DNA of 64,000 nt from Lachnospiraceae bacterium. Its GTDB lineage: Bacteria; Bacillota; Clostridia; Lachnospirales; Lachnospiraceae. Under the pieces are notes generated by a model, which worked only from the letters and a program-made list of their open reading frames with translations, had not been told where the DNA came from and searched no databases. Below are positions 1 through 64,000 of this stretch, piece by piece. The stretch is taken from the NCBI GenBank assembly GCA_015057555.1, contig SVEC01000005.1, positions 62,001-126,000 of the forward strand, in the 5' to 3' direction. Position 1 is the stretch's first letter; every line of letters starts with the position of its first letter. Made by a program: the position numbers and the translations under genes.

Positions 1-670
1 TATCAAGAATTTTAGCAACTGTAGAATCATCAAAGTTCTTGGTAGTCTTAAGAGTAAGCTTTCCACCCTCATTGATGCATCCGCTAAGTACTGTATCTCC
101 CACCTTAACTCCTCTAGGAATAGACTCTCCTGTTAACGCAGCTGTATTTACAAAGCTTTCGCCCTCTACTACTACACCGTCCACAGGAACCTTTTCTCCT
201 GGAAGTACAACTATCTCGCTTCCGACCACAACATCATAAGGATCAACCTTTACAAGCTCTCCATCCTGCTCTATATTTGCATAGTCTGGTCTTAAACCAA
301 TCAAAGCTGTAACTGCAGTTCTGGATTTATTCACAGCGATATTCTCGAACAACTCTCCCACTTGATAAAACAGCATAACTGCTGCCGCCTCAGTATACTC
401 ACCTAGAATAAATGCACCAATAGTGGCAAGAGTCATAAGAAAGTTCTCATCGAAAACCTGACCATTAAGTATGTTTCGTCCTGCCTTGGCTAAAACCTTT
501 CCACCAATTATAAGGTACGGAACTAGGTACATAGCTGTAAGGATGATTCTGAATAGAACAGTTCCTAAGGTCAATTTATCAATAACCAGCTTATGGATAA
601 TAACCATAACCACCAGCAGCACTAGAGATAGTATTATCCTTTTTAATTGTCTCTTCTGCTTTTTATTCAT
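1..670 (-). CDS. Zn/Cd/Pb-type P1B ATPase, N-terminal part (runs off window)
   Basis: This is the N-terminal 223 residues of a heavy-metal-exporting P-type ATPase; the rest lies left of base 1. It starts at ATG 668-670, with GGGAGA upstream as ribosome site. Hydrophobic helices lie at about residues 11-30 and 40-55, followed by the DENFLMTLATIGAF and GEYTEAAAVMLF segments typical of CadA/ZntA pumps. The actuator-domain phosphatase motif TGES is visible at about residue 177. There is no N-terminal metal-binding HMA domain; one is encoded separately just upstream. It is the last visible gene of an ArsR-HMA-ATPase operon. The metal-selective CPC site and the DKTGT phosphorylation site fall outside the window, so Zn/Cd rather than Cu is inferred from the helix motifs and the regulator. 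Confidence 0.9.
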   Translation of the reverse strand, partial: MNKKQKRQLKRIILSLVLLVVMVIIHKLVIDKLTLGTVLFRIILTAMYLVPYLIIGGKVLAKAGRNILNGQVFDENFLMTLATIGAFILGEYTEAAAVMLFYQVGELFENIAVNKSRTAVTALIGLRPDYANIEQDGELVKVDPYDVVVGSEIVVLPGEKVPVDGVVVEGESFVNTAALTGESIPRGVKVGDTVLSGCINEGGKLTLKTTKNFDDSTVAKILD

Positions 671-696
671 AACTAGTCTCCCTAATTAAGTACTAA

Positions 697-915
697 TTAA
701 AGCACTACTTCACAATCAGAATCCACCTTCTTAACTGCCTTAACAACCTGCTTCATAATCTTGTCAAAATCTGCTTCCTCTGCCTCGATAGTAAGCTTCT
801 GTGCCATAAAGCTAACATTTGCATCTATAACACCATCAATCTTCTTGATAGCCTCCTCCATCTTTGCAGCGCAGTTTGCACAATCTAAATCTTCCATATC
901 AAATCTCTTCTTCAT
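697..915 (-). CDS. Stand-alone heavy-metal-associated (HMA) domain protein
   Basis: A 72-residue protein that is a single ferredoxin-like HMA domain. The metal-binding loop reads DLDCANCAAKM (Cys at about residues 12 and 15), and the rest has the usual alternating beta-alpha pattern of such domains. In many CadA/ZntA pumps this domain is fused to the ATPase N-terminus. Here it lies 26 bases upstream of an ATPase that lacks it, so it probably acts as a separate metal donor or sensor domain. It follows the ArsR gene by 13 bases with its own AGGAGG. The CANC motif and the acidic patch near the C-terminus (DSDCE) favour Zn/Cd over Cu, but selectivity is inference. Confidence 0.9.
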   Translation of the reverse strand: MKKRFDMEDLDCANCAAKMEEAIKKIDGVIDANVSFMAQKLTIEAEEADFDKIMKQVVKAVKKVDSDCEVVL

Positions 916-928
916 AATAAAAATCCTC

Positions 929-1306
929 CTACTCCATAATATGCTCTAAGCCCATAGTTATAATATTTGCAATATGTCCGTCGTCCAAAGAGTAAATAAT
1001 CTGCTTACCTTCTCTCCTGTTCTTAACCAGCTTTGCCTGCTTTAACACCTTAAGCTGATGAGATATAGCTGACTGGGTCATATTTAAAACCTCCGCTATA
1101 TCGCAGACACACATCTCTGACTCAAAAAGTGTGTATAATATTCTAATTCTTGTTGTATCTCCAAACACCTTAAAAAGCTCCGCTAGGTCGTACAAGGATT
1201 CATCATCTGGCATCTGCAGGGTTACTGCCTTAACCAAGTCTTCATGAACCTTAACCTCATCGCAACAGCCCTCATGGGTGTGCTTATGTGTAGTTTTTTC
1301 GCTCAT
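929..1306 (-). CDS. ArsR/SmtB-family metal-sensing repressor
   Basis: A 125-residue winged-helix repressor of the ArsR/SmtB/CadC family. Two metal sites can be read. The N-terminus is rich in His and Cys (HKHTHEGCC, residues 7-15) and the recognition region carries MCVCDIA, which together resemble the CadC alpha-3N site. The last helix has DGH, ten residues, then HIME, an exact match to the alpha-5 Zn/Co site pattern DXHX10HXXE of SmtB/CzrA. The DNA-binding helix is TQSAISHQLKVLKQA. It heads the operon of HMA protein and P1B ATPase, so it presumably represses its own operon from the palindrome at 1332-1351 and releases on Zn or Cd. Having both sites is known in the family but less common than having one. 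Confidence 0.93.
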   Translation of the reverse strand: MSEKTTHKHTHEGCCDEVKVHEDLVKAVTLQMPDDESLYDLAELFKVFGDTTRIRILYTLFESEMCVCDIAEVLNMTQSAISHQLKVLKQAKLVKNRREGKQIIYSLDDGHIANIITMGLEHIME

Positions 1307-1331
1307 AACTCTATCCTTTCTTCATATTTTT

Positions 1332-1351
1332 ATATGAATGATTATTCATAT
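1332..1351. promoter_or_regulatory. ArsR/SmtB-type operator palindrome
   Basis: A 20-base inverted repeat with perfect 8-base arms ATATGAAT and ATTCATAT around GATT. The TGAA...TTCA core is the pattern bound by SmtB/CadC-type repressors. It lies directly downstream of the -10 box, over the expected transcription start, where binding would block initiation. Autoregulation is inferred from position. Confidence 0.8.
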
Positions 1352-1355
1352 GTTT

Positions 1356-1384
1356 AATATACTACTCATTTACTGATCTGTCAA
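1356..1384 (-). promoter_or_regulatory. Sigma-A promoter of the metal-efflux operon
   Basis: On the minus strand TTGACA (1379-1384) and TATATT (1356-1361) are separated by exactly 17 bases. The start of transcription would fall near 1349, inside the operator. This is one of the best consensus promoters in the window. Confidence 0.85.
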
Positions 1385-1413
1385 TCACAAAATACTTTTT
1401 CTTACAAATCTAC

Positions 1414-1488
1414 CACATCGCATGCATTGCATGCTCAGTGATGTACATTCGCCAAATGGATTTTCAAGCAAGCTTGAATCCACTTGGC
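1414..1488 (-). repeat. Intergenic double hairpin with TGA/GAT internal loop
   Basis: Two hairpins in series. On the minus strand the first has arms at 1477-1488 and 1451-1462 (GCCAAGTGGATT with AATCCATTTGGC) and continues into TCAAG/CTTGA. The second (1414-1440) reads CAC-TGA-GCATGC-AAT-GCATGC-GAT-GTG: two stems separated by a symmetric TGA/GAT internal loop. The same plan, with different stem sequence, occurs at 61175-61286. The element lies between the ArsR promoter and the ybaK terminator, so it belongs to neither gene. The function is unknown. Confidence 0.6.
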
Positions 1489-1504
1489 TCATTGTTTACA
1501 CATA

Positions 1505-1535
1505 ACAAAAAGGGTACACTCTAAAGTGCACCCTT
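1505..1535 (-). terminator. Intrinsic terminator after ybaK
   Basis: Stem 1511-1520 with 1525-1534 (AGGGTACACT/AGTGCACCCT, one mismatch) and loop CTAA, followed on the minus strand by TTTTTGTT. It lies ten bases past the ybaK stop codon. Confidence 0.85.
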
Positions 1536-1544
1536 ACACATTAT

Positions 1545-2021
1545 CTATTCTGCTATCTCTCCTAGTTCATATCTCACGATCTTCTCTATATCCTTCACAG
1601 CAACCTCTACCTGATATCCTATCTTTCCAGCGCTGAAGAATATGGTCTCGAACTGGCTTACAGAAGAATCAACAACCGTTTTAAACTGTTTCTTCATACC
1701 TATAGGAGAACAGCCCCCATGAATATAACCAGTCAAAGGAAGTAACTCCTTGGACTTTATCATAGCTATGCTTTTCTCACCCACAGCCTTAGCTCCTGCT
1801 TTTAGATTTAACTCCTTTTCCACAGGCACCAGGAACACATAATAGTTCTTAGTTGCTCCCTGTGTAACCAAGGTCTTATATACCTGATTAGGATTTTGTC
1901 CCAACGCCTTAGCCACATCCACACCACTTATAACTCCTGTATCTGTGAAGTCATAGCTTTTATAATCTATCTTCTTTTGTTCCAGCAAACGCATTACATT
2001 TGTTTTCTCTATTTTCTTCAT
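1545..2021 (-). CDS. ybaK: YbaK/EbsC-family Cys-tRNA(Pro) deacylase
   Basis: A 158-residue protein of the YbaK/ProX editing family, the usual length. Members hydrolyse cysteine mis-attached to tRNA(Pro). Family features seen here are the N-terminal TNVMRLLEQKKIDYKSY, the central VYKTLVTQG followed by YYVFLVPVEKELNLK with the conserved Lys, and the GCSPIGMKK loop that shapes the substrate pocket. The start is an ATG with AAGGAAAG upstream. It follows a membrane-anchored unknown protein by 12 bases and ends in its own terminator, so the two are probably co-transcribed. The choice between Cys-tRNA(Pro) and another mischarged tRNA within this superfamily is by overall resemblance. Confidence 0.9.
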   Translation of the reverse strand: MKKIEKTNVMRLLEQKKIDYKSYDFTDTGVISGVDVAKALGQNPNQVYKTLVTQGATKNYYVFLVPVEKELNLKAGAKAVGEKSIAMIKSKELLPLTGYIHGGCSPIGMKKQFKTVVDSSVSQFETIFFSAGKIGYQVEVAVKDIEKIVRYELGEIAE

Positions 2022-2033
2022 ATCTAGCTTTCC

Positions 2034-2774
2034 TTATTTCAATTCAATAGAATTAATTATGGCATAGGCCTGCTGTCTATCCTTTACACGGATAATCACA
2101 TTATAACTTTGATTTAAATTCTTAGGATTATATACATCAACTAAGTAATAATATAAATCTTCGTCTTCAAGGTGTCTCTCCATGATTGTTGCATACATAT
2201 CATCTCTCTCATATAGATAATTTGCACCCATCCATGGAATCTGATTTTTTACATATGCAGCATTCGCATAGGCAAGTCCCTTTTCATAATCCCAGAAGCT
2301 ATAGTCGCTTTCCTTAAGTAGGTATAGGCATTTAAATGTATCATAGGTGGAATCTGGTATTCCATATCCGAGTTTCTCTAAGCCCTTTTTCAACTCTTCC
2401 CAATCGTATTTTATTCCAAATATTTCTGCTTCACCTTCATAATCGGGATTAAAGAAAGAAACCTCTACGTCATTAACACTTTTTCCGACGGATACACTCT
2501 GACTTCCATCCGGAGTTTGATATATTTCTATAATTTCTCTATCTTCATAGATACAACCTCCAGGTATGGAAATAGACATATTTTCATTTTCAACCCTAAT
2601 CAAAGTATCGTCTATTACATCATAATTTGCAAACATTTTTCCCTCTGGACCTAGTACCCCTATATTCTCCTTAACCGCATTATATAATTTTATTCTCTTA
2701 GGTAAAAATACAGCTGCCAATACACCTAATATCAGTACAACCACTATTGCCACTATCAAACCTTTCTTTTTCAT
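2034..2774 (-). CDS. Membrane-anchored protein of unknown function
   Basis: I do not recognise this 246-residue protein. Lys residues 2-4 are followed by one hydrophobic helix at about residues 5-26, with no lipobox Cys, so it is probably a signal anchor with the remainder outside the cell. The exterior part is acidic and rich in Tyr and Asp, with a mixed strand and helix pattern and several Tyr pairs (CLYLL, YYYLVDVY). AGGAGG precedes the ATG. It ends 12 bases before ybaK and probably shares its transcript. The composition is similar to other small exported Lachnospiraceae proteins that lack known domains. Confidence 0.75.
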   Translation of the reverse strand: MKKKGLIVAIVVVLILGVLAAVFLPKRIKLYNAVKENIGVLGPEGKMFANYDVIDDTLIRVENENMSISIPGGCIYEDREIIEIYQTPDGSQSVSVGKSVNDVEVSFFNPDYEGEAEIFGIKYDWEELKKGLEKLGYGIPDSTYDTFKCLYLLKESDYSFWDYEKGLAYANAAYVKNQIPWMGANYLYERDDMYATIMERHLEDEDLYYYLVDVYNPKNLNQSYNVIIRVKDRQQAYAIINSIELK

Positions 2775-2924
2775 AAGAACCCCTCCTAACTGTACTTATA
2801 TTTTTCTACAGAGTATCAAATATGACGAATTAAATAAATAGATTTTTTCGCACGTTACACTACATATTAATTCATTTTACCCACGATAACCATTTTTCGT
2901 TGAAATTCCTTTAAAAAATAACAA

Positions 2925-2950
2925 AGGCGCCTCACTTTAGCGAGACGCCT
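2925..2950 (-). terminator. Intrinsic terminator after ilvE
   Basis: AGGCG-C-CTC pairs with GAG-A-CGCCT (one mismatch), and the minus strand then reads TTTGTTATTTTTT. It begins about ten bases past the ilvE stop. Confidence 0.85.
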
Positions 2951-2961
2951 CAAACATTCTA

Positions 2962-3987
2962 TTACTCAGCAATAACCTTTATCCATCCTTCTGGCGCTTC
3001 AATACGACCCATCTGGATTCCAGTTAATGTATCATATAACTTCTTAGTTACAGGACCCATCTCCTCCATACCACTTGGGAAACAAATCTCAGTACCGTGG
3101 TCATCAATCTTACCAACTGGTGAGATAACTGCAGCTGTACCACAGAGACCACACTCAGCGAAGTCCTTAAGCTCATCTAAGTAAACCTCTCTATGTTCAA
3201 CCTCCATACCAAGATAGTGCTCAGCTACGTACATAAGTGAGCGTCTTGTAATAGATGGAAGGATACTGTCTGACTTAGGTGTTACAAGCTTGCCATCCTT
3301 AGTGATGAAAATGAAGTTAGCTCCACCAGTCTCTTCAACCTTAGTTCTTGTTGCTGGGTCAAGATATAAATTCTCAGCAAATCCCTTATTATGAGCGTCA
3401 ACGATTGCATGTAAGCTCATAGCGTAGTTAAGTCCAGCCTTAATATGACCTGAACCATTTGGAGCTGCTCTATCAAAGTCTGATACTCTGATAGTAATAG
3501 GCTTAGCACCACCCTTGAAGTAAGGGCCTACAGGTGTAACGAAAATTCTAAACTGATACTCATCCGCAGGCTTAACACCAATAACCGGATTTGAACCAAA
3601 CATATATGGTCGGATGTAAAGAGTTGCACCTGAACCATATGGTGGTACATAATCTAAGTTAGCCTGAACAACCTTAACAACTGCCTCTACAAACTTGTCC
3701 TCTGGGAATGTTGGCATCTCAAGTCTCTCACATGAGTCCACCATTCTGCTTGCATTTAAATCAGGACGGAAGCAGACAACCTTTCCATCCTCAGTTGTAT
3801 ATGCCTTAAGGCCTTCAAAACAAGTCTGCGCATACTGAAGAACGCCTGCACACTCACTGATTGTAACCATATCGTCAGTAGTGATAGCTCCCTCATCCCA
3901 TGCTCCATCCTTGTAATTAGATACAAATCTCTGTTCTGTTTTAATATAGCCAAATCCAAGGTTTGACCAATCAATATTCTTGCTCAT
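2962..3987 (-). CDS. ilvE: Branched-chain amino acid aminotransferase
   Basis: A fold-type IV PLP aminotransferase of 341 residues that exchanges the amino group between glutamate and the branched-chain 2-oxo acids, the last step of Leu/Ile/Val synthesis and the first of their breakdown. The PLP lysine is in GHIKAGLNYA. The EETGGANFIF and LCGTAAVISPVG motifs place it with the longer BCAT type (YwaA/eukaryote-like) rather than the short E. coli type. The frame is open 12 codons further upstream, but the ATG at 3985-3987 has AAGAAGG at good spacing and begins MSKNIDWSNLGFGY like relatives. It lies downstream of ridA and a DUF1294 gene and ends in a strong terminator. Confidence 0.96.
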   Translation of the reverse strand: MSKNIDWSNLGFGYIKTEQRFVSNYKDGAWDEGAITTDDMVTISECAGVLQYAQTCFEGLKAYTTEDGKVVCFRPDLNASRMVDSCERLEMPTFPEDKFVEAVVKVVQANLDYVPPYGSGATLYIRPYMFGSNPVIGVKPADEYQFRIFVTPVGPYFKGGAKPITIRVSDFDRAAPNGSGHIKAGLNYAMSLHAIVDAHNKGFAENLYLDPATRTKVEETGGANFIFITKDGKLVTPKSDSILPSITRRSLMYVAEHYLGMEVEHREVYLDELKDFAECGLCGTAAVISPVGKIDDHGTEICFPSGMEEMGPVTKKLYDTLTGIQMGRIEAPEGWIKVIAE

Positions 3988-4065
3988 AACTAAAACCTTC
4001 TTTCCGTAGTTTGTCACATACAACTATTTTACCACCGGTGCCAAAATATGCAAGAAAAAATTTTA

Positions 4066-4350
4066 CTACTTCCTTCCAATAACAAGCCATACCACCAGCA
4101 CAATATGTATCAATAAAAATAGTGGTACTAGAACTGTAAACTTTGCATGCTTTGTCTTGTGTCTAAACACCGTCATTCCAAGATATGCACCCACAGAACC
4201 TCCCAAAAATGCAAGTCCTATAAGCACCTTCTCTGGAACTCTCCATTTATCCTTTATGGCGCAACGCTTATCGTAGCCGTATACGCAAAATACAATCAGA
4301 TTGTACACAGCCACCAATGTCACCACCAATATAATCATATCCTTAGTCAT
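4066..4350 (-). CDS. DUF1294 family small membrane protein
   Basis: A 94-residue integral membrane protein of the DUF1294 family. Family marks are DKRCA with a short basic stretch, RVPEKVLIGLAFLGGSVGAYLGM and FRHKTKHAKF. Three membrane segments can be read at about residues 4-26, 42-62 and 70-91. Function is not established for the family. In some bacteria the domain is joined to a nucleic-acid-binding cold-shock domain, but here it stands alone. The start codon follows the ridA stop by one base, and AGGTGA inside the ridA end serves as ribosome site, so translation is probably coupled. Confidence 0.88.
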   Translation of the reverse strand: MTKDMIILVVTLVAVYNLIVFCVYGYDKRCAIKDKWRVPEKVLIGLAFLGGSVGAYLGMTVFRHKTKHAKFTVLVPLFLLIHIVLVVWLVIGRK

Positions 4351-4351
4351 A

Positions 4352-4738
4352 TTACTTCACCTTTAAAGCAATCGCCTCAATCTCAATAAGCACATCCTTA
4401 GGAAGTCTAGCCACCTCAACACAGGAACGTGCTGGGTAGTTATCGGTAAAGAATGTAGCATATACCTCATTGATAGCTGCAAAATCATTCATATCCTTAA
4501 TGAAAACTGTAGTCTTAACTACTGAATCGGCATTTGAACCAGCCGCCTCAAGTAAGTTAATTAGATTACCTATAGCCTGCTTTGCCTGAGCCTCAATATC
4601 TCCTGTCTCAAGCTCACCTGTCTCAGGTATAATAGGAATTACACCTGATGTAAATATCATATCTCCAACTGCAATAGCCTGTGAATATGGTCCGATTGCT
4701 GCTGGTGCCTTATCTGTTGAAATAATAGTCTTATTCAT
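4352..4738 (-). CDS. ridA: RidA-family enamine/imine deaminase
   Basis: A 128-residue member of the YjgF/YER057c/UK114 family, full length. RidA hydrolyses reactive 2-aminoacrylate and related imines released by PLP enzymes, protecting partners such as IlvE. The conserved Arg lies in NYPARSCVEV and the conserved Glu in IEIEAIA at the C-terminus; GPYSQAI and FTSGVIP near the N-terminus are also family marks. AGGAGA precedes the ATG. The neighbourhood fits: ilvE lies two genes downstream in the same direction. All the residues needed for the archetypal RidA subgroup appear present. Confidence 0.95.
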   Translation of the reverse strand: MNKTIISTDKAPAAIGPYSQAIAVGDMIFTSGVIPIIPETGELETGDIEAQAKQAIGNLINLLEAAGSNADSVVKTTVFIKDMNDFAAINEVYATFFTDNYPARSCVEVARLPKDVLIEIEAIALKVK

Positions 4739-4770
4739 ATTTTTTGTCTCCTTATATATGGATTAATCAA

Positions 4771-5670
4771 TTACTGTTCCTTGCCTTCTTGCTTTCGTTC
4801 TGACTTTCTAGCAGTCTTCTTTTTCTTCTCTACCTGAATTATCTCAATAGTCTTCTCAGTAATATTTATCTTACCTTCCTTAAGAAGTCTTCCCACAGCC
4901 CTCTTAAATGCATTCTTACTAAGACCAAAGGTTTTCTTAATTAGCTCTGGGTCTGCCTTGTCTGTAAAAGGAAGCACTCCCTTATAGCTCTTAATTATGT
5001 CATATACCATCATGCTATCCTGGTCTATCTGAACGTAAGCCTCGTCTCTAAGAGAAAGGTCAACCTTTCCATCCTCCCTCACAGTTACTACCCTGGCATT
5101 TACCACATCGCCAACATAGACTTTATTATATAATTCGCTTTCATGAATCAAGCCTAAATATTTATCATCAATGGCCACAAATGCGCCCAAATTCTTCTTA
5201 AATTCATAAACTGTACCAGTTACATGGTCACCCTTGGCAATACCTTCTGCAGGTAATAAATAAGAATAAAGCTTCATACTAACACAAAGTCTATTTGACT
5301 TATCGGAATACATTCTAACCAGATACTCCTTGCCTTCCTCAACCTTTGCAGTCTGCTCCTTAAAAGGAAGTAATATATCCTTCTCTAAGCCCCAATCCAT
5401 AAACGCGCCAATGTTACTAACACTTTTAACCTTAAGCTTCTTCACCTCACCTAAAGTAATATATGGGGTATTCACTGTGGCAATTGGTCTGTCCTGTGAA
5501 TCTCTATAGATAAATACATCTATAGTAGCACCAGCCTTCACCCCTTCCGGCACCTGCTTTCTAGGCAGCAAAATGCATTCATTGGCAGGAGTATTTTCCT
5601 CTCCCACATACACTCCAAATTCCTTTGAGCGAATCACCTTAAGTGTGTTCCATTTTCCAAATTCTATCAT
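4771..5670 (-). CDS. cvfB: CvfB/YitL-like S1-domain RNA-binding protein
   Basis: About 299 residues. CvfB-type proteins carry several S1-like OB folds and a C-terminal winged helix and bind RNA; in Staphylococcus aureus CvfB influences virulence gene expression. Repeated S1 patterns are visible (KSVSNIGAFMDWGLEKDILLP at about 85-105, then YEFKKNLGAFVAIDDKYLGLIHESEL), followed by a YDIIKSYKG...GLSKNAFKRAVGRLLKEGKI helix-turn-helix. The tail is very basic (KKKKTARKSERK). ATG 5668-5670, preceded by TGAGGA, is preferred to GTG 5682 four codons upstream. It leads the run cvfB-ridA-DUF1294-ilvE. Confidence 0.9.
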   Translation of the reverse strand: MIEFGKWNTLKVIRSKEFGVYVGEENTPANECILLPRKQVPEGVKAGATIDVFIYRDSQDRPIATVNTPYITLGEVKKLKVKSVSNIGAFMDWGLEKDILLPFKEQTAKVEEGKEYLVRMYSDKSNRLCVSMKLYSYLLPAEGIAKGDHVTGTVYEFKKNLGAFVAIDDKYLGLIHESELYNKVYVGDVVNARVVTVREDGKVDLSLRDEAYVQIDQDSMMVYDIIKSYKGVLPFTDKADPELIKKTFGLSKNAFKRAVGRLLKEGKINITEKTIEIIQVEKKKKTARKSERKQEGKEQ

Positions 5671-5732
5671 GTCCGTCCTCACTTTCTTCTTGTCCTCTAA
5701 ACAAGATTAAAATACATTATAATAGTTAAAAT

Positions 5733-5759
5733 ATAAGACCACCGTTACTAGTGGTCTTA
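5733..5759 (-). terminator. Hairpin terminator after the 116-residue unknown gene
   Basis: AAGACCAC pairs with GTGGTCTT around CGTTACTA, a perfect eight-base stem. The minus strand continues ATATTTTAAC, a weak U-tract. It lies between cvfB and the stop codon of the upstream unknown gene. Confidence 0.7.
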
Positions 5760-5764
5760 CTATA

Positions 5765-6115
5765 CTAGGCCTTCTTGACCAGCTTATCTAATTTTAAAAC
5801 CTTTTTCTTAATATGCTCTGTCTCTGTTTCTGAGGCCTTTGTGTAGCCAAGCTCCTCTAATCTGTCAACAGAGTTACTAAGGGAGAATACTGACATTCCC
5901 TTATCATTAAGACTTTCCTTGTAACCGTTATAAACATCTATAACTGCGTAAATATCCTTGCTTCTTCTATCAGGATTAGGCATTACATTTCTGATGCACC
6001 AATCATCCACTGTAGCACCCTTTTCAGGAGCAGGAACAGTATCACTATTAACCTTCTTTATATATATACTGTCTGTTTCGCATATAGCCCAAGGAACTAC
6101 ATAAATAACGTTCAT
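5765..6115 (-). CDS. Hypothetical protein, 116 residues
   Basis: Not recognised. It is soluble, with no signal or membrane segment. The N-terminal half is rich in Asp, Val and Pro (VPAPEKGATVDDWCIRNVMP) and the C-terminus ends in a basic amphipathic helix (HIKKKVLKLDKLVKKA). GGAGGGG precedes the ATG. It stands alone between its own promoter at 6153-6181 and the hairpin at 5733-5759, so it is a single-gene unit. Codon use resembles the neighbours. Confidence 0.7.
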   Translation of the reverse strand: MNVIYVVPWAICETDSIYIKKVNSDTVPAPEKGATVDDWCIRNVMPNPDRRSKDIYAVIDVYNGYKESLNDKGMSVFSLSNSVDRLEELGYTKASETETEHIKKKVLKLDKLVKKA

Positions 6116-6152
6116 CTCAATAACCCCTCCGTAAATGTTTGTAACACGTGAA

Positions 6153-6181
6153 ATGATAAACTATAAAACTATGTTTGTCAA
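6153..6181 (-). promoter_or_regulatory. Promoter of the 116-residue unknown gene
   Basis: The minus strand shows TTGACA (6176-6181), 17 bases, TATCAT (6153-6158). The distance to the ATG at 6115 leaves a leader of roughly 30 bases. Confidence 0.75.
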
Positions 6182-6281
6182 ACTATATTAAAAAAATTTA
6201 TGAATTTTATAACTTTTAAAAATTTCCAGCTACAACCTTGAGTAACTTGGTGATTTTTTTTAGTTTTTTTCAAAAAAGTAC

Positions 6282-6310
6282 TTGCAATTTTATCAAGCCT
6301 CAATTATAAT
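6282..6310 (+). promoter_or_regulatory. Promoter of tRNA-Gln
   Basis: TTGCAA (6282-6287), 17 bases, then a perfect TATAAT (6305-6310). The start of transcription would be near 6317, ten bases before the tRNA. Confidence 0.85.
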
Positions 6311-6326
6311 ATGGTCTTGTGAGTGA

Positions 6327-6398
6327 TGGGCTATCGCCAAATGGTAAGGCACTGGACTCTGACTCCAGCATCTCAAGGTTCGAATCCTTGTAGCCCAG
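6327..6398 (+). tRNA. tRNA-Gln (anticodon CTG)
   Basis: The 72-base cloverleaf has acceptor arms TGGGCTA/TAGCCCA with G as discriminator, D arm CGCC...GGCA, anticodon stem CTGGA/TCCAG with loop CTCTGAC (anticodon CTG, codon CAG), and T arm AAGG-TTCGAAT-CCTT. CCA is not encoded. Its own promoter precedes it and an intrinsic terminator follows it, so it is a monocistronic tRNA gene. Confidence 0.95.
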
Positions 6399-6406
6399 CT
6401 TATGTA

Positions 6407-6438
6407 AGAAGCAATCCATATAGGATTGCTTCTTTTTT
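6407..6438 (+). terminator. Terminator of tRNA-Gln
   Basis: AGAAGCAATCC pairs with GGATTGCTTCT around a short AT loop and runs into TTTTTT. It lies eight bases past the tRNA. Confidence 0.92.
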
Positions 6439-6445
6439 ATGCGTT

Positions 6446-6464
6446 GCGATGTGTCGGTATGGCT
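6446..6464 (+). repeat. Half copy of the intergenic TGA/GAT hairpin element
   Basis: GCGATGTGTCGGTATGGCT closely matches GCGATGTGTCGGCATAGCT at 61276-61294 (17 of 19 bases). Only the right half of the hairpin is present; the CACTGAGCAT half is missing. It sits between the two tRNA terminators. Confidence 0.55.
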
Positions 6465-6470
6465 CATTGT

Positions 6471-6505
6471 AAAAAACCAAAACCGCCGGATACCATCCGA
6501 CGGTT
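6471..6505 (-). terminator. Terminator of tRNA-Arg
   Basis: AACCGCCGGAT (6481-6491) pairs with ATCCGACGGTT (6495-6505), with one G.T-type mismatch, and the minus strand continues TTGGTTTTTT. Confidence 0.88.
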
Positions 6506-6513
6506 CTTTTATA

Positions 6514-6587
6514 TGCGGCAGAGAAGATTCGAACTCCCGACACCTTGGTCCGTAGCCAAGTGCTCTATCCAGCTGAGCTACTGCCGC
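6514..6587 (-). tRNA. tRNA-Arg (anticodon ACG)
   Basis: On the minus strand the acceptor arms are GCGGCAG/CTGCCGC with discriminator A. The D arm carries AGCTCAGCTGGATAGAGC, the anticodon stem is CTTGG/CCAAG with loop CTACGGA (anticodon ACG, codon CGU, presumably read as inosine), and the T arm holds GTTCGAATC. CCA is not encoded. It is convergent with tRNA-Gln. Confidence 0.95.
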
Positions 6588-6678
6588 ATAATATTTAGTT
6601 AGCGAAGTAAATAGCCTTCGCAACAGTGGTAATTGTACAATATATAAATTTCTTTGTCAAGAGATTTCCTCTTGTTTA

Positions 6679-7350
6679 TTATGAGCAAATATCTAAGGTT
6701 ACTTCCACTCCCTCATCCACACATACAGAATAAACATAATCATTTATAATCACTGGCTCGCAGGTAAGTTTCTCTCCCACTATCTTGTTCTCATAAGGCC
6801 TAACCACAAAGGATTTCATAGGAACACTTATACCTGTCCCTTTATACTTAAGGTATGCCTCCTTCATAGTCCACACCATAAAGAACCTTTCCTCCTTAGA
6901 ACGGCTTATATTCTCCATATCTAGCTCATAAGCTTCCTCTGTGATAAATCTATACTCTTCCTCTGCAAAACAGCGTTTTGCCACCTTTAAATCATTTTCA
7001 CGGCACCTTACGAGTTCTATATCTATTCCCACTGGCGAGTCACCATAGGCTATAGCCACCATATCCCCAGCATGTGAAATATTAAAACAGAAATCCTCAT
7101 ATCCCACTATGTAAGGCTTACCCTGTTCCTTTTTAGATATTATTAGTTCCTCTGGTTTTATGCCCAGTTCCTGCTTAGTTATCTCCTGCAGCAACAAGCC
7201 TGTGGCCATGGAAGCAAGCTTCGCTTTCTGGTTATTCAACCTCTCCACCGCCTCTTTTCGAGCAGTATAAAGAGTTGGGAGCAAACTGTCAAATTTTGCT
7301 TCCAAGTTAGACCAATCTATTCTCTTAGCTATAACTTTTATCTCTTTCAT
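6679..7350 (-). CDS. 4'-phosphopantetheinyl transferase (Sfp type)
   Basis: A 223-residue Sfp-type enzyme that moves phosphopantetheine from CoA to the serine of a carrier protein. The core motifs are present: KKEQGKPYI (73-81), FNISHAGDMVAIA (89-101), GIDIELV (108-114, metal ligands) and WTMKEAYLKYKGTG (160-173, with the catalytic Glu and Lys). The length is that of Sfp rather than the ~120-residue AcpS. It lies alone here, 7 kb from a stand-alone acyl carrier protein (14081-14323) that could be a client. That link is inference. Confidence 0.92.
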   Translation of the reverse strand: MKEIKVIAKRIDWSNLEAKFDSLLPTLYTARKEAVERLNNQKAKLASMATGLLLQEITKQELGIKPEELIISKKEQGKPYIVGYEDFCFNISHAGDMVAIAYGDSPVGIDIELVRCRENDLKVAKRCFAEEEYRFITEEAYELDMENISRSKEERFFMVWTMKEAYLKYKGTGISVPMKSFVVRPYENKIVGEKLTCEPVIINDYVYSVCVDEGVEVTLDICS

Positions 7351-7467
7351 AGTTCACCCACAAATAAATATAAAATCGGTAATCCTGTAACAAAGGTTAG
7401 CATATGTCTTCCGTATTATCAAGAAAAGAAGTTCTGAATTTTCATCCAGAACTTCTTAAACTATTTA

Positions 7468-9273
7468 TTATTTACTTATAAATGGTCTTACATCCTTAGA
7501 TGTGATTCCACCATAATTGTTTGCCGGTGCTGCTCCACCCTTTGGTACGAGAACTATCTGGATTCCTTCAAGTCTCTTTGCATAGCCTGCTGTTCCTGAC
7601 TCTTCACCGTTTTTAGCCCAACCAAGCCAGCCAAAGGACTGTGCGTGTACTCTGTAGTAAATGTCATAATGCTCTGACATCTCTCCAGTAAGAGCGATAC
7701 AGATTGCTTCAAGGCGCTTAGCCTCACCGTTAGTTCCTGACATCTCACCATTCTTCTTCCAGGTTGATTTGTCAGCCTCTGGCTTACCATCCTTCCAGCC
7801 GTACTTCTGCACATGAGTAGTGTAAACTATATCACCCTCATAAGGACAATTTGTAACCTTGATATTGATTCCCTCAAGTCTCTTTGACTCTCCAGAAGTA
7901 CCGCTCATCTGACCATTAGTTACCCACTTCTGCCAACCGTAAGTCTGCACATGAGTCTTGTAGCTTATGATAGGTGCATTTGCATCACCTGGAATTGTAA
8001 TAGTTTCATTAGTTTTAGCTATATATGGCTTGCTACTATACTTAGATGATGAACCATCTACACCTGCATAGTTAAGCCCTGGAGCAGCATCACCCTTCTT
8101 AACTACAACTATCTGTATACCCTCAAGTCTCTTACCATATCCAGCGGTACCTGATGGCTCACCATTCTTAGCCCAGCCAAGCCAGCCATAGGACTGTGCG
8201 TGTACTCTGTAGTAGATATCATACTTATCCTTGTCTGCTCCAGTAAGCTGAATCTTAATAGCTTCAAGACGTTTTGCTTCGCCAGTTGTTCCATTCTCCT
8301 CTCCATCAGCAGACCATGGTAGCCAACCATATGTCTGACAGTGGGTTGTGTACTGAACGCCCAAATTTGCATATCCATCAAGCTTTATCATTATAGACTC
8401 GAGTCTTTTTGATTCTCCACTAGTTCCTGCCATAGTTCCATCGCCAACATAGTACTGCCAGCCATAGGACTGAACATGGGTTGTGTAAGCAACTGCTTTA
8501 TATTTGTTCGATAAAAAAGCAGTTATTCTATATTTATCATCTGATTCAACGAAAAAACTAATTCCTGCATTCAAATTATTTTTATCATTTTGCCACCACA
8601 AACCAGATGACGGAAAATAAGTTTCTGTTCCACGCAATGCATATGCATAGGTTTTAGTCTTTTGGTCAAACCTATCATCTGTTATTTTACCATAATCCAA
8701 ACCTTCCAATAAACTAAAATCAAGTACTCCATTTGTGGACTCCAAAGATATTTCAATATCCATTTTATTATCAGGCAAAATATACTTAATTTTATTGTCA
8801 TTATCAATACTAAGCCAGTTTAAATTCTTACATTTACTCAAATTCACTGTACCCGACAAATTATAACAACAAAACACACTAAAACTTTCAAGATTAGTAA
8901 AATTCTCTATTCCCGTCAAATATTTAATTTTATTGTTATCATTAAAACCAATTCCAGTTACTGATAAAGGATCCATATAACCATTACCATCTTTGTCATA
9001 ATACTGTGAAAGGTGCTCCCTAAAATACTTGTCTGGGAAATTTTTCTCATTAATGGCAAGGGTTTCTGCCGATGCATTAACCGTATATGACTCATCGTTA
9101 ATAGCATCTTGCCCCTCCATAGCTCCATCATCATTTACTATAACTTCCCCATCACTTGATACAGCTGTATCATCAGCATTACTTCTTGCCATCGCACAAA
9201 TTGTACTTCCAGTCATAACTACAATCACCGTTATGGCCATAATTAGCCTTCTTATTTTCTTAATCACTCTCAT
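7468..9273 (-). CDS. Secreted surface protein with six ChW repeats
   Basis: About 601 residues, exported. It begins MRVIKKIRRL, then a hydrophobic signal ending near ICAMARS. Residues ~75-165 resemble a degenerate leucine-rich-repeat cap (DKDGNGYMDP, KIKYLTGIENFTNLESF). From about residue 265 come six ChW repeats, each with YGW or FGW, then a second aromatic, G-T-x-G and KRLE(G/S/A)I, in two styles: THVQ-YGW and HAQS(Y/F)GWLGWAKNG. ChW (Clostridial hydrophobic, conserved W) repeats are found on cell-surface proteins and probably bind wall or host ligands. Upstream ATG-less codons are open, but ATG 9271-9273 carries AAGGAGGG. An XRE regulator is divergent. Confidence 0.9.
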   Translation of the reverse strand: MRVIKKIRRLIMAITVIVVMTGSTICAMARSNADDTAVSSDGEVIVNDDGAMEGQDAINDESYTVNASAETLAINEKNFPDKYFREHLSQYYDKDGNGYMDPLSVTGIGFNDNNKIKYLTGIENFTNLESFSVFCCYNLSGTVNLSKCKNLNWLSIDNDNKIKYILPDNKMDIEISLESTNGVLDFSLLEGLDYGKITDDRFDQKTKTYAYALRGTETYFPSSGLWWQNDKNNLNAGISFFVESDDKYRITAFLSNKYKAVAYTTHVQSYGWQYYVGDGTMAGTSGESKRLESIMIKLDGYANLGVQYTTHCQTYGWLPWSADGEENGTTGEAKRLEAIKIQLTGADKDKYDIYYRVHAQSYGWLGWAKNGEPSGTAGYGKRLEGIQIVVVKKGDAAPGLNYAGVDGSSSKYSSKPYIAKTNETITIPGDANAPIISYKTHVQTYGWQKWVTNGQMSGTSGESKRLEGINIKVTNCPYEGDIVYTTHVQKYGWKDGKPEADKSTWKKNGEMSGTNGEAKRLEAICIALTGEMSEHYDIYYRVHAQSFGWLGWAKNGEESGTAGYAKRLEGIQIVLVPKGGAAPANNYGGITSKDVRPFISK

Positions 9274-9391
9274 CGCCCTCCTTTTAGTACGTTGTTTCGT
9301 TAATATCATACGATATTTTATATTGAATTGCAACGATAATTTTAAGCATACTTAACGTATAAATATATGTCATTAGGGTGGTGATAATAAA

Positions 9392-9697
9392 ATGAACGTT
9401 TTAGATAAAATTGTACAATTACGAGAATCTAGAAAATGGAGCGAATACCAGCTAGCGGAGAAATCTGGGCTTACCCAGTCTACCATATCCTCCTGGTATA
9501 GAAAAAATATGCTACCTACAATACCATCTCTTCAGAAGATATGCGATGCATTTGATATAACCTTATCTCAATTTTTTATGAAAGAAAACGAAGAAATTCA
9601 TTCACTTACAGATAATCAATCAAAGCTGTTACAGGCTGCTACTAGGCTTCAGCCTGAACAATATCAGCAATTAATAAAATTTATAGAAAGCTTATAA
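9392..9697 (+). CDS. XRE-family helix-turn-helix regulator
   Basis: A 101-residue Cro/CI-like DNA-binding protein. The helix-turn-helix spans about residues 8-62 (WSEYQLAEKSGLTQSTISSWY, then PSLQKICDAFDITLSQFF). The C-terminal tail is helical (LLQAATRLQPEQYQQLIKFI) and may dimerise. It is divergent from the ChW protein, with 118 bases between the two start codons. That gap is AT-rich and contains repeated AACG/CGTT motifs (9293-9297, 9331-9335, 9355-9359), which could be operators for control of both genes. No toxin or phage gene is near, so a local regulator is the simplest reading. Confidence 0.88.
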   Translation: MNVLDKIVQLRESRKWSEYQLAEKSGLTQSTISSWYRKNMLPTIPSLQKICDAFDITLSQFFMKENEEIHSLTDNQSKLLQAATRLQPEQYQQLIKFIESL

Positions 9698-9701
9698 CAA
9701 A

Positions 9702-9733
9702 AAACAGGGGCTGTCTCACGACAGTCCCTGTTT
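9702..9733. terminator. Hairpin terminator after the XRE gene (probably bidirectional)
   Basis: AAACAGGG-G-CTGTC pairs with GACAG-T-CCCTGTTT (13 pairs, one mismatch). It lies between the convergent XRE gene and FemAB-like gene and has T or A tracts on both sides. Confidence 0.85.
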
Positions 9734-9773
9734 CCATATCCTTATGTATCACTTAATCAAAGGCTTAAATCCC

Positions 9774-10871
9774 TTATAACTTATACCCCAACAAATTCAT
9801 AATCTTTATTATCATTCTTCCTACCACTGGGTAATACACCTTTTCAAACTCTCCTGCATAATTGACAACTCTCCCATTAAAACCCTTTTTAAATCTATAC
9901 ACTCCATAATTCTTGTGAGCCTTGTTATAGTAATATGGAATCCCCATAAAATCATATATGCTACATCCCAGTTCCTTACAGTGTTTTAAAATAGTCCAGT
10001 GCATAAGGTAATTTGCCATAACCTCCCTGTGGTTATTTGAGGATGCTCCATACAGATAAGACATTCTACCACCATAGTTTATTATCAGCGCTCCAGACAC
10101 TGGCATACCTTCATAATAACACATACAAAGCTTTGCCTTATTTTCCTGCTTTCTTATCAGTCTAGCATAATATTCCTTACTTCTTATTTTAAAGCCATCC
10201 CGTTCACCAGTCTCTATCATAAGCTGATAAAAGTCCTCCACCTTTTCAATTCCGAAAAAACTACATTCTACACCCTTTCGCTCTGCTACACGTATATTGT
10301 ATCTGTGTTTTTTATGAAATGCTGAATACAACTCTTCACAGCTTTTACCTTCCAAATCCAGTACATAGTTACTTCTACACTGAATAGTATCATAACCATC
10401 CTTGGTTATTAGATACTCAAAGCCCACCTTCTTCAAATTTTCTATGGCTACTCTATCTCCCTCTTCTATACAAGGATCTGTCTTAAAGGCAAAGGCATGG
10501 TATCTTTTCTGTAGCTTATCAACCTCCTTCATAAGCTCTCTTAAGCCATCCTCATCAGCAAAATCACACACCGGACCTCTAGGTGCGTACATATAAGAAA
10601 TATTCAAATATGGTATTTTCTTTATTAACACCTGCATGCTAGCATTAATATTACCATCCTTCCCTCTTGTAACTACCTGCCTGCTAATCCAACCTTCCTT
10701 CACAGCTCCCCAATCAACTGACTGAAAAAAACTACCCATACAGTGTTCTTCTACAAAGGCTTCATACTCCTTTTTATTTACACGCTCATCTTCCTTTATC
10801 ACCCTTCCTTGCTTTACAAAGCTCTCAAATTTGTTCATATATAAAATTGCTTCATTACCGTACATAATCAT
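9774..10871 (-). CDS. FemAB/FemX-family aminoacyltransferase (peptidoglycan bridge)
   Basis: A 365-residue member of the FemABX family: non-ribosomal, tRNA-dependent enzymes that add amino acids to the lipid II stem peptide. Family signs are the N-terminal GSFFQSVDWGAVKEGW, SYMYAPRGPVCDF, the YELSAFHKKHRYNIRVAERKGVE-like central segment (here LYSAFHKKHRYNIRVAERKG), SGALIINYGGRMSYLYGASS and the C-terminal YDFMGIPYY. AAGGAG sits seven bases before the ATG. It lies downstream of a VanR/VanS-like pair in the same direction but behind a terminator. The amino acid added cannot be read from sequence. Confidence 0.88.
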   Translation of the reverse strand: MIMYGNEAILYMNKFESFVKQGRVIKEDERVNKKEYEAFVEEHCMGSFFQSVDWGAVKEGWISRQVVTRGKDGNINASMQVLIKKIPYLNISYMYAPRGPVCDFADEDGLRELMKEVDKLQKRYHAFAFKTDPCIEEGDRVAIENLKKVGFEYLITKDGYDTIQCRSNYVLDLEGKSCEELYSAFHKKHRYNIRVAERKGVECSFFGIEKVEDFYQLMIETGERDGFKIRSKEYYARLIRKQENKAKLCMCYYEGMPVSGALIINYGGRMSYLYGASSNNHREVMANYLMHWTILKHCKELGCSIYDFMGIPYYYNKAHKNYGVYRFKKGFNGRVVNYAGEFEKVYYPVVGRMIIKIMNLLGYKL

Positions 10872-10973
10872 ATCATTTCTCCTTATTATTTAGTTCACTT
10901 AGTTACAGCCCAAATAATACCAGTCCTCCTTTCATCAAGTATTCATCAACATTTAAACATTTTGTAAAACTAA

Positions 10974-11021
10974 AAAGGCTTACATCCTGCTAACTATAAT
11001 GTTAGCCGAACATAAGCCTTT
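10974..11021 (-). terminator. Terminator after the VanS-like kinase
   Basis: Outer stem AAAGGCTTA (10974-10982) with TAAGCCTTT (11013-11021), enclosing a second hairpin GCTAAC-TATAAT-GTTAGC. The minus strand runs into TTTTTAG. Confidence 0.8.
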
Positions 11022-11048
11022 ATATCATAATTATAAATAAGTAATTTA

Positions 11049-12215
11049 TTAAGATTTCACTAAGTCTGGTATAAATACTGTAAAAGTAGTTAATTCATCC
11101 TGGCTTGTAGCACTTATTCTACCTCCATGCAGATTAACTATCTCTCTGGCTATGGCAAGTCCTAGACCTGCTCCACCTGTACTAAGGCCTCTCGCTTCAT
11201 CAAGCCTTACAAATTTATCAAATATTGTTTCCAGCTTTTTTACAGATATGGTCCTTCCATTATTAGAAATTCTCACTTCCACCCCATTATCACATAAGTT
11301 TGTTGATATATTTATTTCAGTGTTTTCATAGCTATATGCTATAGCATTTTTTAGTATGTTATTAAATACTCTTGCCAATTTATTCGAATCACCATTTATA
11401 AATATATTTTCATCTATGTCAAGCTTAACAGTATTTCCTTTCTTTTGAAGCTGAGGATAAAATTCATCAGCCATCTGATACAGCATATAGGACAAATCAA
11501 TCTTTTCCTTTTCCACCGTAATCTGCATCATATTATATCTGGTAATCTCAAAAAATTCATTTATTAACTCTTCTAATCGTAGTGCTTTTCTTAAAGTTAT
11601 ATCAATATATTTTTCCTGCATATCCTTAGGCATATCCTGAGCTTCATTCAACAAACTCAAATATCCTACTACGGAGGTAAGTGGTGTCTTTAAATCATGT
11701 GCCAGATATGCCACTAAATCATTTTTTCTCCCCACCTCGTCCTTAAGAAGCTGCTCGTGCATTTGCAGATTCATTTTCACCTCTGCCATCTGGGTAGATA
11801 TTTCAGAATATTCCACAGGGAACAAATCCACTGACTGTTCCTTACCTGACATATACCTTTTAATCATCTCGCTAAGCTCTGATACCTTGTTCTTTGTTTT
11901 CACATTAATTACTATATTTGAATAAATCATAGAAATAGCCATCAATACAACACCCACCGCAACAGATAAGCCAAGTATAAAGGTTTTTAATTCTCCCCAT
12001 TTTATTATTCTAGAGGTGTAGCACATAGTAACATCTGCATTGTAAAACCATTCCTCGCTGTATTCTATGAACTTGTTTTCAAACCACTCCACAAACATAC
12101 CGTTCCACATATTATCAAAGTAATAAAACAATCCATAACATATTAATACAACTAAAACAAAAATTCCTACTATCTTTAGTATCTTAATAATCTTATCCTT
12201 CAATTTTGTATCCAC
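11049..12215 (-). CDS. VanS-like sensor histidine kinase
   Basis: A 388-residue membrane kinase. Transmembrane helices are at about 11-32 and 76-98 with a ~45-residue external loop rich in Trp and Tyr. A linker helix leads to the H-box AHDLKTPLTSVVGYL (His173), and the ATP-binding N, G1 and G2 boxes follow (FNNILKNAIAYS, RISNNGR, GLSTGGAGLGLAIAREI). The layout and the partner resemble VanS of glycopeptide-resistance operons, but no vanH, vanA/B or vanX follows. The reading frame overlaps the regulator by 23 bases if GTG 12213-12215 is the start. TTG at 12201-12203 is an alternative start, because GGGGG sits too close to the GTG. Confidence 0.9.
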   Translation of the reverse strand: MDTKLKDKIIKILKIVGIFVLVVLICYGLFYYFDNMWNGMFVEWFENKFIEYSEEWFYNADVTMCYTSRIIKWGELKTFILGLSVAVGVVLMAISMIYSNIVINVKTKNKVSELSEMIKRYMSGKEQSVDLFPVEYSEISTQMAEVKMNLQMHEQLLKDEVGRKNDLVAYLAHDLKTPLTSVVGYLSLLNEAQDMPKDMQEKYIDITLRKALRLEELINEFFEITRYNMMQITVEKEKIDLSYMLYQMADEFYPQLQKKGNTVKLDIDENIFINGDSNKLARVFNNILKNAIAYSYENTEINISTNLCDNGVEVRISNNGRTISVKKLETIFDKFVRLDEARGLSTGGAGLGLAIAREIVNLHGGRISATSQDELTTFTVFIPDLVKS

Positions 12216-12888
12216 ACCCCCATACTGTTTTTATATACTTGGGAGCCTCAAAGGAATCCTTCATCTTCTCCCTCAAATGTCTTATATGTACTGTAATTGT
12301 GTTATTTGCCTTACTGTAATACTCATCTCCCCATATTTCATGAAATAAATCCTCTGAGCTTATTACCTCACCTTTTCTCTGACACAATATTTTTAGAATA
12401 GTAAACTCTGTTGGGGTAAGATTTAATATTTCGTCATTCAAGGTACATTCATGTGTTTTTACATTTATTGTTAAATCCGAATGTACAATTATATCTTCAT
12501 TTCTGCTTTCAGCTACATTATATCTTTTATATCTTCTAAGTTGCGCCTTTACTCTTGCAATCATCTCCAGCGGTAAAAATGGCTTGGTGATATAGTCATC
12601 AGCGCCTAATGTCAAACCCTTTATCTTATCAATCTCCTCAGATTTTGCCGAAAGCATTATGACAGGATATGTATTATTTTTTCTTATTCTCTCACATAAT
12701 TGAAATCCAGAAATATTTGGCAACATCACATCTAATATTGCCAAATCTATTTTTTCTTTTTCTATACAGCTCAAGGCTTCCTCAGCAGTATAAAACTTAT
12801 ACACAAGATAATTCTCATTCTCCAAATACAACTCAACCAAATCCGCTATTTCCGGTTCATCATCTACAACTAATATTCTTTCTGACAT
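12193..12888 (-). CDS. VanR-like OmpR-family response regulator
   Basis: A 231-residue OmpR/PhoB-type regulator. The receiver domain has the acidic pocket DDE (9-11), the phosphoacceptor Asp53 in LDVMLP, the switch Ser/Thr in MLSAKS and the Lys in TKPF. The C-terminal winged helix covers about residues 130-228 and ends KTVWGCGYKIEG. The stretch IADLVELYLENENY and GADDYITKPFLPLEMIARVKAQLRRYKRY is strikingly close to VanR proteins. It is co-transcribed with the kinase. Targets may include cell-wall genes such as the neighbouring FemAB-like gene, but no operator could be identified. Confidence 0.94.
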   Translation of the reverse strand: MSERILVVDDEPEIADLVELYLENENYLVYKFYTAEEALSCIEKEKIDLAILDVMLPNISGFQLCERIRKNNTYPVIMLSAKSEEIDKIKGLTLGADDYITKPFLPLEMIARVKAQLRRYKRYNVAESRNEDIIVHSDLTINVKTHECTLNDEILNLTPTEFTILKILCQRKGEVISSEDLFHEIWGDEYYSKANNTITVHIRHLREKMKDSFEAPKYIKTVWGCGYKIEG

Positions 12889-12960
12889 AATACCCCTCCT
12901 TTCATCTACATTCTAACAGAACTAAATTCCCAAAATATTAATATTTTCTAAATAAAATGT

Positions 12961-12989
12961 AAAAAAGGACCTTTTTTCAAAGGTCCTTT
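12961..12989 (-). terminator. Terminator after the BtrH-like gene
   Basis: AAAGGACCTTT (12964-12974) pairs perfectly with AAAGGTCCTTT (12979-12989); the minus strand continues TTTTTTACATTTTA. Confidence 0.9.
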
Positions 12990-13006
12990 CAATATTCAGT
13001 ATATAA

Positions 13007-14059
13007 TTAACCCTCTAACTCAGCTAATACCTTGAAGAGAATACCAATCTCCTTCTCCTTAGCTGCATCAAGATAAGTCTTAAATCTATTAGATGCCTCA
13101 ATATCGCCATTGATAGAAATCTTAAGAAGAAGATTTCTAGCTGCAAGCATATTTGCAACAACTGTTGAATACTCGTCAATTGTCTGCTGGTTGAACTTAA
13201 GGAATCCGTTGTTCATAAGGTACTTAATTCTTTCAAGCATAAGAACCTTATGGTCATACATGATATGTAATGCTCTAATATCGAAGTCTGGCTCTGACTT
13301 ATGGAGCTGCTTATCAATCTGTGCTAATACTCTGTCATATACCTTAATACCAAATGTAGTATCATCGAATCTATTTCTCATCATACGGAAGTGATTCTTA
13401 GAATCCATAGAGTTTAAGTACTCCTTCATACCTTCCTTAACAAGCTCGATATCAAGATTGTAAAGAGGTACATCAGTGTTCTTCATGATTACATAAAGTC
13501 CTCTACCACCCTTATAGTCATCCTTAAATATGTGATCATCCTGATCAGTAATGACCTCATATCCTCTCTCAACGTCTGAGAAAGATACTCTGTTATGTGA
13601 GTACTTGTCAGTAAATGTGAAATCACCAACATTAAACTCTTCCTTCTCTCTATCGTAACCATAGATAAAAAGCTCATGAGGGAACTTATAATCTACCTCT
13701 GCATTACAAAGAATCTTAGCCTCATCGAATACACCGTATACATATCCACCAAGATCAATAGTCTTAATAATAAAGTCAATAATGTTACCACAGTAGCTCT
13801 CAATCTGTGCCTTAGTCATCATAGAGAACATAAGGTATGGACACTGCTTAAGTGAACTGCTTCCTGGCATCATATCAGTAAGAAGGATAGTATCCCCTGT
13901 CCATCTCTCCTCGATATCATAACAACGAAGCTGTACATAATTACTAAAAATCCACTTCTTTGCATTCTCATCATCTGAAAGAATTGAGAACAATGATGCA
14001 TGCCACTGCCATGATGTAATGAGCGGCTTTGCTAAAGGTAACTTTTTCTTATCTGCCAT
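13007..14059 (-). CDS. BtrH_N-like protein paired with an acyl carrier protein
   Basis: A 350-residue soluble protein with no signal. The middle segment PHELFIYGYDREKEEFNVGDFTF and the following SFSDVERGYEVI resemble the BtrH N-terminal domain pattern (a cysteine-peptidase-like fold that transfers acyl groups from carrier proteins, known from butirosin synthesis). The only candidate catalytic Cys in the expected N-terminal region is C47 in LRCYDIEE. The C-terminal ~130 residues are helical. It begins 21 bases after the ACP stop codon with GGAGGGG before the ATG, so the two form a two-gene operon. The family call is by pattern only and moderate. Confidence 0.5.
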   Translation of the reverse strand: MADKKKLPLAKPLITSWQWHASLFSILSDDENAKKWIFSNYVQLRCYDIEERWTGDTILLTDMMPGSSSLKQCPYLMFSMMTKAQIESYCGNIIDFIIKTIDLGGYVYGVFDEAKILCNAEVDYKFPHELFIYGYDREKEEFNVGDFTFTDKYSHNRVSFSDVERGYEVITDQDDHIFKDDYKGGRGLYVIMKNTDVPLYNLDIELVKEGMKEYLNSMDSKNHFRMMRNRFDDTTFGIKVYDRVLAQIDKQLHKSEPDFDIRALHIMYDHKVLMLERIKYLMNNGFLKFNQQTIDEYSTVVANMLAARNLLLKISINGDIEASNRFKTYLDAAKEKEIGILFKVLAELEG

Positions 14060-14080
14060 TTCTAAAACCCCTCCCGATTC

Positions 14081-14323
14081 TTATATTTTCTCTGCAACTG
14101 CAGCTGCAAGATCTGCAAATGTGTCATATGCACTGAGATCTAACTCATAGTCATCAAACTCCACATCAAACTTCTTCTCTGCTGCAACAATTAATCTAAT
14201 TAATGATACTGAATTAATACCGTACTCATTAACCATAGATGCATTCATATTAACGCTATCAAGCTCTGGCATCTCTTCAAGTATAACTTCTTCAAGCTTT
14301 TTAGTTATCTGGTCCTTATCCAT
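14081..14323 (-). CDS. Stand-alone acyl carrier protein (NSVS motif)
   Basis: An 80-residue, strongly acidic four-helix carrier protein. The phosphopantetheine site is Ser38 in YGINSVSLIRLI; the residue before it is Asn rather than the usual Asp of the DSL motif. Helix II (LIRLIVAAEKKFDVEFDDYEL) and the C-terminal helix (TFADLAAAVAEKI) are normal. ATG 14321-14323 with GGAGG eight bases upstream is the start; an open TTG further upstream is rejected. It has its own promoter and is followed by a BtrH-like gene, not by fatty-acid genes, so a dedicated role in a small biosynthetic step is more likely than fatty-acid synthesis. Confidence 0.9.
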   Translation of the reverse strand: MDKDQITKKLEEVILEEMPELDSVNMNASMVNEYGINSVSLIRLIVAAEKKFDVEFDDYELDLSAYDTFADLAAAVAEKI

Positions 14324-14359
14324 TCCATATACCTCCTGTAGATTTTTCAATCAAATAAT

Positions 14360-14388
14360 ATTTTACTATGTTTGTGTATGAAAATCAA
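14360..14388 (-). promoter_or_regulatory. Promoter of the ACP operon
   Basis: The minus strand shows TTGATT (14383-14388), 17 bases, TAAAAT (14360-14365), about 36 bases upstream of the ACP start codon. Confidence 0.7.
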
Positions 14389-14410
14389 GCTTGTTTATAT
14401 ACATTGCACA

Positions 14411-14443
14411 AAAAAGAGCCTGTCACCTTAGTGACAGACTCTC
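14411..14443 (-). terminator. Terminator after rplA
   Basis: GAG-C-CTGTCAC pairs with GTGACAG-A-CTC around CTTA, and the minus strand then reads TTTTTTGTG. It lies about 25 bases past the rplA stop and separates the ribosomal operon from the ACP gene. Confidence 0.92.
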
Positions 14444-14465
14444 ATATTAGTGCATTTATCTAGTC

Positions 14466-15155
14466 TTAGTACTTAGCAGTGTTAAGCTTTACACCAGGAC
14501 CCATAGTTGAAGCGATAACTACGCTCTTAAGGTACTGACCCTTAGCTGCTGAAGGCTTAGCCTTGATAACTGCCTCTATTAATGTCTGGAAGTTGTCTGT
14601 TAACTGCTCCTCTGAGAAAGAAGCCTTTCCTATTGGCACATGGATAATGTTTGACTTATCAAGTCTGTACTCAATCTTACCAGCCTTAATATCATTAACA
14701 GCCTTAGTAACGTCCATTGTTACAGTACCAGCCTTAGGGTTTGGCATTAAGCCCTTTGGTCCAAGTACACGTCCTAAACGACCAACAACACCCATCATAT
14801 CTGGTGTAGCAACAACTACGTCGAAATCTAACCAGCCATCGTTCTGAATCTTTGGTACTAACTCGTCACCACCAGCGTAATCTGCTCCAGCAGCTAAAGC
14901 CTCATCAACCTTATCTCCCTTAGCAAATACTAAAACCTTAACAGCCTTACCAGTTCCGTGTGGAAGTACTACTGCACCACGAACCTGCTGATCTGCGTGA
15001 CGACCATCAACACCAAGTCTAAGATGAGCCTCGATAGTCTCATCGAACTTTGCGCTAGCTGACTTCTTTACTAAAGTAACAGCCTCTTCTAAGTCATATA
15101 AATTTGTCTTTTCAATAAGCTTTGCAGCCTCTGAATATCTTTTACCTTTTTTCAT
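14466..15155 (-). CDS. rplA: 50S ribosomal protein L1
   Basis: A 229-residue L1 protein, the base of the mobile L1 stalk. It binds 23S rRNA helices 76-78 and in many bacteria represses its own L11-L1 operon through a mimic of that site in the mRNA. Typical segments are [49 protein letters not shown] and the C-terminal [13 protein letters not shown] 15153-15155 with AGGAGG is the start; the open codons upstream lie in the rplK-rplA spacer. It is the last gene of rpmG-secE-nusG-rplK-rplA; rplJ and rplL do not follow. Confidence 0.98.
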
Positions 15156-15224
15156 TATAAAAACCTCCTGTGGTATTATCGGGAGCGACCCTCCCACTAT
15201 CTATTCTTCATATTCAATGTTAAA

Positions 15225-15650
15225 TTAGTCCTCAACTGTGATTCCCATTGAACGAGCTGTTCCAGCGATCATGCTCATAGCTGCCTCAAGTGAAGCTGCA
15301 TTTAAGTCTGGCATCTTAAGCTCAGCGATCTCCTGGATCTTTGCCTTAGAAATCTTTGCAACCTTTGTCTTGTTAGGTACTGCAGAACCACTCTTAAGAC
15401 CGCACGCCTTCTTAAGTAATACTGCTGCTGGTGGAGTCTTAGTTACAAAGCTAAAGCTCTTATCTGCGTAAACTGTGATAACAACTGGGATAATCATATC
15501 GCCCTGATCAGCAGTTCTTGCGTTAAATTCCTTTGTGAACTGTACAATGTTTACACCGTGCTGTCCAAGTGCTGGACCAACTGGTGGTGCAGGAGTTGCC
15601 TTACCTGCTGGTATCTGTAATTTAATATATCCTTCTACTTTCTTCGCCAT
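15225..15650 (-). CDS. rplK: 50S ribosomal protein L11
   Basis: A 141-residue L11, the usual length. It binds the GTPase-associated centre of 23S rRNA and the L7/L12 stalk base. The N-terminal proline-rich segment ([20 protein letters not shown]) and the C-terminal rRNA-binding domain ([12 protein letters not shown]) are intact. ATG 15648-15650 has AGGAGG upstream; the in-frame codons before it belong to the spacer after nusG. Confidence 0.98.
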
Positions 15651-15707
15651 TATAGCGTACCTCCTAAAAATATTGTGGTATAACGGGGGATACCCTTCCA
15701 CTTAAAC

Positions 15708-16298
15708 TTACATCTTCTGAATATCTGTGAAACCAATCTCTACAGAAGTAGCACGTCCAAAAATATCTACCTCAATAGTAACTGTCTGCTTTCCATCGTT
15801 GATTGCCTTAATCTCACCAACACTGCCTTCCCAAGCTCCTGTCACAACCTTAATAAGGTCACCAACATTTGCATCTATAGAAGCTACAACTGGTGTATCT
15901 ACAGCAATTCCCATATTGCGCATCTCTGCTTCTGTTAATGGAACCGGCTTTGATTCCGGACCTACGAAGCCTGTTACACCACGTGTATTACGAACCACGT
16001 ACCATGTAACATCATTCATATACATATGAATTAATACATATCCTGGAAACAGCTTCTTCTGAACAGTTTTCTTGGTACCGTTGCTCTTTGTCTCTACAAC
16101 CTCTTGTACAGGCACTGCAACCTCAAGAATCTGGTCATGTAGCTTTCTGTTTTTGATGGTGTTCTCAATATCAGTTTTAACCTTGTTCTCATATCCTGAA
16201 TAGGTATGAGCTACATACCATCTAGCTTCGCCCTGTGGCTTTTCAGCAACCTCAGTAGCTACGCTATTAGTAGCATCATTCTCTAGAATCTCTGACAT
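15708..16298 (-). CDS. nusG: Transcription antitermination/pausing factor NusG
   Basis: A 196-residue NusG with the NGN domain (ARWYVAHTYSGYENKVK onwards, then KKLFPGYVLIHMYM and RNTRGVTGFVG) and a C-terminal KOW domain (VGDLIKVVTGAWEGSVGEI). It binds RNA polymerase and couples or modulates elongation. The N-terminus carries about 25 extra acidic residues before the NGN fold, which is common in Firmicutes. It lies between secE (16 bases) and rplK. Confidence 0.97.
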   Translation of the reverse strand: MSEILENDATNSVATEVAEKPQGEARWYVAHTYSGYENKVKTDIENTIKNRKLHDQILEVAVPVQEVVETKSNGTKKTVQKKLFPGYVLIHMYMNDVTWYVVRNTRGVTGFVGPESKPVPLTEAEMRNMGIAVDTPVVASIDANVGDLIKVVTGAWEGSVGEIKAINDGKQTVTIEVDIFGRATSVEIGFTDIQKM

Positions 16299-16314
16299 AC
16301 TTTCACCTACCTTA

Positions 16315-16521
16315 TTAAATAATAAAGCTCAAGCCATATTTCAGTAACATATCAATACCAGCGATTAAAAGTCCTACTATAATAGAAACAATTAATGCTA
16401 CTGTTGACTTCTTAGCTAAGGCATTCTTAGTTGGCCAAGTAATCTTAGCGAACTCACCCTTAAGCTCCTGAAACCAGCTTCTCTTCAAAGAAGGTGATGA
16501 TGTCTTATTATCCTTTGACAT
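16315..16521 (-). CDS. secE: Preprotein translocase subunit SecE
   Basis: A 68-residue SecE with a single membrane helix at about 42-65 and the conserved cytoplasmic amphipathic stretch WFQELKGEFAKITWPTKNALAKKS. It clamps SecY in the SecYEG channel. It has AAGGAG before its ATG and sits between rpmG and nusG, the usual order. Confidence 0.97.
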   Translation of the reverse strand: MSKDNKTSSPSLKRSWFQELKGEFAKITWPTKNALAKKSTVALIVSIIVGLLIAGIDMLLKYGLSFII

Positions 16522-16570
16522 ATTCTTACTCCTTCTTGTCCTCTACGCGAGAGAACCTAAATAATGCCGA

Positions 16571-16720
16571 CTACTTTGTTTCCTTGTGATTTGTATGCGC
16601 CTTACAGAACTTACAATACTTCTTAGTTTCCATTCTGTCTGGATGCGTTTTCTTATCCTTTGTCATATTGTAATTACGCTGTTTACAATCCTGACATGCC
16701 AATGTTATCTTAACACGCAC
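16571..16720 (-). CDS. rpmG: 50S ribosomal protein L33
   Basis: A 49-residue L33 starting at GTG 16718-16720, with GGAGG nine bases upstream. The protein carries both zinc-binding pairs, CQDC near residue 9 and CKFC near residue 37, so it is the C+ (zinc) form. The sequence [13 protein letters not shown] and [15 protein letters not shown] is diagnostic. It opens the operon, directly behind the promoter at 16793-16821. Confidence 0.96.
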
Positions 16721-16792
16721 AACTATCCACCTCCATTTTAAATTTACTGATTTTAAGGCATAAAAAAAAGACCTTCTTCCATCGCAAGGTAT

Positions 16793-16821
16793 AGAATATC
16801 AAAAGCCTTAATTAAAGTCAA
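16793..16821 (-). promoter_or_regulatory. Promoter of the rpmG-secE-nusG-rplK-rplA operon
   Basis: The minus strand has TTGACT (16816-16821), 17 bases, TATTCT (16793-16798). The leader of about 65 bases contains an A/T-run but no obvious riboswitch. The remaining gap up to 16950 shows nothing else I can identify. Confidence 0.75.
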
Positions 16822-16951
16822 GCAAAATATGATGGTTTTCTTTGATTTTCTTATGGTTTACACCTATTTACTCAGCTAATATACCATATTTTTGTATTAT
16901 TTGCATTATATAGGAAGAAAAATTTTGTGAAATTTATATATTACATTTTTA

Positions 16952-16980
16952 TAGACTGTAGTAAAGAATTGTAATATAAT
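16952..16980 (+). promoter_or_regulatory. Promoter of the long FliD-like gene
   Basis: TAGACT (16952-16957), 17 bases, TATAAT (16975-16980). It is a sigma-A type; no sigma-D flagellar consensus (GCCGATAT) is seen. The leader to the ATG at 17071 is about 85 bases and contains an AGCG/CGCT hairpin. Confidence 0.7.
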
Positions 16981-17070
16981 AGTATTAAGTATAAATAGAA
17001 TACTGGGAAAATAGCGTTTGAAAAGGAGTTTAAATCGCTTCGTAGATTAATCCAAGGAAGGAGGAATTAT

Positions 17071-18336
17071 ATGAAAGTTAATAGTAGCATCTATAATCAT
17101 TTAGGTTCTAATACCGTCCCTAAAAAACGTACAACTACACATAAGTCCTCTGAGCTTAAGGCAATCTACACCAAGATGGCACAGTATAATAAGTCATCTC
17201 CTCTTTATATGCTCAATCTATCAGATAATAAACAGGACCAAATTATAAACATCAAGGAATCAGCTTTATCTCTTAGATATAGTATCCAAAGCTTTGGAAA
17301 CCCAGATGATGATATGTATTCCAAGAAAGTTTTTTCTTCCTCTGATAACTCTGTAGTATCAGGCTCCTTGAAAAAACCTGGTGCGGCAAATATACCAGAA
17401 AGCTTAGATATCGAAATCGAAACTCTGGCAACCCAGCAGGTAAATATGAGCAAATTCGTAAAGTCAGCAGATTTTTCTCTGGTACCTAAGGAGCATCGTT
17501 TCACATTAGAGACCCTTAACACCAGTGCTCATTTTGGAATCACTGTTGACAAGGGAGATGCTAATATAGATATCCAAAGTAAGATAGTGAACTATGTGAA
17601 CAACCGCAACATAGGAATCAACGCTTCCCTTATTAAGGAAGGTGCAAACAGTGCTGTAATGTTCACTTCCGCCGAAACTGGAAAGCCTGCCACTGATGAT
17701 GGTTTATTATTTAGCTTTACACCAGATGGTGCCGGACAAAACCTGGTTAATGTCTTCGAGCTTAACAACGTTAAGTCAAAGCCAACCAACTCCAGTTTCT
17801 CCATCAACGGTAACAAGCATATATCCAGTTCAAACCACATCTCCATCAACCAGGCTATAGAGCTTGACTTCCACAAGGTTAGTAATGGTCCTGTTAAGGT
17901 GGGACTTGCAGCAGATTCAGCTCAGGCCATAGAGCAGTTAGAAGGCTTTGCAGCTGCATACAACGGCTTGATGGATTTATCAGACAATTCCGTATCTCAG
18001 ATTGGAACTAGAAGTCTTAGTACTGACATTTCCGGTATACTTTCAAAGTATAAGGCTGATATGGATTCCATTGGTATGGTAACGGGAGAGGATGGACGAT
18101 TAAGCATTGACAAGGAGCTGGTTAAGAAATCTTTGGGTAGTGGCGAATTCACTGAGTTCTTTAGCAATTCCGAAACCATTGCCACAGACATTGAAAATGC
18201 CACCAACAGACTTGTGTTGGATCCTATAGCCTATGTAAACAAAACTATAGTATCCTACCCTAACGCTTCAAACAAACTAAATAATACATATACTCAGTCA
18301 CTATACAGTGGTCTTATGTATAATAACTACGCATAA
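17071..18336 (+). CDS. FliD-like (flagellar cap/HAP2-related) protein
   Basis: A 421-residue protein without signal peptide. The middle holds SLDIEIETLATQQVNMS, FTLETLNTSAHFGITVDKGD and ASLIKEGANSAVMFTSAETGK, which are typical of FliD domains (the last one is the conserved end of the D2-D3 core), and the C-terminal half has YNGLMDLSDNS...GMVTGEDGRLSIDKELVKKSL, the usual FliD C-terminal pattern. The first 100 residues are unusual, basic and Ser/Asn-rich. AGGAGG precedes the ATG. No other flagellar gene lies nearby, so it may be an orphan cap-like or adhesive protein; a second FliD-like gene lies at 19178-19897. Confidence 0.72.
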   Translation: MKVNSSIYNHLGSNTVPKKRTTTHKSSELKAIYTKMAQYNKSSPLYMLNLSDNKQDQIINIKESALSLRYSIQSFGNPDDDMYSKKVFSSSDNSVVSGSLKKPGAANIPESLDIEIETLATQQVNMSKFVKSADFSLVPKEHRFTLETLNTSAHFGITVDKGDANIDIQSKIVNYVNNRNIGINASLIKEGANSAVMFTSAETGKPATDDGLLFSFTPDGAGQNLVNVFELNNVKSKPTNSSFSINGNKHISSSNHISINQAIELDFHKVSNGPVKVGLAADSAQAIEQLEGFAAAYNGLMDLSDNSVSQIGTRSLSTDISGILSKYKADMDSIGMVTGEDGRLSIDKELVKKSLGSGEFTEFFSNSETIATDIENATNRLVLDPIAYVNKTIVSYPNASNKLNNTYTQSLYSGLMYNNYA

Positions 18337-18387
18337 AAAGACAGTAACTAATCTGGATTTAATATCCTGATATAGCTACTGTCTTTT
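18336..18387. terminator. Hairpin terminator between convergent genes
   Basis: AAAAGACAGTA pairs with TACTGTCTTTT through a weaker AT inner stem. It serves both the FliD-like gene and the pseudouridine synthase. Confidence 0.8.
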
Positions 18388-18399
18388 AGATTTATACTA

Positions 18400-19116
18400 T
18401 TATTTATTTTTAAGTTCCTCCAATTCCTCTGGGGTAAGTCTTCTATATTCCCCCACTTCAAGAGTTTCATCCAGCTTTAAGCATCCCATAGAAAGCCTCT
18501 TCAAATACTTCACCTTCATGCCAACCGCTTCAAACATCCTCTTAACCTGATGATATCTACCCTCAGTAATGGTAAGTCGTATTCTACTTTCCTCACCACT
18601 TTCTTCTATAATAAGTACAGCTGGTGCTGTTAATTTATCATCTCCTATATCCACACCTTGTCTAAAGCTTTCCACTGTCTCCTCTGTGACTCTACCCTCT
18701 ACCAAGGCATAGTACTCCTTATCCACATGCTTTCCTGGAGCTAATAGATTGTTTGCCAAAACTCCATCATTAGTTATCAGCAAAAGACCTTCTGTGTCCT
18801 TATCCAGTCTTCCCACCGGGAATAAATCCCTTCTCTTATCCTCGGTAATAAGCTGAAGCACCGTCTTATCTCTCTCATCCTTAGTAGCCGAAACCACACC
18901 TGCAGGCTTGTTCAACATGTAATATTGAAACTCCTCATGGAATAAAGCCTTTCCATCTATGGAAACCACATCCTCATCTGGATTAATCTTAGTCTCCGGC
19001 TTTTTCACCACAGTATCATTAACTCTCACTCTGCACTGTTTTAATTTTATTTTTACCTCTGACCTGGTCCCTTGGCCCGCATCCGCCAGATACTTATCTA
19101 GTCTAATTAGAGACAT
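18400..19116 (-). CDS. RsuA-type rRNA pseudouridine synthase
   Basis: A 238-residue RsuA/RluB/E/F-family enzyme. An S4-like RNA-binding domain comes first (RLDKYLADAGQGTRSEVKIKL), then the catalytic domain with GRLDKDTEGLLLITNDG, where the Asp of RLDKDT is the nucleophile, and the C-terminal ITEGRYHQVKRMFEAVG. These enzymes modify one uridine in 16S or 23S rRNA; the short form resembles RsuA, acting on 16S U516. The start is ATG 19114-19116 with GGAGG six bases upstream. The upstream open frame lies in the terminator of the neighbouring gene and is not used. Confidence 0.93.
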   Translation of the reverse strand: MSLIRLDKYLADAGQGTRSEVKIKLKQCRVRVNDTVVKKPETKINPDEDVVSIDGKALFHEEFQYYMLNKPAGVVSATKDERDKTVLQLITEDKRRDLFPVGRLDKDTEGLLLITNDGVLANNLLAPGKHVDKEYYALVEGRVTEETVESFRQGVDIGDDKLTAPAVLIIEESGEESRIRLTITEGRYHQVKRMFEAVGMKVKYLKRLSMGCLKLDETLEVGEYRRLTPEELEELKNK

Positions 19117-19134
19117 ATTATTCCTCCAAAAATT

Positions 19135-19165
19135 TAATGGAACCCTAGAAGCTAAGGTTCCATTA
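19135..19165 (-). terminator. Terminator after the short FliD-like gene
   Basis: TAATGGAACC (19135-19144) and GGTTCCATTA (19156-19165) form a perfect ten-base stem; the minus strand continues AATTTTTGG. Confidence 0.88.
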
Positions 19166-19177
19166 ACCAACTTGTTT

Positions 19178-19897
19178 TTACAATAATGAGTCAAACATAC
19201 TGCCTGTTGACATACTCTTAACAGCCTGTGATGAGTAGAGACCATCTATAGAATTAAGGTCTGTATTGGCAGCTGAATATACCTGCAAAAGCTTAGTCTG
19301 AATATTCTTAGCCATAGAAACATTTCCTGTAAAGAGGCTCTTCACATCTGTCATATTTGCATCCTTAAATGCATCCTCATCAATCTTTAAGGTGTTATCA
19401 CTTTCAATGCTTACACCAATCTGTGATAGGGCCGATTTGTAAACCTTCATCTGGTCCACAAGTCTTACACCTGCTTTAAGAGAATTATCTCCATCCATCT
19501 CTCCAGCATCCTTAACCATAGAGTTATAGTCCTCTACAAAATCCTTTAGCTTGTCCAAAATCTTGTCCTTGTCGTAGTCAGTAACTTTATTTCCGTCCTT
19601 ATCTGTTGTACTAACCTTCTTAAATAAGCTGTCATCCATAAGCTTATTAAGTGAATTAATAGCCTCCTGTGTTCCTGACTTTACCAGCTCTACACTTTTC
19701 TTACTTGCCTCTGCACTCTTAGCCTCTTCCTTTGCTACCTTTGCATAATAATTCTTAGCAAGCTTGTAATAGGAGCCGTTCTGCACTGCATAGTAATCGC
19801 CTAAAAAATTTGCCGACCCAGATGAACCATTTGTGGAATTATTTCCAAAAAAGCTGTTCATATAGTCGTAGGTGTTTGAAACGTTAAAAAAGTTCAT
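19178..19897 (-). CDS. Short FliD-like (C-terminal domain) protein
   Basis: A 239-residue protein that matches only the C-terminal part of FliD: a coiled helical start, then LKDFVEDYNSMVKDAGEM, LVDQMKVYKSALSQIGVSIESDNTLKIDEDAFKDA and SLFTGNVSMAKNIQTKL. The ATG at 19895-19897 fits AAGGAG better than ATG 19901-19903, which would overlap the upstream stop. It is co-transcribed with a lipoprotein gene. A truncated cap-like protein outside a flagellar cluster suggests a non-flagellar surface or regulatory role, but this is inference. Confidence 0.72.
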   Translation of the reverse strand: MNFFNVSNTYDYMNSFFGNNSTNGSSGSANFLGDYYAVQNGSYYKLAKNYYAKVAKEEAKSAEASKKSVELVKSGTQEAINSLNKLMDDSLFKKVSTTDKDGNKVTDYDKDKILDKLKDFVEDYNSMVKDAGEMDGDNSLKAGVRLVDQMKVYKSALSQIGVSIESDNTLKIDEDAFKDANMTDVKSLFTGNVSMAKNIQTKLLQVYSAANTDLNSIDGLYSSQAVKSMSTGSMFDSLL

Positions 19898-19899
19898 AA

Positions 19900-20871
19900 T
19901 CATTCTCCTTCCTTGGTATTTTTCTTCATATATATAGTTACATCCTTGTAAACTCCAGCTTCATCAGGAGCAACCTCGCTCCATGGTACTGTACATGCCT
20001 CATTGCTGTAGGCTTCGTACTCTAGTGTGCTAATCTCCACAGGCACATTAAGTGGTGTGTAATAAGGCATATCAAACTGATCTCCATCTACATATGTAAT
20101 ACTTATAGTTCTGTAACCCTGCTCCATAGCCATAGCCTCTGTAATATCCTCTGGTATATCATAGGAAGCGCCAGCTGTAACAAATGAGTAGGACAGCTTC
20201 TCACCAGCCTGATTATAGCAATCAAACTTTTGTACCTTAAAACCATCATCTAATGTATATTCCATAAAGTATTTTTCTCCACTAGCACCACTATAAACAG
20301 TCTTAACCATAAGCATACCATCCTGCTTGTATACCTCTTCCACAACCTCTGTACTATCCGCTCCACCAGATAATCCAAATACCATGGAATTATGATTAGA
20401 ATCTACAATAGCTGCTGCCACAAGTGGCTCTGGATATAAAAGTATGGAAAGCTGATTATCCTTAATCTGATACCAGTAGTTATTTGCAGCATCTAACACC
20501 TTAACATAACCATCTGAATCCTCATAAACCTGGGCATACATTCCCTTGCTATCGAAGCCTAAGAACTGATACTCTGAAAAAGTTTCCTCACCGTTGGCAT
20601 AATATATAGTATTCATACTATAATTCTCCCCACCGGATAAAAGTACATCACCCTTATTAGCATCATACATATCCTGATATGTAATTCTTTTTTCCATCTC
20701 CGTTAGCTCTTCTGTGGTAGCCTCCGTGGTCACTTCTGTAGTAGCTTCAGTGGTAGAAACCGTGCTCTCAGTAGTAACTAAAACCAATTCATCCTTTTTA
20801 CCACATGCCACCAATGCTGTGGCACAAGCTACCATCACAATAGTGAGGCCTATCCTTTTTAACCTTCTCAT
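19900..20871 (-). CDS. Lipoprotein with Thr/Glu-rich linker, unknown function
   Basis: A 323-residue lipoprotein. The signal peptide ends in a clear lipobox (TALVACGKK, Cys24), followed by a Thr/Glu/Ser-rich stretch (TTEATTEVTTEATTE) that acts as a spacer and may be O-modified. The remainder is acidic with alternating strands (YTLDDGFKVQKFDCYN, SISYVDGDQFDMPYY-like) and resembles other lipoproteins of unknown role in this family of organisms. ATG 20869-20871 has GGAGG; the upstream open codons are rejected. It ends at the start of the short FliD-like gene. Confidence 0.8.
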   Translation of the reverse strand: MRRLKRIGLTIVMVACATALVACGKKDELVLVTTESTVSTTEATTEVTTEATTEELTEMEKRITYQDMYDANKGDVLLSGGENYSMNTIYYANGEETFSEYQFLGFDSKGMYAQVYEDSDGYVKVLDAANNYWYQIKDNQLSILLYPEPLVAAAIVDSNHNSMVFGLSGGADSTEVVEEVYKQDGMLMVKTVYSGASGEKYFMEYTLDDGFKVQKFDCYNQAGEKLSYSFVTAGASYDIPEDITEAMAMEQGYRTISITYVDGDQFDMPYYTPLNVPVEISTLEYEAYSNEACTVPWSEVAPDEAGVYKDVTIYMKKNTKEGE

Positions 20872-21006
20872 ACGTCCTCCAAAAATCAAGTCATTATTAT
20901 ATAATTCAATATACCTATATAACAATTATACTTAATTAAATCTTAGGTTTCAATCGTATTTATAAATATTTCGACAAATAATGTAAGAATACTTATACGT
21001 TTATAC

Positions 21007-22530
21007 TTATTTTCGAGACAATATTCTAACCACAATATTCTTAGTATTTTCAAATTCCTTTGATTTAAAGAATATCAATAACAGTAATAGGTTAGAAATC
21101 ACTCCACACATAAGTGCTTTCAAAGCTAATCCCCATATTCCACCTAATGTAATAACAGTACATGCAAAATACGTTATCGCACATACTACTGCTGTTGCAA
21201 TTGCATACCCTATCATTCTTAAAATATAATTCTTCATATTTCTGTGGAATAGTACTGTGGACAGATTGTAAAACAACCAAGGCATACCCACAACAACCTT
21301 TGATACAACCGTTGCCCAAAGAACACCATACACTCCCCAGAACTGTATAAAGATAATATTTAATATAAGGTTTGTAAACGCGGTAGCCAAGGGTCTAAAT
21401 CTATCCTCATGCCAAATTCCTGCTGCATCCTTATAAGTGAGCAACAGCTGATTCATCTGGTCAACGAAGAAATATATTACAAAGCAAATCACTGCGCTAA
21501 AGGCAAACATAGACCCCTTTCCTGCCCAAAGCTCCATAAATGGTTGAAGCAAGCAAAGCAGGCAAGCGCTACAAAAGGCCGTAAGCCAAACAGTTATAAA
21601 TGTAAGCTTCTTTAAGTCCTTATAGTTTTTCTCCTCAGAGTCCACCAATATACTATTTCCAATTCCTGCTGTACAAGAATCAAAAACTACCTTAACAATT
21701 CCCATAACTGCAGTAAGTATATAATAGTAATTCTGATACACACCAAGTATGGTAAGTCCTAAAAATGCAGATATAACAATGGAGTCACAGGAAGACACTA
21801 TTACATTTCCCAGCTTAGAGGTAAATAGGTCCTTAATCTTACCATTAATATTATCCACATGAGACTGAGGCAACTGCCCCTCCGGCTCATACTCAGGATA
21901 TAGCTTACTAGCCATCTTAGCAGTGATAATATTAGTACATACCTGAGTAATAATTGCCACAACCAGATACCAATAATAATCTTGTAAAAGTATTACAATC
22001 AAAAACTGAATACCATACTGGAAGGTATTGGTTAAAAGCATTACCTTGCTGGCCACATCATTTCTCTGATGAGCAACAAGTAAACTGTTCTTATAAGCAA
22101 ATAACCAATAGGTCATTACTGTACATAAAAGATTAAGGAGATACACGATGTAAACATTGGTATCGCTTGGCACATCCTTCTTAATCAAATGTGGGATAAA
22201 AGGAGTAAGTACTAGTCCCACTACAGCAATTACTGTACCAATCAGCCTATAATATTTTTTATACAGATTAAGGAGAGCACATATTTCCCTCTTATCTCCA
22301 TCTATAATAGGCTGGTACATACTGTAAACCATGGCTGTTCCCACACCTAATTCCGCCAGATTAAGTACCCAAAGCACGGAGCCAAATAAGCTGTTAAGTC
22401 CTAAGTACTCCATACCCATATATTTCATCATAGCCGTTCTCATAAGGAATGGCATCAATATCTGGTATCCCTTAAGGAACATTCCAAACACTAAATTTCT
22501 AGATGCATTAGAAACTCTACTTTCCTGCAT
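21007..22530 (-). CDS. Wzx-like polysaccharide flippase (MOP superfamily)
   Basis: A 507-residue integral membrane protein with about 12-14 hydrophobic helices. The N-terminus NLVFGMFLKGYQILMPFLMRTA and the loop KYMGMEYLGLNSLFGSVLWVL are characteristic of Wzx/RfbX-type translocases of undecaprenyl-linked sugars. M6 (ATG 22528-22530) with GAGG is preferred to the first ATG. It stands alone here, without glycosyltransferases nearby; a role in an exopolysaccharide or teichoic-type polymer is a family-level inference. Confidence 0.87.
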   Translation of the reverse strand: MQESRVSNASRNLVFGMFLKGYQILMPFLMRTAMMKYMGMEYLGLNSLFGSVLWVLNLAELGVGTAMVYSMYQPIIDGDKREICALLNLYKKYYRLIGTVIAVVGLVLTPFIPHLIKKDVPSDTNVYIVYLLNLLCTVMTYWLFAYKNSLLVAHQRNDVASKVMLLTNTFQYGIQFLIVILLQDYYWYLVVAIITQVCTNIITAKMASKLYPEYEPEGQLPQSHVDNINGKIKDLFTSKLGNVIVSSCDSIVISAFLGLTILGVYQNYYYILTAVMGIVKVVFDSCTAGIGNSILVDSEEKNYKDLKKLTFITVWLTAFCSACLLCLLQPFMELWAGKGSMFAFSAVICFVIYFFVDQMNQLLLTYKDAAGIWHEDRFRPLATAFTNLILNIIFIQFWGVYGVLWATVVSKVVVGMPWLFYNLSTVLFHRNMKNYILRMIGYAIATAVVCAITYFACTVITLGGIWGLALKALMCGVISNLLLLLIFFKSKEFENTKNIVVRILSRK

Positions 22531-22580
22531 GTTACACCTCTTCATAAATATTCTATATATTATTCTCTACCTCTTATCCC

Positions 22581-22609
22581 TTGCATTTTTCTCACTTATC
22601 TTGTAGTAT
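22581..22609 (+). promoter_or_regulatory. Probable promoter of the racemase gene
   Basis: TTGCAT (22581-22586), 17 bases, TAGTAT (22604-22609). The leader is about 25 bases with AAAGGAG before the ATG. The -10 is weak. Confidence 0.5.
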
Positions 22610-22640
22610 CTAAAATAGCATATTAAAGGAGAGTAATAAT

Positions 22641-23669
22641 ATGAATTTACTCAGTAAAGTATATATTACCATAAATTTGGAAAAACTGAAATACAATATT
22701 AACCATACACTGGATTTGTGTAAGAAAAAATCCTTAAATCTGGCGCCTGTAGTTAAGAGTGTCTGCGCTGACCAGCCTATTATAGACTGTTTCAACCACT
22801 CTGATGTGTCACTTATTGCCGACTCAAGACTGGATAATTTCGCTAAAATGAGTACTGACAAGGAAAAGTTTCTTATCAGACCTGCCGCAGGCTGCGAGGC
22901 TAAGGATGTTGTAAATTACTGTGACACCAGTCTTCAATGTGATTTAAATACAATTATGGCACTGGATTCTGCTGCCAAGGATAATGGCAAAACTCACAAC
23001 GTCATATTGCTTATAGATATAGGTGATTTGAGAGATGGAATTTACTTTGAGGATGAAAGCACCTTGCTTTCATGTGCGGCGTATATTCACACCAGTTCAA
23101 ATCTTATGCTTACTGGTATCGCCACCAATTATAATTGTTTCTTAGGATATCTTCCAGATGAGGATAATATGAATCAGCTTAGCAGACTTCACCAACTGAT
23201 TATGCCGTTTTATGATACTGATAGTCCTGTGGTTTCAGGAGGAAATTCTAGTTCTGTGTCCATATTGACTACTGAAGATAAAGCTTTTCCTGCTGACTTT
23301 AACCAGCTTAGAATGGGGGAGGCTATTATGCTCGGTCGTGACCCGGCGGATAATACATTTGTACCTGGCTATGATACAGAGGTATTTACCCTCCATGTTC
23401 CCCTTATAGAGGTTTATGAAAAGAAAACTCCTACAGGAAAGGTTATGAGAAGAGGAATCCTAGCCATAGGAAAGCAGGATTTGCAACTGGATCATATTAT
23501 TCCTAAGGATAGTCGTGTAAAGGTTTTGGGCGGTTGCTCAGATGAGTGCGTGGTGGATTTGGATTCGGCACCTGAGATTAAGTCTGGGGATGAGCTTACC
23601 TTCGAGTTGGAATATGGAGCACTTATGACTGCATTTGCGGGGTCGTTTATCAGAAGAGAATATGTTTAG
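22641..23669 (+). CDS. Alanine/ornithine racemase-family PLP enzyme
   Basis: A 342-residue fold-type III PLP racemase. The Schiff-base Lys39 lies in APVVKSVCAD and the phosphate-binding segment in VVSGGNSSSVSIL; the LRMGEAIMLGRD stretch is typical of the Orr/alanine racemase-like branch. The second catalytic Tyr is not obvious at the classical position, and the C-terminus is shorter than in Alr, so an ornithine- or other amino-acid racemase is as likely as alanine racemase. It stands alone and is convergent with gatD across a strong bidirectional terminator. Confidence 0.85.
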   Translation: MNLLSKVYITINLEKLKYNINHTLDLCKKKSLNLAPVVKSVCADQPIIDCFNHSDVSLIADSRLDNFAKMSTDKEKFLIRPAAGCEAKDVVNYCDTSLQCDLNTIMALDSAAKDNGKTHNVILLIDIGDLRDGIYFEDESTLLSCAAYIHTSSNLMLTGIATNYNCFLGYLPDEDNMNQLSRLHQLIMPFYDTDSPVVSGGNSSSVSILTTEDKAFPADFNQLRMGEAIMLGRDPADNTFVPGYDTEVFTLHVPLIEVYEKKTPTGKVMRRGILAIGKQDLQLDHIIPKDSRVKVLGGCSDECVVDLDSAPEIKSGDELTFELEYGALMTAFAGSFIRREYV

Positions 23670-23696
23670 GTTTTGGCTCCCCGGCGAATTTGGTGG

Positions 23697-23869
23697 CACA
23701 GGGTATGTGCATCGGGGACAAGCTCGCGCATAGTTGCGCTACGTAGCGGTACTAACCTCAAAACGGATGGGACCTATTGAGTAACCAAGTAAACTTGAAC
23801 TCATAGGTCCCATCCGTTTTTCGCTAAGGACCGACGTGCGCAAATAGTCCCCTTAGCACATACCCTGTG
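23697..23869. repeat. Nested imperfect palindrome with internal bidirectional terminator
   Basis: Outer arms CACAGGGTATGTGC (23697-23710) and GCACATACCCTGTG (23856-23869) are a perfect 14-base inverted repeat. Inside, GGGGAC/GTCCCC and GCGCA/TGCGC and ACGT..CGGT/ACCG..ACGT also pair. The centre is the terminator hairpin at 23760-23820. The 173-base unit lies between convergent genes. I see no coding potential and no clear target-site duplication. Confidence 0.6.
23760..23820. terminator. Bidirectional terminator between convergent genes
   Basis: A long stem AAAACGGATGGGACCTAT...ATAGGTCCCATCCGTTTT with one bulged base and loop of about 15 bases, flanked by A and T runs on both sides, ends transcription from both the racemase and gatD directions. 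Confidence 0.9.
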
Positions 23870-23902
23870 TCTTCCAAATTCTTACACAAAGGTACCGTAT
23901 AT

Positions 23903-24673
23903 TTACTTGTGTATAATACCAGGAAGCTTAAATTTGTCTTTGATAAACTTTTTCCTTAATTCAATAGATTCTTTCGCATATTCTAAGAACTCTAGCTTTT
24001 CTAAGTCAGCTGATAGTTCCTCTCCCTTAGCCTTGATTATCTCGCAGAGTAGGTCTGCGCCGAACCATGGGTTGGCTGCAAGAAGTGGTCCTACTGTGTT
24101 TGTAAGGATAACATTCTTATATCTAGCGCCCTCGTTTCCGCCAAGGTCATTGCCATAGCCATAGAGGACTTCTCCCAGTGGTTCTGTATTTCCCAAAGTG
24201 TAATCTACTCGGTGGATTTGGTTGCCGATTATCTCCATATCTTTGTAGGTCCACCAGATGTCGTCTCCGTAAACCTCCTTGGTTACGTAAGGCATCTTAG
24301 TTCTGCAAAGCTCTTTCGCATTTATATCAAGTATTCCTAAACCATTTATTACCTTTCCATTTTCTATGGTGAGAGTCTTACCTAGAACGCAGCCTGTGGA
24401 GCCAATAGCAAGTACATAACCACCTGCTTCAACATAAAACTTAAATCCATCTACATCCAACTTCTCCACTACATGTTCTACGTCTCTAAGCTCACCAGCT
24501 CCCATAAATATAAGGTCTGTATTTTCGAAATTGATATTTTCACCGTAATTAATCTTTGTGATATTTGCCTCAATGCCCATAGCTTCAGCAATCTTTTCTA
24601 TAGCCATCATATTGCCTCTATCACCATGAAGATTAAGTATATCAGGATAAACCCAAGCTATATTTATATTCAT
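23903..24673 (-). CDS. gatD: GatD-like subunit of lipid II isoglutaminyl synthase, catalytic residues replaced
   Basis: A 256-residue CobB/CobQ-like class I glutaminase subunit, partner of MurT. It begins INIAWVYPDILNLHGDRGN as in other GatD proteins and shares the GNTEPLGEV, GYGND and EGARYKN landmarks. In known GatD the nucleophilic Cys lies in AICGGYQ and the His in YLHGPLL. Here the first motif reads AIGSTGCVLGK (Gly at the Cys position, a Cys four residues later) and the second TNTVGPLL (Val for His). The glutaminase reaction is therefore in doubt. The start overlaps the MurT stop (TAATG). Membership of the family is secure; activity is not. Confidence 0.9.
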   Translation of the reverse strand: MNINIAWVYPDILNLHGDRGNMMAIEKIAEAMGIEANITKINYGENINFENTDLIFMGAGELRDVEHVVEKLDVDGFKFYVEAGGYVLAIGSTGCVLGKTLTIENGKVINGLGILDINAKELCRTKMPYVTKEVYGDDIWWTYKDMEIIGNQIHRVDYTLGNTEPLGEVLYGYGNDLGGNEGARYKNVILTNTVGPLLAANPWFGADLLCEIIKAKGEELSADLEKLEFLEYAKESIELRKKFIKDKFKLPGIIHK

Positions 24674-26043
24674 TACTGGTCACCTGCCTTTTTCTGGTAT
24701 TTTTCTATACTGTTAAGACAGCTATAGTAGGAGTGCATCCAGGTAAGAAGGTACACCGTCGTTGTGTCATACTTCTCAAGCTCCTCCAAAAGTAAATCGT
24801 AATCGTCTGTAGGAATAACTGTAATATCCTTCTTGTCCACACCCTCTAGATAAAGTCTTGTGGCAACATCATAGCAAACAGTTTTAGACATACAGATATA
24901 TTTTACAACGCTACCATCCATAAACTTCCTAAAATTACAATCATAGGCGTAGTACATTCCAGTGTATTTTGGAGCAAAATCCACTATCTCACTAAGGTCA
25001 AGCACCACGATTTTCTCGGACTTATCAGCTGTGGCAACATCTATCGCACTCTGAAGAGTAACTGGTGTCTCCTGCTTAATTCTGAGGTAATTAATAGTCT
25101 TATCTCCCGCCTTCATCTGCTCTACTCTTCCGCTCTGAATCTTAAATTCAGATATAGATTTCTGAATGGTATTTGCATCAATGCCCTCATGCTTGGCAAA
25201 GGCCATAAGAGATGCATAGCAGTACATGAAGTCCTTGCTAATATACTTAACCTTGTAGCTTGTACCATCACAGATAAAGGCTGTATTTTCATGATCTACA
25301 TCAATAATGGTTGCTTCATCTATGGTCTTCAAGCCACAACCCTTGCAGCTATATTTTCCAATATCAAATAGATTCTCGTACTCAAACTCTATAGAATCAC
25401 CGCATACAGGACAGCAACAACTTATATCCATAAACGCAGGCTCCACAGCACTTACCTCGTCTCCTGCTACACCATAGTAGCTAACCTTTTCCTTGCCAAA
25501 GCCAAGGGAACCTGAGTTAGGCTCGTGGGCATTTAGTATTAGGTGCATATCCCCTTCTAAGGCAGCCTTAAGCTTAGTCATAATAACTCCCGGCTCTCCA
25601 TTACGCTGTGACTGGTCCTTAAGGACATTTGTTACCAAAACCACATGTGGCTGTATAAGCTTAGTCATAATAGGAAGATATCTCTCATCCACCTCTAAAT
25701 TCACATAATCCGCTTTAACTCGTCCACTCATATTAGAATGTCTGATTAGAGTTGTGGCGATACCTCTATCCATATTTGCTCCTATGTCATTGGTGCAGAT
25801 AGTCTTTCCCCAGCTTTTTATAAGCTGTGAAAGCATACCTGTGGTAGTTGTCTTACCGCTGGTTCCTGTAACCATTACAATTCTTGTATTCTCTCCAAAC
25901 TTGAAATAGCTTGGAAATTTCTTCATCAATATATTTGCAATTCCTCCTGGCCAGGTTGTACCTGAAACTCCTGGAATTATCTTTGTAAGTCCCATAATTA
26001 TCTTACCCACCAAAAGAGCAAATAAAAATTGTATCCTTTTCAT
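24673..26043 (-). CDS. murT: Lipid II isoglutaminyl synthase subunit MurT
   Basis: A 456-residue Mur-ligase-like protein that, with GatD, amidates the alpha-carboxyl of D-glutamate in lipid II. The ATP loop GTSGKTTTTGML is at 60-71. A Cys4 zinc ribbon interrupts the ligase domain (CPVCGDSIEFEY, then YSCKGCG), a specific mark of MurT, and the C-terminus is the DUF1727 region (VVLDLSEIVDFAPKYTG, then YYAYDCNF). GGAGG precedes the ATG. It is translationally coupled to gatD. Substrate binding residues appear intact even though the partner glutaminase looks degenerate. Confidence 0.94.
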   Translation of the reverse strand: MKRIQFLFALLVGKIIMGLTKIIPGVSGTTWPGGIANILMKKFPSYFKFGENTRIVMVTGTSGKTTTTGMLSQLIKSWGKTICTNDIGANMDRGIATTLIRHSNMSGRVKADYVNLEVDERYLPIMTKLIQPHVVLVTNVLKDQSQRNGEPGVIMTKLKAALEGDMHLILNAHEPNSGSLGFGKEKVSYYGVAGDEVSAVEPAFMDISCCCPVCGDSIEFEYENLFDIGKYSCKGCGLKTIDEATIIDVDHENTAFICDGTSYKVKYISKDFMYCYASLMAFAKHEGIDANTIQKSISEFKIQSGRVEQMKAGDKTINYLRIKQETPVTLQSAIDVATADKSEKIVVLDLSEIVDFAPKYTGMYYAYDCNFRKFMDGSVVKYICMSKTVCYDVATRLYLEGVDKKDITVIPTDDYDLLLEELEKYDTTTVYLLTWMHSYYSCLNSIEKYQKKAGDQ

Positions 26044-26229
26044 CTACTTTCCTCCAACCACGGATTTTCATTGTCATTATTTGGTAGTATTCCCACCGTA
26101 AGTATTCTACTATATAATAATTTATAAATCAAACCCTTATTAAGCTTGTGTATTATTTATTATTTTGATACACTTTGGATACATTTATTTGTTATACTAA
26201 AATATGTTATAGGATTACAGGAGAAAACT

Positions 26230-26898
26230 ATGATTAAAATACTCATCGTTGAGGACGAAAAACCAATTTCAGATTTAATTGCCTTTAACTTAAGCGCAAA
26301 TAATTACGTCTGCACCCAGGCTTACGATGGCTTAACTGCCGCAAATCTTATAGAGGAGCACACATATGATTTGATATTACTGGACATTATGCTTCCTGAG
26401 ATTGATGGCTATGAGCTTTTAGAGTACATAAAGCCTCTTAATATTCCAGTCATTTTCATTACCGCTAAGGGTGCATTGGAAGATCGTGTTAAAGGACTTA
26501 CCCAGGGGGCTGAGGATTACATAGTAAAGCCGTTCCAGGTGGTGGAGCTTCTTGCCAGAGTAAATGTGGTTTTAAGGCGATTCAACAAAACCTCATCAAT
26601 TCTAGAATTTGAGGATATCACTATAAATACAGAAACTTTAACCGCCTCTAAATCCGGACAAACCCTTGACCTTACGCCTAAGGAATTCGAGCTACTTACA
26701 CTGCTTGTAAGAAATGTAAACATTACTCTATTTAGAGAAAACATTTACGAGACCATCTGGGAAAATGATTATTACGGAGACACTAGAACCTTAGACCTGC
26801 ACATCCAAAGATTGAGAAAAAAGACTGGTCTGGGTCATCAGCTAAAAACTGTTTACAGAGTTGGTTATAGATTAGAAACCTCTGACAAAGCCAACTAA
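26230..26898 (+). CDS. OmpR-family response regulator
   Basis: A 222-residue regulator. The receiver domain shows EDE (8-10), the phosphoacceptor Asp52 in LLDIMLPEIDG, the Thr in FITAKG and the Lys in VKPF. The winged-helix DNA-binding domain (about 125-218) ends LKTVYRVGYRLE. The real start is ATG 26230-26232 behind AGGAGA; an open frame upstream lies in the divergent promoter region shared with murT. It is followed 14 bases later by its kinase. Confidence 0.95.
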   Translation: MIKILIVEDEKPISDLIAFNLSANNYVCTQAYDGLTAANLIEEHTYDLILLDIMLPEIDGYELLEYIKPLNIPVIFITAKGALEDRVKGLTQGAEDYIVKPFQVVELLARVNVVLRRFNKTSSILEFEDITINTETLTASKSGQTLDLTPKEFELLTLLVRNVNITLFRENIYETIWENDYYGDTRTLDLHIQRLRKKTGLGHQLKTVYRVGYRLETSDKAN

Positions 26899-26912
26899 AT
26901 TAGGAGAATCTA

Positions 26913-28349
26913 ATGAAATTCAGATACAAGGTATTGATTATAAATATGATAGTAATTTCCATCTGTTTGGGAACCATCGGTTATCTTATGATTTTGAAAA
27001 ACTTCAATCTAGCCCTTAACCAGCAGATAGAAAATTCAGTAGAGGAAAACAACCTTTTCCAAGCGAGCATAGAATATGAGCTGCTGAACATTATTAACAA
27101 CAATTCTTACAGTTCAAATGTACTTATGGATAAGCTTACGGAGGCTGGGGAAAATGTATACACCAACATTTCTTCCAATGACTCTGATTTATATGTAGCA
27201 TACAATGGAAAAATCATATACTCCAGCAATCAGCTAATCTGCACAGATGAATTATGGTCCACTGTTGATGTAGGTAAGAAGACCTACACTATAAACAAGG
27301 TTGATGACTCCTACTACATTTCAGTCAGCTCCTGTACTCTTCTTATGGACCAACGTCTTAATATTATCAATCAGAGAAATATTACCTCTATTTATACCAT
27401 GATGGAGCAGCAAACTAGCTACTACAATATTCTTCTCATAATCGTCATAATTGTATGTTCTGTATTTATGTACATATTAAGTACCTTTTTGACCAAACCA
27501 TTAGAAACGCTGCAGAAGGCTTCCGAGAGCTTTGGTAAGGGTGATTATGAAGCAAGAGTTAGCATCAAGTCAAAGGATGAGGTAGGTCAGCTTGCTAACA
27601 CCTATAATATTATGGCAGACTCTGTAGAAGCCCATATGGATGAGCTTAAAAATATGGTTACCCGTCAGGAACAATTTGTTGCGGATTTTACCCACGAATT
27701 AAAAACTCCTATGACATCTATTATAGGCTACGCAGACACCTTACGTTCCCGAGACCTAACTAAAGAACAGCAGGTTATGGCAGCCTCCTACATTTTCTCT
27801 GAGGGTCGAAGACTTGAGGCTATGTCTATGAAGCTGTTTGAGTTTATATATACAAAGCAGCATAGTATTACCCCTAAAAAGCTTAATACAAAAAAGCTTA
27901 TGACAGAGGTAGTTTCAAGTATTGAACCCTTATATCAGAACAAGAAGGTTATGCTTAATACAAATATGTGTAATTACTACATCTCTGGAGATTTGGATTT
28001 ATTAAAATCCGCATTTATCAACTTACTTGACAATGCAAGAAAAGCTTCCCAGCCTGGCAAGGAGGTTATATTCTCCTGCGTAGAAACCCCAGATGCTGTT
28101 ACCATAACAGTTAAGGATTTCGGTTCAGGTATACCAAAGGAGCACTTAGAAAAAATTTGTGACGCCTTCTATATGGTAGATAAATCCCGTTCCAGAAAAG
28201 AAGGTGGAGCTGGTCTAGGTCTCTCATTGGCTGCTTTAGTTTTCGATGCCCACAAGGCAACTATGAACATCGAGAGTCAGGTAGACAAGGGGACAGAATT
28301 TTCTATATCATTTCCACTTTACAGGGAGGAGGTGACCACAGATGAGTAA
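26913..28349 (+). CDS. Sensor histidine kinase
   Basis: A 478-residue membrane kinase. The first helix is at about 7-28 and the second at 173-193; the ~145-residue domain between them is extracellular and probably senses the signal. A HAMP linker follows (TKPLETLQKASESFGKGDYEARV, about 194-246), then the H-box THELKTPMTSIIGY (His261) and ATP-binding boxes (LLDNARKA, DFGSGIPKEH, GGAGLGLSLA). It is co-transcribed with the regulator before it and overlaps the membrane protein after it by eight bases. Confidence 0.94.
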   Translation: MKFRYKVLIINMIVISICLGTIGYLMILKNFNLALNQQIENSVEENNLFQASIEYELLNIINNNSYSSNVLMDKLTEAGENVYTNISSNDSDLYVAYNGKIIYSSNQLICTDELWSTVDVGKKTYTINKVDDSYYISVSSCTLLMDQRLNIINQRNITSIYTMMEQQTSYYNILLIIVIIVCSVFMYILSTFLTKPLETLQKASESFGKGDYEARVSIKSKDEVGQLANTYNIMADSVEAHMDELKNMVTRQEQFVADFTHELKTPMTSIIGYADTLRSRDLTKEQQVMAASYIFSEGRRLEAMSMKLFEFIYTKQHSITPKKLNTKKLMTEVVSSIEPLYQNKKVMLNTNMCNYYISGDLDLLKSAFINLLDNARKASQPGKEVIFSCVETPDAVTITVKDFGSGIPKEHLEKICDAFYMVDKSRSRKEGGAGLGLSLAALVFDAHKATMNIESQVDKGTEFSISFPLYREEVTTDE

Positions 28350-29160
28350 ACCTAGTAAAATCAACAAGCTGTTTATGGGTGCAGTTATAATATGTGTGCT
28401 TACTGTAACATCCAGTCTGTTGGTTCCTCAGTTTTTACTTAACCAGGAAAAGAAAAAGGGCACAGATATCATATATATAGCTCCAGAAAGCTACTACGTA
28501 GAATCAGGCAACGCAATGGCCAGAAATACCTCTAGTAATCTTACATCCCTAGAACAAATTAAGCTTATATCCGGAGATTGGGAAAGTACCGGAACTGAGT
28601 GTAGTTTAGACCAAGGCTTCCTTACAGAAAATGAAGCTGTACATCTTGCAAGATACAGCTTGAACGACTTTTACAATATGGGGGTATTCCCATATTCAAC
28701 AAATGCTAACTACAACAACTGGTGCTCATGGGAGGCAAAGCTTTATTGCTATACAGATAATCTTTTCAACACCTACAGCGCCTACCTTTGGGTGATTACC
28801 TTTACAAAGTTTGATAATTCAAGCACTCATACAGTATATATGACAGAAAAGGGAGTTATAATAGGAGCAACCACCACTGAAGCAGACTACAAAGCTAGCA
28901 ATATTATAGCTGCATACACCAATAGCTCTGTAAAGACAATTTTTGCCGACGATAATATTTCACTACTACAAAAAGAAGCGACGCCGGAAGGCACAGTTAT
29001 AAAACCTGTTTATCCCGACACCGATTTTAGCGACGCTACATTTAATCAAATTTACACCCTTGACCTAGTTTCATCTGATGGTCAATTAGAAAGCTATTAT
29101 GTGTACCAGTACACCACAGATGAGGTCTATGGAATAGGTATTGCACCTGTCTCAAAATAA
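28342..29160 (+). CDS. Membrane-anchored protein linked to the two-component system
   Basis: Unrecognised, 272 residues. One membrane helix at about 9-30 is followed by an exported domain rich in Thr, Ser, Tyr and Asn. The pattern NNWCSWEAKLYCYTDNLF...SAYLWVITF and VYMTEKGVIIGATTTEADYKA suggests a beta-rich fold of the kind seen in PepSY-like or YcdB-like partners of sensor kinases. It overlaps the kinase gene by eight bases, which implies coupled translation and points to a function as modulator or target of the pathway. It is convergent with the transglutaminase gene only three bases away. Confidence 0.72.
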   Translation: MSKPSKINKLFMGAVIICVLTVTSSLLVPQFLLNQEKKKGTDIIYIAPESYYVESGNAMARNTSSNLTSLEQIKLISGDWESTGTECSLDQGFLTENEAVHLARYSLNDFYNMGVFPYSTNANYNNWCSWEAKLYCYTDNLFNTYSAYLWVITFTKFDNSSTHTVYMTEKGVIIGATTTEADYKASNIIAAYTNSSVKTIFADDNISLLQKEATPEGTVIKPVYPDTDFSDATFNQIYTLDLVSSDGQLESYYVYQYTTDEVYGIGIAPVSK

Positions 29161-29163
29161 TGT

Positions 29164-31485
29164 TTACAAATGCTCCTTGCACCAGTCTGTGACGTATTTG
29201 TATTCAGTTTCAGAAATCATATCCTGGGAGAAGCCTGCTTTTTCAAGAATAGCAAGAACCTTCTCTCGGGATTTTTCTATATCCTCCTGCTCTGTTACAA
29301 TATCCTTAGTCAAGTATTGCAATTGTTCTCTATAATTTAGTTTTTCTCTAAGCTCCTTATCTCGCTTTCTGAGCTTTTTAATAATAGATTGATATTTGAA
29401 CACAAGCCTATCATTAATGTCCGCTTTAATAAATAGAAGCAAATTCTTTCCGTATACAAATAATTTTATACCCAAAAGACCCAAAATTGCTATGAGTATA
29501 ATTGCTCCCACACCATACACTGCATTTTTAACCAACTTATTTACTACTTTATTTACCCCCATAGCATTCTCAACAGCATCATCACCAGTATCTCCGGAAT
29601 CATCCATCATATCTGCAAACATATCCCAGAAATCCTCCTGATCATCTTCCTCAAGAGTTGCATAAGGAGTAACCTCCACAGGATGCCAGCCATACTGCAT
29701 ATTAAATACTTCTACCCAGGCATGGGCATCCGCATCTGTAACCTCAACAGATACTAGCGCAGTCTCCCCCAGCTCAGTATATCCAGAATAATAATTTTCA
29801 AATTCCGCTCCCTCAATAGGGGTTCCATTATATATCTGGTCAATATCAATGGCATAGCCCTCCACATATCTGGCAGGGATACCCATTCTTCTATATATCA
29901 AAACTGCAGCGGATGCAAAGTAAGAGCAATATCCCTTTTTCTTCTCCACAAGGAAATCATTTACAAAATCCTTCCTATACGGAGTTTTACCAGGTTTAAT
30001 GGTATAAGGATAGTTCTCCTGATAAAAATCAATAAGAGACTGGACTATATCCTCATCAGTAATAGGGTCTCCTAATTGGTCAATTATCATATCCACCGCT
30101 TCAATATTTGCCTCTGGCACATAAAGATCTGCCTCAGTATAAGCATTACCTTCATAAAACTCACCCTTTATAAAATACGTATTGTCTGCCAATCTAGGAT
30201 AGTAGGTAATATCTAAGAACCTCTTATTAGTATCTGCGGAATAGAAATAGTATGGTCTATAAACCACATCACTTTCCACATTATCAATCTTCATTATAGC
30301 CATTGAGGCGTATGGATAACCATCCTCGTATGCATACTTAAGGGACTCTGCCTCAGGACAGGAAAAAGAATCTACTGTATCTTTAACTTCTCCCATTCTT
30401 GTCCAATTATTTGCATAGGGATTATATTTTACACCTGTAAAGCCCTTAAGATAAATTCTCTCTGTGTTATAAGGGGTGAACTGAACCACAAGGTCAGTTT
30501 CATAGTCAAGCCTAATGGTGGATACCTGCCCCAGCCTACCACTTTCAAGTCCGCCCACATCCTCAGACATCTTGAAAAAGCCTGACAAACCATCCATTAA
30601 AATGGTACTGACTGCAGCCATAGTAAGTTCTTTATATTTATTGCCCTTGTATCCTACATTGAAGGTATCCTTTGGTTTAAACGCATTAACACTAGCCACA
30701 ACTGCAATCACAAAAGCAAGGGCAATTATGCCTGCATTAATCATAGCCTTAATATCATATACGTAGGCTATTTCCTTTTTCTTCTTACCTTTTTCCTTAA
30801 ACTTAACATCATCCCTCTTTATAGAGACCTGAGGACTGTAGTGTCTGCCAGACTTAAATACATAAGCCATAGCCATACCACCTAAAACCATAATAGTGTA
30901 CATTGCGTCCGGCTCTGCCACCAGATAAAGAGGTATCATATTTAGACCCATAACAGCAAATATAGCTGTAACGTATTGCATTCTTCTAGATATATATACA
31001 TTTAAAAATATATCTAAGACAATTCCTATAAAAAGCACTGCAAAGGTTACTGTCACATATCGATTCTCTATCTGCTCAACATAGAGCCTCTGGATGTCAA
31101 TATTAAAGAATTGGGCCGCACTATCGGTAGTTATATTTACAATAGCATAGAAACCACTGTTTATGTAGGTTCTGAACTTGTACACCAAAACCATAAACAA
31201 AAACAGTACCACAAGGTATCCGGCGTTTTCAGTTAATAATCGATAGTAAAGCATAGCAGAAAATATAGCCATAACAAAAATCACCACATGACACAGCACC
31301 TGATTATATTCTATGTATAAGGCAGACAAATAAAAGCCTATACTTCCCATAGCAAGAAGATAAACTATAAAGCCCTTAATAAGAAGGGTCAAAAGTCTAT
31401 TTTCCTTGGTTTCATATATGCTCTTGCTAAGCTTGATGCCCTCGCATAGACTTAGGTCTTTAATTGTATCCTTATTCTTAGCCAC
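29164..31485 (-). CDS. Membrane transglutaminase-like protein
   Basis: A 773-residue multi-pass protein. About six hydrophobic helices lie in residues 30-215 and another at ~250-268, then an exterior region with a transglutaminase core: GYCSYFASAAVLIYRRMGIP (Cys near 520), then DADAHAWVEVF (His near 587) and WHPVEVTP, where a Glu stands for the third residue as in many bacterial relatives. One more helix follows at about 655-675 and a helical cytoplasmic tail. The start is GTG overlapping the DUF58 stop. With MoxR and DUF58 it forms the common three-gene module often linked to cell-surface processing; the substrate is unknown. Confidence 0.88.
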   Translation of the reverse strand: MAKNKDTIKDLSLCEGIKLSKSIYETKENRLLTLLIKGFIVYLLAMGSIGFYLSALYIEYNQVLCHVVIFVMAIFSAMLYYRLLTENAGYLVVLFLFMVLVYKFRTYINSGFYAIVNITTDSAAQFFNIDIQRLYVEQIENRYVTVTFAVLFIGIVLDIFLNVYISRRMQYVTAIFAVMGLNMIPLYLVAEPDAMYTIMVLGGMAMAYVFKSGRHYSPQVSIKRDDVKFKEKGKKKKEIAYVYDIKAMINAGIIALAFVIAVVASVNAFKPKDTFNVGYKGNKYKELTMAAVSTILMDGLSGFFKMSEDVGGLESGRLGQVSTIRLDYETDLVVQFTPYNTERIYLKGFTGVKYNPYANNWTRMGEVKDTVDSFSCPEAESLKYAYEDGYPYASMAIMKIDNVESDVVYRPYYFYSADTNKRFLDITYYPRLADNTYFIKGEFYEGNAYTEADLYVPEANIEAVDMIIDQLGDPITDEDIVQSLIDFYQENYPYTIKPGKTPYRKDFVNDFLVEKKKGYCSYFASAAVLIYRRMGIPARYVEGYAIDIDQIYNGTPIEGAEFENYYSGYTELGETALVSVEVTDADAHAWVEVFNMQYGWHPVEVTPYATLEEDDQEDFWDMFADMMDDSGDTGDDAVENAMGVNKVVNKLVKNAVYGVGAIILIAILGLLGIKLFVYGKNLLLFIKADINDRLVFKYQSIIKKLRKRDKELREKLNYREQLQYLTKDIVTEQEDIEKSREKVLAILEKAGFSQDMISETEYKYVTDWCKEHL

Positions 31486-32528
31486 TAACCGTTCTCCCTT
31501 ACTATTACCATAGCTGAGCCACCCGAGGCACTTACATGAAGATATGACTTCATCTCCGGATGAACTAGTGCCATATGGCTTGAGGCCTCATCCATATTCT
31601 TATAACACTCTTCATAAAACATCTTTGCGAAGGCAGCATCTAAGGCCTCTACATAATCTATTCTTACATCCTCGTATTCAAAGCGATTTTTGCTCCAGTA
31701 CATAAGTCTCACATTTAGCTTGTCCTTAACCAAGGTATGAATTAGGGAGTAGGTAGTTACCAATATAGTGTTCAGCTCATAATGACTTGCATTACAAAGC
31801 TCCGGAACAACCACCAGCTGCTTATCTGACATGCTAACCCTATCCTTAACCATAAGAATATCCCTTTTGGCAGACAGCTTCCAATGGATGCTCATAAGCT
31901 TGTCCCCTGGTATATACTCTCTTATTTCCTGAACATCAGAAAAATCATTACCCTTCTTAGAGCTTTCCTCGCTTTCCAGCATACCGGACTCAAAATAAGT
32001 CTTGTCACTTATCTCCTGCTTAATAAGCTCTGGCAAAACAATAAGCTCACCCTTAGAATCCATATTTTTCTTAAGAAAGAAAAATCCCATCAAATCCTTA
32101 ATCTTAACCCTTTTCACAGTAAGAGTTAATCTACCAGGAAGGTCAGCAACTAGTGGCACCTTAAGCTCATAGCCTTTTTTACTGTACACTGGCACACTAA
32201 AGGTTAGGCTTCCGCTGGTTCCGAAAAACTCATTGCCCATCTCCACCAATAGCTTCACATCTAGAGAAGTCCACCAGGTAGGGTTATTAAGCTTTATGGT
32301 AAAAAAGCTTTCCTGATTCTGCACTCCATATTCCCCCTTAAGACAGTCACTGCTTACCTGGGCAGTGATTTTGCTTCTCAGATGAAGAGCTGTCAAAGCC
32401 GAAAAAACCGGTGCCAAAACCATTATCACCAACACTATAAAGTGAAAGTGACTGTGCAAAAACCAATATCCAATTATATTTATGGCAAGCAAGATGGCAT
32501 ATCCCACTGCTCTAAATATATTTTCCAT
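31485..32528 (-). CDS. DUF58 family protein
   Basis: A 347-residue DUF58 protein. Two membrane helices at the N-terminus (about 7-27, 28-48) are followed by an Ig-like strand region (VPLVADLPGRLTLTVKRVKI) and the diagnostic DUF58 stretch IREYIPGDKLMSIHWKLSAKRDIL (about 208-231), which belongs to a vWA-like fold. DUF58 genes almost always follow MoxR ATPases, as here (26-base gap). It probably is a client or scaffold for the MoxR ATPase. The stop overlaps the transglutaminase start by one base. Confidence 0.9.
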   Translation of the reverse strand: MENIFRAVGYAILLAINIIGYWFLHSHFHFIVLVIMVLAPVFSALTALHLRSKITAQVSSDCLKGEYGVQNQESFFTIKLNNPTWWTSLDVKLLVEMGNEFFGTSGSLTFSVPVYSKKGYELKVPLVADLPGRLTLTVKRVKIKDLMGFFFLKKNMDSKGELIVLPELIKQEISDKTYFESGMLESEESSKKGNDFSDVQEIREYIPGDKLMSIHWKLSAKRDILMVKDRVSMSDKQLVVVPELCNASHYELNTILVTTYSLIHTLVKDKLNVRLMYWSKNRFEYEDVRIDYVEALDAAFAKMFYEECYKNMDEASSHMALVHPEMKSYLHVSASGGSAMVIVRENG

Positions 32529-32554
32529 AATTCTCCTAATTATCTATTCTAATT

Positions 32555-33481
32555 TTAGCTTCTAGGTGCCTGAACCTGAACCAAAAGCTGATTCATAGCT
32601 GTACTTATATTTATTCCCTGAGCCTTTGCTCTAGCACTAAGCTTAACTCTGTGTCCCAAGGTATCCTTTATAACCTTCTGCACATCCTCTGCGGTAACAA
32701 AGCTTCTTCCGTCAATAATAGCCATAGCCTTAGCCATTCTAAGCATAGCTATAGTTCCTCTAGGACTGGCTCCTGCAGAGAAAATCTCCAGCTCTCTAGT
32801 TTTTTCCACCAAGGTAACTATATAGTCATATATTTCAGGCTTTACAAAAATATTATTAGTCTTCTCCCTAAGAATTCTTAGGTCCTCCACAGTAAGGATT
32901 CCCTCCACACTATCTATAGGTCTTAAGGCATTTCCCTGAAGAATCTTAACAGCGTCCTCATGGGATGGATAACCCATAGATAGACATACCATAAATCTAT
33001 CCAACTGAGACTCCGGAAGCATCTGAGTACCTGATGAGCCGTATGGATTCTCAGTAGCTATTACTATAAATGGATCTGGAAGCTTTCTGGTTACTCCGTC
33101 CACAGTGGCAGTGTTCTCCTCCATAACCTCAAGGAGAGCTGACTGTGTCTTCGGAGAGGTTCTATTAATCTCATCTGCCAAGAATAGGTTACAGAACACT
33201 GCACCCTCCTTGTACTCAAACTCCTTTGTAGCCGAGTTGTACATTGAAAATCCCAATATATCACTAGGAAGTACATCTGGTGTAAACTGTACTCTCTTGT
33301 AATTAAGGGACATGGATTTTGCAAATGTAGTGGCCAGAGTAGTCTTACCTACTCCAGGAATATCCTCCATAAGAATGTGTCCACCAGCTATCATAGCTGC
33401 CAGCACCTTTTCCACCACATGCTCCTTACCCTTTACTACCTTATTGACTTCCTTTTTTACCGCATCTAATTTTTCCTTCAT
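32555..33481 (-). CDS. MoxR-family AAA+ ATPase
   Basis: A 308-residue AAA+ protein of the MoxR group. Walker A is in EDIPGVGKTTLATTFA and Walker B in LFLADEINRTSPKTQ; the sensor motif ATENPYGSSGTQMLPESQLDRF and the C-terminal SPRGTIAMLRMAKA complete the family pattern. These proteins act as chaperone-like ATPases for DUF58/vWA and membrane partners. ATG 33479-33481 with GGGGG is chosen over the upstream GTG. It follows the 122-residue helical protein by one base. Confidence 0.93.
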   Translation of the reverse strand: MKEKLDAVKKEVNKVVKGKEHVVEKVLAAMIAGGHILMEDIPGVGKTTLATTFAKSMSLNYKRVQFTPDVLPSDILGFSMYNSATKEFEYKEGAVFCNLFLADEINRTSPKTQSALLEVMEENTATVDGVTRKLPDPFIVIATENPYGSSGTQMLPESQLDRFMVCLSMGYPSHEDAVKILQGNALRPIDSVEGILTVEDLRILREKTNNIFVKPEIYDYIVTLVEKTRELEIFSAGASPRGTIAMLRMAKAMAIIDGRSFVTAEDVQKVIKDTLGHRVKLSARAKAQGINISTAMNQLLVQVQAPRS

Positions 33482-33482
33482 C

Positions 33483-33851
33483 TTATACCCCCTGTGTTGT
33501 ATCGTCTTCACTTGAATCTATCATATTACAATACTTCATCTCATCTATTTGCTCATCGATTGTCCTATATTGTTTTTGCATATATCGATAGACTTCTTCA
33601 TTGCTTTCCATTATGTCATTGGCTCTAAAATTAATCTCTTCATATATAGAAGATATAAATTCATAGCCTTCCTGATTTCTCTCGGAAACAATAATGTTTT
33701 GCAACAAATTTAATAAACGTATTTGTCTATCTTCTCCTTCTTCCATAAACAGCTTGCATTGTCTAGATAAATCGTCATACTCTTCTCTTATGATTTCCAT
33801 ATGATGTATCTTTCCAGCATAATCTATATAATCTAAATTATCGTGATTCAT
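33483..33851 (-). CDS. Helical protein, candidate type VII cargo accessory
   Basis: Not recognised by motif. 122 residues, almost wholly helical and acidic (YDDLSRQCKLFMEEGEDRQ, FISSIYEEINFRANDIMESN), without signal peptide. Size and helical make-up are like the small WXG100-like partners (Lap2/DUF3958 or DUF5082 types) of LXG cargo, but no defining motif can be read. It starts right at the stop of the lipoprotein gene (GATTAAATG) and ends one base before moxR, so it belongs to the same transcript. Confidence 0.7.
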   Translation of the reverse strand: MNHDNLDYIDYAGKIHHMEIIREEYDDLSRQCKLFMEEGEDRQIRLLNLLQNIIVSERNQEGYEFISSIYEEINFRANDIMESNEEVYRYMQKQYRTIDEQIDEMKYCNMIDSSEDDTTQGV

Positions 33852-34544
33852 TTAATCATCCCCTTCAGCCAATTCTTTTGCCTCTTCCATCTTTTGTTGC
33901 CATTCTTCGTTAGTGATTTCGTAACTAATACCAGCACCAAATTCATATTCCAACATTACAACATCACTGTCTTCATAATACAAAGAATGTGTTACTTTCC
34001 ATTGTTTACTTGGTGTTCCTAACACAGTTTGTGTCATAGCAGAATATCCTTCCATTCTAAATGCCAGCATAGCATACTCCGTCATAGTACACTCTCCTGT
34101 GATAATATAACAAATATGCGTAAATTCATCATTTATTGTCACAACAATCCCAGTATCCATAGCACCATTTATTTGACTTTCCAGAAAATTTAAATATGCA
34201 TTGTATTGTTCTTCATTACATAACAAAACAATAGTTCCCATGTCATTTAAATATACATCTTCAAAATACACACCTTGCTCTTGGAGATTATATAAAAATT
34301 CCTCCATCCTATCTTCTTTGTTTGCACCATTTATACCCGATAATGCAATTTCAGGTAATTCAATTTCCACACTCTTTTGTTTTTCAAAACTATGTATTCT
34401 AGGTATAGATACTTTTTTACTTTCTTTAGTTGATTTTTCCATACCATTTTGCTTTATTTTTGAATTTGAGTTGCATCCTGCAAAAACTATTGTTACAAGT
34501 GCAAAACACACTAATAAAATCACTACATTTTTTCTTGTTTTCAT
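33852..34544 (-). CDS. Lipoprotein in the LXG-like cluster
   Basis: A 230-residue lipoprotein: signal MKTRKNVVILLVCFALV with lipobox VFAGCN (Cys23). The exterior domain is acidic with a mixed pattern and no recognised fold. GGAGG lies nine bases before the ATG. Immunity lipoproteins often sit beside LXG toxins, and this one directly follows the LXG-like gene, so it could be the cognate immunity factor; that is inference only. Confidence 0.8.
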   Translation of the reverse strand: MKTRKNVVILLVCFALVTIVFAGCNSNSKIKQNGMEKSTKESKKVSIPRIHSFEKQKSVEIELPEIALSGINGANKEDRMEEFLYNLQEQGVYFEDVYLNDMGTIVLLCNEEQYNAYLNFLESQINGAMDTGIVVTINDEFTHICYIITGECTMTEYAMLAFRMEGYSAMTQTVLGTPSKQWKVTHSLYYEDSDVVMLEYEFGAGISYEITNEEWQQKMEEAKELAEGDD

Positions 34545-34556
34545 AATCCCTCCATA

Positions 34557-35990
34557 TTAGTATGCTGGTGCAAGAATCCCACCCGGCAATCCAGCTGGAA
34601 TTCCAATAATCTGTGTTGCTAATTCCCAATCACTAACGCTTACGATTGGCAGTGCATTAGCACTCAATAAAGAAACCGAAGAACCATCCGGTGTCCATCC
34701 TCCAGAATTAGGCTCATATTTCACTCCACAAGCCGTGGTTACAGTGGCTTTTTCTGCATAATAAGCATGGGTATCATTTTTTACTTCTCCTACAGTAGTT
34801 GTCACTCCTGTTTCCAAGTAATAAGTATTATTCGAAAGATTCACCCCCGCCTTTAAGTATACACTTGTATTTTGATCTAATTTTTTTGAATATTTTACGT
34901 TACCACTTTCATCTGTTCCAGAAATGCTACAATCTCCCAAACTCAAGGAACTGCTACTTAAATAATTATTATTTTTCTCAGTAAGTGAATTTGATATAGG
35001 AAAATCCGAGTCATTTTTTAGTGTAACTGTATTTTCATAATACACGGTAAAACCTAAACCCAAAGGAATTTCCTCATATCCACGTTTAAAAGACATTGAT
35101 GGTAATACAGCTTTTGCTACTTCATTTACTTTGTCTAAATATTCTAGCCTATCCTTTTCCGGCATGTCCTTCATCTTTGTTGGTGGAATATAATCTTCTC
35201 CTAGTTCTTCTCTAATTAAATCTCCTGCATTTAACTTGTCTATCGTAGACTCCAAATTTTCAAATGCTGAACAATCAACATTGTGATAATAATAATTTCC
35301 ATTGCGTGTCACGCCTATATTTTCTAGTTGCTGGATAGCTTTTGCTAATGCGTCATTTAAAACATCAGCATAATAGTATAATCCATACAAATCCCTTAAC
35401 AAAATTTCAACGTAACTGATTTTTATGGAATAATACGACATAGCTCGGCTTAACACCGCCAATTCATGGGCATATGAATCAATATTGCATTGATATAATT
35501 CATAGGTGTTTTCATATCCCTCTGGAACCTTCTGCGGACTTGTATCGGTCATTCCCACCTCATAATCCTTACCATATGATGTTTTGGGCTCGTACGCCTT
35601 AAATATTAACGATTTTAAAAACTGCACCGCCATTGTATGTAGATTATTAATTTCATTATATTGTTCACATAAACTATTATACATTTCAACCCAGTAATCT
35701 TGGTCTATATCATTATCACTAGGAAATAAACTATGTAATCTTTCAATATATTTTCCATTTGCCTCAGCTTTTCTGTCACAAATATCAATTATCCCCTTCG
35801 CCACGGGTAATTGTGCTGTTTGTATATAGGTTTTGTGAGAAGAAATAGCTTCCGAATTATTTTCCTCATCATTTAAGTATTCTTCAAACCTTTTTATTAA
35901 TATTTCTACATTTTGCTTCGTATTAGTCAACTGAGTAGTCATCATAACTAACTCTTGAACTGTATCCTGCTTATTTATTAAAACTCCCAT
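34557..35990 (-). CDS. LXG-like type VII secretion cargo protein
   Basis: A 477-residue protein without signal peptide. The first ~240 residues are helical and follow the LXG pattern: FEEYLNDEENNSEAISSHKTY, then PVAKGIIDICDRKAEANGKY and IDQDYWVEMYNSLCEQYNEI, as in LXG domains, although the L-x-G tripeptide itself is not seen. Residues ~310-477 form a separate beta-rich, Ser/Thr/Asn-rich module that could be the effector or a binding domain; it matches no toxin I know. The gene follows a DUF3130-like gene by one base, the normal companion of LXG proteins. The family call is moderate. Confidence 0.6.
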   Translation of the reverse strand: MGVLINKQDTVQELVMMTTQLTNTKQNVEILIKRFEEYLNDEENNSEAISSHKTYIQTAQLPVAKGIIDICDRKAEANGKYIERLHSLFPSDNDIDQDYWVEMYNSLCEQYNEINNLHTMAVQFLKSLIFKAYEPKTSYGKDYEVGMTDTSPQKVPEGYENTYELYQCNIDSYAHELAVLSRAMSYYSIKISYVEILLRDLYGLYYYADVLNDALAKAIQQLENIGVTRNGNYYYHNVDCSAFENLESTIDKLNAGDLIREELGEDYIPPTKMKDMPEKDRLEYLDKVNEVAKAVLPSMSFKRGYEEIPLGLGFTVYYENTVTLKNDSDFPISNSLTEKNNNYLSSSSLSLGDCSISGTDESGNVKYSKKLDQNTSVYLKAGVNLSNNTYYLETGVTTTVGEVKNDTHAYYAEKATVTTACGVKYEPNSGGWTPDGSSVSLLSANALPIVSVSDWELATQIIGIPAGLPGGILAPAY

Positions 35991-35991
35991 A

Positions 35992-36267
35992 TCATTCTCC
36001 TATCGCTTTATTTATATCCCCAGCCGCTTCTTCATCAACACCTTGTAATGCCCACGAAATATCTTTAATTGTTTCTGCATCCCTCTTAATTATTCCGTCA
36101 TACTGTTTCATTTCTCCTTGTAACGCAGAATATAATCCTTGAGCTTCTGTGTGAGCTGGCAAACCTAAAACTGTTGACTTTTTTACATTCTGCAGTAATA
36201 CATCATTATCTATTAAAATATTATCCGATAATGCAACAGCAGTATCTACACTAATTTTAATTCCCAT
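35992..36267 (-). CDS. DUF3130/TIGR04197-like small type VII cargo (Lap1-like)
   Basis: A 91-residue helical protein beginning MGIKISVDTAVALSDNIL and continuing LGLPAHTEAQGLYSALQGEM, a good match by eye to the TIGR04197/DUF3130 family of type VII secretion substrates (Lap1 type), which form a complex with LXG proteins to bring them to the secretion ATPase. The C-terminus has WALQGVDEEAAGDINKAI. GGAGG precedes the ATG. It directly precedes the LXG-like gene (one-base gap). The core secretion genes (EsxA, EssB, EssC) are not in the window. Confidence 0.72.
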   Translation of the reverse strand: MGIKISVDTAVALSDNILIDNDVLLQNVKKSTVLGLPAHTEAQGLYSALQGEMKQYDGIIKRDAETIKDISWALQGVDEEAAGDINKAIGE

Positions 36268-36268
36268 T

Positions 36269-36709
36269 TCATTCTTCCTCCACTCTATTACTTATAGAAT
36301 CCAAAACATAATCCATATCTTTTTTCCACTTTTCAAATTGCCCATCAACATTACACATAATCACAGCATAAAAATGTCCAATCGCCTGATATGAAACTAA
36401 CACATAATGCTTATCAAACCCTTCATTGAAATAAACCTTACTCTGCCGTACACCATCAACAATTCTATATGTACACTCTGGTTCAGATACATCACAACAT
36501 CTTCTTTTTATATCGTTATACATTATCATATTTTGCTCTGAAACATTTACATTTGATGCCTCGCACTCCATTATAATAATTGTGTTATCTTTTTTATCCC
36601 TAAAGCATTCTGCGCTATTCATTCCTGAATCTTTTAATCTTACATAATCATCAGGAATTTTTATGGAAAAGCTATCATTAAATAGCGTATATTTTCTTAC
36701 TATACCCAC
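36269..36709 (-). CDS. Hypothetical protein, 146 residues, first gene of the LXG-like run
   Basis: Not recognised with certainty. The pattern FNDSFSIKIPDDYVRL, then VDGQFEKWKKDMDYVLDSI resembles the Mog1/PsbP/DcrB fold, a small alpha-beta domain often found next to LXG and other polymorphic-toxin genes. No signal peptide is seen. It starts at GTG 36707-36709 with GGAGG upstream. Its stop is one base before the DUF3130-like gene. A chaperone or immunity function is possible but not shown. Confidence 0.65.
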   Translation of the reverse strand: MGIVRKYTLFNDSFSIKIPDDYVRLKDSGMNSAECFRDKKDNTIIIMECEASNVNVSEQNMIMYNDIKRRCCDVSEPECTYRIVDGVRQSKVYFNEGFDKHYVLVSYQAIGHFYAVIMCNVDGQFEKWKKDMDYVLDSISNRVEEE

Positions 36710-36754
36710 TTCTTTCCTCCTATTTCACATTCTTTTATCTCCCATAATCCACTA

Positions 36755-36781
36755 ACGCCAGAAAGCAGTCCCTTCTGGCGT
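36755..36781 (-). terminator. Hairpin between malic enzyme and LXG-like run
   Basis: ACGCCAGAA (36755-36763) pairs perfectly with TTCTGGCGT (36773-36781), but the minus strand lacks a T-run after it. Termination may be partial, and read-through from malic enzyme into the LXG-like run cannot be excluded. Confidence 0.4.
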
Positions 36782-36792
36782 AGTTTACATAA

Positions 36793-37962
36793 CTATTTTG
36801 TAATTCCCAGCCTAACTGCCTCATCTGACACTGCCTTAGCCACTGCTTGTGCTACCCGCTCATCAAAGGCTCCTGGTATAATGTATTCCTCATTAAGCTC
36901 ATCCTCCGATACGATGGCTGCAATGGCCTTAGCGGCTGCAACCTTCATGGATTCAGTTATAGCTTTAGCCCTAACATCTAAAGCTCCTCTAAATATTCCA
37001 GGGAATACAAGCACATTATTAATCTGGTTAGGATAGTCAGAACGGCCTGTAGCCATTACTCTTACATTACCCTTTTTAGCCTCCTCCGGCATAATCTCCG
37101 GAGTTGGATTAGCCATAGCAAATACTATAGAATCTGTAGCCATAGTTGCTACCATTTCAGCAGTAAGCACTCCCGGAGCAGACACTCCTATAAATACATC
37201 CTTGCCCTTTATTATATCTGCTAACGAGCCTCGCTCCTTGTACGAATTTGTCATCTGTGCCATCTCTTCCTGTGCAGGATTCATCCATTCCTCGCCTGGA
37301 CAAAGAGCACCATTCTTGTCAACTAAAACTACATTCCCTACGCCCAGCTCCATAAGTAGCTTGCAGATGGATATACCAGCTGAACCGGCACCATTTATAA
37401 CCACATTGATCTCTTCAAATTTCTTATCAACAAGCTTAACTGCATTGATAAGACCGGCAGAAACCACAATAGCTGTACCATGCTGGTCATCGTGGAATAC
37501 TGGAATATCTAACTCCTCCTTAAGACGACGCTCTATCTCAAAGCATCTTGGAGCAGAGATATCCTCTAGATTTACACCACCAAACACTGGAGCGATTCTT
37601 TTGACAGTCTCAACTATCTCATCCACATCCTTGGTATCTAGGCATATCGGAAACGCATCAACTCCAGCAAACTCCTTGAAAAGAATTGCTTTCCCTTCCA
37701 TAACTGGAATTGCGGCTTCAGGCCCTATATCTCCTAAGCCAAGCACCGCAGTACCATCAGAAACCACTGCAACAGTATTTGATTTACAGGTGTATTTGTA
37801 CACATCCTGCTTATTGTCTCTTATTTTTCTGCATGGTTCAGCAACACCCGGGGTGTAGGCTGTGCTTAAATCCTCTCTAGTTTTTACCTGCACTCGCGAG
37901 GTCACCTGAAGCTTTCCAGGTCCTGCCTCGTGCATTTTCAAGCTAAGCTCATTGTAGTCCAT
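36793..37962 (-). CDS. NADP-type malic enzyme (oxaloacetate-decarboxylating)
   Basis: A 389-residue malic enzyme of the short bacterial type (MaeB without the phosphotransacetylase domain). It converts malate to pyruvate and CO2. Family segments are TAYTPGVAEPCRKI, LGLGDIGPEAAIPVMEGKA, FHDDQHGTAIV, the NAD(P)-binding INGAGSAGISI and RSDYPNQINNVLVFPGIFRG. GAGG precedes the ATG. It follows a small coiled-coil gene by 20 bases in the same direction. Confidence 0.95.
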   Translation of the reverse strand: MDYNELSLKMHEAGPGKLQVTSRVQVKTREDLSTAYTPGVAEPCRKIRDNKQDVYKYTCKSNTVAVVSDGTAVLGLGDIGPEAAIPVMEGKAILFKEFAGVDAFPICLDTKDVDEIVETVKRIAPVFGGVNLEDISAPRCFEIERRLKEELDIPVFHDDQHGTAIVVSAGLINAVKLVDKKFEEINVVINGAGSAGISICKLLMELGVGNVVLVDKNGALCPGEEWMNPAQEEMAQMTNSYKERGSLADIIKGKDVFIGVSAPGVLTAEMVATMATDSIVFAMANPTPEIMPEEAKKGNVRVMATGRSDYPNQINNVLVFPGIFRGALDVRAKAITESMKVAAAKAIAAIVSEDELNEEYIIPGAFDERVAQAVAKAVSDEAVRLGITK

Positions 37963-37982
37963 TACTATATCCTCGATTCTAA

Positions 37983-38246
37983 TTAGTTAGTCATCTTCAC
38001 ATTTTCAATTTCTTTATTGTAATCATTGATTTTTGCTCTTGCTTCATCTATCTTTGTAATCTGCTCCTTGTACTCCTCAGGCATTACACCTGACTTGCGA
38101 TAGGTCTCGTACATGAGCTTTCCAATCTCCTCAAAGGTATCCTTAACCGTTGACTTCTCTTTAGAAATCTTCGCCTTAATCTTTGTAACCTCAACTGCAT
38201 CTGATGCCTCATTCTTTACATTCTTCATAAACTGCTTAAAATCCAT
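37983..38246 (-). CDS. Small coiled-coil protein
   Basis: An 87-residue, charged, wholly helical protein (MKNVKNEASDAVEVTKIKAK, EEIGKLMYETYRKSG, EEYKEQITKIDEARAKINDYN). The spacing of hydrophobic residues suggests a short antiparallel coiled coil, as in small zinc-ribbon-associated proteins where the C-terminal ribbon is missing. Function is not known. AAAGGAG precedes the ATG. It belongs to the run that begins with JetA-like and ends with malic enzyme. Confidence 0.72.
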   Translation of the reverse strand: MDFKQFMKNVKNEASDAVEVTKIKAKISKEKSTVKDTFEEIGKLMYETYRKSGVMPEEYKEQITKIDEARAKINDYNKEIENVKMTN

Positions 38247-38265
38247 AATTTTCTTCTCCTTTTAA

Positions 38266-38961
38266 TTACTTACTTGTCTTTCCTGTTTTTTTCCACCTAT
38301 TAAGACCATTAATACTTGAAATTGTGTTAATAATCATAAGAACAATATTAGCTATTAAAAACGGTAAATATAAGCTATAAACGCCAAACTCCGGCATTCT
38401 ATCTATCTCATATTTAATTATTCCATCTTTGATATAATTATCTGCGTACAAATATAATACAAGTGCTGCAATGGCTGTAATCACACCGATTATATTCAAT
38501 GCTATAATTGGTTCATTTTTATCATTAACTGCTCCAATCATACCAACTAGCATAGCTAAAGCACCTATAATCAATATTATTCCAACGCCTAGATAGAGGC
38601 CATTCATCTTGCCTCCGCCTAAATCATCTATAAGATATAGTCTAAGCATCTCCCGCGAAAATTCATCTAGGCCTTCTCCTATATAACTCTTTATCAAATA
38701 CTTTGCAGGATTTCCATACATAGCCATAGCAAAAGCTGCTAGGCCTGTTGACAAAAAGGTTACCACCATATACACCAGGGTGTACATAGTCAGATTTATC
38801 TGTTCTGGCTGATTCACTAGCTTAGAAGGCTGTGATTTTTCCACTCTTTCCTCTTTTTGCTCTTTTACGTCTTTCACCGAATCCTCAGCTTTCTTTATTT
38901 CCTTAACTTCCTGCATAAAAGCCTTCTTTTCCTGCTTCCTCTGTGCCTTTGATTTTCCCAT
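38266..38961 (-). CDS. Membrane protein, four helices
   Basis: Unrecognised, 231 residues. The first 45 residues are very charged (KAQRKQEKKAFMQEVKEIKKAED). Hydrophobic helices lie at about 60-82, 123-146, 151-172 and 196-216. The last two helices are related in pattern to those of the neighbouring zinc-ribbon membrane protein (GVITAIAALVLY, LPFLIANIVLMIINTISSING), which suggests a duplicated membrane domain in tandem. It follows that gene by 22 bases. Confidence 0.72.
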   Translation of the reverse strand: MGKSKAQRKQEKKAFMQEVKEIKKAEDSVKDVKEQKEERVEKSQPSKLVNQPEQINLTMYTLVYMVVTFLSTGLAAFAMAMYGNPAKYLIKSYIGEGLDEFSREMLRLYLIDDLGGGKMNGLYLGVGIILIIGALAMLVGMIGAVNDKNEPIIALNIIGVITAIAALVLYLYADNYIKDGIIKYEIDRMPEFGVYSLYLPFLIANIVLMIINTISSINGLNRWKKTGKTSK

Positions 38962-38983
38962 AAATATGTATCCTTTCCCCTAA

Positions 38984-39988
38984 TTATCTAGTAGCCTTCT
39001 TGGCTGCTGATGCAGCAAAAATATTAATAAGATTTACTACAACAGACACAATACCAAGTATAGTAATTAAACTGTATATATTGAACATAGATGCTTCTTC
39101 TGGAGAATACATACCATAGCTTATTCCATCTGTAACAATCTCATCTAGCATAGACTTAATAACCACAAATATAATTACGCCTAGCAATCCGAAAACAAAG
39201 TTTCCTACTGCCTTATTTACTGGACTCTTTACGCAGTTGTATTTAATTCTTGCAAAGCATGACCAAGCATTAAGAGCTCCGATAAGCACCATTACAGTTG
39301 CTGCACCAAACAAAAGTCTTGCAGAGTTATTTGCGTCCTCATAGTCATCCTCATCCATTCCTACAATTTCATCCTCTAAAATTTCATCTGAGTAAACTCC
39401 ACCTATATAAGACTGGCATATATAGAAAAGTGGTTTTGTAATAAATATAACGAAGCACAAAAGCATAACTGCCATAAGCGCTAAGCTTCCTATCGCCACA
39501 CCCTTGCTGGCAGTTGGTGCCTTCTTAGTTCCACCAAAGCTGCGCTGATACACCTGCTGTGGCTGACCATATGGTTGCTGTGGTTGCTGATATCCACCCT
39601 GCATAGGCATTCCCTGTGGAGCCACCATACCTGGTGCCTGTGCAAACATCGGCTGAGCAGTAGGTGCCTGTGCAAAGGTTGGTTGCTGATTAGGCATATA
39701 CTGTGGCGCCTGACTCGGATCAAGCATTATTGTGGCCTCATCATCACCCTTCGCGGTCATATAATTTTCTGGTATAAGCTGTGTTACACTATCATCCCCT
39801 GTAGCTGTCATATAATTCTCAGGAATTAGCTGAGTAACACTATCATCGCCTGCAGCAATCTGCTGTTCTGGTGTCTGATTGATTATCACTTTATCCTGTG
39901 CTACACCCTCAAAGGCTGCCATATTAGCACCACAAGCCGGACAAAACTGATTACCATTTACTTCCATTCCACAAACCGGACAATTCAT
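38984..39988 (-). CDS. Zinc-ribbon membrane protein with Pro/Gln-rich linker
   Basis: A 334-residue protein. An N-terminal zinc ribbon (MNCPVCGMEVNGNQFCPACG) is followed by an acidic repeat region with Thr (two exact 17-residue copies, 47-80, plus a third partial one ending EATIMLD), a Pro/Gln/Met-rich stretch (about 91-150) and four membrane helices (about 165-188, 222-243, 255-280, 300-325). Thr in the context DDSVTQL and DDEATIML resembles the phospho-Thr sites recognised by FHA domains, so regulation by a Ser/Thr kinase is possible. It lies between the radical SAM gene and a second membrane protein. Confidence 0.78.
   Translation of the reverse strand: MNCPVCGMEVNGNQFCPACGANMAAFEGVAQDKVIINQTPEQQIAAGDDSVTQLIPENYMTATGDDSVTQLIPENYMTAKGDDEATIMLDPSQAPQYMPNQQPTFAQAPTAQPMFAQAPGMVAPQGMPMQGGYQQPQQPYGQPQQVYQRSFGGTKKAPTASKGVAIGSLALMAVMLLCFVIFITKPLFYICQSYIGGVYSDEILEDEIVGMDEDDYEDANNSARLLFGAATVMVLIGALNAWSCFARIKYNCVKSPVNKAVGNFVFGLLGVIIFVVIKSMLDEIVTDGISYGMYSPEEASMFNIYSLITILGIVSVVVNLINIFAASAAKKATR
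39749..39850 (-). repeat. Tandem 51-base coding repeat
   Basis: Two adjacent 51-base units encode GDDSVTQLIPENYMTAT and GDDSVTQLIPENYMTAK. They differ at silent and final codons only, which points to selection on the peptide rather than recent slippage. Confidence 0.85.
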
Positions 39989-40002
39989 ATCATTACCTCC
40001 TT

Positions 40003-40878
40003 CTAAAAGTCAAACAGGCTCATCTGAGTTCCCACCTGCTTGTTCTTGTACTCTCTCATGTATCTAAATAATTCTTCTCTGTCATAGACAATGTTATTTT
40101 CTTCACAAAGCTTCACAAAGATTTTCATAAGTCTATCATTATCAGGGCTATTTACTTCGTATGAATTGCCATAGGTCTCTACGTACCTTTCCTTCATACC
40201 TGGAAACAATTTATCCAGCTGCTCATAAAAATACTCCCTGTTCCCCTCTCGAAGAGTAAGTCCGATACCAAAGTTCATTATACCATAAACTCCTGCCTCG
40301 ATACAGTAATTCATAAGTCCTCTAAGGTTTTCTTCTGTATCATTGATAAATGGAAGAAATGGATCTAGCCAAACTATGGTTGGTATTCCCCTCTTCTTCA
40401 TCTCCATAAGAACCTGTACACGTTCCTTGGTGGTGCATACATTTGGTTCTAGCTTTTTACAAAGCTCCTCATCATAGGTGGTTAAGGTCATAGCCACTAT
40501 ACACTTGGTTTTCTTATGGATGCTTTCTAGTATGTCTATATCTCTCATAATTAGATTTGACTTGGTTTGAATCACCACTCCAAAATCAAATCTGTCTATT
40601 ACATTAAGACATCTTCTGGTAATCTTAAGCTCTGCCTCTATAGGCACATACGGGTCAGTCATAGAGCCTGTAGATATCATACCCTTATTTCTCTTTTTCT
40701 TAAGAGTATTTTCCAACAAATCCGCTGCCCTAAGCTTTACCTCTATATCCTCGAAATCGTGATCCATACGATAGCATTTGCTACGGGAATCACAGTATAT
40801 ACACCCGTGGGTACAGCCCCTATACAGATTCATACCATTTTGAGGGGTAAGTATTGCTTTCACTTCTTTATAATGCAT
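40003..40878 (-). CDS. SPL-family radical SAM protein
   Basis: A 291-residue radical SAM enzyme of the spore-photoproduct-lyase-like group. The iron-sulphur motif is RGCTHGCIYCDSR (Cys22, Cys26, Cys29, the CX3CX2C form), with the barrel segments GMISTGSMTDPYVPIE, DFGVVIQTKSNLIMRDIDIL and MTLTTYDEELCKKLEPN typical of Rv2578c/SplB-like proteins. It is shorter than true SplB. The start follows the JetC stop by 15 bases with GGGGAGG as ribosome site, so the gene is part of the JetABC transcript and occupies the place of JetD. Possible role in nucleic-acid repair is family-level inference. Confidence 0.9.
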   Translation of the reverse strand: MHYKEVKAILTPQNGMNLYRGCTHGCIYCDSRSKCYRMDHDFEDIEVKLRAADLLENTLKKKRNKGMISTGSMTDPYVPIEAELKITRRCLNVIDRFDFGVVIQTKSNLIMRDIDILESIHKKTKCIVAMTLTTYDEELCKKLEPNVCTTKERVQVLMEMKKRGIPTIVWLDPFLPFINDTEENLRGLMNYCIEAGVYGIMNFGIGLTLREGNREYFYEQLDKLFPGMKERYVETYGNSYEVNSPDNDRLMKIFVKLCEENNIVYDREELFRYMREYKNKQVGTQMSLFDF

Positions 40879-40893
40879 TTCTTCCTCCCCTTT

Positions 40894-43800
40894 CTATATA
40901 AAGTCAAAGCTAACCTGCTCGAATTCTAAATCCTTATATTCAAGCTCTTCCTGGTCAACCTTGCTGGTGTAATCTGTTACTACTGTTAGCTGCTTACCCT
41001 TAGACATCTGCTGTCCTAGGATATAATTCACATCAAATCTGCCTGTTATGGCAGGTGTTGCACCTCTGGCTGGTACTATAAGCTGCACATTATTTGCCTT
41101 AAGAAGGGCAAATATTGGTTCCCAAATATACACATCCTTTGCGGCGCCAAATGGGTTATCTATAAATATAGTTTTAGTTCTTATGTCCTCATTACCAGTG
41201 TGATACATACCGGAAATGTAGTTGATTATACTTACTAAGAACTGTATATAGATACCCTGAGACTGTCCTGTACTACCTACAGCCTCCTCGTATTTTAAGT
41301 ATCTACTCTGCTCCTTAATACGCTCACGCTTGTAAAGACTAAGCTTGATACCATTCATGTCTGTTACTATTACGCCAAACAGTTTCTTAAGTGCCAGACT
41401 ATTTCTAATAAATTTAACCTGTTCCTTCTCGTTACTATAATCATCTGCTTGGGCTACCACATTATCAATATACTGAGACATTCTCTGCTTTAAGAATTCT
41501 TCCTTAAAGTATGGAATGTTAAGTCCCACCATCTGTATAGCCTCACCATCAGCCACTATACGAGACAGCTTAGGAAGCTTATCTAGCTCAGTCTTAACAT
41601 CAAGACATCTCTGTAAGCACTGCTCCTCAAAGTTAGCCTTGATGGTCTCCATATCAACTAAGCTCTTCTCGATTCTATCTCGCTCTAATACAATATACTC
41701 CGAGATAGACTTTAAATTCTCCATAAGAAGGCTAGCTGCTTCATAATCTACTGGGATGATTACATCCTCTCTGATGGTATTAGCTAATTCAAATGCACTC
41801 ATCTGCTCTAGAGCTACCGAGGTATTACCCTTAAAACGAACCAGCTCATTTTTCGCCTTCTCTAAGGCCTTATTGCTTCTATCAAATTTAAGTAAGCTAT
41901 CCTCGAAGATTTCTCTAAGCTTATCCTTTTCCTCCATAATTGGAGTTGCTCCCTCTAGGCTAATATCATTGGTGGTTACTATTCTCTTTACATCCTTGTA
42001 AAGGTCTACCATGTAGCCCTGCTGACGAAGGTAATTTCTATACTCATCCTCATAGTCCTTAGCATCCTTGGCAAGACGCTTAAGAAGCTCCTCACCATCC
42101 GCTAGGGTTGCAGTAATCTCAGAAAGACTTGCCTGCTCCTCCACATACTGGCCAAAGGCATCCTCAATATTCTTAATAGCGTACTGGATACTACCCTCTA
42201 AACGGTTTATTTCAGCACGCTTTTTATCCTGCTTACTCCTAGCCTCTGTTATCTGATTTTCCACATCTCTTATGGAATGCTTACAGCTTTCAAGCACCTT
42301 GTCATCTGATACAAATAGCAAATTATTATTCTCAAATTCCTTAAGCAACTGCAGGCTTACTCCACGCTTCTCGATATTCTTAAGGGCCCTATCCATAGAA
42401 ACCTTTATAGTATCCATAAGGAGCTTCTTATCCTCTATAGCCTTGGCATCATTACTTCCCATACTAACCATAGCTGTAAATCTAGCCTTAAGCTCATCAT
42501 CTCCTATAGTTAAAATCTGATACTCCTTGTCAATGTTATAATAAGCCTTATAGTTATCATCCCATTCCTTGGTTATCTCATCATAACGAGCATTAAGTGA
42601 TTTAAGCTTAGCCTCTGTTTCCACCAAGGAAATATTCTCATCATCAGTAGTATTTATAAGAGTATTAAGACTCTGTTCTAATCTTTCTATATCAGTTCTT
42701 GCCTTGTCAGCTATTTCCTCCTTAGAGGATATAATATCTGTAAGCTTTTCCACTGCAAAAAGCTTTGTTATATCTTGATTAGCCTTTTCTAGTTCCTCCT
42801 GCTTGGAAGCAAGCTGTTCCTTGGTCTTATCTATAGTCAGCCTATAGCCCTTAATCTCTGCTTCAAGCTTATCCTTAGTCTCCGCAAGCTGCTTTCCTAA
42901 TTCCTCTGCTGCCTTTAATCGCTCCTTGGACTTAAGCAATTCACTTTCAGACATTCTAAGAACAAACTCCTGGTCCTGTCTGTAGGCAGAAAGCATCTCA
43001 TCCTTTATATCAAGCTGCAGTTCATAATCCTTAACTAAAGCTCTCTGGGCATCTATAAGCTTATCCTTTGTACCCTCATCTGTAAGGAAATTCACATCTG
43101 CATGTATCGAGAATGCATTGTCTCCAAAATGTACCGCCTTAGAGTCTATAGCCTCCATATCATAGATGCTTACCATCTCCTCTTCAGTGTCCAGCTTATA
43201 AATATTAGGGTCTCCTGCAATAGCCTCATAATCCTTTACAAGAACTCCATAAGGAAGCTCTGGATTTGTAGCAAGAAGCTCCTTCTGCTTATCTACTGGC
43301 AATGCAGACAGATAATCCATACCAAACATAGCAGTTATTCCATGGCGGGTTTCTATGTAATCCATAGCCTTCTTAGCTGCCTTGGAAATATTTATAATTC
43401 TACCTTCCTTAAGTCTATTTATGCTCTTCATAGACTTCTCTATGTTCTTTCTAACTGCTGCAATATCAAGAACTGCCTGAGTAATTCTATCTGAAATAAT
43501 CTTAAGAAGCTCTTCCTCCTTAGATGCACCGTAAACCGTCTTAATATTATCAAGCTTGGCTGTAGCCTCCTCATAGGCTGACTGATGAGCCTCTAAGTCC
43601 GATATAAGCTTATCATTTTCCACAGACTTATCCTTAAGCTGATTCAACTCTAGTGTTGCCGCCTGGATTTTTCCTGCGTTTTCATCTATGGTAGCCTTGG
43701 CCTCTTCCATAGAATTCTCATAGTTCTTAACTACCTCTCTTGCCTCAGAAAGCTGCTCACCCACGTCTGTGAATCTTATGCTATTCATAGACATTCTAAT

Positions 43801-45303
43801 GTTAGAAAGCTCCTCACTAAGATTTACTATTTCCTCATCTGCTGCCGCCTTAACATTCTTTGCCACCGCAAGAGATACTCTGGCCTCAGATAATAGCTTT
43901 TCATTCATAGCTTCCTTTTCTTTAAGTTCTGAAAGCTCCTTTGTTAAGCTTTCTATCTGGCTTCTATAATCCATAAGAAGCTTATCCATACGCATCTTAA
44001 TATTGTATGCATAGGTATATAATTTTTCCTCATCAAAAGAGGACTCAGTCATCATGGTCTTAATAACTGCGTCGTGCTGATAGTACTTAGCTCTATCCTC
44101 TAGATACTCCATATATTCATTAACACTTTCTTTAAGATTAAGGTCTTCCTTAAGAGTCTTAGCTCTCTCATTAAGCTCATCTACCTGAGACATAAGTAGC
44201 TTTTCTTCACCCATAAGCTCCTCTAGCTGTCTCTTATCCTTAGAAACCTTAAGACACTCTATGCGCTCTCTCTGCTTATTCTTAAGCTCACGGGCCTCAT
44301 CCTTCTTAAGCTCTAGCTCCTTAAGGTGCTTTTCATCGTTACGAGCAAACTCCTCACCGGTTACGCATATATTTGCAAGGAGCTCTGACAGGTTGCTCTG
44401 CTCCTTGTAAAGTCCAATAAAGGACTCCACCTTATCAGCCAAAACCCCTATAAGTTCTGCCTGTCTGTCATAGGCCTTAATGTCCTTTTTCTTCTTAGCC
44501 AAAACTGTAAGCTGCTCCTTAATATCCATAAGCATCTTAGCCATAGAATCAGTGCCGTCCTCGTCTCGGCTAGTCTTAACCAGGAATGCCTTTTCTATAA
44601 TCTCCTCAATAAGAAGATCCTCCACCACCTTACGGGTGGTCTTGTAATTATTCTCGAAATAGGTTCTAACATGACCCTCAGTCTTATTGATTCCTCTGAT
44701 AATCTCCCATTGGCTCTCATGAATACCATACTCACTGATAAAGCGCTGGTACTCACCCTTTCGCTCAAAGATTCTAACCTTAAGACTCATATCTCTGTGC
44801 TCTAGCTCCTTAAGGAAATTCTTAAGTCCACTGAAGGTTACCCTCTCTCCCTCCTTAACCAAAGGAAGATTAACTATGTCATGTTTATTGTATTCCTTGT
44901 AGAAAATGCAGTAATTAAAATACTCTATAGATGCTACATCCTTGTTTGCACGGTTCTCTGTCTCGCTGTCACTTTCTTTAGCCTTTCTGGCACAAAAGCC
45001 TGTGGTCATATATCTGTAACCATCTTCTCTGTCTGTGTCATCCAGCTTCCACTCCACCAGTGAGTGAATGGTTGTGTTACCATTTCCGGTTCTAAACAAC
45101 TTCTCTATAGGCTGCTTATCATCCAATGTACAATTAGGTATCATATTCTGGAGCAAAAGTAGCATAAGCACACTTTTTCCACCACCATTTGCCAAGTCAT
45201 AGAGGGTGTTTTTACCATAAAGTCTCATAGTAAAATCATCATAGAACTGGGTGCCAAAATTGTACTTTACATTGTTAACTCTGATTCTGTTAATACTAGG
45301 CAT
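40894..45303 (-). CDS. JetC/MukB-like SMC-type ATPase
   Basis: A 1469-residue SMC-like protein. Walker A is at residues 38-45 (LANGGGKSVLM), then a head lobe, a very long coiled coil (about 270-560 and 700-1190) broken by a hinge-like region (KKAMDYIETRHGITAMFG), and the C-terminal head with a signature-like GSTGQSQGIY and Walker B TIFIDNPFGAAKD. The residue after the Walker B Asp is Asn rather than the usual Glu. ATG 45301-45303 with GGAGG is preferred to GTG 45312. It overlaps the JetB stop by eight bases. With the two genes before it, it forms a Wadjet/MukBEF-type complex. Confidence 0.88.
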   Translation of the reverse strand: MPSINRIRVNNVKYNFGTQFYDDFTMRLYGKNTLYDLANGGGKSVLMLLLLQNMIPNCTLDDKQPIEKLFRTGNGNTTIHSLVEWKLDDTDREDGYRYMTTGFCARKAKESDSETENRANKDVASIEYFNYCIFYKEYNKHDIVNLPLVKEGERVTFSGLKNFLKELEHRDMSLKVRIFERKGEYQRFISEYGIHESQWEIIRGINKTEGHVRTYFENNYKTTRKVVEDLLIEEIIEKAFLVKTSRDEDGTDSMAKMLMDIKEQLTVLAKKKKDIKAYDRQAELIGVLADKVESFIGLYKEQSNLSELLANICVTGEEFARNDEKHLKELELKKDEARELKNKQRERIECLKVSKDKRQLEELMGEEKLLMSQVDELNERAKTLKEDLNLKESVNEYMEYLEDRAKYYQHDAVIKTMMTESSFDEEKLYTYAYNIKMRMDKLLMDYRSQIESLTKELSELKEKEAMNEKLLSEARVSLAVAKNVKAAADEEIVNLSEELSNIRMSMNSIRFTDVGEQLSEAREVVKNYENSMEEAKATIDENAGKIQAATLELNQLKDKSVENDKLISDLEAHQSAYEEATAKLDNIKTVYGASKEEELLKIISDRITQAVLDIAAVRKNIEKSMKSINRLKEGRIINISKAAKKAMDYIETRHGITAMFGMDYLSALPVDKQKELLATNPELPYGVLVKDYEAIAGDPNIYKLDTEEEMVSIYDMEAIDSKAVHFGDNAFSIHADVNFLTDEGTKDKLIDAQRALVKDYELQLDIKDEMLSAYRQDQEFVLRMSESELLKSKERLKAAEELGKQLAETKDKLEAEIKGYRLTIDKTKEQLASKQEELEKANQDITKLFAVEKLTDIISSKEEIADKARTDIERLEQSLNTLINTTDDENISLVETEAKLKSLNARYDEITKEWDDNYKAYYNIDKEYQILTIGDDELKARFTAMVSMGSNDAKAIEDKKLLMDTIKVSMDRALKNIEKRGVSLQLLKEFENNNLLFVSDDKVLESCKHSIRDVENQITEARSKQDKKRAEINRLEGSIQYAIKNIEDAFGQYVEEQASLSEITATLADGEELLKRLAKDAKDYEDEYRNYLRQQGYMVDLYKDVKRIVTTNDISLEGATPIMEEKDKLREIFEDSLLKFDRSNKALEKAKNELVRFKGNTSVALEQMSAFELANTIREDVIIPVDYEAASLLMENLKSISEYIVLERDRIEKSLVDMETIKANFEEQCLQRCLDVKTELDKLPKLSRIVADGEAIQMVGLNIPYFKEEFLKQRMSQYIDNVVAQADDYSNEKEQVKFIRNSLALKKLFGVIVTDMNGIKLSLYKRERIKEQSRYLKYEEAVGSTGQSQGIYIQFLVSIINYISGMYHTGNEDIRTKTIFIDNPFGAAKDVYIWEPIFALLKANNVQLIVPARGATPAITGRFDVNYILGQQMSKGKQLTVVTDYTSKVDQEELEYKDLEFEQVSFDFI

Positions 45304-46009
45304 CCACTTCACCTCCTAAGGCCTTATAAATTCTACCCTTGTACTCCTCGAAGTAGTTCTCCACCAAAGCCTTAAATCTATCTGTAGGATAATATCTATC
45401 CTCAACCTCCACAAAAAGCTTCTGAGCTATAAGGAAGTTAAAGGTAAGCTTCACATATCCTGTTCTTGAGGCTCTTGAAGCACGATTCTTATCCTTATCA
45501 TCTGAGGTAACAGCTGGAAGTTCATCCCACAAAAGAGCTATGGTCTTAAAGCTTTCCGCCTCTAAATCCTCCATAGAATACACTGACAAATCCTTGGTGA
45601 TAGCCATAAGATATGAGCTTACGCTCTCCATAATTTCCTCCAACTTCACATATTCCTTAACCTGATAGGAGGCTGAATCCTGATAAAAGCTAAGCAGTGC
45701 ATTGTACATAATAAAATACACCATATAAAGTTCCTTATTAAGACGTAGTCCTAGCTGGCGTTTCATATCATCATTGTTATATCCAAATACTCTGTTACCC
45801 TCTCCGGCAGTAACATATATGGACTCATTATACTCGTAAATATTAAGGTTCAATTTCTTAACCAAGCGATTAGTAATATCATAAACCGCCGAATTAGAAT
45901 AGTACTCCTCATACATATCTCTGGTATCCTGATTAGAGCGGGATACTTCCTGTCCGGTTATCAGTGCTGAATATATATCAAGTGCTTTGTCTAAGCTTCT
46001 TTCTTCCAT
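45296..46009 (-). CDS. JetB/MukE-like subunit
   Basis: A 237-residue protein with predominantly helical pattern and a winged-helix-like C-terminus (ASRTGYVKLTFNFLIAQKLFVEV, then YYPTDRFKALVENYFEEY). This is how MukE, DUF4194 or DUF6063-type proteins look; they bind the kleisin and DNA between the SMC heads. The ATG at 46007-46009, one base after the JetA stop, has GGAGG upstream; a TTG further upstream is rejected. Position between JetA-like and JetC-like genes supports the call. Confidence 0.75.
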   Translation of the reverse strand: MEERSLDKALDIYSALITGQEVSRSNQDTRDMYEEYYSNSAVYDITNRLVKKLNLNIYEYNESIYVTAGEGNRVFGYNNDDMKRQLGLRLNKELYMVYFIMYNALLSFYQDSASYQVKEYVKLEEIMESVSSYLMAITKDLSVYSMEDLEAESFKTIALLWDELPAVTSDDKDKNRASRASRTGYVKLTFNFLIAQKLFVEVEDRYYPTDRFKALVENYFEEYKGRIYKALGGEVDA

Positions 46010-46010
46010 C

Positions 46011-47606
46011 TTATCCCTGCCTCCTTTCAAAATACATATCTGTAACTACAAATCTATCTGATCTGGCATCTCCTGGATTATCACCAAGAGCACCAAGCTC
46101 AATTTCTTCAGTGCCGAATGTAAGAGTAAATTCCATACTCTCAAACTCAGCCTTCTCATCCTCTGTCATATGAGAGACAACCATCTCCTCCAGCATAGTG
46201 TCCTGCTTAACAAGCATCTGCTTCATGCTATATTCGCGCTTCCCAGCCAAGTGAACTAAGAAAGCATAGTAATCTCTGTTCTCATATATATCCTTGCTAA
46301 ACTTTATCTCAAGGATACCATTTAACTCCTTAATACTAACCTTGTTCCACTTTTTAAGCTGGTCCAAAAGCTGAACAAACAGCATAGCAAAGTTGTGACT
46401 TATCTTCTCATCAAGTATCTCGTCCTCATACTTAAAGTCAAGGTCAAGACTGGCCTTCTCCACCTTCTCACCCTGCTGCTTGTCCTCGGATTTAAGAGTA
46501 AGCATATTGTCAATTGACTTTATAGAAAATGTCTTCTCTAAGCGTGGTGCAAAAAGTGGCATAACCACATGAGCCATAAGGGCAGGATTATCCTGCTTCA
46601 TAATATTCACTAAGCTCTGTCTAAAGTCGAACACTGGCCTTAGCTTTCTAAGCTTAGCCTGACCGATAATCTTATCAGCCATCTGTGAAAGCTCCACTGT
46701 TTCAGATATGAGCTGGCTGTGATTATAAATAGTCTTCTTAAGCTCATTCTCTAGGCTACTGATTTCCTCTAGAGCCTTGGAGCGTAGTAGCTTGGCGCTA
46801 CCTTCTCCTGTAGGGTCTACAGACTGGTTGTTTTCAAACTCAGCTTTCTTAATAGCCTTATCCACCAGTGCCTTATTCTTAGCAAAGAGCTTTTGCTCCT
46901 CAGAGAACCATTTTGCAATGGTATCCATATACTCTGTGTAGGCCTTGTTGCCCTCAAATATATCCATTCCAAGAAGCTTAAGCACATTCTCCTTTTCAGC
47001 CTTAAGCTTAATCACCTGGGCATTTATTCTCTTAACTACATCGATACCACCCTTGAAATTATTAGAGGTTATCATCTTCTCAAGGAGAAGCTGAGATACA
47101 TTAATCTTGCTCTCATCCTTAACCTCCTTAGTATCTAAGTAAAACTCGATACCCTCAGCAGTAATGGTATAAAGCACCTGACCATTCTCGATACGAGAGT
47201 CTATAAGCTTAACTCTGGCAATCTGGCTGGACTTTGTATCCGGATTATAAAACCTAAACTCGAAGGCTCTACCATCATTCTTAAGCTTGTCAAATATATG
47301 TAGGATAAGCTGCTTTTCCTCTTCCTTAGGCTCGTCTAAATCAAAGTCTCGATGAAGCAACTCTGACATAAAGTTCTCATACTCCTCGTAGGTAATATCC
47401 TTTTCGTGGAAATTATTTTCATTAATCAAAAAACGCAAGGATGCCATAGTAATATAACCCATATCAAGAAAACCATATTTGCCTTCCTTATACTGGACAA
47501 ATGTGGTTTCACTTAACACAAAGAATGGGTAATACTTCTTCAAGTTCTGCATTCTCGCGCTATGCTCTGAAATTATGTCGTTAATCATTACGTGCTTTAG
47601 TGCCAT
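46011..47606 (-). CDS. JetA/MukF-like kleisin subunit
   Basis: A 531-residue protein: an N-terminal winged helix (YGFLDMGYITMASLRFLINENNFHE), a second wHTH-like region (KLIDSRIENGQVLYTITAEGIEFYLDTKEV), a helical middle (LKKTIYNHSQLISETVELSQMADKI) and a C-terminal winged helix. This is the usual plan of MukF/JetA-type kleisins, and the neck helix sits where it should to contact JetC. GAGG precedes the ATG. It is the first gene of the operon behind the promoter at 47683-47711. I read it as Wadjet type II-like (DUF5716-like), by architecture. Confidence 0.78.
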   Translation of the reverse strand: MALKHVMINDIISEHSARMQNLKKYYPFFVLSETTFVQYKEGKYGFLDMGYITMASLRFLINENNFHEKDITYEEYENFMSELLHRDFDLDEPKEEEKQLILHIFDKLKNDGRAFEFRFYNPDTKSSQIARVKLIDSRIENGQVLYTITAEGIEFYLDTKEVKDESKINVSQLLLEKMITSNNFKGGIDVVKRINAQVIKLKAEKENVLKLLGMDIFEGNKAYTEYMDTIAKWFSEEQKLFAKNKALVDKAIKKAEFENNQSVDPTGEGSAKLLRSKALEEISSLENELKKTIYNHSQLISETVELSQMADKIIGQAKLRKLRPVFDFRQSLVNIMKQDNPALMAHVVMPLFAPRLEKTFSIKSIDNMLTLKSEDKQQGEKVEKASLDLDFKYEDEILDEKISHNFAMLFVQLLDQLKKWNKVSIKELNGILEIKFSKDIYENRDYYAFLVHLAGKREYSMKQMLVKQDTMLEEMVVSHMTEDEKAEFESMEFTLTFGTEEIELGALGDNPGDARSDRFVVTDMYFERRQG

Positions 47607-47682
47607 GGTATCCTCGTGGTTTTGTAGATGGTGAGTTTTAGCAATTTTTCGCCTATGAGCCCACTATCCCATAATTAGTATA

Positions 47683-47711
47683 ATTTTAATACAAAACAAG
47701 AGGAAATACAA
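47683..47711 (-). promoter_or_regulatory. Promoter of the JetABC-like operon
   Basis: The minus strand has TTGTAT (47706-47711), 17 bases, TAAAAT (47683-47688), about 75 bases before the JetA ATG. No LexA-type palindrome was seen in the leader. Confidence 0.6.
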
Positions 47712-47751
47712 GCAAACAAAAGGATATTTTGTGGTTTTTCGAGGAGATAAT

Positions 47752-47794
47752 ACAAGAAGAAGGACAGTTCTAACCGAACTATCCTTCTTCTTGT
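47752..47794 (-). terminator. Long hairpin after the 242-residue zinc-ribbon gene
   Basis: ACAAGAAGAAGGACAGTTC pairs with GAACTATCCTTCTTCTTGT, 18 of 19 bases. The minus strand continues with ATTATCTCC, not a T-run, so termination may depend on the very stable stem. Confidence 0.6.
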
Positions 47795-47811
47795 ATTACC
47801 ATTCTTTATTA

Positions 47812-48540
47812 CTAAATTTTTTTACCACAGGTTTTACATACCCCAGCCTCTGTCAAAGCTCCACAGCTTTCACATTTTGGAATAAAGGTATTTTTGTGAT
47901 TATACACAGCCTCTTTTAACTGATCATAGCCATCTATGCAATCAAATATTTTCAGATTGGCCTTTGCCCTCTTTCCATCAATGTGTGTTACAATCTGCAG
48001 GGTTAAACCATTTTTATTTTCCTTAATATTATAGATACCTTCAATCTCAGTAGCTATCGATGACAAATCACATCTATTTATCACAGAATCTACTGTATTA
48101 TACATCTTTTCTGCATCAAGTATGTATCTTCTTCTCTTCTCATCCTCTTTCATCATGCGAATTCCCTTTGCAAAATCACTGGTTCCGCTATTTATTAGCT
48201 TATAATCACTCATTCGAGCCAAATCAAGAAATGCATTGGAGAATATATTAATGGCATAAAATTTACCATCACCATACATTACATATACATTTCCTATCCA
48301 ATTAACTATTTCAGTTTCCTTCCAAACCCAAAACAGTGGAAGAAATAGAGCCAAAAGAAATATAGCAATCATGACATAGATAACAAAAAGATTTGCAAAA
48401 TCTATGTTTAACTTAGGCACAACTATAGTCAATGCCAATATTATTACCATCACAAGAATTATTCCCAATCCTGTTTTTCTTGCAACTGCAGGTACGTATT
48501 TAGGGTCGTATGACCATTTATTGTATTTTTTACTACTCAT
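47812..48540 (-). CDS. Membrane protein with C-terminal zinc ribbon (paralogue 1)
   Basis: A 242-residue protein with two membrane helices near the N-terminus (about 25-45 and 50-72), a cytoplasmic domain with many charged residues (RMMKEDEKRRRYILDAEKMY) and a C-terminal zinc ribbon (CESCGALTEAGVCKTCGKKI). The overall plan and several segments (VYNHKNTFIPKCESCG versus SVYTYASNFRMRCPSCG) match the protein at 50639-51481, so the two are paralogues. Function is unknown. Confidence 0.75.
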   Translation of the reverse strand: MSSKKYNKWSYDPKYVPAVARKTGLGIILVMVIILALTIVVPKLNIDFANLFVIYVMIAIFLLALFLPLFWVWKETEIVNWIGNVYVMYGDGKFYAINIFSNAFLDLARMSDYKLINSGTSDFAKGIRMMKEDEKRRRYILDAEKMYNTVDSVINRCDLSSIATEIEGIYNIKENKNGLTLQIVTHIDGKRAKANLKIFDCIDGYDQLKEAVYNHKNTFIPKCESCGALTEAGVCKTCGKKI

Positions 48541-48621
48541 ATTTTTCTCCTATCAGTATATTTATATAATATGTCGTTAAGCTTCATATGGTATATTAAC
48601 CCATTTGTAAAATAGTTTCAA

Positions 48622-50034
48622 CTAATTAACTATATCAAACTGTATCGCTTCCTGTAAAATATTATCATCAAGTATATCCTCTATATCTGCATCTGTATCA
48701 TCCACCCAGTTATAGTCTTCATCATACCTACCTGTAGTTTCTAAGATAATCAAAACATGACTGTTCTCATCATTTCCACAACGAAGCCATATGTGATCCG
48801 CTATATAATCATACTTATTCACTGTATAGTAATAGGTTTGTCCATTTATAGTGGTTGTTAACATATTTTCTAATATATAACTATCTTCTAGACTTTTTTC
48901 TTCAAACAAAAACTCCATTCGTATAGTTGTTGCAGAATCCTTGGAATCATTCCAATGAAAATAAGTTGAAAACATAGCAGTATTATCAGAATGTCCAGGA
49001 TTAATAGAATCTATAGTTATGGAATAATCTCCCACATTATAGGTTGTTTTGTATCTTCCATTAGTCCCTTGATCCTCAATATAGGAATAACCATCTTCTG
49101 GTATTTGAACCATACTATAAATAACTCCAAAAATATTTTTGCTACCTGAGGTGGCTGTGGAGGAGTATATTTCATCGCCAGACTCCTCATAATAAGTCAT
49201 CCACCAATAATCCTTACCAGCTACAGCTTCCTCGTTAGTAACCTTATTAGCATTGTATCTTAGCTCTCTCACAAGCCTTCCATAAGCATAATCATCAAGC
49301 TCCCAGGTTATCACAGACTGCTTCCCACCGATTTGGTACGTTTCATGACACTCCACCCAACCATCATAATACACTGTCCAGTGAGATGATACTAATTCAT
49401 CTGCATTTTCATCCTCTACAACATTATCTAAAGTTACATCAATCAAAACATTATGACTATTGCCTTTTTCCACAGTAACTATCTCTGCCTGATCTCTCAT
49501 ATCCGAATCAAGTATCTCTGATATCTCAAGCAACACAGGAACAGAATAGTTATAGCCATTATATGAGTGTAATTTTTCTCCCTCTAGATTGTAATAGGAA
49601 TAATGCCAGGTATCTCCGTCACAGGCTGATTCATAGTCTTCGTCATACTTGAAGAAATCTCCCTCAAGCAGCTTCGCCAATTCGTTAAACTGCTCATCAG
49701 TAAGCTCCCAGGTCACTACAGAGGTTCTACCACTTAGATTGTAGATTTCATAGTATTCAACAGTACCATCATAATATACACTCCATACATTAGATTGATA
49801 ATAATCCTCATCCGAACTAACTAATCCATTATTACTTTGACTAGCACTAAGAAGTATGGTGTGCTGGTCCATTTTGCCTGAGATATTATCAACAGTTACA
49901 ACCTGACCATCATCATTAATCTTCTTTTTCCTGTCGTCCTTTTTCTTTAAAACATCTATTAGGGTTATCACTAATCCAGCCACTAATGCTAGTATCAAAA
50001 TAACCGCCACTATTCTTGGTATTTTTTTCTTCAT
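48622..50034 (-). CDS. Membrane-anchored protein with two related extracellular domains
   Basis: A 470-residue protein. After Lys-rich residues and a hydrophobic helix (about 6-25) come two copies of the same ~110-residue domain, recognisable by SVYYDGTVEYYEIYNLSGRTSVVTWELTD (about 80-110) and TVYYDGWVECHETYQIGGKQSVITWELDD (about 215-245), then a third beta-rich region (about 320-470). The first domain has a close relative in the neighbouring 168-residue protein, which points to tandem duplication. The ATG at 50032-50034 has AAGG; a GTG three codons upstream is also open. No known family. Confidence 0.75.
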   Translation of the reverse strand: MKKKIPRIVAVILILALVAGLVITLIDVLKKKDDRKKKINDDGQVVTVDNISGKMDQHTILLSASQSNNGLVSSDEDYYQSNVWSVYYDGTVEYYEIYNLSGRTSVVTWELTDEQFNELAKLLEGDFFKYDEDYESACDGDTWHYSYYNLEGEKLHSYNGYNYSVPVLLEISEILDSDMRDQAEIVTVEKGNSHNVLIDVTLDNVVEDENADELVSSHWTVYYDGWVECHETYQIGGKQSVITWELDDYAYGRLVRELRYNANKVTNEEAVAGKDYWWMTYYEESGDEIYSSTATSGSKNIFGVIYSMVQIPEDGYSYIEDQGTNGRYKTTYNVGDYSITIDSINPGHSDNTAMFSTYFHWNDSKDSATTIRMEFLFEEKSLEDSYILENMLTTTINGQTYYYTVNKYDYIADHIWLRCGNDENSHVLIILETTGRYDEDYNWVDDTDADIEDILDDNILQEAIQFDIVN

Positions 50035-50061
50035 AACAATCACCTTCTTATATACAAAAAC

Positions 50062-50568
50062 CTATGACTCTGGTGGAGAAATAATTTCAGCTATTTCTTC
50101 TAAAACAGGATTACCATATATGTATCCATCAAACTCATGTATCTTTTTATAGGTTTCATCGTAGGATATCATTTCCCAGCCTGTGCCATCACAGCCATCC
50201 ATATCATCCATACAAAGTTTAAATCCACCGTCTAATATTTTTTCAAATCTGTTTAAATCTTCCTCACTAAGCTTCCATATTACAACCTCGGTAGCCCCGC
50301 TCAAATTATAATACTTATAATATTCCACAGTTCCGTCACAGTGCACTGTCCAATTACTACTTTGCCAATAATCCGTAGAGCCGTCCATACATCCCCAGTT
50401 AGATTGAGATGCTGTAAATATTACTGACGTACGTTCTATACCAGTCCCTCCTTTACCTTGGGCTTTACTATTTTTTTCATTGCCATCTACGACCCAGAAA
50501 ACAATTCCACCAAGTAAGGTTATTATCATCAATATGGAAATAATTTTTATGATTAGTCTTTTTTTCAT
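50062..50568 (-). CDS. Membrane-anchored single-domain paralogue of the neighbour
   Basis: 168 residues: a basic N-terminus and hydrophobic anchor (IISILMIITLLGGIVFWVVDG), then one copy of the domain found twice in the downstream protein (SQSNWGCMDGSTDYWQSSNW, then HCDGTVEYYKYYNLSGATEVVIWKLSEEDL). The aromatic and Asp/Gly-rich segments suggest a ligand- or sugar-binding beta fold, but none is recognised. GAGGAAATGAT precedes the ATG. It lies 27 bases before its larger paralogue and is probably co-transcribed. Confidence 0.75.
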   Translation of the reverse strand: MKKRLIIKIISILMIITLLGGIVFWVVDGNEKNSKAQGKGGTGIERTSVIFTASQSNWGCMDGSTDYWQSSNWTVHCDGTVEYYKYYNLSGATEVVIWKLSEEDLNRFEKILDGGFKLCMDDMDGCDGTGWEMISYDETYKKIHEFDGYIYGNPVLEEIAEIISPPES

Positions 50569-50638
50569 ATCATTTCCTCCGGAAATTCTTCGCTTTATAA
50601 TGTATACTAATTTCTCTCAGATATTTATGGTTGCAAAA

Positions 50639-51481
50639 TTATTTTTCTTCCCATGAAACAAATATTTTATATAAGATACGCTTTATATCTATTTTTCTTC
50701 GAATCTTATTTCCACAAAATTCACATACACCATAGCTCATTTCTTTTCCACAAGAAGGACACCTCATTCTGAAATTACTTGCATAAGTGTAGACGGATTT
50801 TTTTAGTTCTTCATATTCTGATATACTTTCATCCACAGTTATCTTTTTGTCAGTATATCTCTTACCATCGAAGGTTTTGTAAAGTATTTTAAGGCACTTA
50901 TCACCCTCATCGAGTCTATAAATTATATGTACAGGTTCCAGGTAATCATTCAGCTTCCCTGCCTCTATATATTTTTCTAGCTTATGATTCTGTATGCACT
51001 CTCTTAATATATATCTGGTACTGTTTTCCTTACTCTCTCTATCCATTAAATTTTTCAGGCCCTTAACTAGTGTTACAGGCAACAAGAATACCCCTGCCAT
51101 TCCCCCAAGTGTGAGAGCAACATCTACACCTGATATATCCTCATAATAACCTATTTCCCCTAGAAAACCCGCATCAAATATATTGGCTGTATAAAATTTG
51201 TCATTATATCTAACAACTATCCTTCCTCGCCTTTTTCTTATGTCACTAATCCTTGCATCAAGTATTGCTGCTACACCAACAAGAGCAAATTCTATGCCCA
51301 TAACAACAAATACAGTTATACCGCCATCCACCAAATCTTTTTTATGTAACGAGGTGCCTACAAATATTGACAATACAGGGAATATCATTATTACTACTGC
51401 TACCCATTTTAATATTTTCCCTATCTCTGGTATTGTCCAAGCTGGATAACCACATACTGTAATTTTACTTTCCTGTTTCAT
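50639..51481 (-). CDS. Membrane protein with C-terminal zinc ribbon (paralogue 2)
   Basis: A 280-residue protein built like the one at 47812-48540: two membrane helices (about 26-45, 56-77), a charged cytoplasmic part that contains LTLGGMAGVFLLPVTLVKGL, a stretch ECIQNHKLEKYIEAGKLND and a zinc ribbon (CPSCGKEMSYGVCEFCGNKI) near the C-terminus. An extra ~20 basic residues follow the ribbon. It heads the group of exported-domain proteins; the arrangement suggests one duplicated cassette. Confidence 0.75.
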   Translation of the reverse strand: MKQESKITVCGYPAWTIPEIGKILKWVAVVIMIFPVLSIFVGTSLHKKDLVDGGITVFVVMGIEFALVGVAAILDARISDIRKRRGRIVVRYNDKFYTANIFDAGFLGEIGYYEDISGVDVALTLGGMAGVFLLPVTLVKGLKNLMDRESKENSTRYILRECIQNHKLEKYIEAGKLNDYLEPVHIIYRLDEGDKCLKILYKTFDGKRYTDKKITVDESISEYEELKKSVYTYASNFRMRCPSCGKEMSYGVCEFCGNKIRRKIDIKRILYKIFVSWEEK

Positions 51482-51587
51482 ACTAACTCTCCCTCTAATT
51501 AATTTGCTTTATGATTTATGTAGATAATAAATATACGAAGTAAATGCGTTTTATTATGGTGAATTTTTTTAAGCTCTTCTAAAACAA

Positions 51588-51614
51588 AAGAGGCTGTCAT
51601 ATAAACAGCCTCTT
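51588..51614 (-). terminator. Terminator after fba
   Basis: AAGAGGCTGT (51588-51597) pairs with ACAGCCTCTT (51605-51614); the minus strand then reads TTGTTTTAG. Confidence 0.9.
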
Positions 51615-51630
51615 AGAAATCAAAAATTTA

Positions 51631-52494
51631 TTAAGCCTTACCTACAGAACCGAAAAGCTCCATCTTCTCCTTAACAGTTGCCTTAATAGCCTCTGCACCT
51701 GGAGCAAGAAGCTTACGTGGGTCAAAGCCCTTACCCTCGAGGTCCTTACCAGCCTCGATGTACTTTCTAGTAGCTTCCTGGAATGCAAGCTGACACTCAG
51801 TGTTAACGTTAATCTTTGATACACCAAGTGAGATAGCCTTCTGAATCATCTCTGCTGGGATACCAGTACCGCCGTGAAGAACGAGTGGCATATCACCAGT
51901 CTTCTGCTGAACTGCATCAAGAGTCTCAAAGCTAAGACCTGCCCAGTTCTCTGGATACTTACCGTGGATGTTACCGATACCAGCTGCAAGCATAGTTACG
52001 CCAAGGTCAGCGATCATCTTACACTCATCTGGATCTGCACACTCACCAGCACCTACAACTCCGTCTTCCTCTCCACCGATTGAGCCAACCTCAGCCTCGA
52101 TTGAGATACCCTTCTCCTCACAAATCTTAACAAGCTCAGTAGTCTTAGCTACGTTCTCGTCGATTGGGTAGTGTGAACCATCGAACATAACTGATGAGAA
52201 GCCAGCCTCGATACAAGCTAAAGCTCCATCATAGCTACCGTGATCAAGGTGAAGTGCTACAGGAACAGTGATATTAAGCTCCTCAAGCATACCATTAACC
52301 ATACCTACGATAGTCTTATAACCACACATATACTTACCAGCGCCCTCAGAAACACCTAAAATAACAGGTGAGTTGAGCTCCTGTGCTGTTAAAAGAATTG
52401 ACTTTGTCCACTCAAGATTGTTGATGTTAAACTGACCTACAGCATACTTTCCAGCCTTAGCCTTAGTTAACATCTCTTTTGCTGAAACTAACAT
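51631..52494 (-). CDS. fba: Class II fructose-1,6-bisphosphate aldolase
   Basis: A 287-residue zinc-dependent aldolase of glycolysis. Zinc and catalytic landmarks are seen: LHLDHGSYDGAL (the zinc His and catalytic Asp), VGSIGGEEDGVVG, AGIGNIHGKYP, LHGGTGIPAEMI and INVNTECQLAF. ATG 52492-52494 with GGAGG; the in-frame codons further upstream fall inside the leader. It is a single-gene unit with a strong promoter, in keeping with a highly expressed enzyme, and uses the preferred codons more than its neighbours. Confidence 0.97.
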   Translation of the reverse strand: MLVSAKEMLTKAKAGKYAVGQFNINNLEWTKSILLTAQELNSPVILGVSEGAGKYMCGYKTIVGMVNGMLEELNITVPVALHLDHGSYDGALACIEAGFSSVMFDGSHYPIDENVAKTTELVKICEEKGISIEAEVGSIGGEEDGVVGAGECADPDECKMIADLGVTMLAAGIGNIHGKYPENWAGLSFETLDAVQQKTGDMPLVLHGGTGIPAEMIQKAISLGVSKINVNTECQLAFQEATRKYIEAGKDLEGKGFDPRKLLAPGAEAIKATVKEKMELFGSVGKA

Positions 52495-52523
52495 TTTGAT
52501 TCCTCCATTATTTCTTATATTTT

Positions 52524-52561
52524 GTTGCGTCAATTAAGAATTTGAAAATTCATATCGCAAC
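52524..52561 (-). promoter_or_regulatory. Hairpin in the fba leader
   Basis: GTTGCG (52524-52529) and CGCAAC (52556-52561) enclose GAATTT/AAATTC, giving a hairpin in the 5' leader about 30 bases before the fba ATG. It may stabilise the transcript. No riboswitch class fits. Confidence 0.4.
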
Positions 52562-52573
52562 ACGGTTGTAGTC

Positions 52574-52602
52574 ATTATACAATAGGTTATCTAATAATTC
52601 AA
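52574..52602 (-). promoter_or_regulatory. Promoter of fba
   Basis: The minus strand has TTGAAT (52597-52602), 17 bases, a perfect TATAAT (52574-52579). The leader is about 73 bases. Confidence 0.88.
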
Positions 52603-52622
52603 GATAATACTTACCCAAAAAG

Positions 52623-52662
52623 AGACGTTGCTAAAGGCAGCTTCAAAGTCTTAGCAACGTCT
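52623..52662 (-). terminator. Terminator after uvrA
   Basis: AGACGTTGCTAA (52623-52634) pairs perfectly with TTAGCAACGTCT (52651-52662); the minus strand continues CTTTTTGGG. Confidence 0.9.
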
Positions 52663-52671
52663 AATATTTTA

Positions 52672-55503
52672 TCACTCCAAATATTTCTTCAAATACTTTC
52701 CAGTGTATGACTTTTCACATTTAGCCACTTGCTCCGGTGTTCCCTGGGCAACTATGGTTCCGCCACCCTCTCCACCTTCTGGTCCAATGTCGATAATGTA
52801 ATCCGCCACCTTGATAACATCAAGATTATGCTCGATAACTACAACAGTGTTACCGCCCTCACTAAGCTTTCTAAGGATATCCACCAGTTTGTGAACATCA
52901 GCAAAATGAAGTCCTGTAGTTGGTTCATCAAGAACATAAATAGTCTTACCAGTGCTTCTTCTACTAAGCTCTGTGGCAAGCTTTATACGCTGTGCCTCAC
53001 CACCAGAAAGTGTGGTTGATGGCTGACCAAGCTTAATGTAACCAAGACCCACATCCTGAAGTGTTGATATTTTACGAAGTACAGATGGAACATTTTTAAA
53101 GAATTCACATGCTTCATCTACAGTCATATTAAGCACATCATAAATGCTTTTGTCCTTGTACTTAACCTCCAGGGTTTCACGATTATATCGCTTTCCTCGA
53201 CACACCTCACAAGGCACATAAACATCTGCCAGGAAATGCATCTCTATCTTGATTATACCATCACCCTTACATGCCTCACAGCGACCACCGGATACGTTGA
53301 AGGAAAAACGTCCCTTGCTGTAGCCCATAGCTTTTGCGTCCTTTGTTCCTGCGAACAGGTCTCTTATCAAATCAAATACACCTGTGTATGTAGCAGGGTT
53401 TGAACGAGGGGTTCTACCTATAGGGGACTGGTCAATATTGATAATCTTATCAAGCTGTTCTATACCCTCTATCCTGTCATGCTTACCTGCCTTAATTTTT
53501 GCTCTGTTAAGCTTTCTAGCCAGCTTCTTGTAAAGAATCTCGTTAACCAGAGAGCTCTTTCCTGAACCAGACACACCTGTTACACAGGTCATAACGCCTA
53601 AAGGTATATCTACATCAATATTCTTAAGATTATTCTGTCTGGCACCACTTATAGTAAGGTATCCTGTCGCCTCCTTACGTTCTGTTGGCACAGGTATCTT
53701 TTTTCTTCCACTAAGATAATCTCCTGTGACAGATTCCTTACATGCCATAATATCCTCTGCGGTTCCCTCTGCTACAACTTCTCCACCTAATGAACCTGCA
53801 CCTGGACCAATATCTATGATATGGTCTGCCGCAAACATAGTATCCTCATCATGCTCTACAACAAGAAGTGTATTCCCCAAATCTCTAAGTTCCTTTAGGG
53901 CTGATATAAGCTTGTCATTATCTCGCTGGTGAAGTCCAATGCTTGGCTCATCTAGAATATACGCTACACCAACCAAACCAGAACCAATCTGGGTTGCAAG
54001 TCTTATACGTTGAGCCTCTCCACCGGAAAGAGTACCTGTTGCACGAGACAGATTAAGATAATCAAGTCCTACATTAATAAGGAAGCCTATACGAGCCTTT
54101 ATCTCTCTAAGTACCTGGTCACCGATAATCCTCTGTCTTTCATTAAGCTCTAAACTATACAAGAATTCATGTAGCTTGGTAATAGACATATCTGTAACAT
54201 CAAATATATTCTTATCTCCTACAGTTACTGCTAAGGATTCTGGCTTAAGTCTCTTACCTCCACAAGCCTCACAAGGTACTGTAGTCATATATTCCTCGTA
54301 CTCTTGTCGCATAGACTCTGCACCAGTTTCCCTATATCTTCTCTGAACATTCTTTAGCAGTCCTTCAAATTCGGTATAATACTCTGTATTACCATATCTA
54401 GAGCTTTCATAGTACACCATAATTTTTCTTCCACCGGTTCCATAGAGAATTACATCTCTGTGTTCTGGTGACAAATCCTGAAATGGCACATTAAGGGGCA
54501 CTCCATACTCTCTACTTAAAGCCTCTAGCACAGCATGGGTGTAGCTTCCTTTCTTTCCACTGGATTGCCAGCCTATAACAGCTATGGCACCTTCTTCTAT
54601 GGAAAGTTTAGTATCTGGAATCATAAGCTCGATATCGAACTCACTTTTAAAGCCAAGACCTGTACAGCAAGGACAAGCACCGAAAGGATTATTGAAGGAA
54701 AAGCTTCTAGGCTCTATCTCATCTATGCTGATATTACAGTCCGGACAGGAAAAGCTATCCGAAAACCTAAGCATATCTCCACCTATAACATCCACCTTAA
54801 GAATACCCTCTGACATCTTAAGAACAGTCTCGATGGAACCTGCTAGTCTGCTTTCTATCCCCTCTCTAACTGCAAGTCTATCCACAACTATGTCAATGTT
54901 ATGCTTCTTATTCTTATCAAGTATTATCTCCTCACTAAGCTCATACAAGCTACCATCAACTATGGCACGAACGAAACCACTTTTTCTAGCCTGAGCTAAA
55001 AGCTTGGAATGCTCTCCCTTTCTACCTCGAACCACTGGAGCCAAAAGCTGAAACTTTGTACCTTCTGGCAGCGTCATAAGTTCATCCACCATTTGGTCCA
55101 CAGTCTGACGAGCTATCTCCTTGCCACACTTAGGACAATGTGGTATACCCACCCTGGCATACAAAAGCCTAAGGTAGTCATATATCTCCGTAACTGTTCC
55201 TACAGTAGAACGAGGATTCCTATTAGTAGACTTCTGGTCTATGGAAATAGATGGTGAAAGACCATCTATCTTGTCCACATCCGGCTTGTCTGCCAATCCA
55301 AGAAACTGTCTGGCGTAGGAGGAAAGCGACTCCATATATTTTCTCTGCCCCTCGGCGTAAATGGTATCGAAGGCCAGAGATGATTTACCAGAACCAGACA
55401 AGCCTGTAAGAACTACAAACTTGTCTCTTGGTATCTTTATATCTATATTTTTTAGATTGTGCTCTCTTGCACCCTGTATCTTAATATACTTATGCTCACT
55501 CAT
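52672..55503 (-). CDS. uvrA: Excinuclease ABC subunit A
   Basis: A 943-residue UvrA of nucleotide excision repair. Two ABC modules are seen: Walker A motifs [16 protein letters not shown] (near 35) and [13 protein letters not shown] (near 645), signature motifs [10 protein letters not shown] (twice), and the zinc fingers [12 protein letters not shown]...[12 protein letters not shown] and CEACKGDG...CEVCRGKR. Length and all domains are normal. It follows a small membrane protein gene and uvrB in the same direction. Confidence 0.98.
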
Positions 55504-55559
55504 TTTAAATCTCCGTTACTAATTACTCATCTTATGCATAACTTGCTTTCCAAGTAGCT

Positions 55560-55820
55560 CTACTTTGATAGCTTATCCATATATTTCTTAACAGTCTTCT
55601 CTATATCAATCTTTTCCTTATTATCGAGAACCATTAGAGTTATCACCATACCAAGAACAAACATAGCCATAAGAATAGTCACAACTACACATCTTCTCTT
55701 CTTACAGCACATAAGCTCCTCTGCCTCAATAATATCCTGATAGTCCAGCACATCTTCCACGTCCTCCATAGGGATGTCTGTTCTCATAGAAATCTCTACA
55801 ATCATATCTTCTCTTTCCAT
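55560..55820 (-). CDS. Small single-helix membrane protein between uvrB and uvrA
   Basis: 86 residues. The N-terminal half is acidic (MEREDMIVEISMRTDIPMEDVEDVLDYQD), with two Cys and a basic stop (CCKKRRC), then one membrane helix (VVVTILMAMFVLGMVITLMVL, about 46-67) and a short external tail. ATG 55818-55820 with GGAGG; a first ATG five codons upstream overlaps that site. It is unknown but firmly inside the uvrB-uvrA transcript. The acidic half looks like a small helical adaptor. Confidence 0.75.
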   Translation of the reverse strand: MEREDMIVEISMRTDIPMEDVEDVLDYQDIIEAEELMCCKKRRCVVVTILMAMFVLGMVITLMVLDNKEKIDIEKTVKKYMDKLSK

Positions 55821-55845
55821 AATACACTCCTCCATATACTTAAGT

Positions 55846-57843
55846 CTAATCCAAATCTCTAAGGTGTACCTTTAGAACCTTTAACTCATCTCTAAGCTTA
55901 GCCGCCTCCTCGAAGTTAAGCTCTGCTGCAGCCTTATTCATCTTCTTAGTAATTCGTGCAATCTCTTCCTTAAGCTCTTTGGCAGTCATAGACTCAGGAT
56001 CCTTAACTGACTTCATTCGCTTGTCCTCCTTAGCCTGGTCTGTATCCACCTCTAAGGTTATTATGTCACGAATCTCCTTTTTAATACTTTCAGGAGTGAT
56101 ACCATGTTCCTTATTATAAGTGTCCTGTATGGCTCTTCTTCTATTAGTCTCCTTAATAGCCACATCCATAGACCTGGTAATGGTGTCTGCATACATTATA
56201 ACGTAACCCTCAACATTTCTAGCTGCACGTCCTATAGTCTGAATCAATGAAGTCTCAGAACGAAGAAAGCCCTCCTTGTCTGCATCAAGTATGGCCACCA
56301 ATGTAATCTCCGGGATATCCAACCCCTCTCTAAGAAGGTTTATACCCACCAGAACATCAAAGACTCCCATACGAAGGTCACGAACTATCTCTATACGTTC
56401 TAATGTATCAATATCTGAATGCAAATATTTTACTTTTATGTCAAGCTGACGCATATATTCAGTTAAATCCTCAGCCATACGCTTCGTCAAGGTTGTAACA
56501 AGAATCTTATGACCTAAAGCCACCTCCTTGTTTACCTCTGCAATCAGGTCATCTATCTGACCCTCTACTGGTCTAACCTCTACCAATGGGTCCAAAAGTC
56601 CTGTAGGTCTTATAACCTGCTCAGCACGATTCTCCTCATGCTCCTTCTCATAATCTGAAGGTGTAGCAGATACATAAAGAATCTTGTCCACTCTCTCCTC
56701 AAATTCACCAAAATTTAGAGGCCTGTTATCAAGGGCTGATGGAAGTCTAAATCCATAATCCACCAAAGTCTGCTTTCTGGCCCTGTCTCCCGCGTACATG
56801 CCCTTAACCTGAGGCAAGGTTATATGGGACTCATCAATAATCAACAAATAATCATCTTCAAAAAATTTAAGCAACGTATTCGGAGTAGCCCCTGGCTCCA
56901 TACCAGCCAGCACTCTGGAATAGTTCTCCACTCCAGAGCAAAAGCCTGTCTCTCTAAGCATCTCCATATCAAACTGAGTTCTCTCAGATATTCTCTGAGC
57001 CTCAAGAAGCTTGTCGTTGGACTTAAAATATTCCACTCGCTCCTTCAGTTCCTTCTCTATCTCCACAATAGCTCGCTTAATCTTCTCATCTGCCACAACA
57101 TAGTGAGACGCAGGAAATATGCAAGCAAAGTTGAGACTTCTCTTAATCTCCCCTGTAAGTGGGTCAAACTCCATAATTCTATCTATCTCATCACCGAAGA
57201 ACTCAACCCTTATGGCATCCTCAAAGGTAGACACTGGAATAATATCCAGTACATCACCCTTAACCCTGAATGTGCCTCTGGCAAAATCCATATCATTCCT
57301 AGTGTACTGAATATCTATAAGCTGTCTTATGACCTCATCTCTATCCTTCATCATACCCGGACGAAGAGACATCATCATAGACTTATAATCTTCGGGGTCA
57401 CCTATACCATAGATGCAGGAAACTGAGGAAACCACTATTACATCATTTCTCTCAATAAGAGCCGCTGTGGCACTGTGTCTCATCTTATCTATCTCGTCAT
57501 TAACAGAAGAATCCTTGGCAATATATGTGTCAGTGGATGGCACATATGCCTCTGGCTGATAATAATCATAATAACTGACAAAGTACTCCACAGCATTATG
57601 AGGGAAGAAAGCCTTGAATTCACTGTAAAGCTGAGCTGCCAAGGTCTTATTGTGAGCCAATATGATGGTAGGCTTATTTAATTTTGCAATAACATTAGCC
57701 ATAGTAAAGGTCTTACCTGAGCCAGTAACACCAAGTAATGTCTGCTGCTTCTTACCCTCTTCAAAACCCTTAACCAAGGACTCTATGGCCTCTGGTTGGT
57801 CGCCAGTAGGTGCATATTCAGAAACTAATTCAAAATGGTCCAC
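55846..57843 (-). CDS. uvrB: Excinuclease ABC subunit B
   Basis: A 665-residue UvrB helicase-like damage-verifying subunit. Motif [14 protein letters not shown], the beta-hairpin region [18 protein letters not shown], motif II-type IDESH, motif VI-type QTIGRAARN and the C-terminal UVR motif ([26 protein letters not shown]) are intact. It starts at GTG 57841-57843 behind AAGGAGGG. It leads the uvrB-small-uvrA operon below an SOS box. Confidence 0.98.
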
Positions 57844-57886
57844 AATATCCCTCCTTATCTATTATATTATTTGAAAATCCTATATT

Positions 57887-57895
57887 ACTATACCA
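57887..57895 (-). promoter_or_regulatory. Extended -10 promoter of uvrB
   Basis: The minus strand reads TGGTATAGT, an extended -10 element, about 45 bases before the uvrB start codon. No good -35 is seen, which is usual for extended -10 promoters. Confidence 0.6.
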
Positions 57896-57924
57896 CAATC
57901 ATTTTTAAATGTACAGAACAAAAT

Positions 57925-57936
57925 GAACATTTGTTC
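57925..57936. promoter_or_regulatory. LexA (SOS) box of the uvrB-uvrA operon
   Basis: GAACATTTGTTC is an exact match to the Gram-positive LexA/DinR core GAAC-N4-GTTC. It lies within a wider inverted repeat (ACAGAACAAA / TTTGTTCTGT, 57913-57939), upstream of the uvrB -10. SOS induction of this operon is the standard arrangement in Firmicutes. Confidence 0.85.
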
Positions 57937-57952
57937 TGTCTTTACCTAGAAA

Positions 57953-57982
57953 AAAAGCTCCTCCAAAAAAGGAAGAGCTTTT
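57953..57982 (-). terminator. Terminator after the PanE-like gene
   Basis: AAAAGCTC pairs with GAGCTTTT, with an inner TCC/GGA stem and A-rich loop; the minus strand continues TTTTCTAGG. Confidence 0.82.
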
Positions 57983-57997
57983 ATCAATATTGGCTAC

Positions 57998-58951
57998 CTA
58001 GAATCTCTCCTCCATAGCCTTTATTAGAGAATAAATCATAGTATGTACAGGAACTGCAACATTACACTGTGAAGCGATAGCAAGCAAGCTTCCTGTCATT
58101 GTATCTATTTCAGTCTTCTTATTCTTCTTAATATCCTGAAGTGTAGATGAACGATGTGCTCCTGTTACAGGAATCATCTCATTGAACAAATAATCTCTGT
58201 AATCATCTGCATTATCCCAATTAGTTCTACAACCTGCTGCTTTAATAACAGTAAAGGTCTCTTCAATAAGAACATCCATCATAGAGTGAGCATAGTCTGA
58301 AGCAGCCAACTCACCATAGGACATATCTAGAATTGCCCCAAGTGGATTAAGAGTAGTGTTATAGATAAACTTGTCCCATAAAGCAACAGAAATATCCTCA
58401 TCTACCTGAGCCGGAAGTCCTGATCTATTTATAGCCTCAGCAAGTGGTCGAATCACCTCTAAATCACCACCATAGATTGAACCGAAAAGTATAGGTGCCT
58501 GATGTGCTGTAACTGTACTTTCATTCGGCATCTCTCTCTTAAATCCGGTAATAACTCTACTGTGATATAAGCTCTCTTCATGGAAATACTCAAGGAATGG
58601 TGTCTCGTAGCCCATACCATTCTGCATAAACACAATAACACCACCGTCCTTCATACAAGCCTCTGCCTCCGAAAGCTTAGTGGCAACCTCCAGGTTCGCA
58701 GTTGTCTTGGTTGCAATTATAACATAGTCATAAGCATCTTTAGGAAGCTTAGCGTATTCATCATATACACCAACCTGCCCCTGAGCTATAGTTACATTAC
58801 CAAACATACCCTTTCTGGCAATTCCACCATTTTGAATAGCCAGCTTTCTGGCAAATGTAGATGTAATAAAATCCACATCAACATTGCTACACTTAAGAGA
58901 TGCACCAACGCCTATACCAACCGAACCTGCACCAATAATTAATACCTTCAT
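57998..58951 (-). CDS. 2-dehydropantoate 2-reductase family protein
   Basis: A 317-residue PanE/ApbA-like enzyme. The N-terminal Rossmann motif is GAGSVGIGVGASL; then VIIATKTTANLE (the catalytic Lys lies in this segment) and the C-terminal helical domain with KFIYNTTLNPLGAIL, in which the conserved Asn and the N-P-L pattern of ketopantoate reductases are visible. It reduces ketopantoate in pantothenate synthesis or a related 2-oxo acid. It is downstream of the GH13 gene by 16 bases and probably co-transcribed, an unusual pairing. GGGGG precedes the ATG. Confidence 0.88.
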   Translation of the reverse strand: MKVLIIGAGSVGIGVGASLKCSNVDVDFITSTFARKLAIQNGGIARKGMFGNVTIAQGQVGVYDEYAKLPKDAYDYVIIATKTTANLEVATKLSEAEACMKDGGVIVFMQNGMGYETPFLEYFHEESLYHSRVITGFKREMPNESTVTAHQAPILFGSIYGGDLEVIRPLAEAINRSGLPAQVDEDISVALWDKFIYNTTLNPLGAILDMSYGELAASDYAHSMMDVLIEETFTVIKAAGCRTNWDNADDYRDYLFNEMIPVTGAHRSSTLQDIKKNKKTEIDTMTGSLLAIASQCNVAVPVHTMIYSLIKAMEERF

Positions 58952-58967
58952 AATTTTACCCCCATTT

Positions 58968-61070
58968 CTACTTATCGTATCTAAGCACTATAGCTGATAT
59001 TTTTGGAGCCTTAAGAGTAAGGGTATTATTCCTTACAATAAACTCCTCTTTATCAAGGACATAGCCCTCTTCTGTAGTTAACATAACTCTTGTAAGTCTG
59101 GATCTATCTGGTATTCCTAATCTACTTACATGTATGCTAATATCTCTATCCTCGTAATCATTATTCATAATAACAATCACTGCCTGCTTGTCTGTAAATC
59201 TACCATAGCTAACTAGCTTATATGCCCCGTGTAAGAACATTACTGAGCCCTTCATAAGAGCTTCACTATCCTTGTGAATCTTAATAATATCCTTATGGAA
59301 CTGAATTAGCTCCATATCCTCTCTTCCCCACGGATAGGTTCTTCTATTGTCTGGGTCAGTCCATCCACATAGACCAGCCTCATCACCATAATAAATGGTT
59401 GGTGCACCAGGCCAGGTCATCTGAAAAACAACTGCCTCTCTAAATACACCCTTATTGATATATTCACCTGCCGCCTCCGGCCCTATGGTGTGTATTCTAC
59501 CAACTCTTCTGTTGGTTCTAGTCAAGAATCTGGAGTGGTCATGGTTAGACAACTCATTCATAGCTATCTCTAAGGAGTTCTGGTTAAATCTAGACATATG
59601 ATGTCTAAGGGAGCCCGTAAATGCATCCGGGTTACCAAGCAAATCGCCTCTAAACTCATCACTATGTTTTTCAACTCCAGTCAAAAACCAAGTGATAGGC
59701 TCCATAAATGCATCGTAGTTCATAACTGTATCCCACTGGTCACCTAGCAACCAGTTCTTTGCATCACCATAATGCTCAGCTAAGATAATAGCCTCTGGGT
59801 TAGCAGCCTTAACTCTCTTACGGAAATCTCTCCAGAATCTGTGGTTATACTCCTCTGTATAACCTAGGTCAGCTGCCACATCAAGTCTCCATCCATCACA
59901 GTTATACGGTGGAGAAACCCACTTCTCACCTATTCTCATAATATATTCATAAAGCTTCTCTGACTCCTCATAATTAAGCTTAGGAAGAGTATCATGTCCC
60001 CACCAACCATTGTAGGTGCCATTATAAGGCCACTGCCACTGGTCCTGGAATTTAAAGAAGCTTCTGTAAGGACTTGCTCCATCTACAAAAGCGCCCTTCT
60101 CATATCCCTCCTGATTCTCATAGATACATTCTCTATCCAGCCACTTATTAAAGGAACCACAGTGATTGAATACACCATCTAGGATAATCTTCATACCACG
60201 CTTGTGAACCTCCTCAACAAGCTTGGCAAATAAAGCATTACTTGCCTCAAGATTTTCCTTGTTAGTAACTCTGGTAATATACCTAGAGGATTCCTTATTG
60301 TTCTTAGACCACTCAGGGAGACAATCTCCCTCATCCTTTACTATAACTCCAAAATGTGGGTCTATATAATCATAATCCTGAATATCATACTTATGATTAG
60401 AAGGTGATACAAATATAGGGTTAAGATAAATTACATCTACACCCAAATCCTGTAGATAATCCAGCTTATTCATAACACCCTGAAGGTCACCACCATAGAA
60501 GGAACGAACATCCATATTGTCAGGATATTTGAACCAATCTGTTATCCTTCTGGTACCCTCACCTATATAACAGTACTCGTTATCAAGCACATCATTACTT
60601 TCGTCTCCATTACAAAATCTATCTACAAATATCTGATAGAACACGGCACCCCTAGCCCAGCTAGGAACCTTAAAGTCAGGGAATATCTGGAAGTTGTAAT
60701 CTGGATTTACATTCTTCTGCGAACCCAGCTTATTATAATAGCACACCACGTTTCCAGCTTGAATCTCAAAATAGTAATTCAAATCTTCATCAACATTCTC
60801 AATCTTATAAGAATAGTAATCAAAGAGGTAATCCTTACTTTCCACAGTCATAAGATGTCTATCACCGTTACATATAAGATAAACTCTATCAACATTGTCA
60901 GCTGCAGTTCTAAATCTTAGGGATACATCTCCTCCCTTTTCCACCTCTGCAGGACTTCTATAATATTCAGTTCCATCAGCAAAAAGTGCCGCAAGGTTAA
61001 GCGCTGACTTTGTGTTAAATATATAATCAAAGGTCTTTCTAGCTTTTGATATTCTATCCGTCATAGACAT
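58968..61070 (-). CDS. GH13 alpha-amylase/neopullulanase-type enzyme (cytoplasmic)
   Basis: A 700-residue glycoside hydrolase of family 13. A CBM34-like beta domain comes first (about 1-135), then the catalytic barrel: ILDGVFNHCGSFN (region I), GWRLDVAADLG (nucleophile Asp), ILAEHYGDA (acid/base Glu) and NELSNHDHSRF (stabilising Asp), and a C-terminal beta domain. CBM34 plus barrel is the plan of neopullulanase, maltogenic amylase and cyclomaltodextrinase. No signal peptide, so it acts on imported maltodextrins. GGAGG precedes the ATG. Promoter at 61114-61142. Confidence 0.93.
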   Translation of the reverse strand: MSMTDRISKARKTFDYIFNTKSALNLAALFADGTEYYRSPAEVEKGGDVSLRFRTAADNVDRVYLICNGDRHLMTVESKDYLFDYYSYKIENVDEDLNYYFEIQAGNVVCYYNKLGSQKNVNPDYNFQIFPDFKVPSWARGAVFYQIFVDRFCNGDESNDVLDNEYCYIGEGTRRITDWFKYPDNMDVRSFYGGDLQGVMNKLDYLQDLGVDVIYLNPIFVSPSNHKYDIQDYDYIDPHFGVIVKDEGDCLPEWSKNNKESSRYITRVTNKENLEASNALFAKLVEEVHKRGMKIILDGVFNHCGSFNKWLDRECIYENQEGYEKGAFVDGASPYRSFFKFQDQWQWPYNGTYNGWWGHDTLPKLNYEESEKLYEYIMRIGEKWVSPPYNCDGWRLDVAADLGYTEEYNHRFWRDFRKRVKAANPEAIILAEHYGDAKNWLLGDQWDTVMNYDAFMEPITWFLTGVEKHSDEFRGDLLGNPDAFTGSLRHHMSRFNQNSLEIAMNELSNHDHSRFLTRTNRRVGRIHTIGPEAAGEYINKGVFREAVVFQMTWPGAPTIYYGDEAGLCGWTDPDNRRTYPWGREDMELIQFHKDIIKIHKDSEALMKGSVMFLHGAYKLVSYGRFTDKQAVIVIMNNDYEDRDISIHVSRLGIPDRSRLTRVMLTTEEGYVLDKEEFIVRNNTLTLKAPKISAIVLRYDK

Positions 61071-61113
61071 TATGACTTCCTCCCACTAATTAATTAACGA
61101 ATAATTACATTCT

Positions 61114-61142
61114 ATTTTAATACAATATGGAAAAATTAACAA
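61114..61142 (-). promoter_or_regulatory. Promoter of the GH13 gene
   Basis: The minus strand shows TTGTTA (61137-61142), 17 bases, TAAAAT (61114-61119), about 45 bases before the ATG. Confidence 0.65.
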
Positions 61143-61164
61143 GAAATTTATTTGCGCGATGCAA

Positions 61165-61296
61165 TAAGCTATGCTGGCCACTGTCTAAATTGCTCATCGG
61201 GTGCTCGCACACGTAAGAGCATATTTAGACAGTGGCCAATAGGTTGCACGCCGCGACACTGAGCATACGCAGTATGCGATGTGTCGGCATAGCTTA
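61165..61296. other. Three-way-junction palindromic element
   Basis: Closing stem TAAGCTATGC (61165-61174) with GCATAGCTTA (61287-61296), ten perfect pairs. Directly inside is a second hairpin, TGGCCACTGTCTAAAT (61175-61190) with ATTTAGACAGTGGCCA (61223-61238), plus TGCTC/GAGCA. Then comes a third, 61254-61286: CGACAC-TGA-GCATAC-GCA-GTATGC-GAT-GTGTCG with the TGA/GAT internal loop seen at 1414-1440. The three stems share one junction. It lies upstream of the GH13 promoter and just past the terminator of the candidate small RNA. Function is unknown. Confidence 0.65.
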
Positions 61297-61297
61297 C

Positions 61298-61402
61298 AAA
61301 AAAGTAGAAGAGGACAGCCACCGTTCGACTGTCCTCTTCGGAGAAGGTATTTTGTTACTTATGGGGTGTAGCAAAAAACTATATAATGTATTGGGGGGTT
61401 AC
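61298..61402 (-). ncRNA. Candidate small RNA, about 105 nt
   Basis: A region with no gene has its own promoter (61410-61437) and its own intrinsic terminator: perfect stem GAAGAGGACAG/CTGTCCTCTTC (61307-61317, 61329-61339) followed by TACTTTTTTG on the minus strand. No ATG lies in the interval on that strand. The RNA would carry a run of six C (61393-61398) and a run of four C (61363-61366) in unpaired regions, which resembles the C-rich patches that some Firmicute small RNAs use to pair with G-rich ribosome sites. No known family is recognised; both ends are predicted, not observed. Confidence 0.5.
61307..61339 (-). terminator. Intrinsic terminator of the candidate small RNA
   Basis: An 11-base perfect stem with an 11-base loop and a six-U tract on the minus strand (61298-61303), without a preceding protein gene. 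The loop CCACCGTTCGA on the plus strand is not self-paired. Confidence 0.8.
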
Positions 61403-61409
61403 AAGTTGT

Positions 61410-61437
61410 ATTATAGCAGATAAGTAATAAAAAACAA
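61410..61437 (-). promoter_or_regulatory. Promoter of the candidate small RNA
   Basis: The minus strand shows TTGTTT (61432-61437), 16 bases, and TGC-TATAAT: a perfect -10 (61410-61415) with a TG extension. Expected start near 61402. Confidence 0.75.
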
Positions 61438-61500
61438 TAAATAGTCTATCCAAACATTATTTTATTTTTTGTGAGTTTTTATACATTTTGCACCAAACAA

Positions 61501-61531
61501 AAAAGGGTTTAATGCCTTATTAAACCCTTTT
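61501..61531 (-). terminator. Terminator after ftsH
   Basis: AAAAGGGTTTAA (61501-61512) pairs perfectly with TTAAACCCTTTT (61520-61531). T-runs lie on both sides, so it may work in both directions. The rest of the ~500-base gap to the GH13 gene is occupied by the small-RNA candidate and the palindromic element. Confidence 0.9.
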
Positions 61532-61573
61532 TTGTGCATTTTGTATACTAAATGCGTCACATTGTGTAAATCT

Positions 61574-63460
61574 TTACCAATCTAGTCCTAGTCCAGTATC
61601 ACTTTCTGCTATATTTTTCTCAAATAAAGCCTCAAATTCTGGTCTATCAATACGCTCTTTCTCAAGAAGTTTATTTGCACAAGCATGAAGAACATCTATA
61701 TTCTCCTCTATAATACGCTTTGCCTCCTCATAGCAATCCTTGATAATCTTTCTAACTTCCTTATCAATAAGGGCTGCTACCTCATCACTGTAGCTTCTAG
61801 AGTGTCCTAAATCTCTTCCAAGGAATACTTCCTCTCCGCTATCAACCTCGTAGTTAATAAGTCCTATCTCCTCTGACATACCGTACTTAACTACCATAGC
61901 CTGAGCCATCTGGGTTGCCTGCTTAATATCCTGTGATGCACCGGTAGTAATGTCACCAAAGATTATTTCTTCTGCGATCCTACCACCAAAGCTTACCTGT
62001 ATATCCTGAAGCATCTTCTTTTTAGTCATAAATACATTGTCGTTCTCTGGAAGTGGCATAGTGTAACCGCCTGCCCCACGTCCATTTGGAATAATAGATA
62101 CAAGATGAACAGGACCTACCTCACTTAAAAGGTGGAACAAAATTGCATGACCTGCCTCGTGGTAGGCTGTAATCTCTCTGGTCTTCTGTGGAATAAGACG
62201 ACTCTTCTTCTCTCCACCGATACCAATCTTTACAAAGCTCTTATCTACATCTTCCTTCTTAATATACTGACGATTAGCCTTTGCTGCAGCTATAGCAGAC
62301 TCATTCATAAGGTTCTCAAGGTCTGCACCTGCAAAGCCAGCTGTTGTTCTGGCAATCTCATGAAGGTCCACATCCTCAGCCAACGGCTTATTTCTAACGT
62401 GTACCTTAAGGATAGCCTCTCTTCCCTTAACATCCGGTGTACCAACCATTACCTTTCTATCGAAACGTCCTGGTCTAAGAAGTGCTGGATCAAGTATATC
62501 AACTCTATTTGTAGCAGCAAGTACGATGATTCCCTCATTGGAACCAAATCCATCCATCTCAACAAGGAGCTGGTTTAAGGTCTGCTCTCTCTCATCATGG
62601 CCACCGCCAAGACCAGAGCCTCTCTTACGACCTACTGCATCAATCTCATCTATAAATACCATACAAGGTGCATTTTTCTTAGCATCCTCAAATAAATCTC
62701 TTACTCTAGATGCACCAACACCTACAAACATTTCCACGAAATCAGAACCTGATATGGTGAAAAATGGTACTCCCGCCTCACCGGCTACTGCCTTTGCAAG
62801 CAAGGTCTTACCTGTTCCCGGAGGTCCCTCAAGCAAAACACCCTTAGGAATTCTTGCACCTAATGCACTGTACTTCTTAGGATTCTTAAGGAAATCAACT
62901 ATCTCAGCCATATCCTCCTTTTCCTCGTCAAGTCCAGCCACATCCTTAAAGGTATGCTTATTCTCATCCTCATCGGTTTTCTTTGCACGGCTCTTACCAA
63001 AACTCATAGCCTTTCCTGCGCCGCCACCGCCAGCGCCACCACCGGCACCGCCACCTAACATTAGCATTATTAAAAACAATGTTAAAAATACTAATAATAT
63101 TATAGGTAATATACTGAAAAATGTAGTATCTGAAGCCACATCATGAAGACTCATCTTAATCTGACCATCACCATAGGTCAAAACTATATCCTGAACTACA
63201 TTTACATCAGATACGTAAAATTCTGTTATGGAGTTTACTGAATTCTTGGTTCTAAACTGAACTGTTCCTGTAGGCACCTTGCTATTCTGGTAAATAGCAA
63301 CCTCTTCAATCACTCCCTCTGACACGTGAGCTTTAAACTCATCTAATGTATAGTTCGTGTCAACTGTAGTATTTTGACTTTGTAAGTATACTACTATACA
63401 CACTCCTATCATTATCAAGACTAGGTATAATCCAAAGCCCCTTCTTGCACCCTTTTTCAT
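61574..63460 (-). CDS. ftsH: ATP-dependent zinc metalloprotease FtsH
   Basis: A 628-residue membrane AAA+ protease. Two membrane helices (about 9-25 and 113-134) bracket an extracellular domain. A Gly-rich linker ([15 protein letters not shown]) leads to the AAA domain with Walker [14 protein letters not shown], Walker [13 protein letters not shown] and the second region of homology [17 protein letters not shown]; the protease site is HEAGHAIL. It removes misfolded and regulatory membrane proteins. It lies just downstream of hpt (order tilS-hpt-ftsH in Firmicutes). GGGAGC precedes the ATG. Confidence 0.98.
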
Positions 63461-63497
63461 CTCATGCTCCCTTCTGCGTTATATTAGTCCATATTTT

Positions 63498-64000
63498 TTA
63501 GGTCTCTATGACACCAATGTACGGAAGATTACGATACTTCTGTGCACAGTCAAGCCCATAACCGACCACAAATCTGTCTGGAATTTCAAAGCAGGTCATA
63601 TCCGGCTCAATATCCACAACTCGTCTATCTGGCTTATCAAGAAGAGTAATTACCTTAAAGCTGTTTGGTTTTCTCTCCTTTAATATCTTTACAAGGTAAG
63701 AAAGAGTTCTTCCAGAATCCATAATATCCTCTACAAGAATTACATCTCTTCCCTCTATGGTCTCATCTAAATCCTTAATAAGCTTAACCACTCCCGATGA
63801 CTTTGTCTCATTGCCATAGCTACTTACTGACATAAAATCTAAAGTCACTGGTATAGTAAGCTTCTTTGCAAGCTCACACATAAAGAATACGCTTCCCTTA
63901 AGGACACCTATCAAATGTACAACCTTACCCTCGTACTCCTTGCTTATCTGCTCCGCCATCTCAGCAATCTTTGCATCTACCTCATCTGCACTAATAAGTA
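63498..64000 (-). CDS. hpt: Hypoxanthine phosphoribosyltransferase (5' end outside window)
   Basis: A purine-salvage enzyme that makes IMP/GMP from hypoxanthine/guanine and PRPP. The PRPP-binding motif VILVEDIMDSGRTL is present, as are VHLIGVLKGSVFFMCEL, FMSVSSYGNETKSSG and FVVGYGLDC. An internal ATG at 63957-63959 is not the start: the frame is open to the right edge and reads LISADEVDAKIAEMAEQIS, the usual N-terminal helix. About ten residues are missing beyond base 64000. It precedes ftsH by 37 bases and both probably share a transcript. Confidence 0.96.
   Translation of the reverse strand, partial: LISADEVDAKIAEMAEQISKEYEGKVVHLIGVLKGSVFFMCELAKKLTIPVTLDFMSVSSYGNETKSSGVVKLIKDLDETIEGRDVILVEDIMDSGRTLSYLVKILKERKPNSFKVITLLDKPDRRVVDIEPDMTCFEIPDRFVVGYGLDCAQKYRNLPYIGVIET

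Follow-up and report, generated by a model that had tools for sequence, protein, structure and literature searches.

Gene organization of the locus

The window analyzed here is a stretch of 64,000 nucleotides from a Lachnospiraceae bacterium (contig SVEC01000005.1). A run of eight minus-strand genes (29164-36709) lies behind a gene for a protein which we take, from reading its sequence, to be malic enzyme:

36793-37962, minus strand: presumed malic enzyme, the usual left neighbor of moxR in relatives (tblastn synteny)
36269-36709, minus strand: Mog1/PsbP-like protein, 146 aa, without a transmembrane stretch, first gene of the candidate cassette (relatives-only profile)
35992-36267, minus strand: Lap1/DUF3130-like partner of the WXG superfamily, 91 aa (TIGR04197 below cut-off; relatives-only profiles)
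34557-35990, minus strand: LXG-type effector, 477 aa (PF04740 below cut-off; relatives-only profile, E 5.8e-25)
33852-34544, minus strand: lipoprotein, 230 aa, candidate immunity protein (relatives-only profile; tandem copies in relatives)
33483-33851, minus strand: helical protein, 122 aa, with the place and size of a Lap2/YwqH-type partner (position and length only)
33493-36755, no strand: approximate footprint of the inserted cassette (comparison with five empty sites)
32555-33481, minus strand: MoxR AAA+ ATPase (AAA_3, E 2.3e-56; start corrected to the ATG at 33481, kept in five relatives)
31485-32528, minus strand: DUF58 protein (PF01882, E 4.2e-5, 23.3 bits, cut-off 23.4)
29164-31485, minus strand: membrane-anchored transglutaminase-like protein (Transglut_core, E 6.2e-21 at residues 476-604)

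In the list of open reading frames all eight genes are open at the coordinates first predicted, and the intergenic gaps along the run are 1, 1, 12, 0, 1, 26, and -1 bases when moxR starts at the ATG at 33481, in agreement with the original prediction of eight closely spaced genes. The several stop/start overlaps proposed at the same time were reduced to one. An apparent overlap at moxR arises from an alternative GTG at 33511, which is unlikely to be the true start because conservation begins at the ATG of MKEKLDAV in a base-by-base comparison with five relatives; with this ATG, the sole remaining overlap is that of the DUF58 and transglutaminase genes (1 base). The last three genes were correctly recognized as a MoxR-DUF58-transglutaminase module: matches to AAA_3, DUF58 (0.1 bit below cut-off), and Transglut_core occur in the expected order, and the transglutaminase-like protein has seven transmembrane-like stretches of 19 residues. 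In our reading, this is a separate, conserved envelope module directly downstream of the cassette.

Family assignment of the cassette genes

The five upstream genes (33483-36709) look like an LXG-type effector cassette of a type VII secretion system (T7SS), a candidate identified by family resemblance. Profiles built from relatives only, with the window sequences left out, were scored against the 184 open reading frames of the window, and the genes for the effector, the Lap1-like protein, the lipoprotein, and the Mog1-like protein each ranked first with their own profile. The relatives were picked partly for their position, and the profile E-values therefore lean on this choice.

The 477-aa effector matches the LXG family (PF04740) with E 1.6e-4 and 22.1 bits (cut-off 26.5), and DUF5901 at residues 334-436 with E 0.0041, also below cut-off; an LxG motif was not pinpointed in it. 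Its AF2 model, of low confidence (mean pLDDT 53), contains long helices at residues 7-224, and comparison of this model with solved structures gave no match. The predicted layout is a helical N-terminus (about 1-225), a beta-rich C-terminal domain (about 300-425), and a hydrophobic end; with KD 1.27 over 19 residues, the hydrophobicity of this end is mild and argues weakly for action on membranes. The 91-aa protein matches TIGR04197/SACOL2603 (E 0.0012, 19.3 bits, cut-off 26), a family equated with DUF3130 in the available text of PMC9600955. Relatives-only profiles of two and four sequences detected it with E 5.4e-15 and 4.6e-11, respectively, and it is 40% identical to the product of an 87-aa gene adjoining EssC in genome G457. 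By eye, the FxxxD position near its C-terminus reads LQGVD, compared with LDAVD in G457 and FDEVD in G175. The LXG and DUF3130 assignments, originally made by eye, are upheld, although with scores below the curated cut-offs.

The 230-aa lipoprotein was detected by a profile of ten relatives (E 2.4e-12) and has an N-terminal hydrophobic stretch followed by a cysteine (by eye). For the 146-aa Mog1-like protein, a profile of five relatives gave E 2.4e-6 and the Pfam family PsbP gave E 0.059; its AF2 model (mean pLDDT 39) is too poor for use. It is probably a globular adaptor or chaperone, or a cytoplasmic immunity protein. The 122-aa helical gene was tied to no family by Pfam and TIGR04197-type scans or by relatives-only profiles (E 0.7 and 1.2, not significant), and its match to a two-sequence effector profile (E 0.007) is regarded as helical noise. 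DUF5085 was not among the Pfam matches of the cassette proteins, and WXG100 matched none of the 19 proteins scanned. The type VII cargo set first proposed is therefore supported for four genes, by profiles and by similar sets in T7SS loci, and not for the helical gene, whose profile scores are not significant.

Relatives of the cassette in type VII secretion loci

By sequence comparison, four of the five cassette genes are related to genes of T7SS loci. Nine effector relatives were read in their genomic context; EssC is encoded in the same locus for eight of them and on another contig for the ninth (G156). Similar gene sets stand beside EssC in G159, G457, G014, G144, and L091, and an orphan set is found in G156; EssC scored over cut-off in G159, G457, G014, G144, and G156. 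Tandem lipoprotein copies lie beside the effector gene in G144, L091, and G014, an arrangement that resembles the immunity arrays described for T7SS toxins in the accessible part of PMC10765036.

A Pfam scan of three relatives matched LXG only in that of G159 (E 0.0088, below cut-off); those of G156 and G014 gave no LXG match, and the N-termini of the G014 and G144 relatives are shorter and different from that of the window effector. For the C-terminal domain, no Pfam match over cut-off was obtained in four proteins scanned. In seven of eight proteins inspected, hydrophobicity over 19 residues peaks at the C-terminal end, with KD > 2 in three; this end is strongly hydrophobic in the G144 and G156 relatives. 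The window effector alone, used as a query, found no match in genome contigs and viral contigs, and an order-wide profile search matched a single genome out of 392, the window's own.

The original prediction noted that no EssC gene lies in the window. A whole-genome search bears this out: EssC was found over cut-off only on contig C11 (G000:C11:161745-165578, 1154 bits, cut-off 778), and the window lies on contig C25. A large neighboring gene in the window (1472 aa) was rejected as EssC; it encodes JetC3. The C11 locus also holds YukD, FHA, WXG100-like, and LXG genes. Its EssC shares 64% identity with that of G014 (1509 aa aligned) and 60-70% with the matched portions of those in G144 and L091, and the EssC loci of G014, G144, and L091 hold effectors of the window effector's family. 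LXG genes apart from a T7SS locus have been described before (PMC10765036 and PMC8321402, in the parts available).

Insertion between malic enzyme and moxR

Among the 34 readable relatives of the genus, the malic enzyme gene directly precedes moxR in 33 by tblastn synteny, each without the cassette; in the remaining one (G002) a different gene stands there, also without it. The cassette precedes moxR in 0/34. The DUF58 gene is present in 35 of 36 relatives (36 of 37 genus genomes with the window's own counted). Because the readable relatives keep the module without the cassette, the two halves look like neighbors by insertion and not like one system; synteny shows them joined by a lineage-specific event, confined to this lineage among the genomes that could be read.

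The joints were compared base by base, partly by eye, with the empty sites of G012, G031, G008, G018, and G030. The left joint falls after a hairpin behind the malic enzyme gene (36756-36780), and the right joint within the moxR ribosome-binding site. No recombinase was seen by eye among the open reading frames of the window, and the repeats flanking the insertion are short and chance-like, none of them convincing. GC3 of the cassette is 0.247, or 2.4 s.d. below the window background. Low GC3 is not cassette-specific, as other window genes have values of 0.26-0.29.

Interpretation of the locus

We consider it highly probable that the locus contains an LXG-type effector/partner/immunity cassette, whose effector would be exported by a T7SS, and that it was inserted between the malic enzyme gene and moxR, among the genomes read in this lineage alone. 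The cargo is likely an antibacterial effector with lipoprotein immunity that would be secreted by the T7SS encoded elsewhere in the genome. The Lap1-like and the 122-aa helical proteins would dock on the effector's helical N-terminus and hand the effector to EssC encoded on contig C11, and the Mog1-like protein would act in the cytoplasm as a globular adaptor, a chaperone, or an internal immunity protein. Once exported, the C-terminal domain, beta-rich and ending in a hydrophobic stretch, would attack the envelope or membrane of competitors, and the lipoprotein would shield the producer from outside. Export, toxicity, membrane target, immunity, and the parts of the Mog1-like and helical proteins are what we infer; the predicted toxin-immunity pairing is seen as a gene arrangement, and an immunity lipoprotein of a T7SS toxin, TilA, is described in the accessible text of PMC10730906.

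The idea that all eight genes form one system, in which MoxR, DUF58, and the transglutaminase would assemble, modify, or process the exported LXG protein or remodel the wall for its passage, draws on the single strand, on intergenic distances that do not exceed 26 bases, and on a moxR ribosome-binding site placed within the end of the 122-aa gene. It has become very improbable: the eight-gene order that would join the halves is kept in none of the 34 readable genus relatives, an outcome that the original prediction had named as refuting it, and nine loci of effector relatives (L067, L076-L079, L089-L092) held nothing similar to the MoxR, DUF58, or transglutaminase of the window at E 1e-4. The originally suggested processing of the LXG protein gained no supporting evidence in this analysis, and the transglutaminase was rejected as its processing enzyme because the linkage is not conserved. 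Still more improbable is an assembly artefact that joined the cassette to the contig in error; the assembly has 27 contigs and 87% completeness, but both flanks keep the conserved order, both joints fall in one short intergenic region, and a misjoin would hardly be expected to lead back into the locus it had left 3.3 kb earlier.

Given the position of its ribosome-binding site, translation of moxR from the cassette transcript is quite plausible, and co-transcription of cassette and module after the insertion is possible. That the two have since become co-regulated, with their expression tied either way in an accidental, maybe useful coupling, appears somewhat unlikely. The insertion between the hairpin and the ribosome-binding site displaced the native moxR upstream region, and a T-rich, terminator-like sequence follows the hairpin in G018 and G030 (by eye); however, promoter and terminator scans of the region were at chance level, with 31 sigma-70-like sites found versus 31.2 expected. 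We regard as unlikely, and a little more so, a cargo that is no toxin, namely an adhesin-like or signaling T7SS substrate with a surface lipoprotein partner. The beta-rich C-terminal domain has no known toxin family among the Pfam matches of the window effector and the scanned relatives, nor a catalytic motif seen by eye, but the tandem lipoproteins of relatives fit immunity arrays better, and the hydrophobic C-terminal ends of the family also speak for a toxin. More speculative still is a new T7SS toxin family of the Lachnospiraceae, defined by a beta-rich domain with a hydrophobic end, diversifying tandem lipoproteins that counter it outside the cell, and a cytoplasmic PsbP/Mog1-like adaptor, whose cassette captures the expression of an envelope quality-control module; if true, this would tie attack to wall maintenance.

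The preferred reading, an inserted effector cassette, corrects a tempting and unsupported link of type VII cargo to MoxR-DUF58-transglutaminase and offers a clean case of such an insertion, with 33 of the 34 readable genus relatives showing the empty site. In the effector family, the C-terminal domain matches no Pfam entry over cut-off in the four proteins scanned, and the partner lipoproteins form a family with tandem copies.

Comparison with known systems

The PFNA cluster of Bifidobacterium is reportedly an example of the MoxR-DUF58-transglutaminase module. The available text of the PFNA paper (PMC8430577) contains the MoxR, DUF58, and transglutaminase family names, as found in the window. 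Unlike that cluster, the window module is kept across one genus beside malic enzyme.

For the cassette, the closest LXG system in the sources available is TelC/TelD of Streptococcus intermedius with Lap1 (DUF3130/TIGR04197) and Lap2 (DUF3958) (PMC9600955, in part). As there, a small helical partner gene precedes an effector with a helical N-terminus, and a candidate immunity gene follows. Unlike TelC/TelD-type sets, the window proteins score below the family cut-offs, LQGVD occupies the FxxxD position (by eye), the second helical gene ends the set, and the set opens with an additional Mog1-like gene. TslA-TilA of Staphylococcus aureus, likened here by its description in part of PMC10730906, also comprises a T7SS toxin, an immunity lipoprotein with further copies, and two small helical partners, whereas TslA carries its lipase domain in front and its helical domain behind. 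A helical N-terminus is shared with TelE and EsxX (PMC10434224, PMC12744356) and with TspA, which is named in the EsxX text of these sources, all consulted as excerpts. The strongly hydrophobic C-termini of the G144 and G156 family members are like those of the membrane-acting TelE, EsxX, and TspA, whereas the window effector has a beta-rich domain before a short, mildly hydrophobic end. The Mog1-like protein may be compared with the PsbP/MOG1-like adaptor beside T6SS toxins (PMC3482391) and the EspG-like chaperones EsaE/YfjC (PMC10765036), which, in the accessible portions of these papers, are likewise small, presumably globular proteins encoded beside a secreted toxin.

Gene organization and family assignments

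Eight closely spaced genes on the minus strand form a single run, as the original prediction described, and are preceded by a gene for malic enzyme:

36793-37962 (-), malic enzyme
33483-36709 (-), cassette of five genes: Mog1-like (146 aa), Lap1/DUF3130-like (91 aa), effector (477 aa), lipoprotein (230 aa) and helical protein (122 aa)
32555-33481 (-), moxR
31485-32528 (-), DUF58 gene
29164-31485 (-), transglutaminase (TGase)

The intergenic gaps are 1, 1, 12, 0, 1, 26 and -1 bases, with the moxR start taken as ATG 33481, which opens MKEKLDAV. A base-by-base comparison with five relatives showed that conservation begins at this ATG, and because of this the start codon GTG 33511 is probably spurious. 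The LXG and DUF3130 calls, originally made by eye, hold as matches to both families and fall short of the curated Pfam/NCBIfam cut-offs: the 477-aa protein matches LXG at E 1.6e-4, and the 91-aa protein matches TIGR04197 (DUF3130 family) at E 0.0012. Among three scanned relatives of the effector, Pfam LXG was found in that of genome G159 (E 0.0088) and not in those of G156 or G014. The C-terminal domain of the effector family is without a Pfam match over the cut-off in the four proteins scanned, the window effector having one sub-threshold match there (DUF5901, E 0.0041). By sequence, the MoxR and transglutaminase assignments are certain; the DUF58 gene scores 0.1 bit below its family cut-off.

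Profiles lacking the window proteins (5 effector, 2 Lap1-like, 10 lipoprotein, 5 Mog1-like, and 3 or 5 helical sequences) were compared with 184 window ORFs. The cassette effector (E 5.8e-25), 91-aa protein (5.4e-15), lipoprotein (2.4e-12) and Mog1-like protein (2.4e-6) each ranked first with the respective profile, the runner-up being at E 0.11 or worse, and a four-sequence Lap1 profile gave a match at 4.6e-11 and a runner-up at 7.7e-4; these E-values do not account for the relatives having been chosen partly by position. The 122-aa gene was not significant against the helical profiles in the same ORF set (E 0.7 and 1.2), and its assignment is one of position and length.

Insertion of the cassette between malic enzyme and moxR

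The DUF58 gene is present in 36 of 37 genus genomes, including the window's own. Among the 36 genus relatives, G011 has no match and the G006 contig ends inside the gene, which leaves 34 with a readable upstream neighbour of moxR. In 33 of them this is malic enzyme, the matched stretches lying -4 to 387 bases apart; G002 has another gene there. Base-level comparison with five empty sites places the left joint behind the hairpin at 36756-36780 that follows malic enzyme. On the right, the junction coincides with GGGGGT in the ribosome-binding site of moxR, so that the end of the 122-aa gene consists of the former moxR leader. The cassette is an orphan LXG-type set in a clean insertion. Its GC3 is 0.247 versus 0.362 for the window (s.d. 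0.047, 46 genes), where other genes reach down to 0.26-0.29. No mobile-element genes were seen by eye among the ORFs, and no convincing repeats flank the insertion.

The proposal that type VII cargo and the MoxR-DUF58-TGase module form one joint system does not survive its own test of gene order: cassette genes precede moxR in none of the 34 readable relatives, in many of which the approximately 0.5 kb covered upstream is filled by malic enzyme. The window MoxR, DUF58 and TGase proteins also had no match at E 1e-4 in the loci fetched around nine effector copies outside the window. Among the papers searched, none names MoxR, transglutaminase and LXG together. Among the matches listed for two or more of MoxR, type VII secretion, DUF58 and LXG, PMC8191103 names the first three without LXG, and LXG is not named in the excerpts of the five papers that combine MoxR, DUF58 and transglutaminase. 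The cassette and moxR may be co-expressed by accident, because the region upstream of moxR was displaced by the insertion.

Two other gene sets were observed on the far side of malic enzyme:

40894-47606 (-), JetA3-JetB3-JetC3, a Wadjet type III/MksBEF-like SMC set upstream of malic enzyme
47812-51481 (-), genes for hypothetical membrane proteins and zinc-ribbon proteins (47812, 48622, 50062, 50639) with GC3 of 0.263-0.304, near the cassette's value

The Jet genes were detected by PADLOC (E 1.9e-211, 1.7e-103 and 0 for JetA3, JetB3 and JetC3, respectively), and JetC3 occupies the corresponding place in all 20 genus regions read. The JetD domain PF09983 was not found in the window's genome; just 4 of the 37 genus genomes have it. 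This looks like a Jet set without the nuclease subunit and of core-genome character.

Effector relatives and the type VII secretion system

Relatives of the effector are scarce: a single-protein query found them in 2 of 99 relatives and 5 of 397 family genomes, and a profile search in 5 of 397 family, 2 of 37 genus and 1 of 392 order genomes (own genome counted throughout). Genome G175, where the match is confined to the N-terminal part, was left out of the copy counts. Eight of the nine copies examined for gene context lie within EssC loci. The G159 copy and the first of two in G457 are located between a YukD-like gene and EssC. The second G457 copy comes just behind EssC, and genes for a membrane-anchored, a Mog1-like and a 122-aa helical protein come next (names by eye). 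The copies in G014 (locus L092; same genus, recorded as a Clostridium sp. MAG), G144 (L090; a Lachnospiraceae MAG) and L091 (uncultured Eubacteriales) adjoin two FHA genes, a ParA-like gene, YukD and EssC, neighbours that resemble those in the window's genome, and these loci also hold a Mog1-like gene and two to three tandem lipoprotein or membrane-anchored genes. The G156 set comprises helical, small partner, effector, Mog1-like and lipoprotein genes, with no EssC within the 20 kb read; the EssC of this genome sits on a different contig. It is another orphan cassette with the same composition, lying away from a type VII secretion locus (L089, 8230-11861), and it includes two related lipoproteins.

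EssC scored above the cut-off in 14 of 37 genus genomes. In the window's genome it lies on another contig, C11:

C11:161745-165578, EssC, above cut-off

This locus also contains two FHA genes, a ParA-like gene, YukD (E 8.1e-7), an LXG gene (E 5.5e-13) and WXG100-like genes, one of which matches below the cut-off at E 0.0019. This EssC shares 63.8% identity over 1509 aa with the protein of G014, whose secretion locus carries an effector of the same family, and about 33% with those of G159 and G457. The cassette could therefore use the C11-encoded machine. The C11 region (C11:148001-188000) also holds a near-identical duplicated pair of 98-aa genes (L063, 17751-18345; L064, 3322-3916).

Proposed function and comparison with known systems

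The 19-residue stretch of highest hydrophobicity lies at the C-terminus in seven of the eight effectors examined. The mean hydropathy of this stretch exceeds 2 in three proteins (the one from G156 and the two from G144) and is 1.27 in the window effector, a weak hint that the effector acts at a membrane.

In the TelC/TelD model, small helical partners bind the helical end of the effector and direct it to EssC (PMC9600955). By analogy, the Lap1-like and helical proteins would bind the helical end of the cassette effector and bring it to EssC. For the Mog1-like protein, one possibility is an adaptor role, as put forward for PsbP/MOG1 proteins encoded next to T6SS toxins (PMC3482391); another is that it is a counterpart of EspG-like chaperones such as EsaE and YfjC (PMC10765036). 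The lipoprotein is a candidate immunity protein on the pattern of TilA, the immunity lipoprotein for TslA (PMC10730906), and the tandem lipoprotein copies fit the immunity arrays described in PMC10765036. LXG genes outside the secretion locus are already well known (PMC10765036, PMC8321402).
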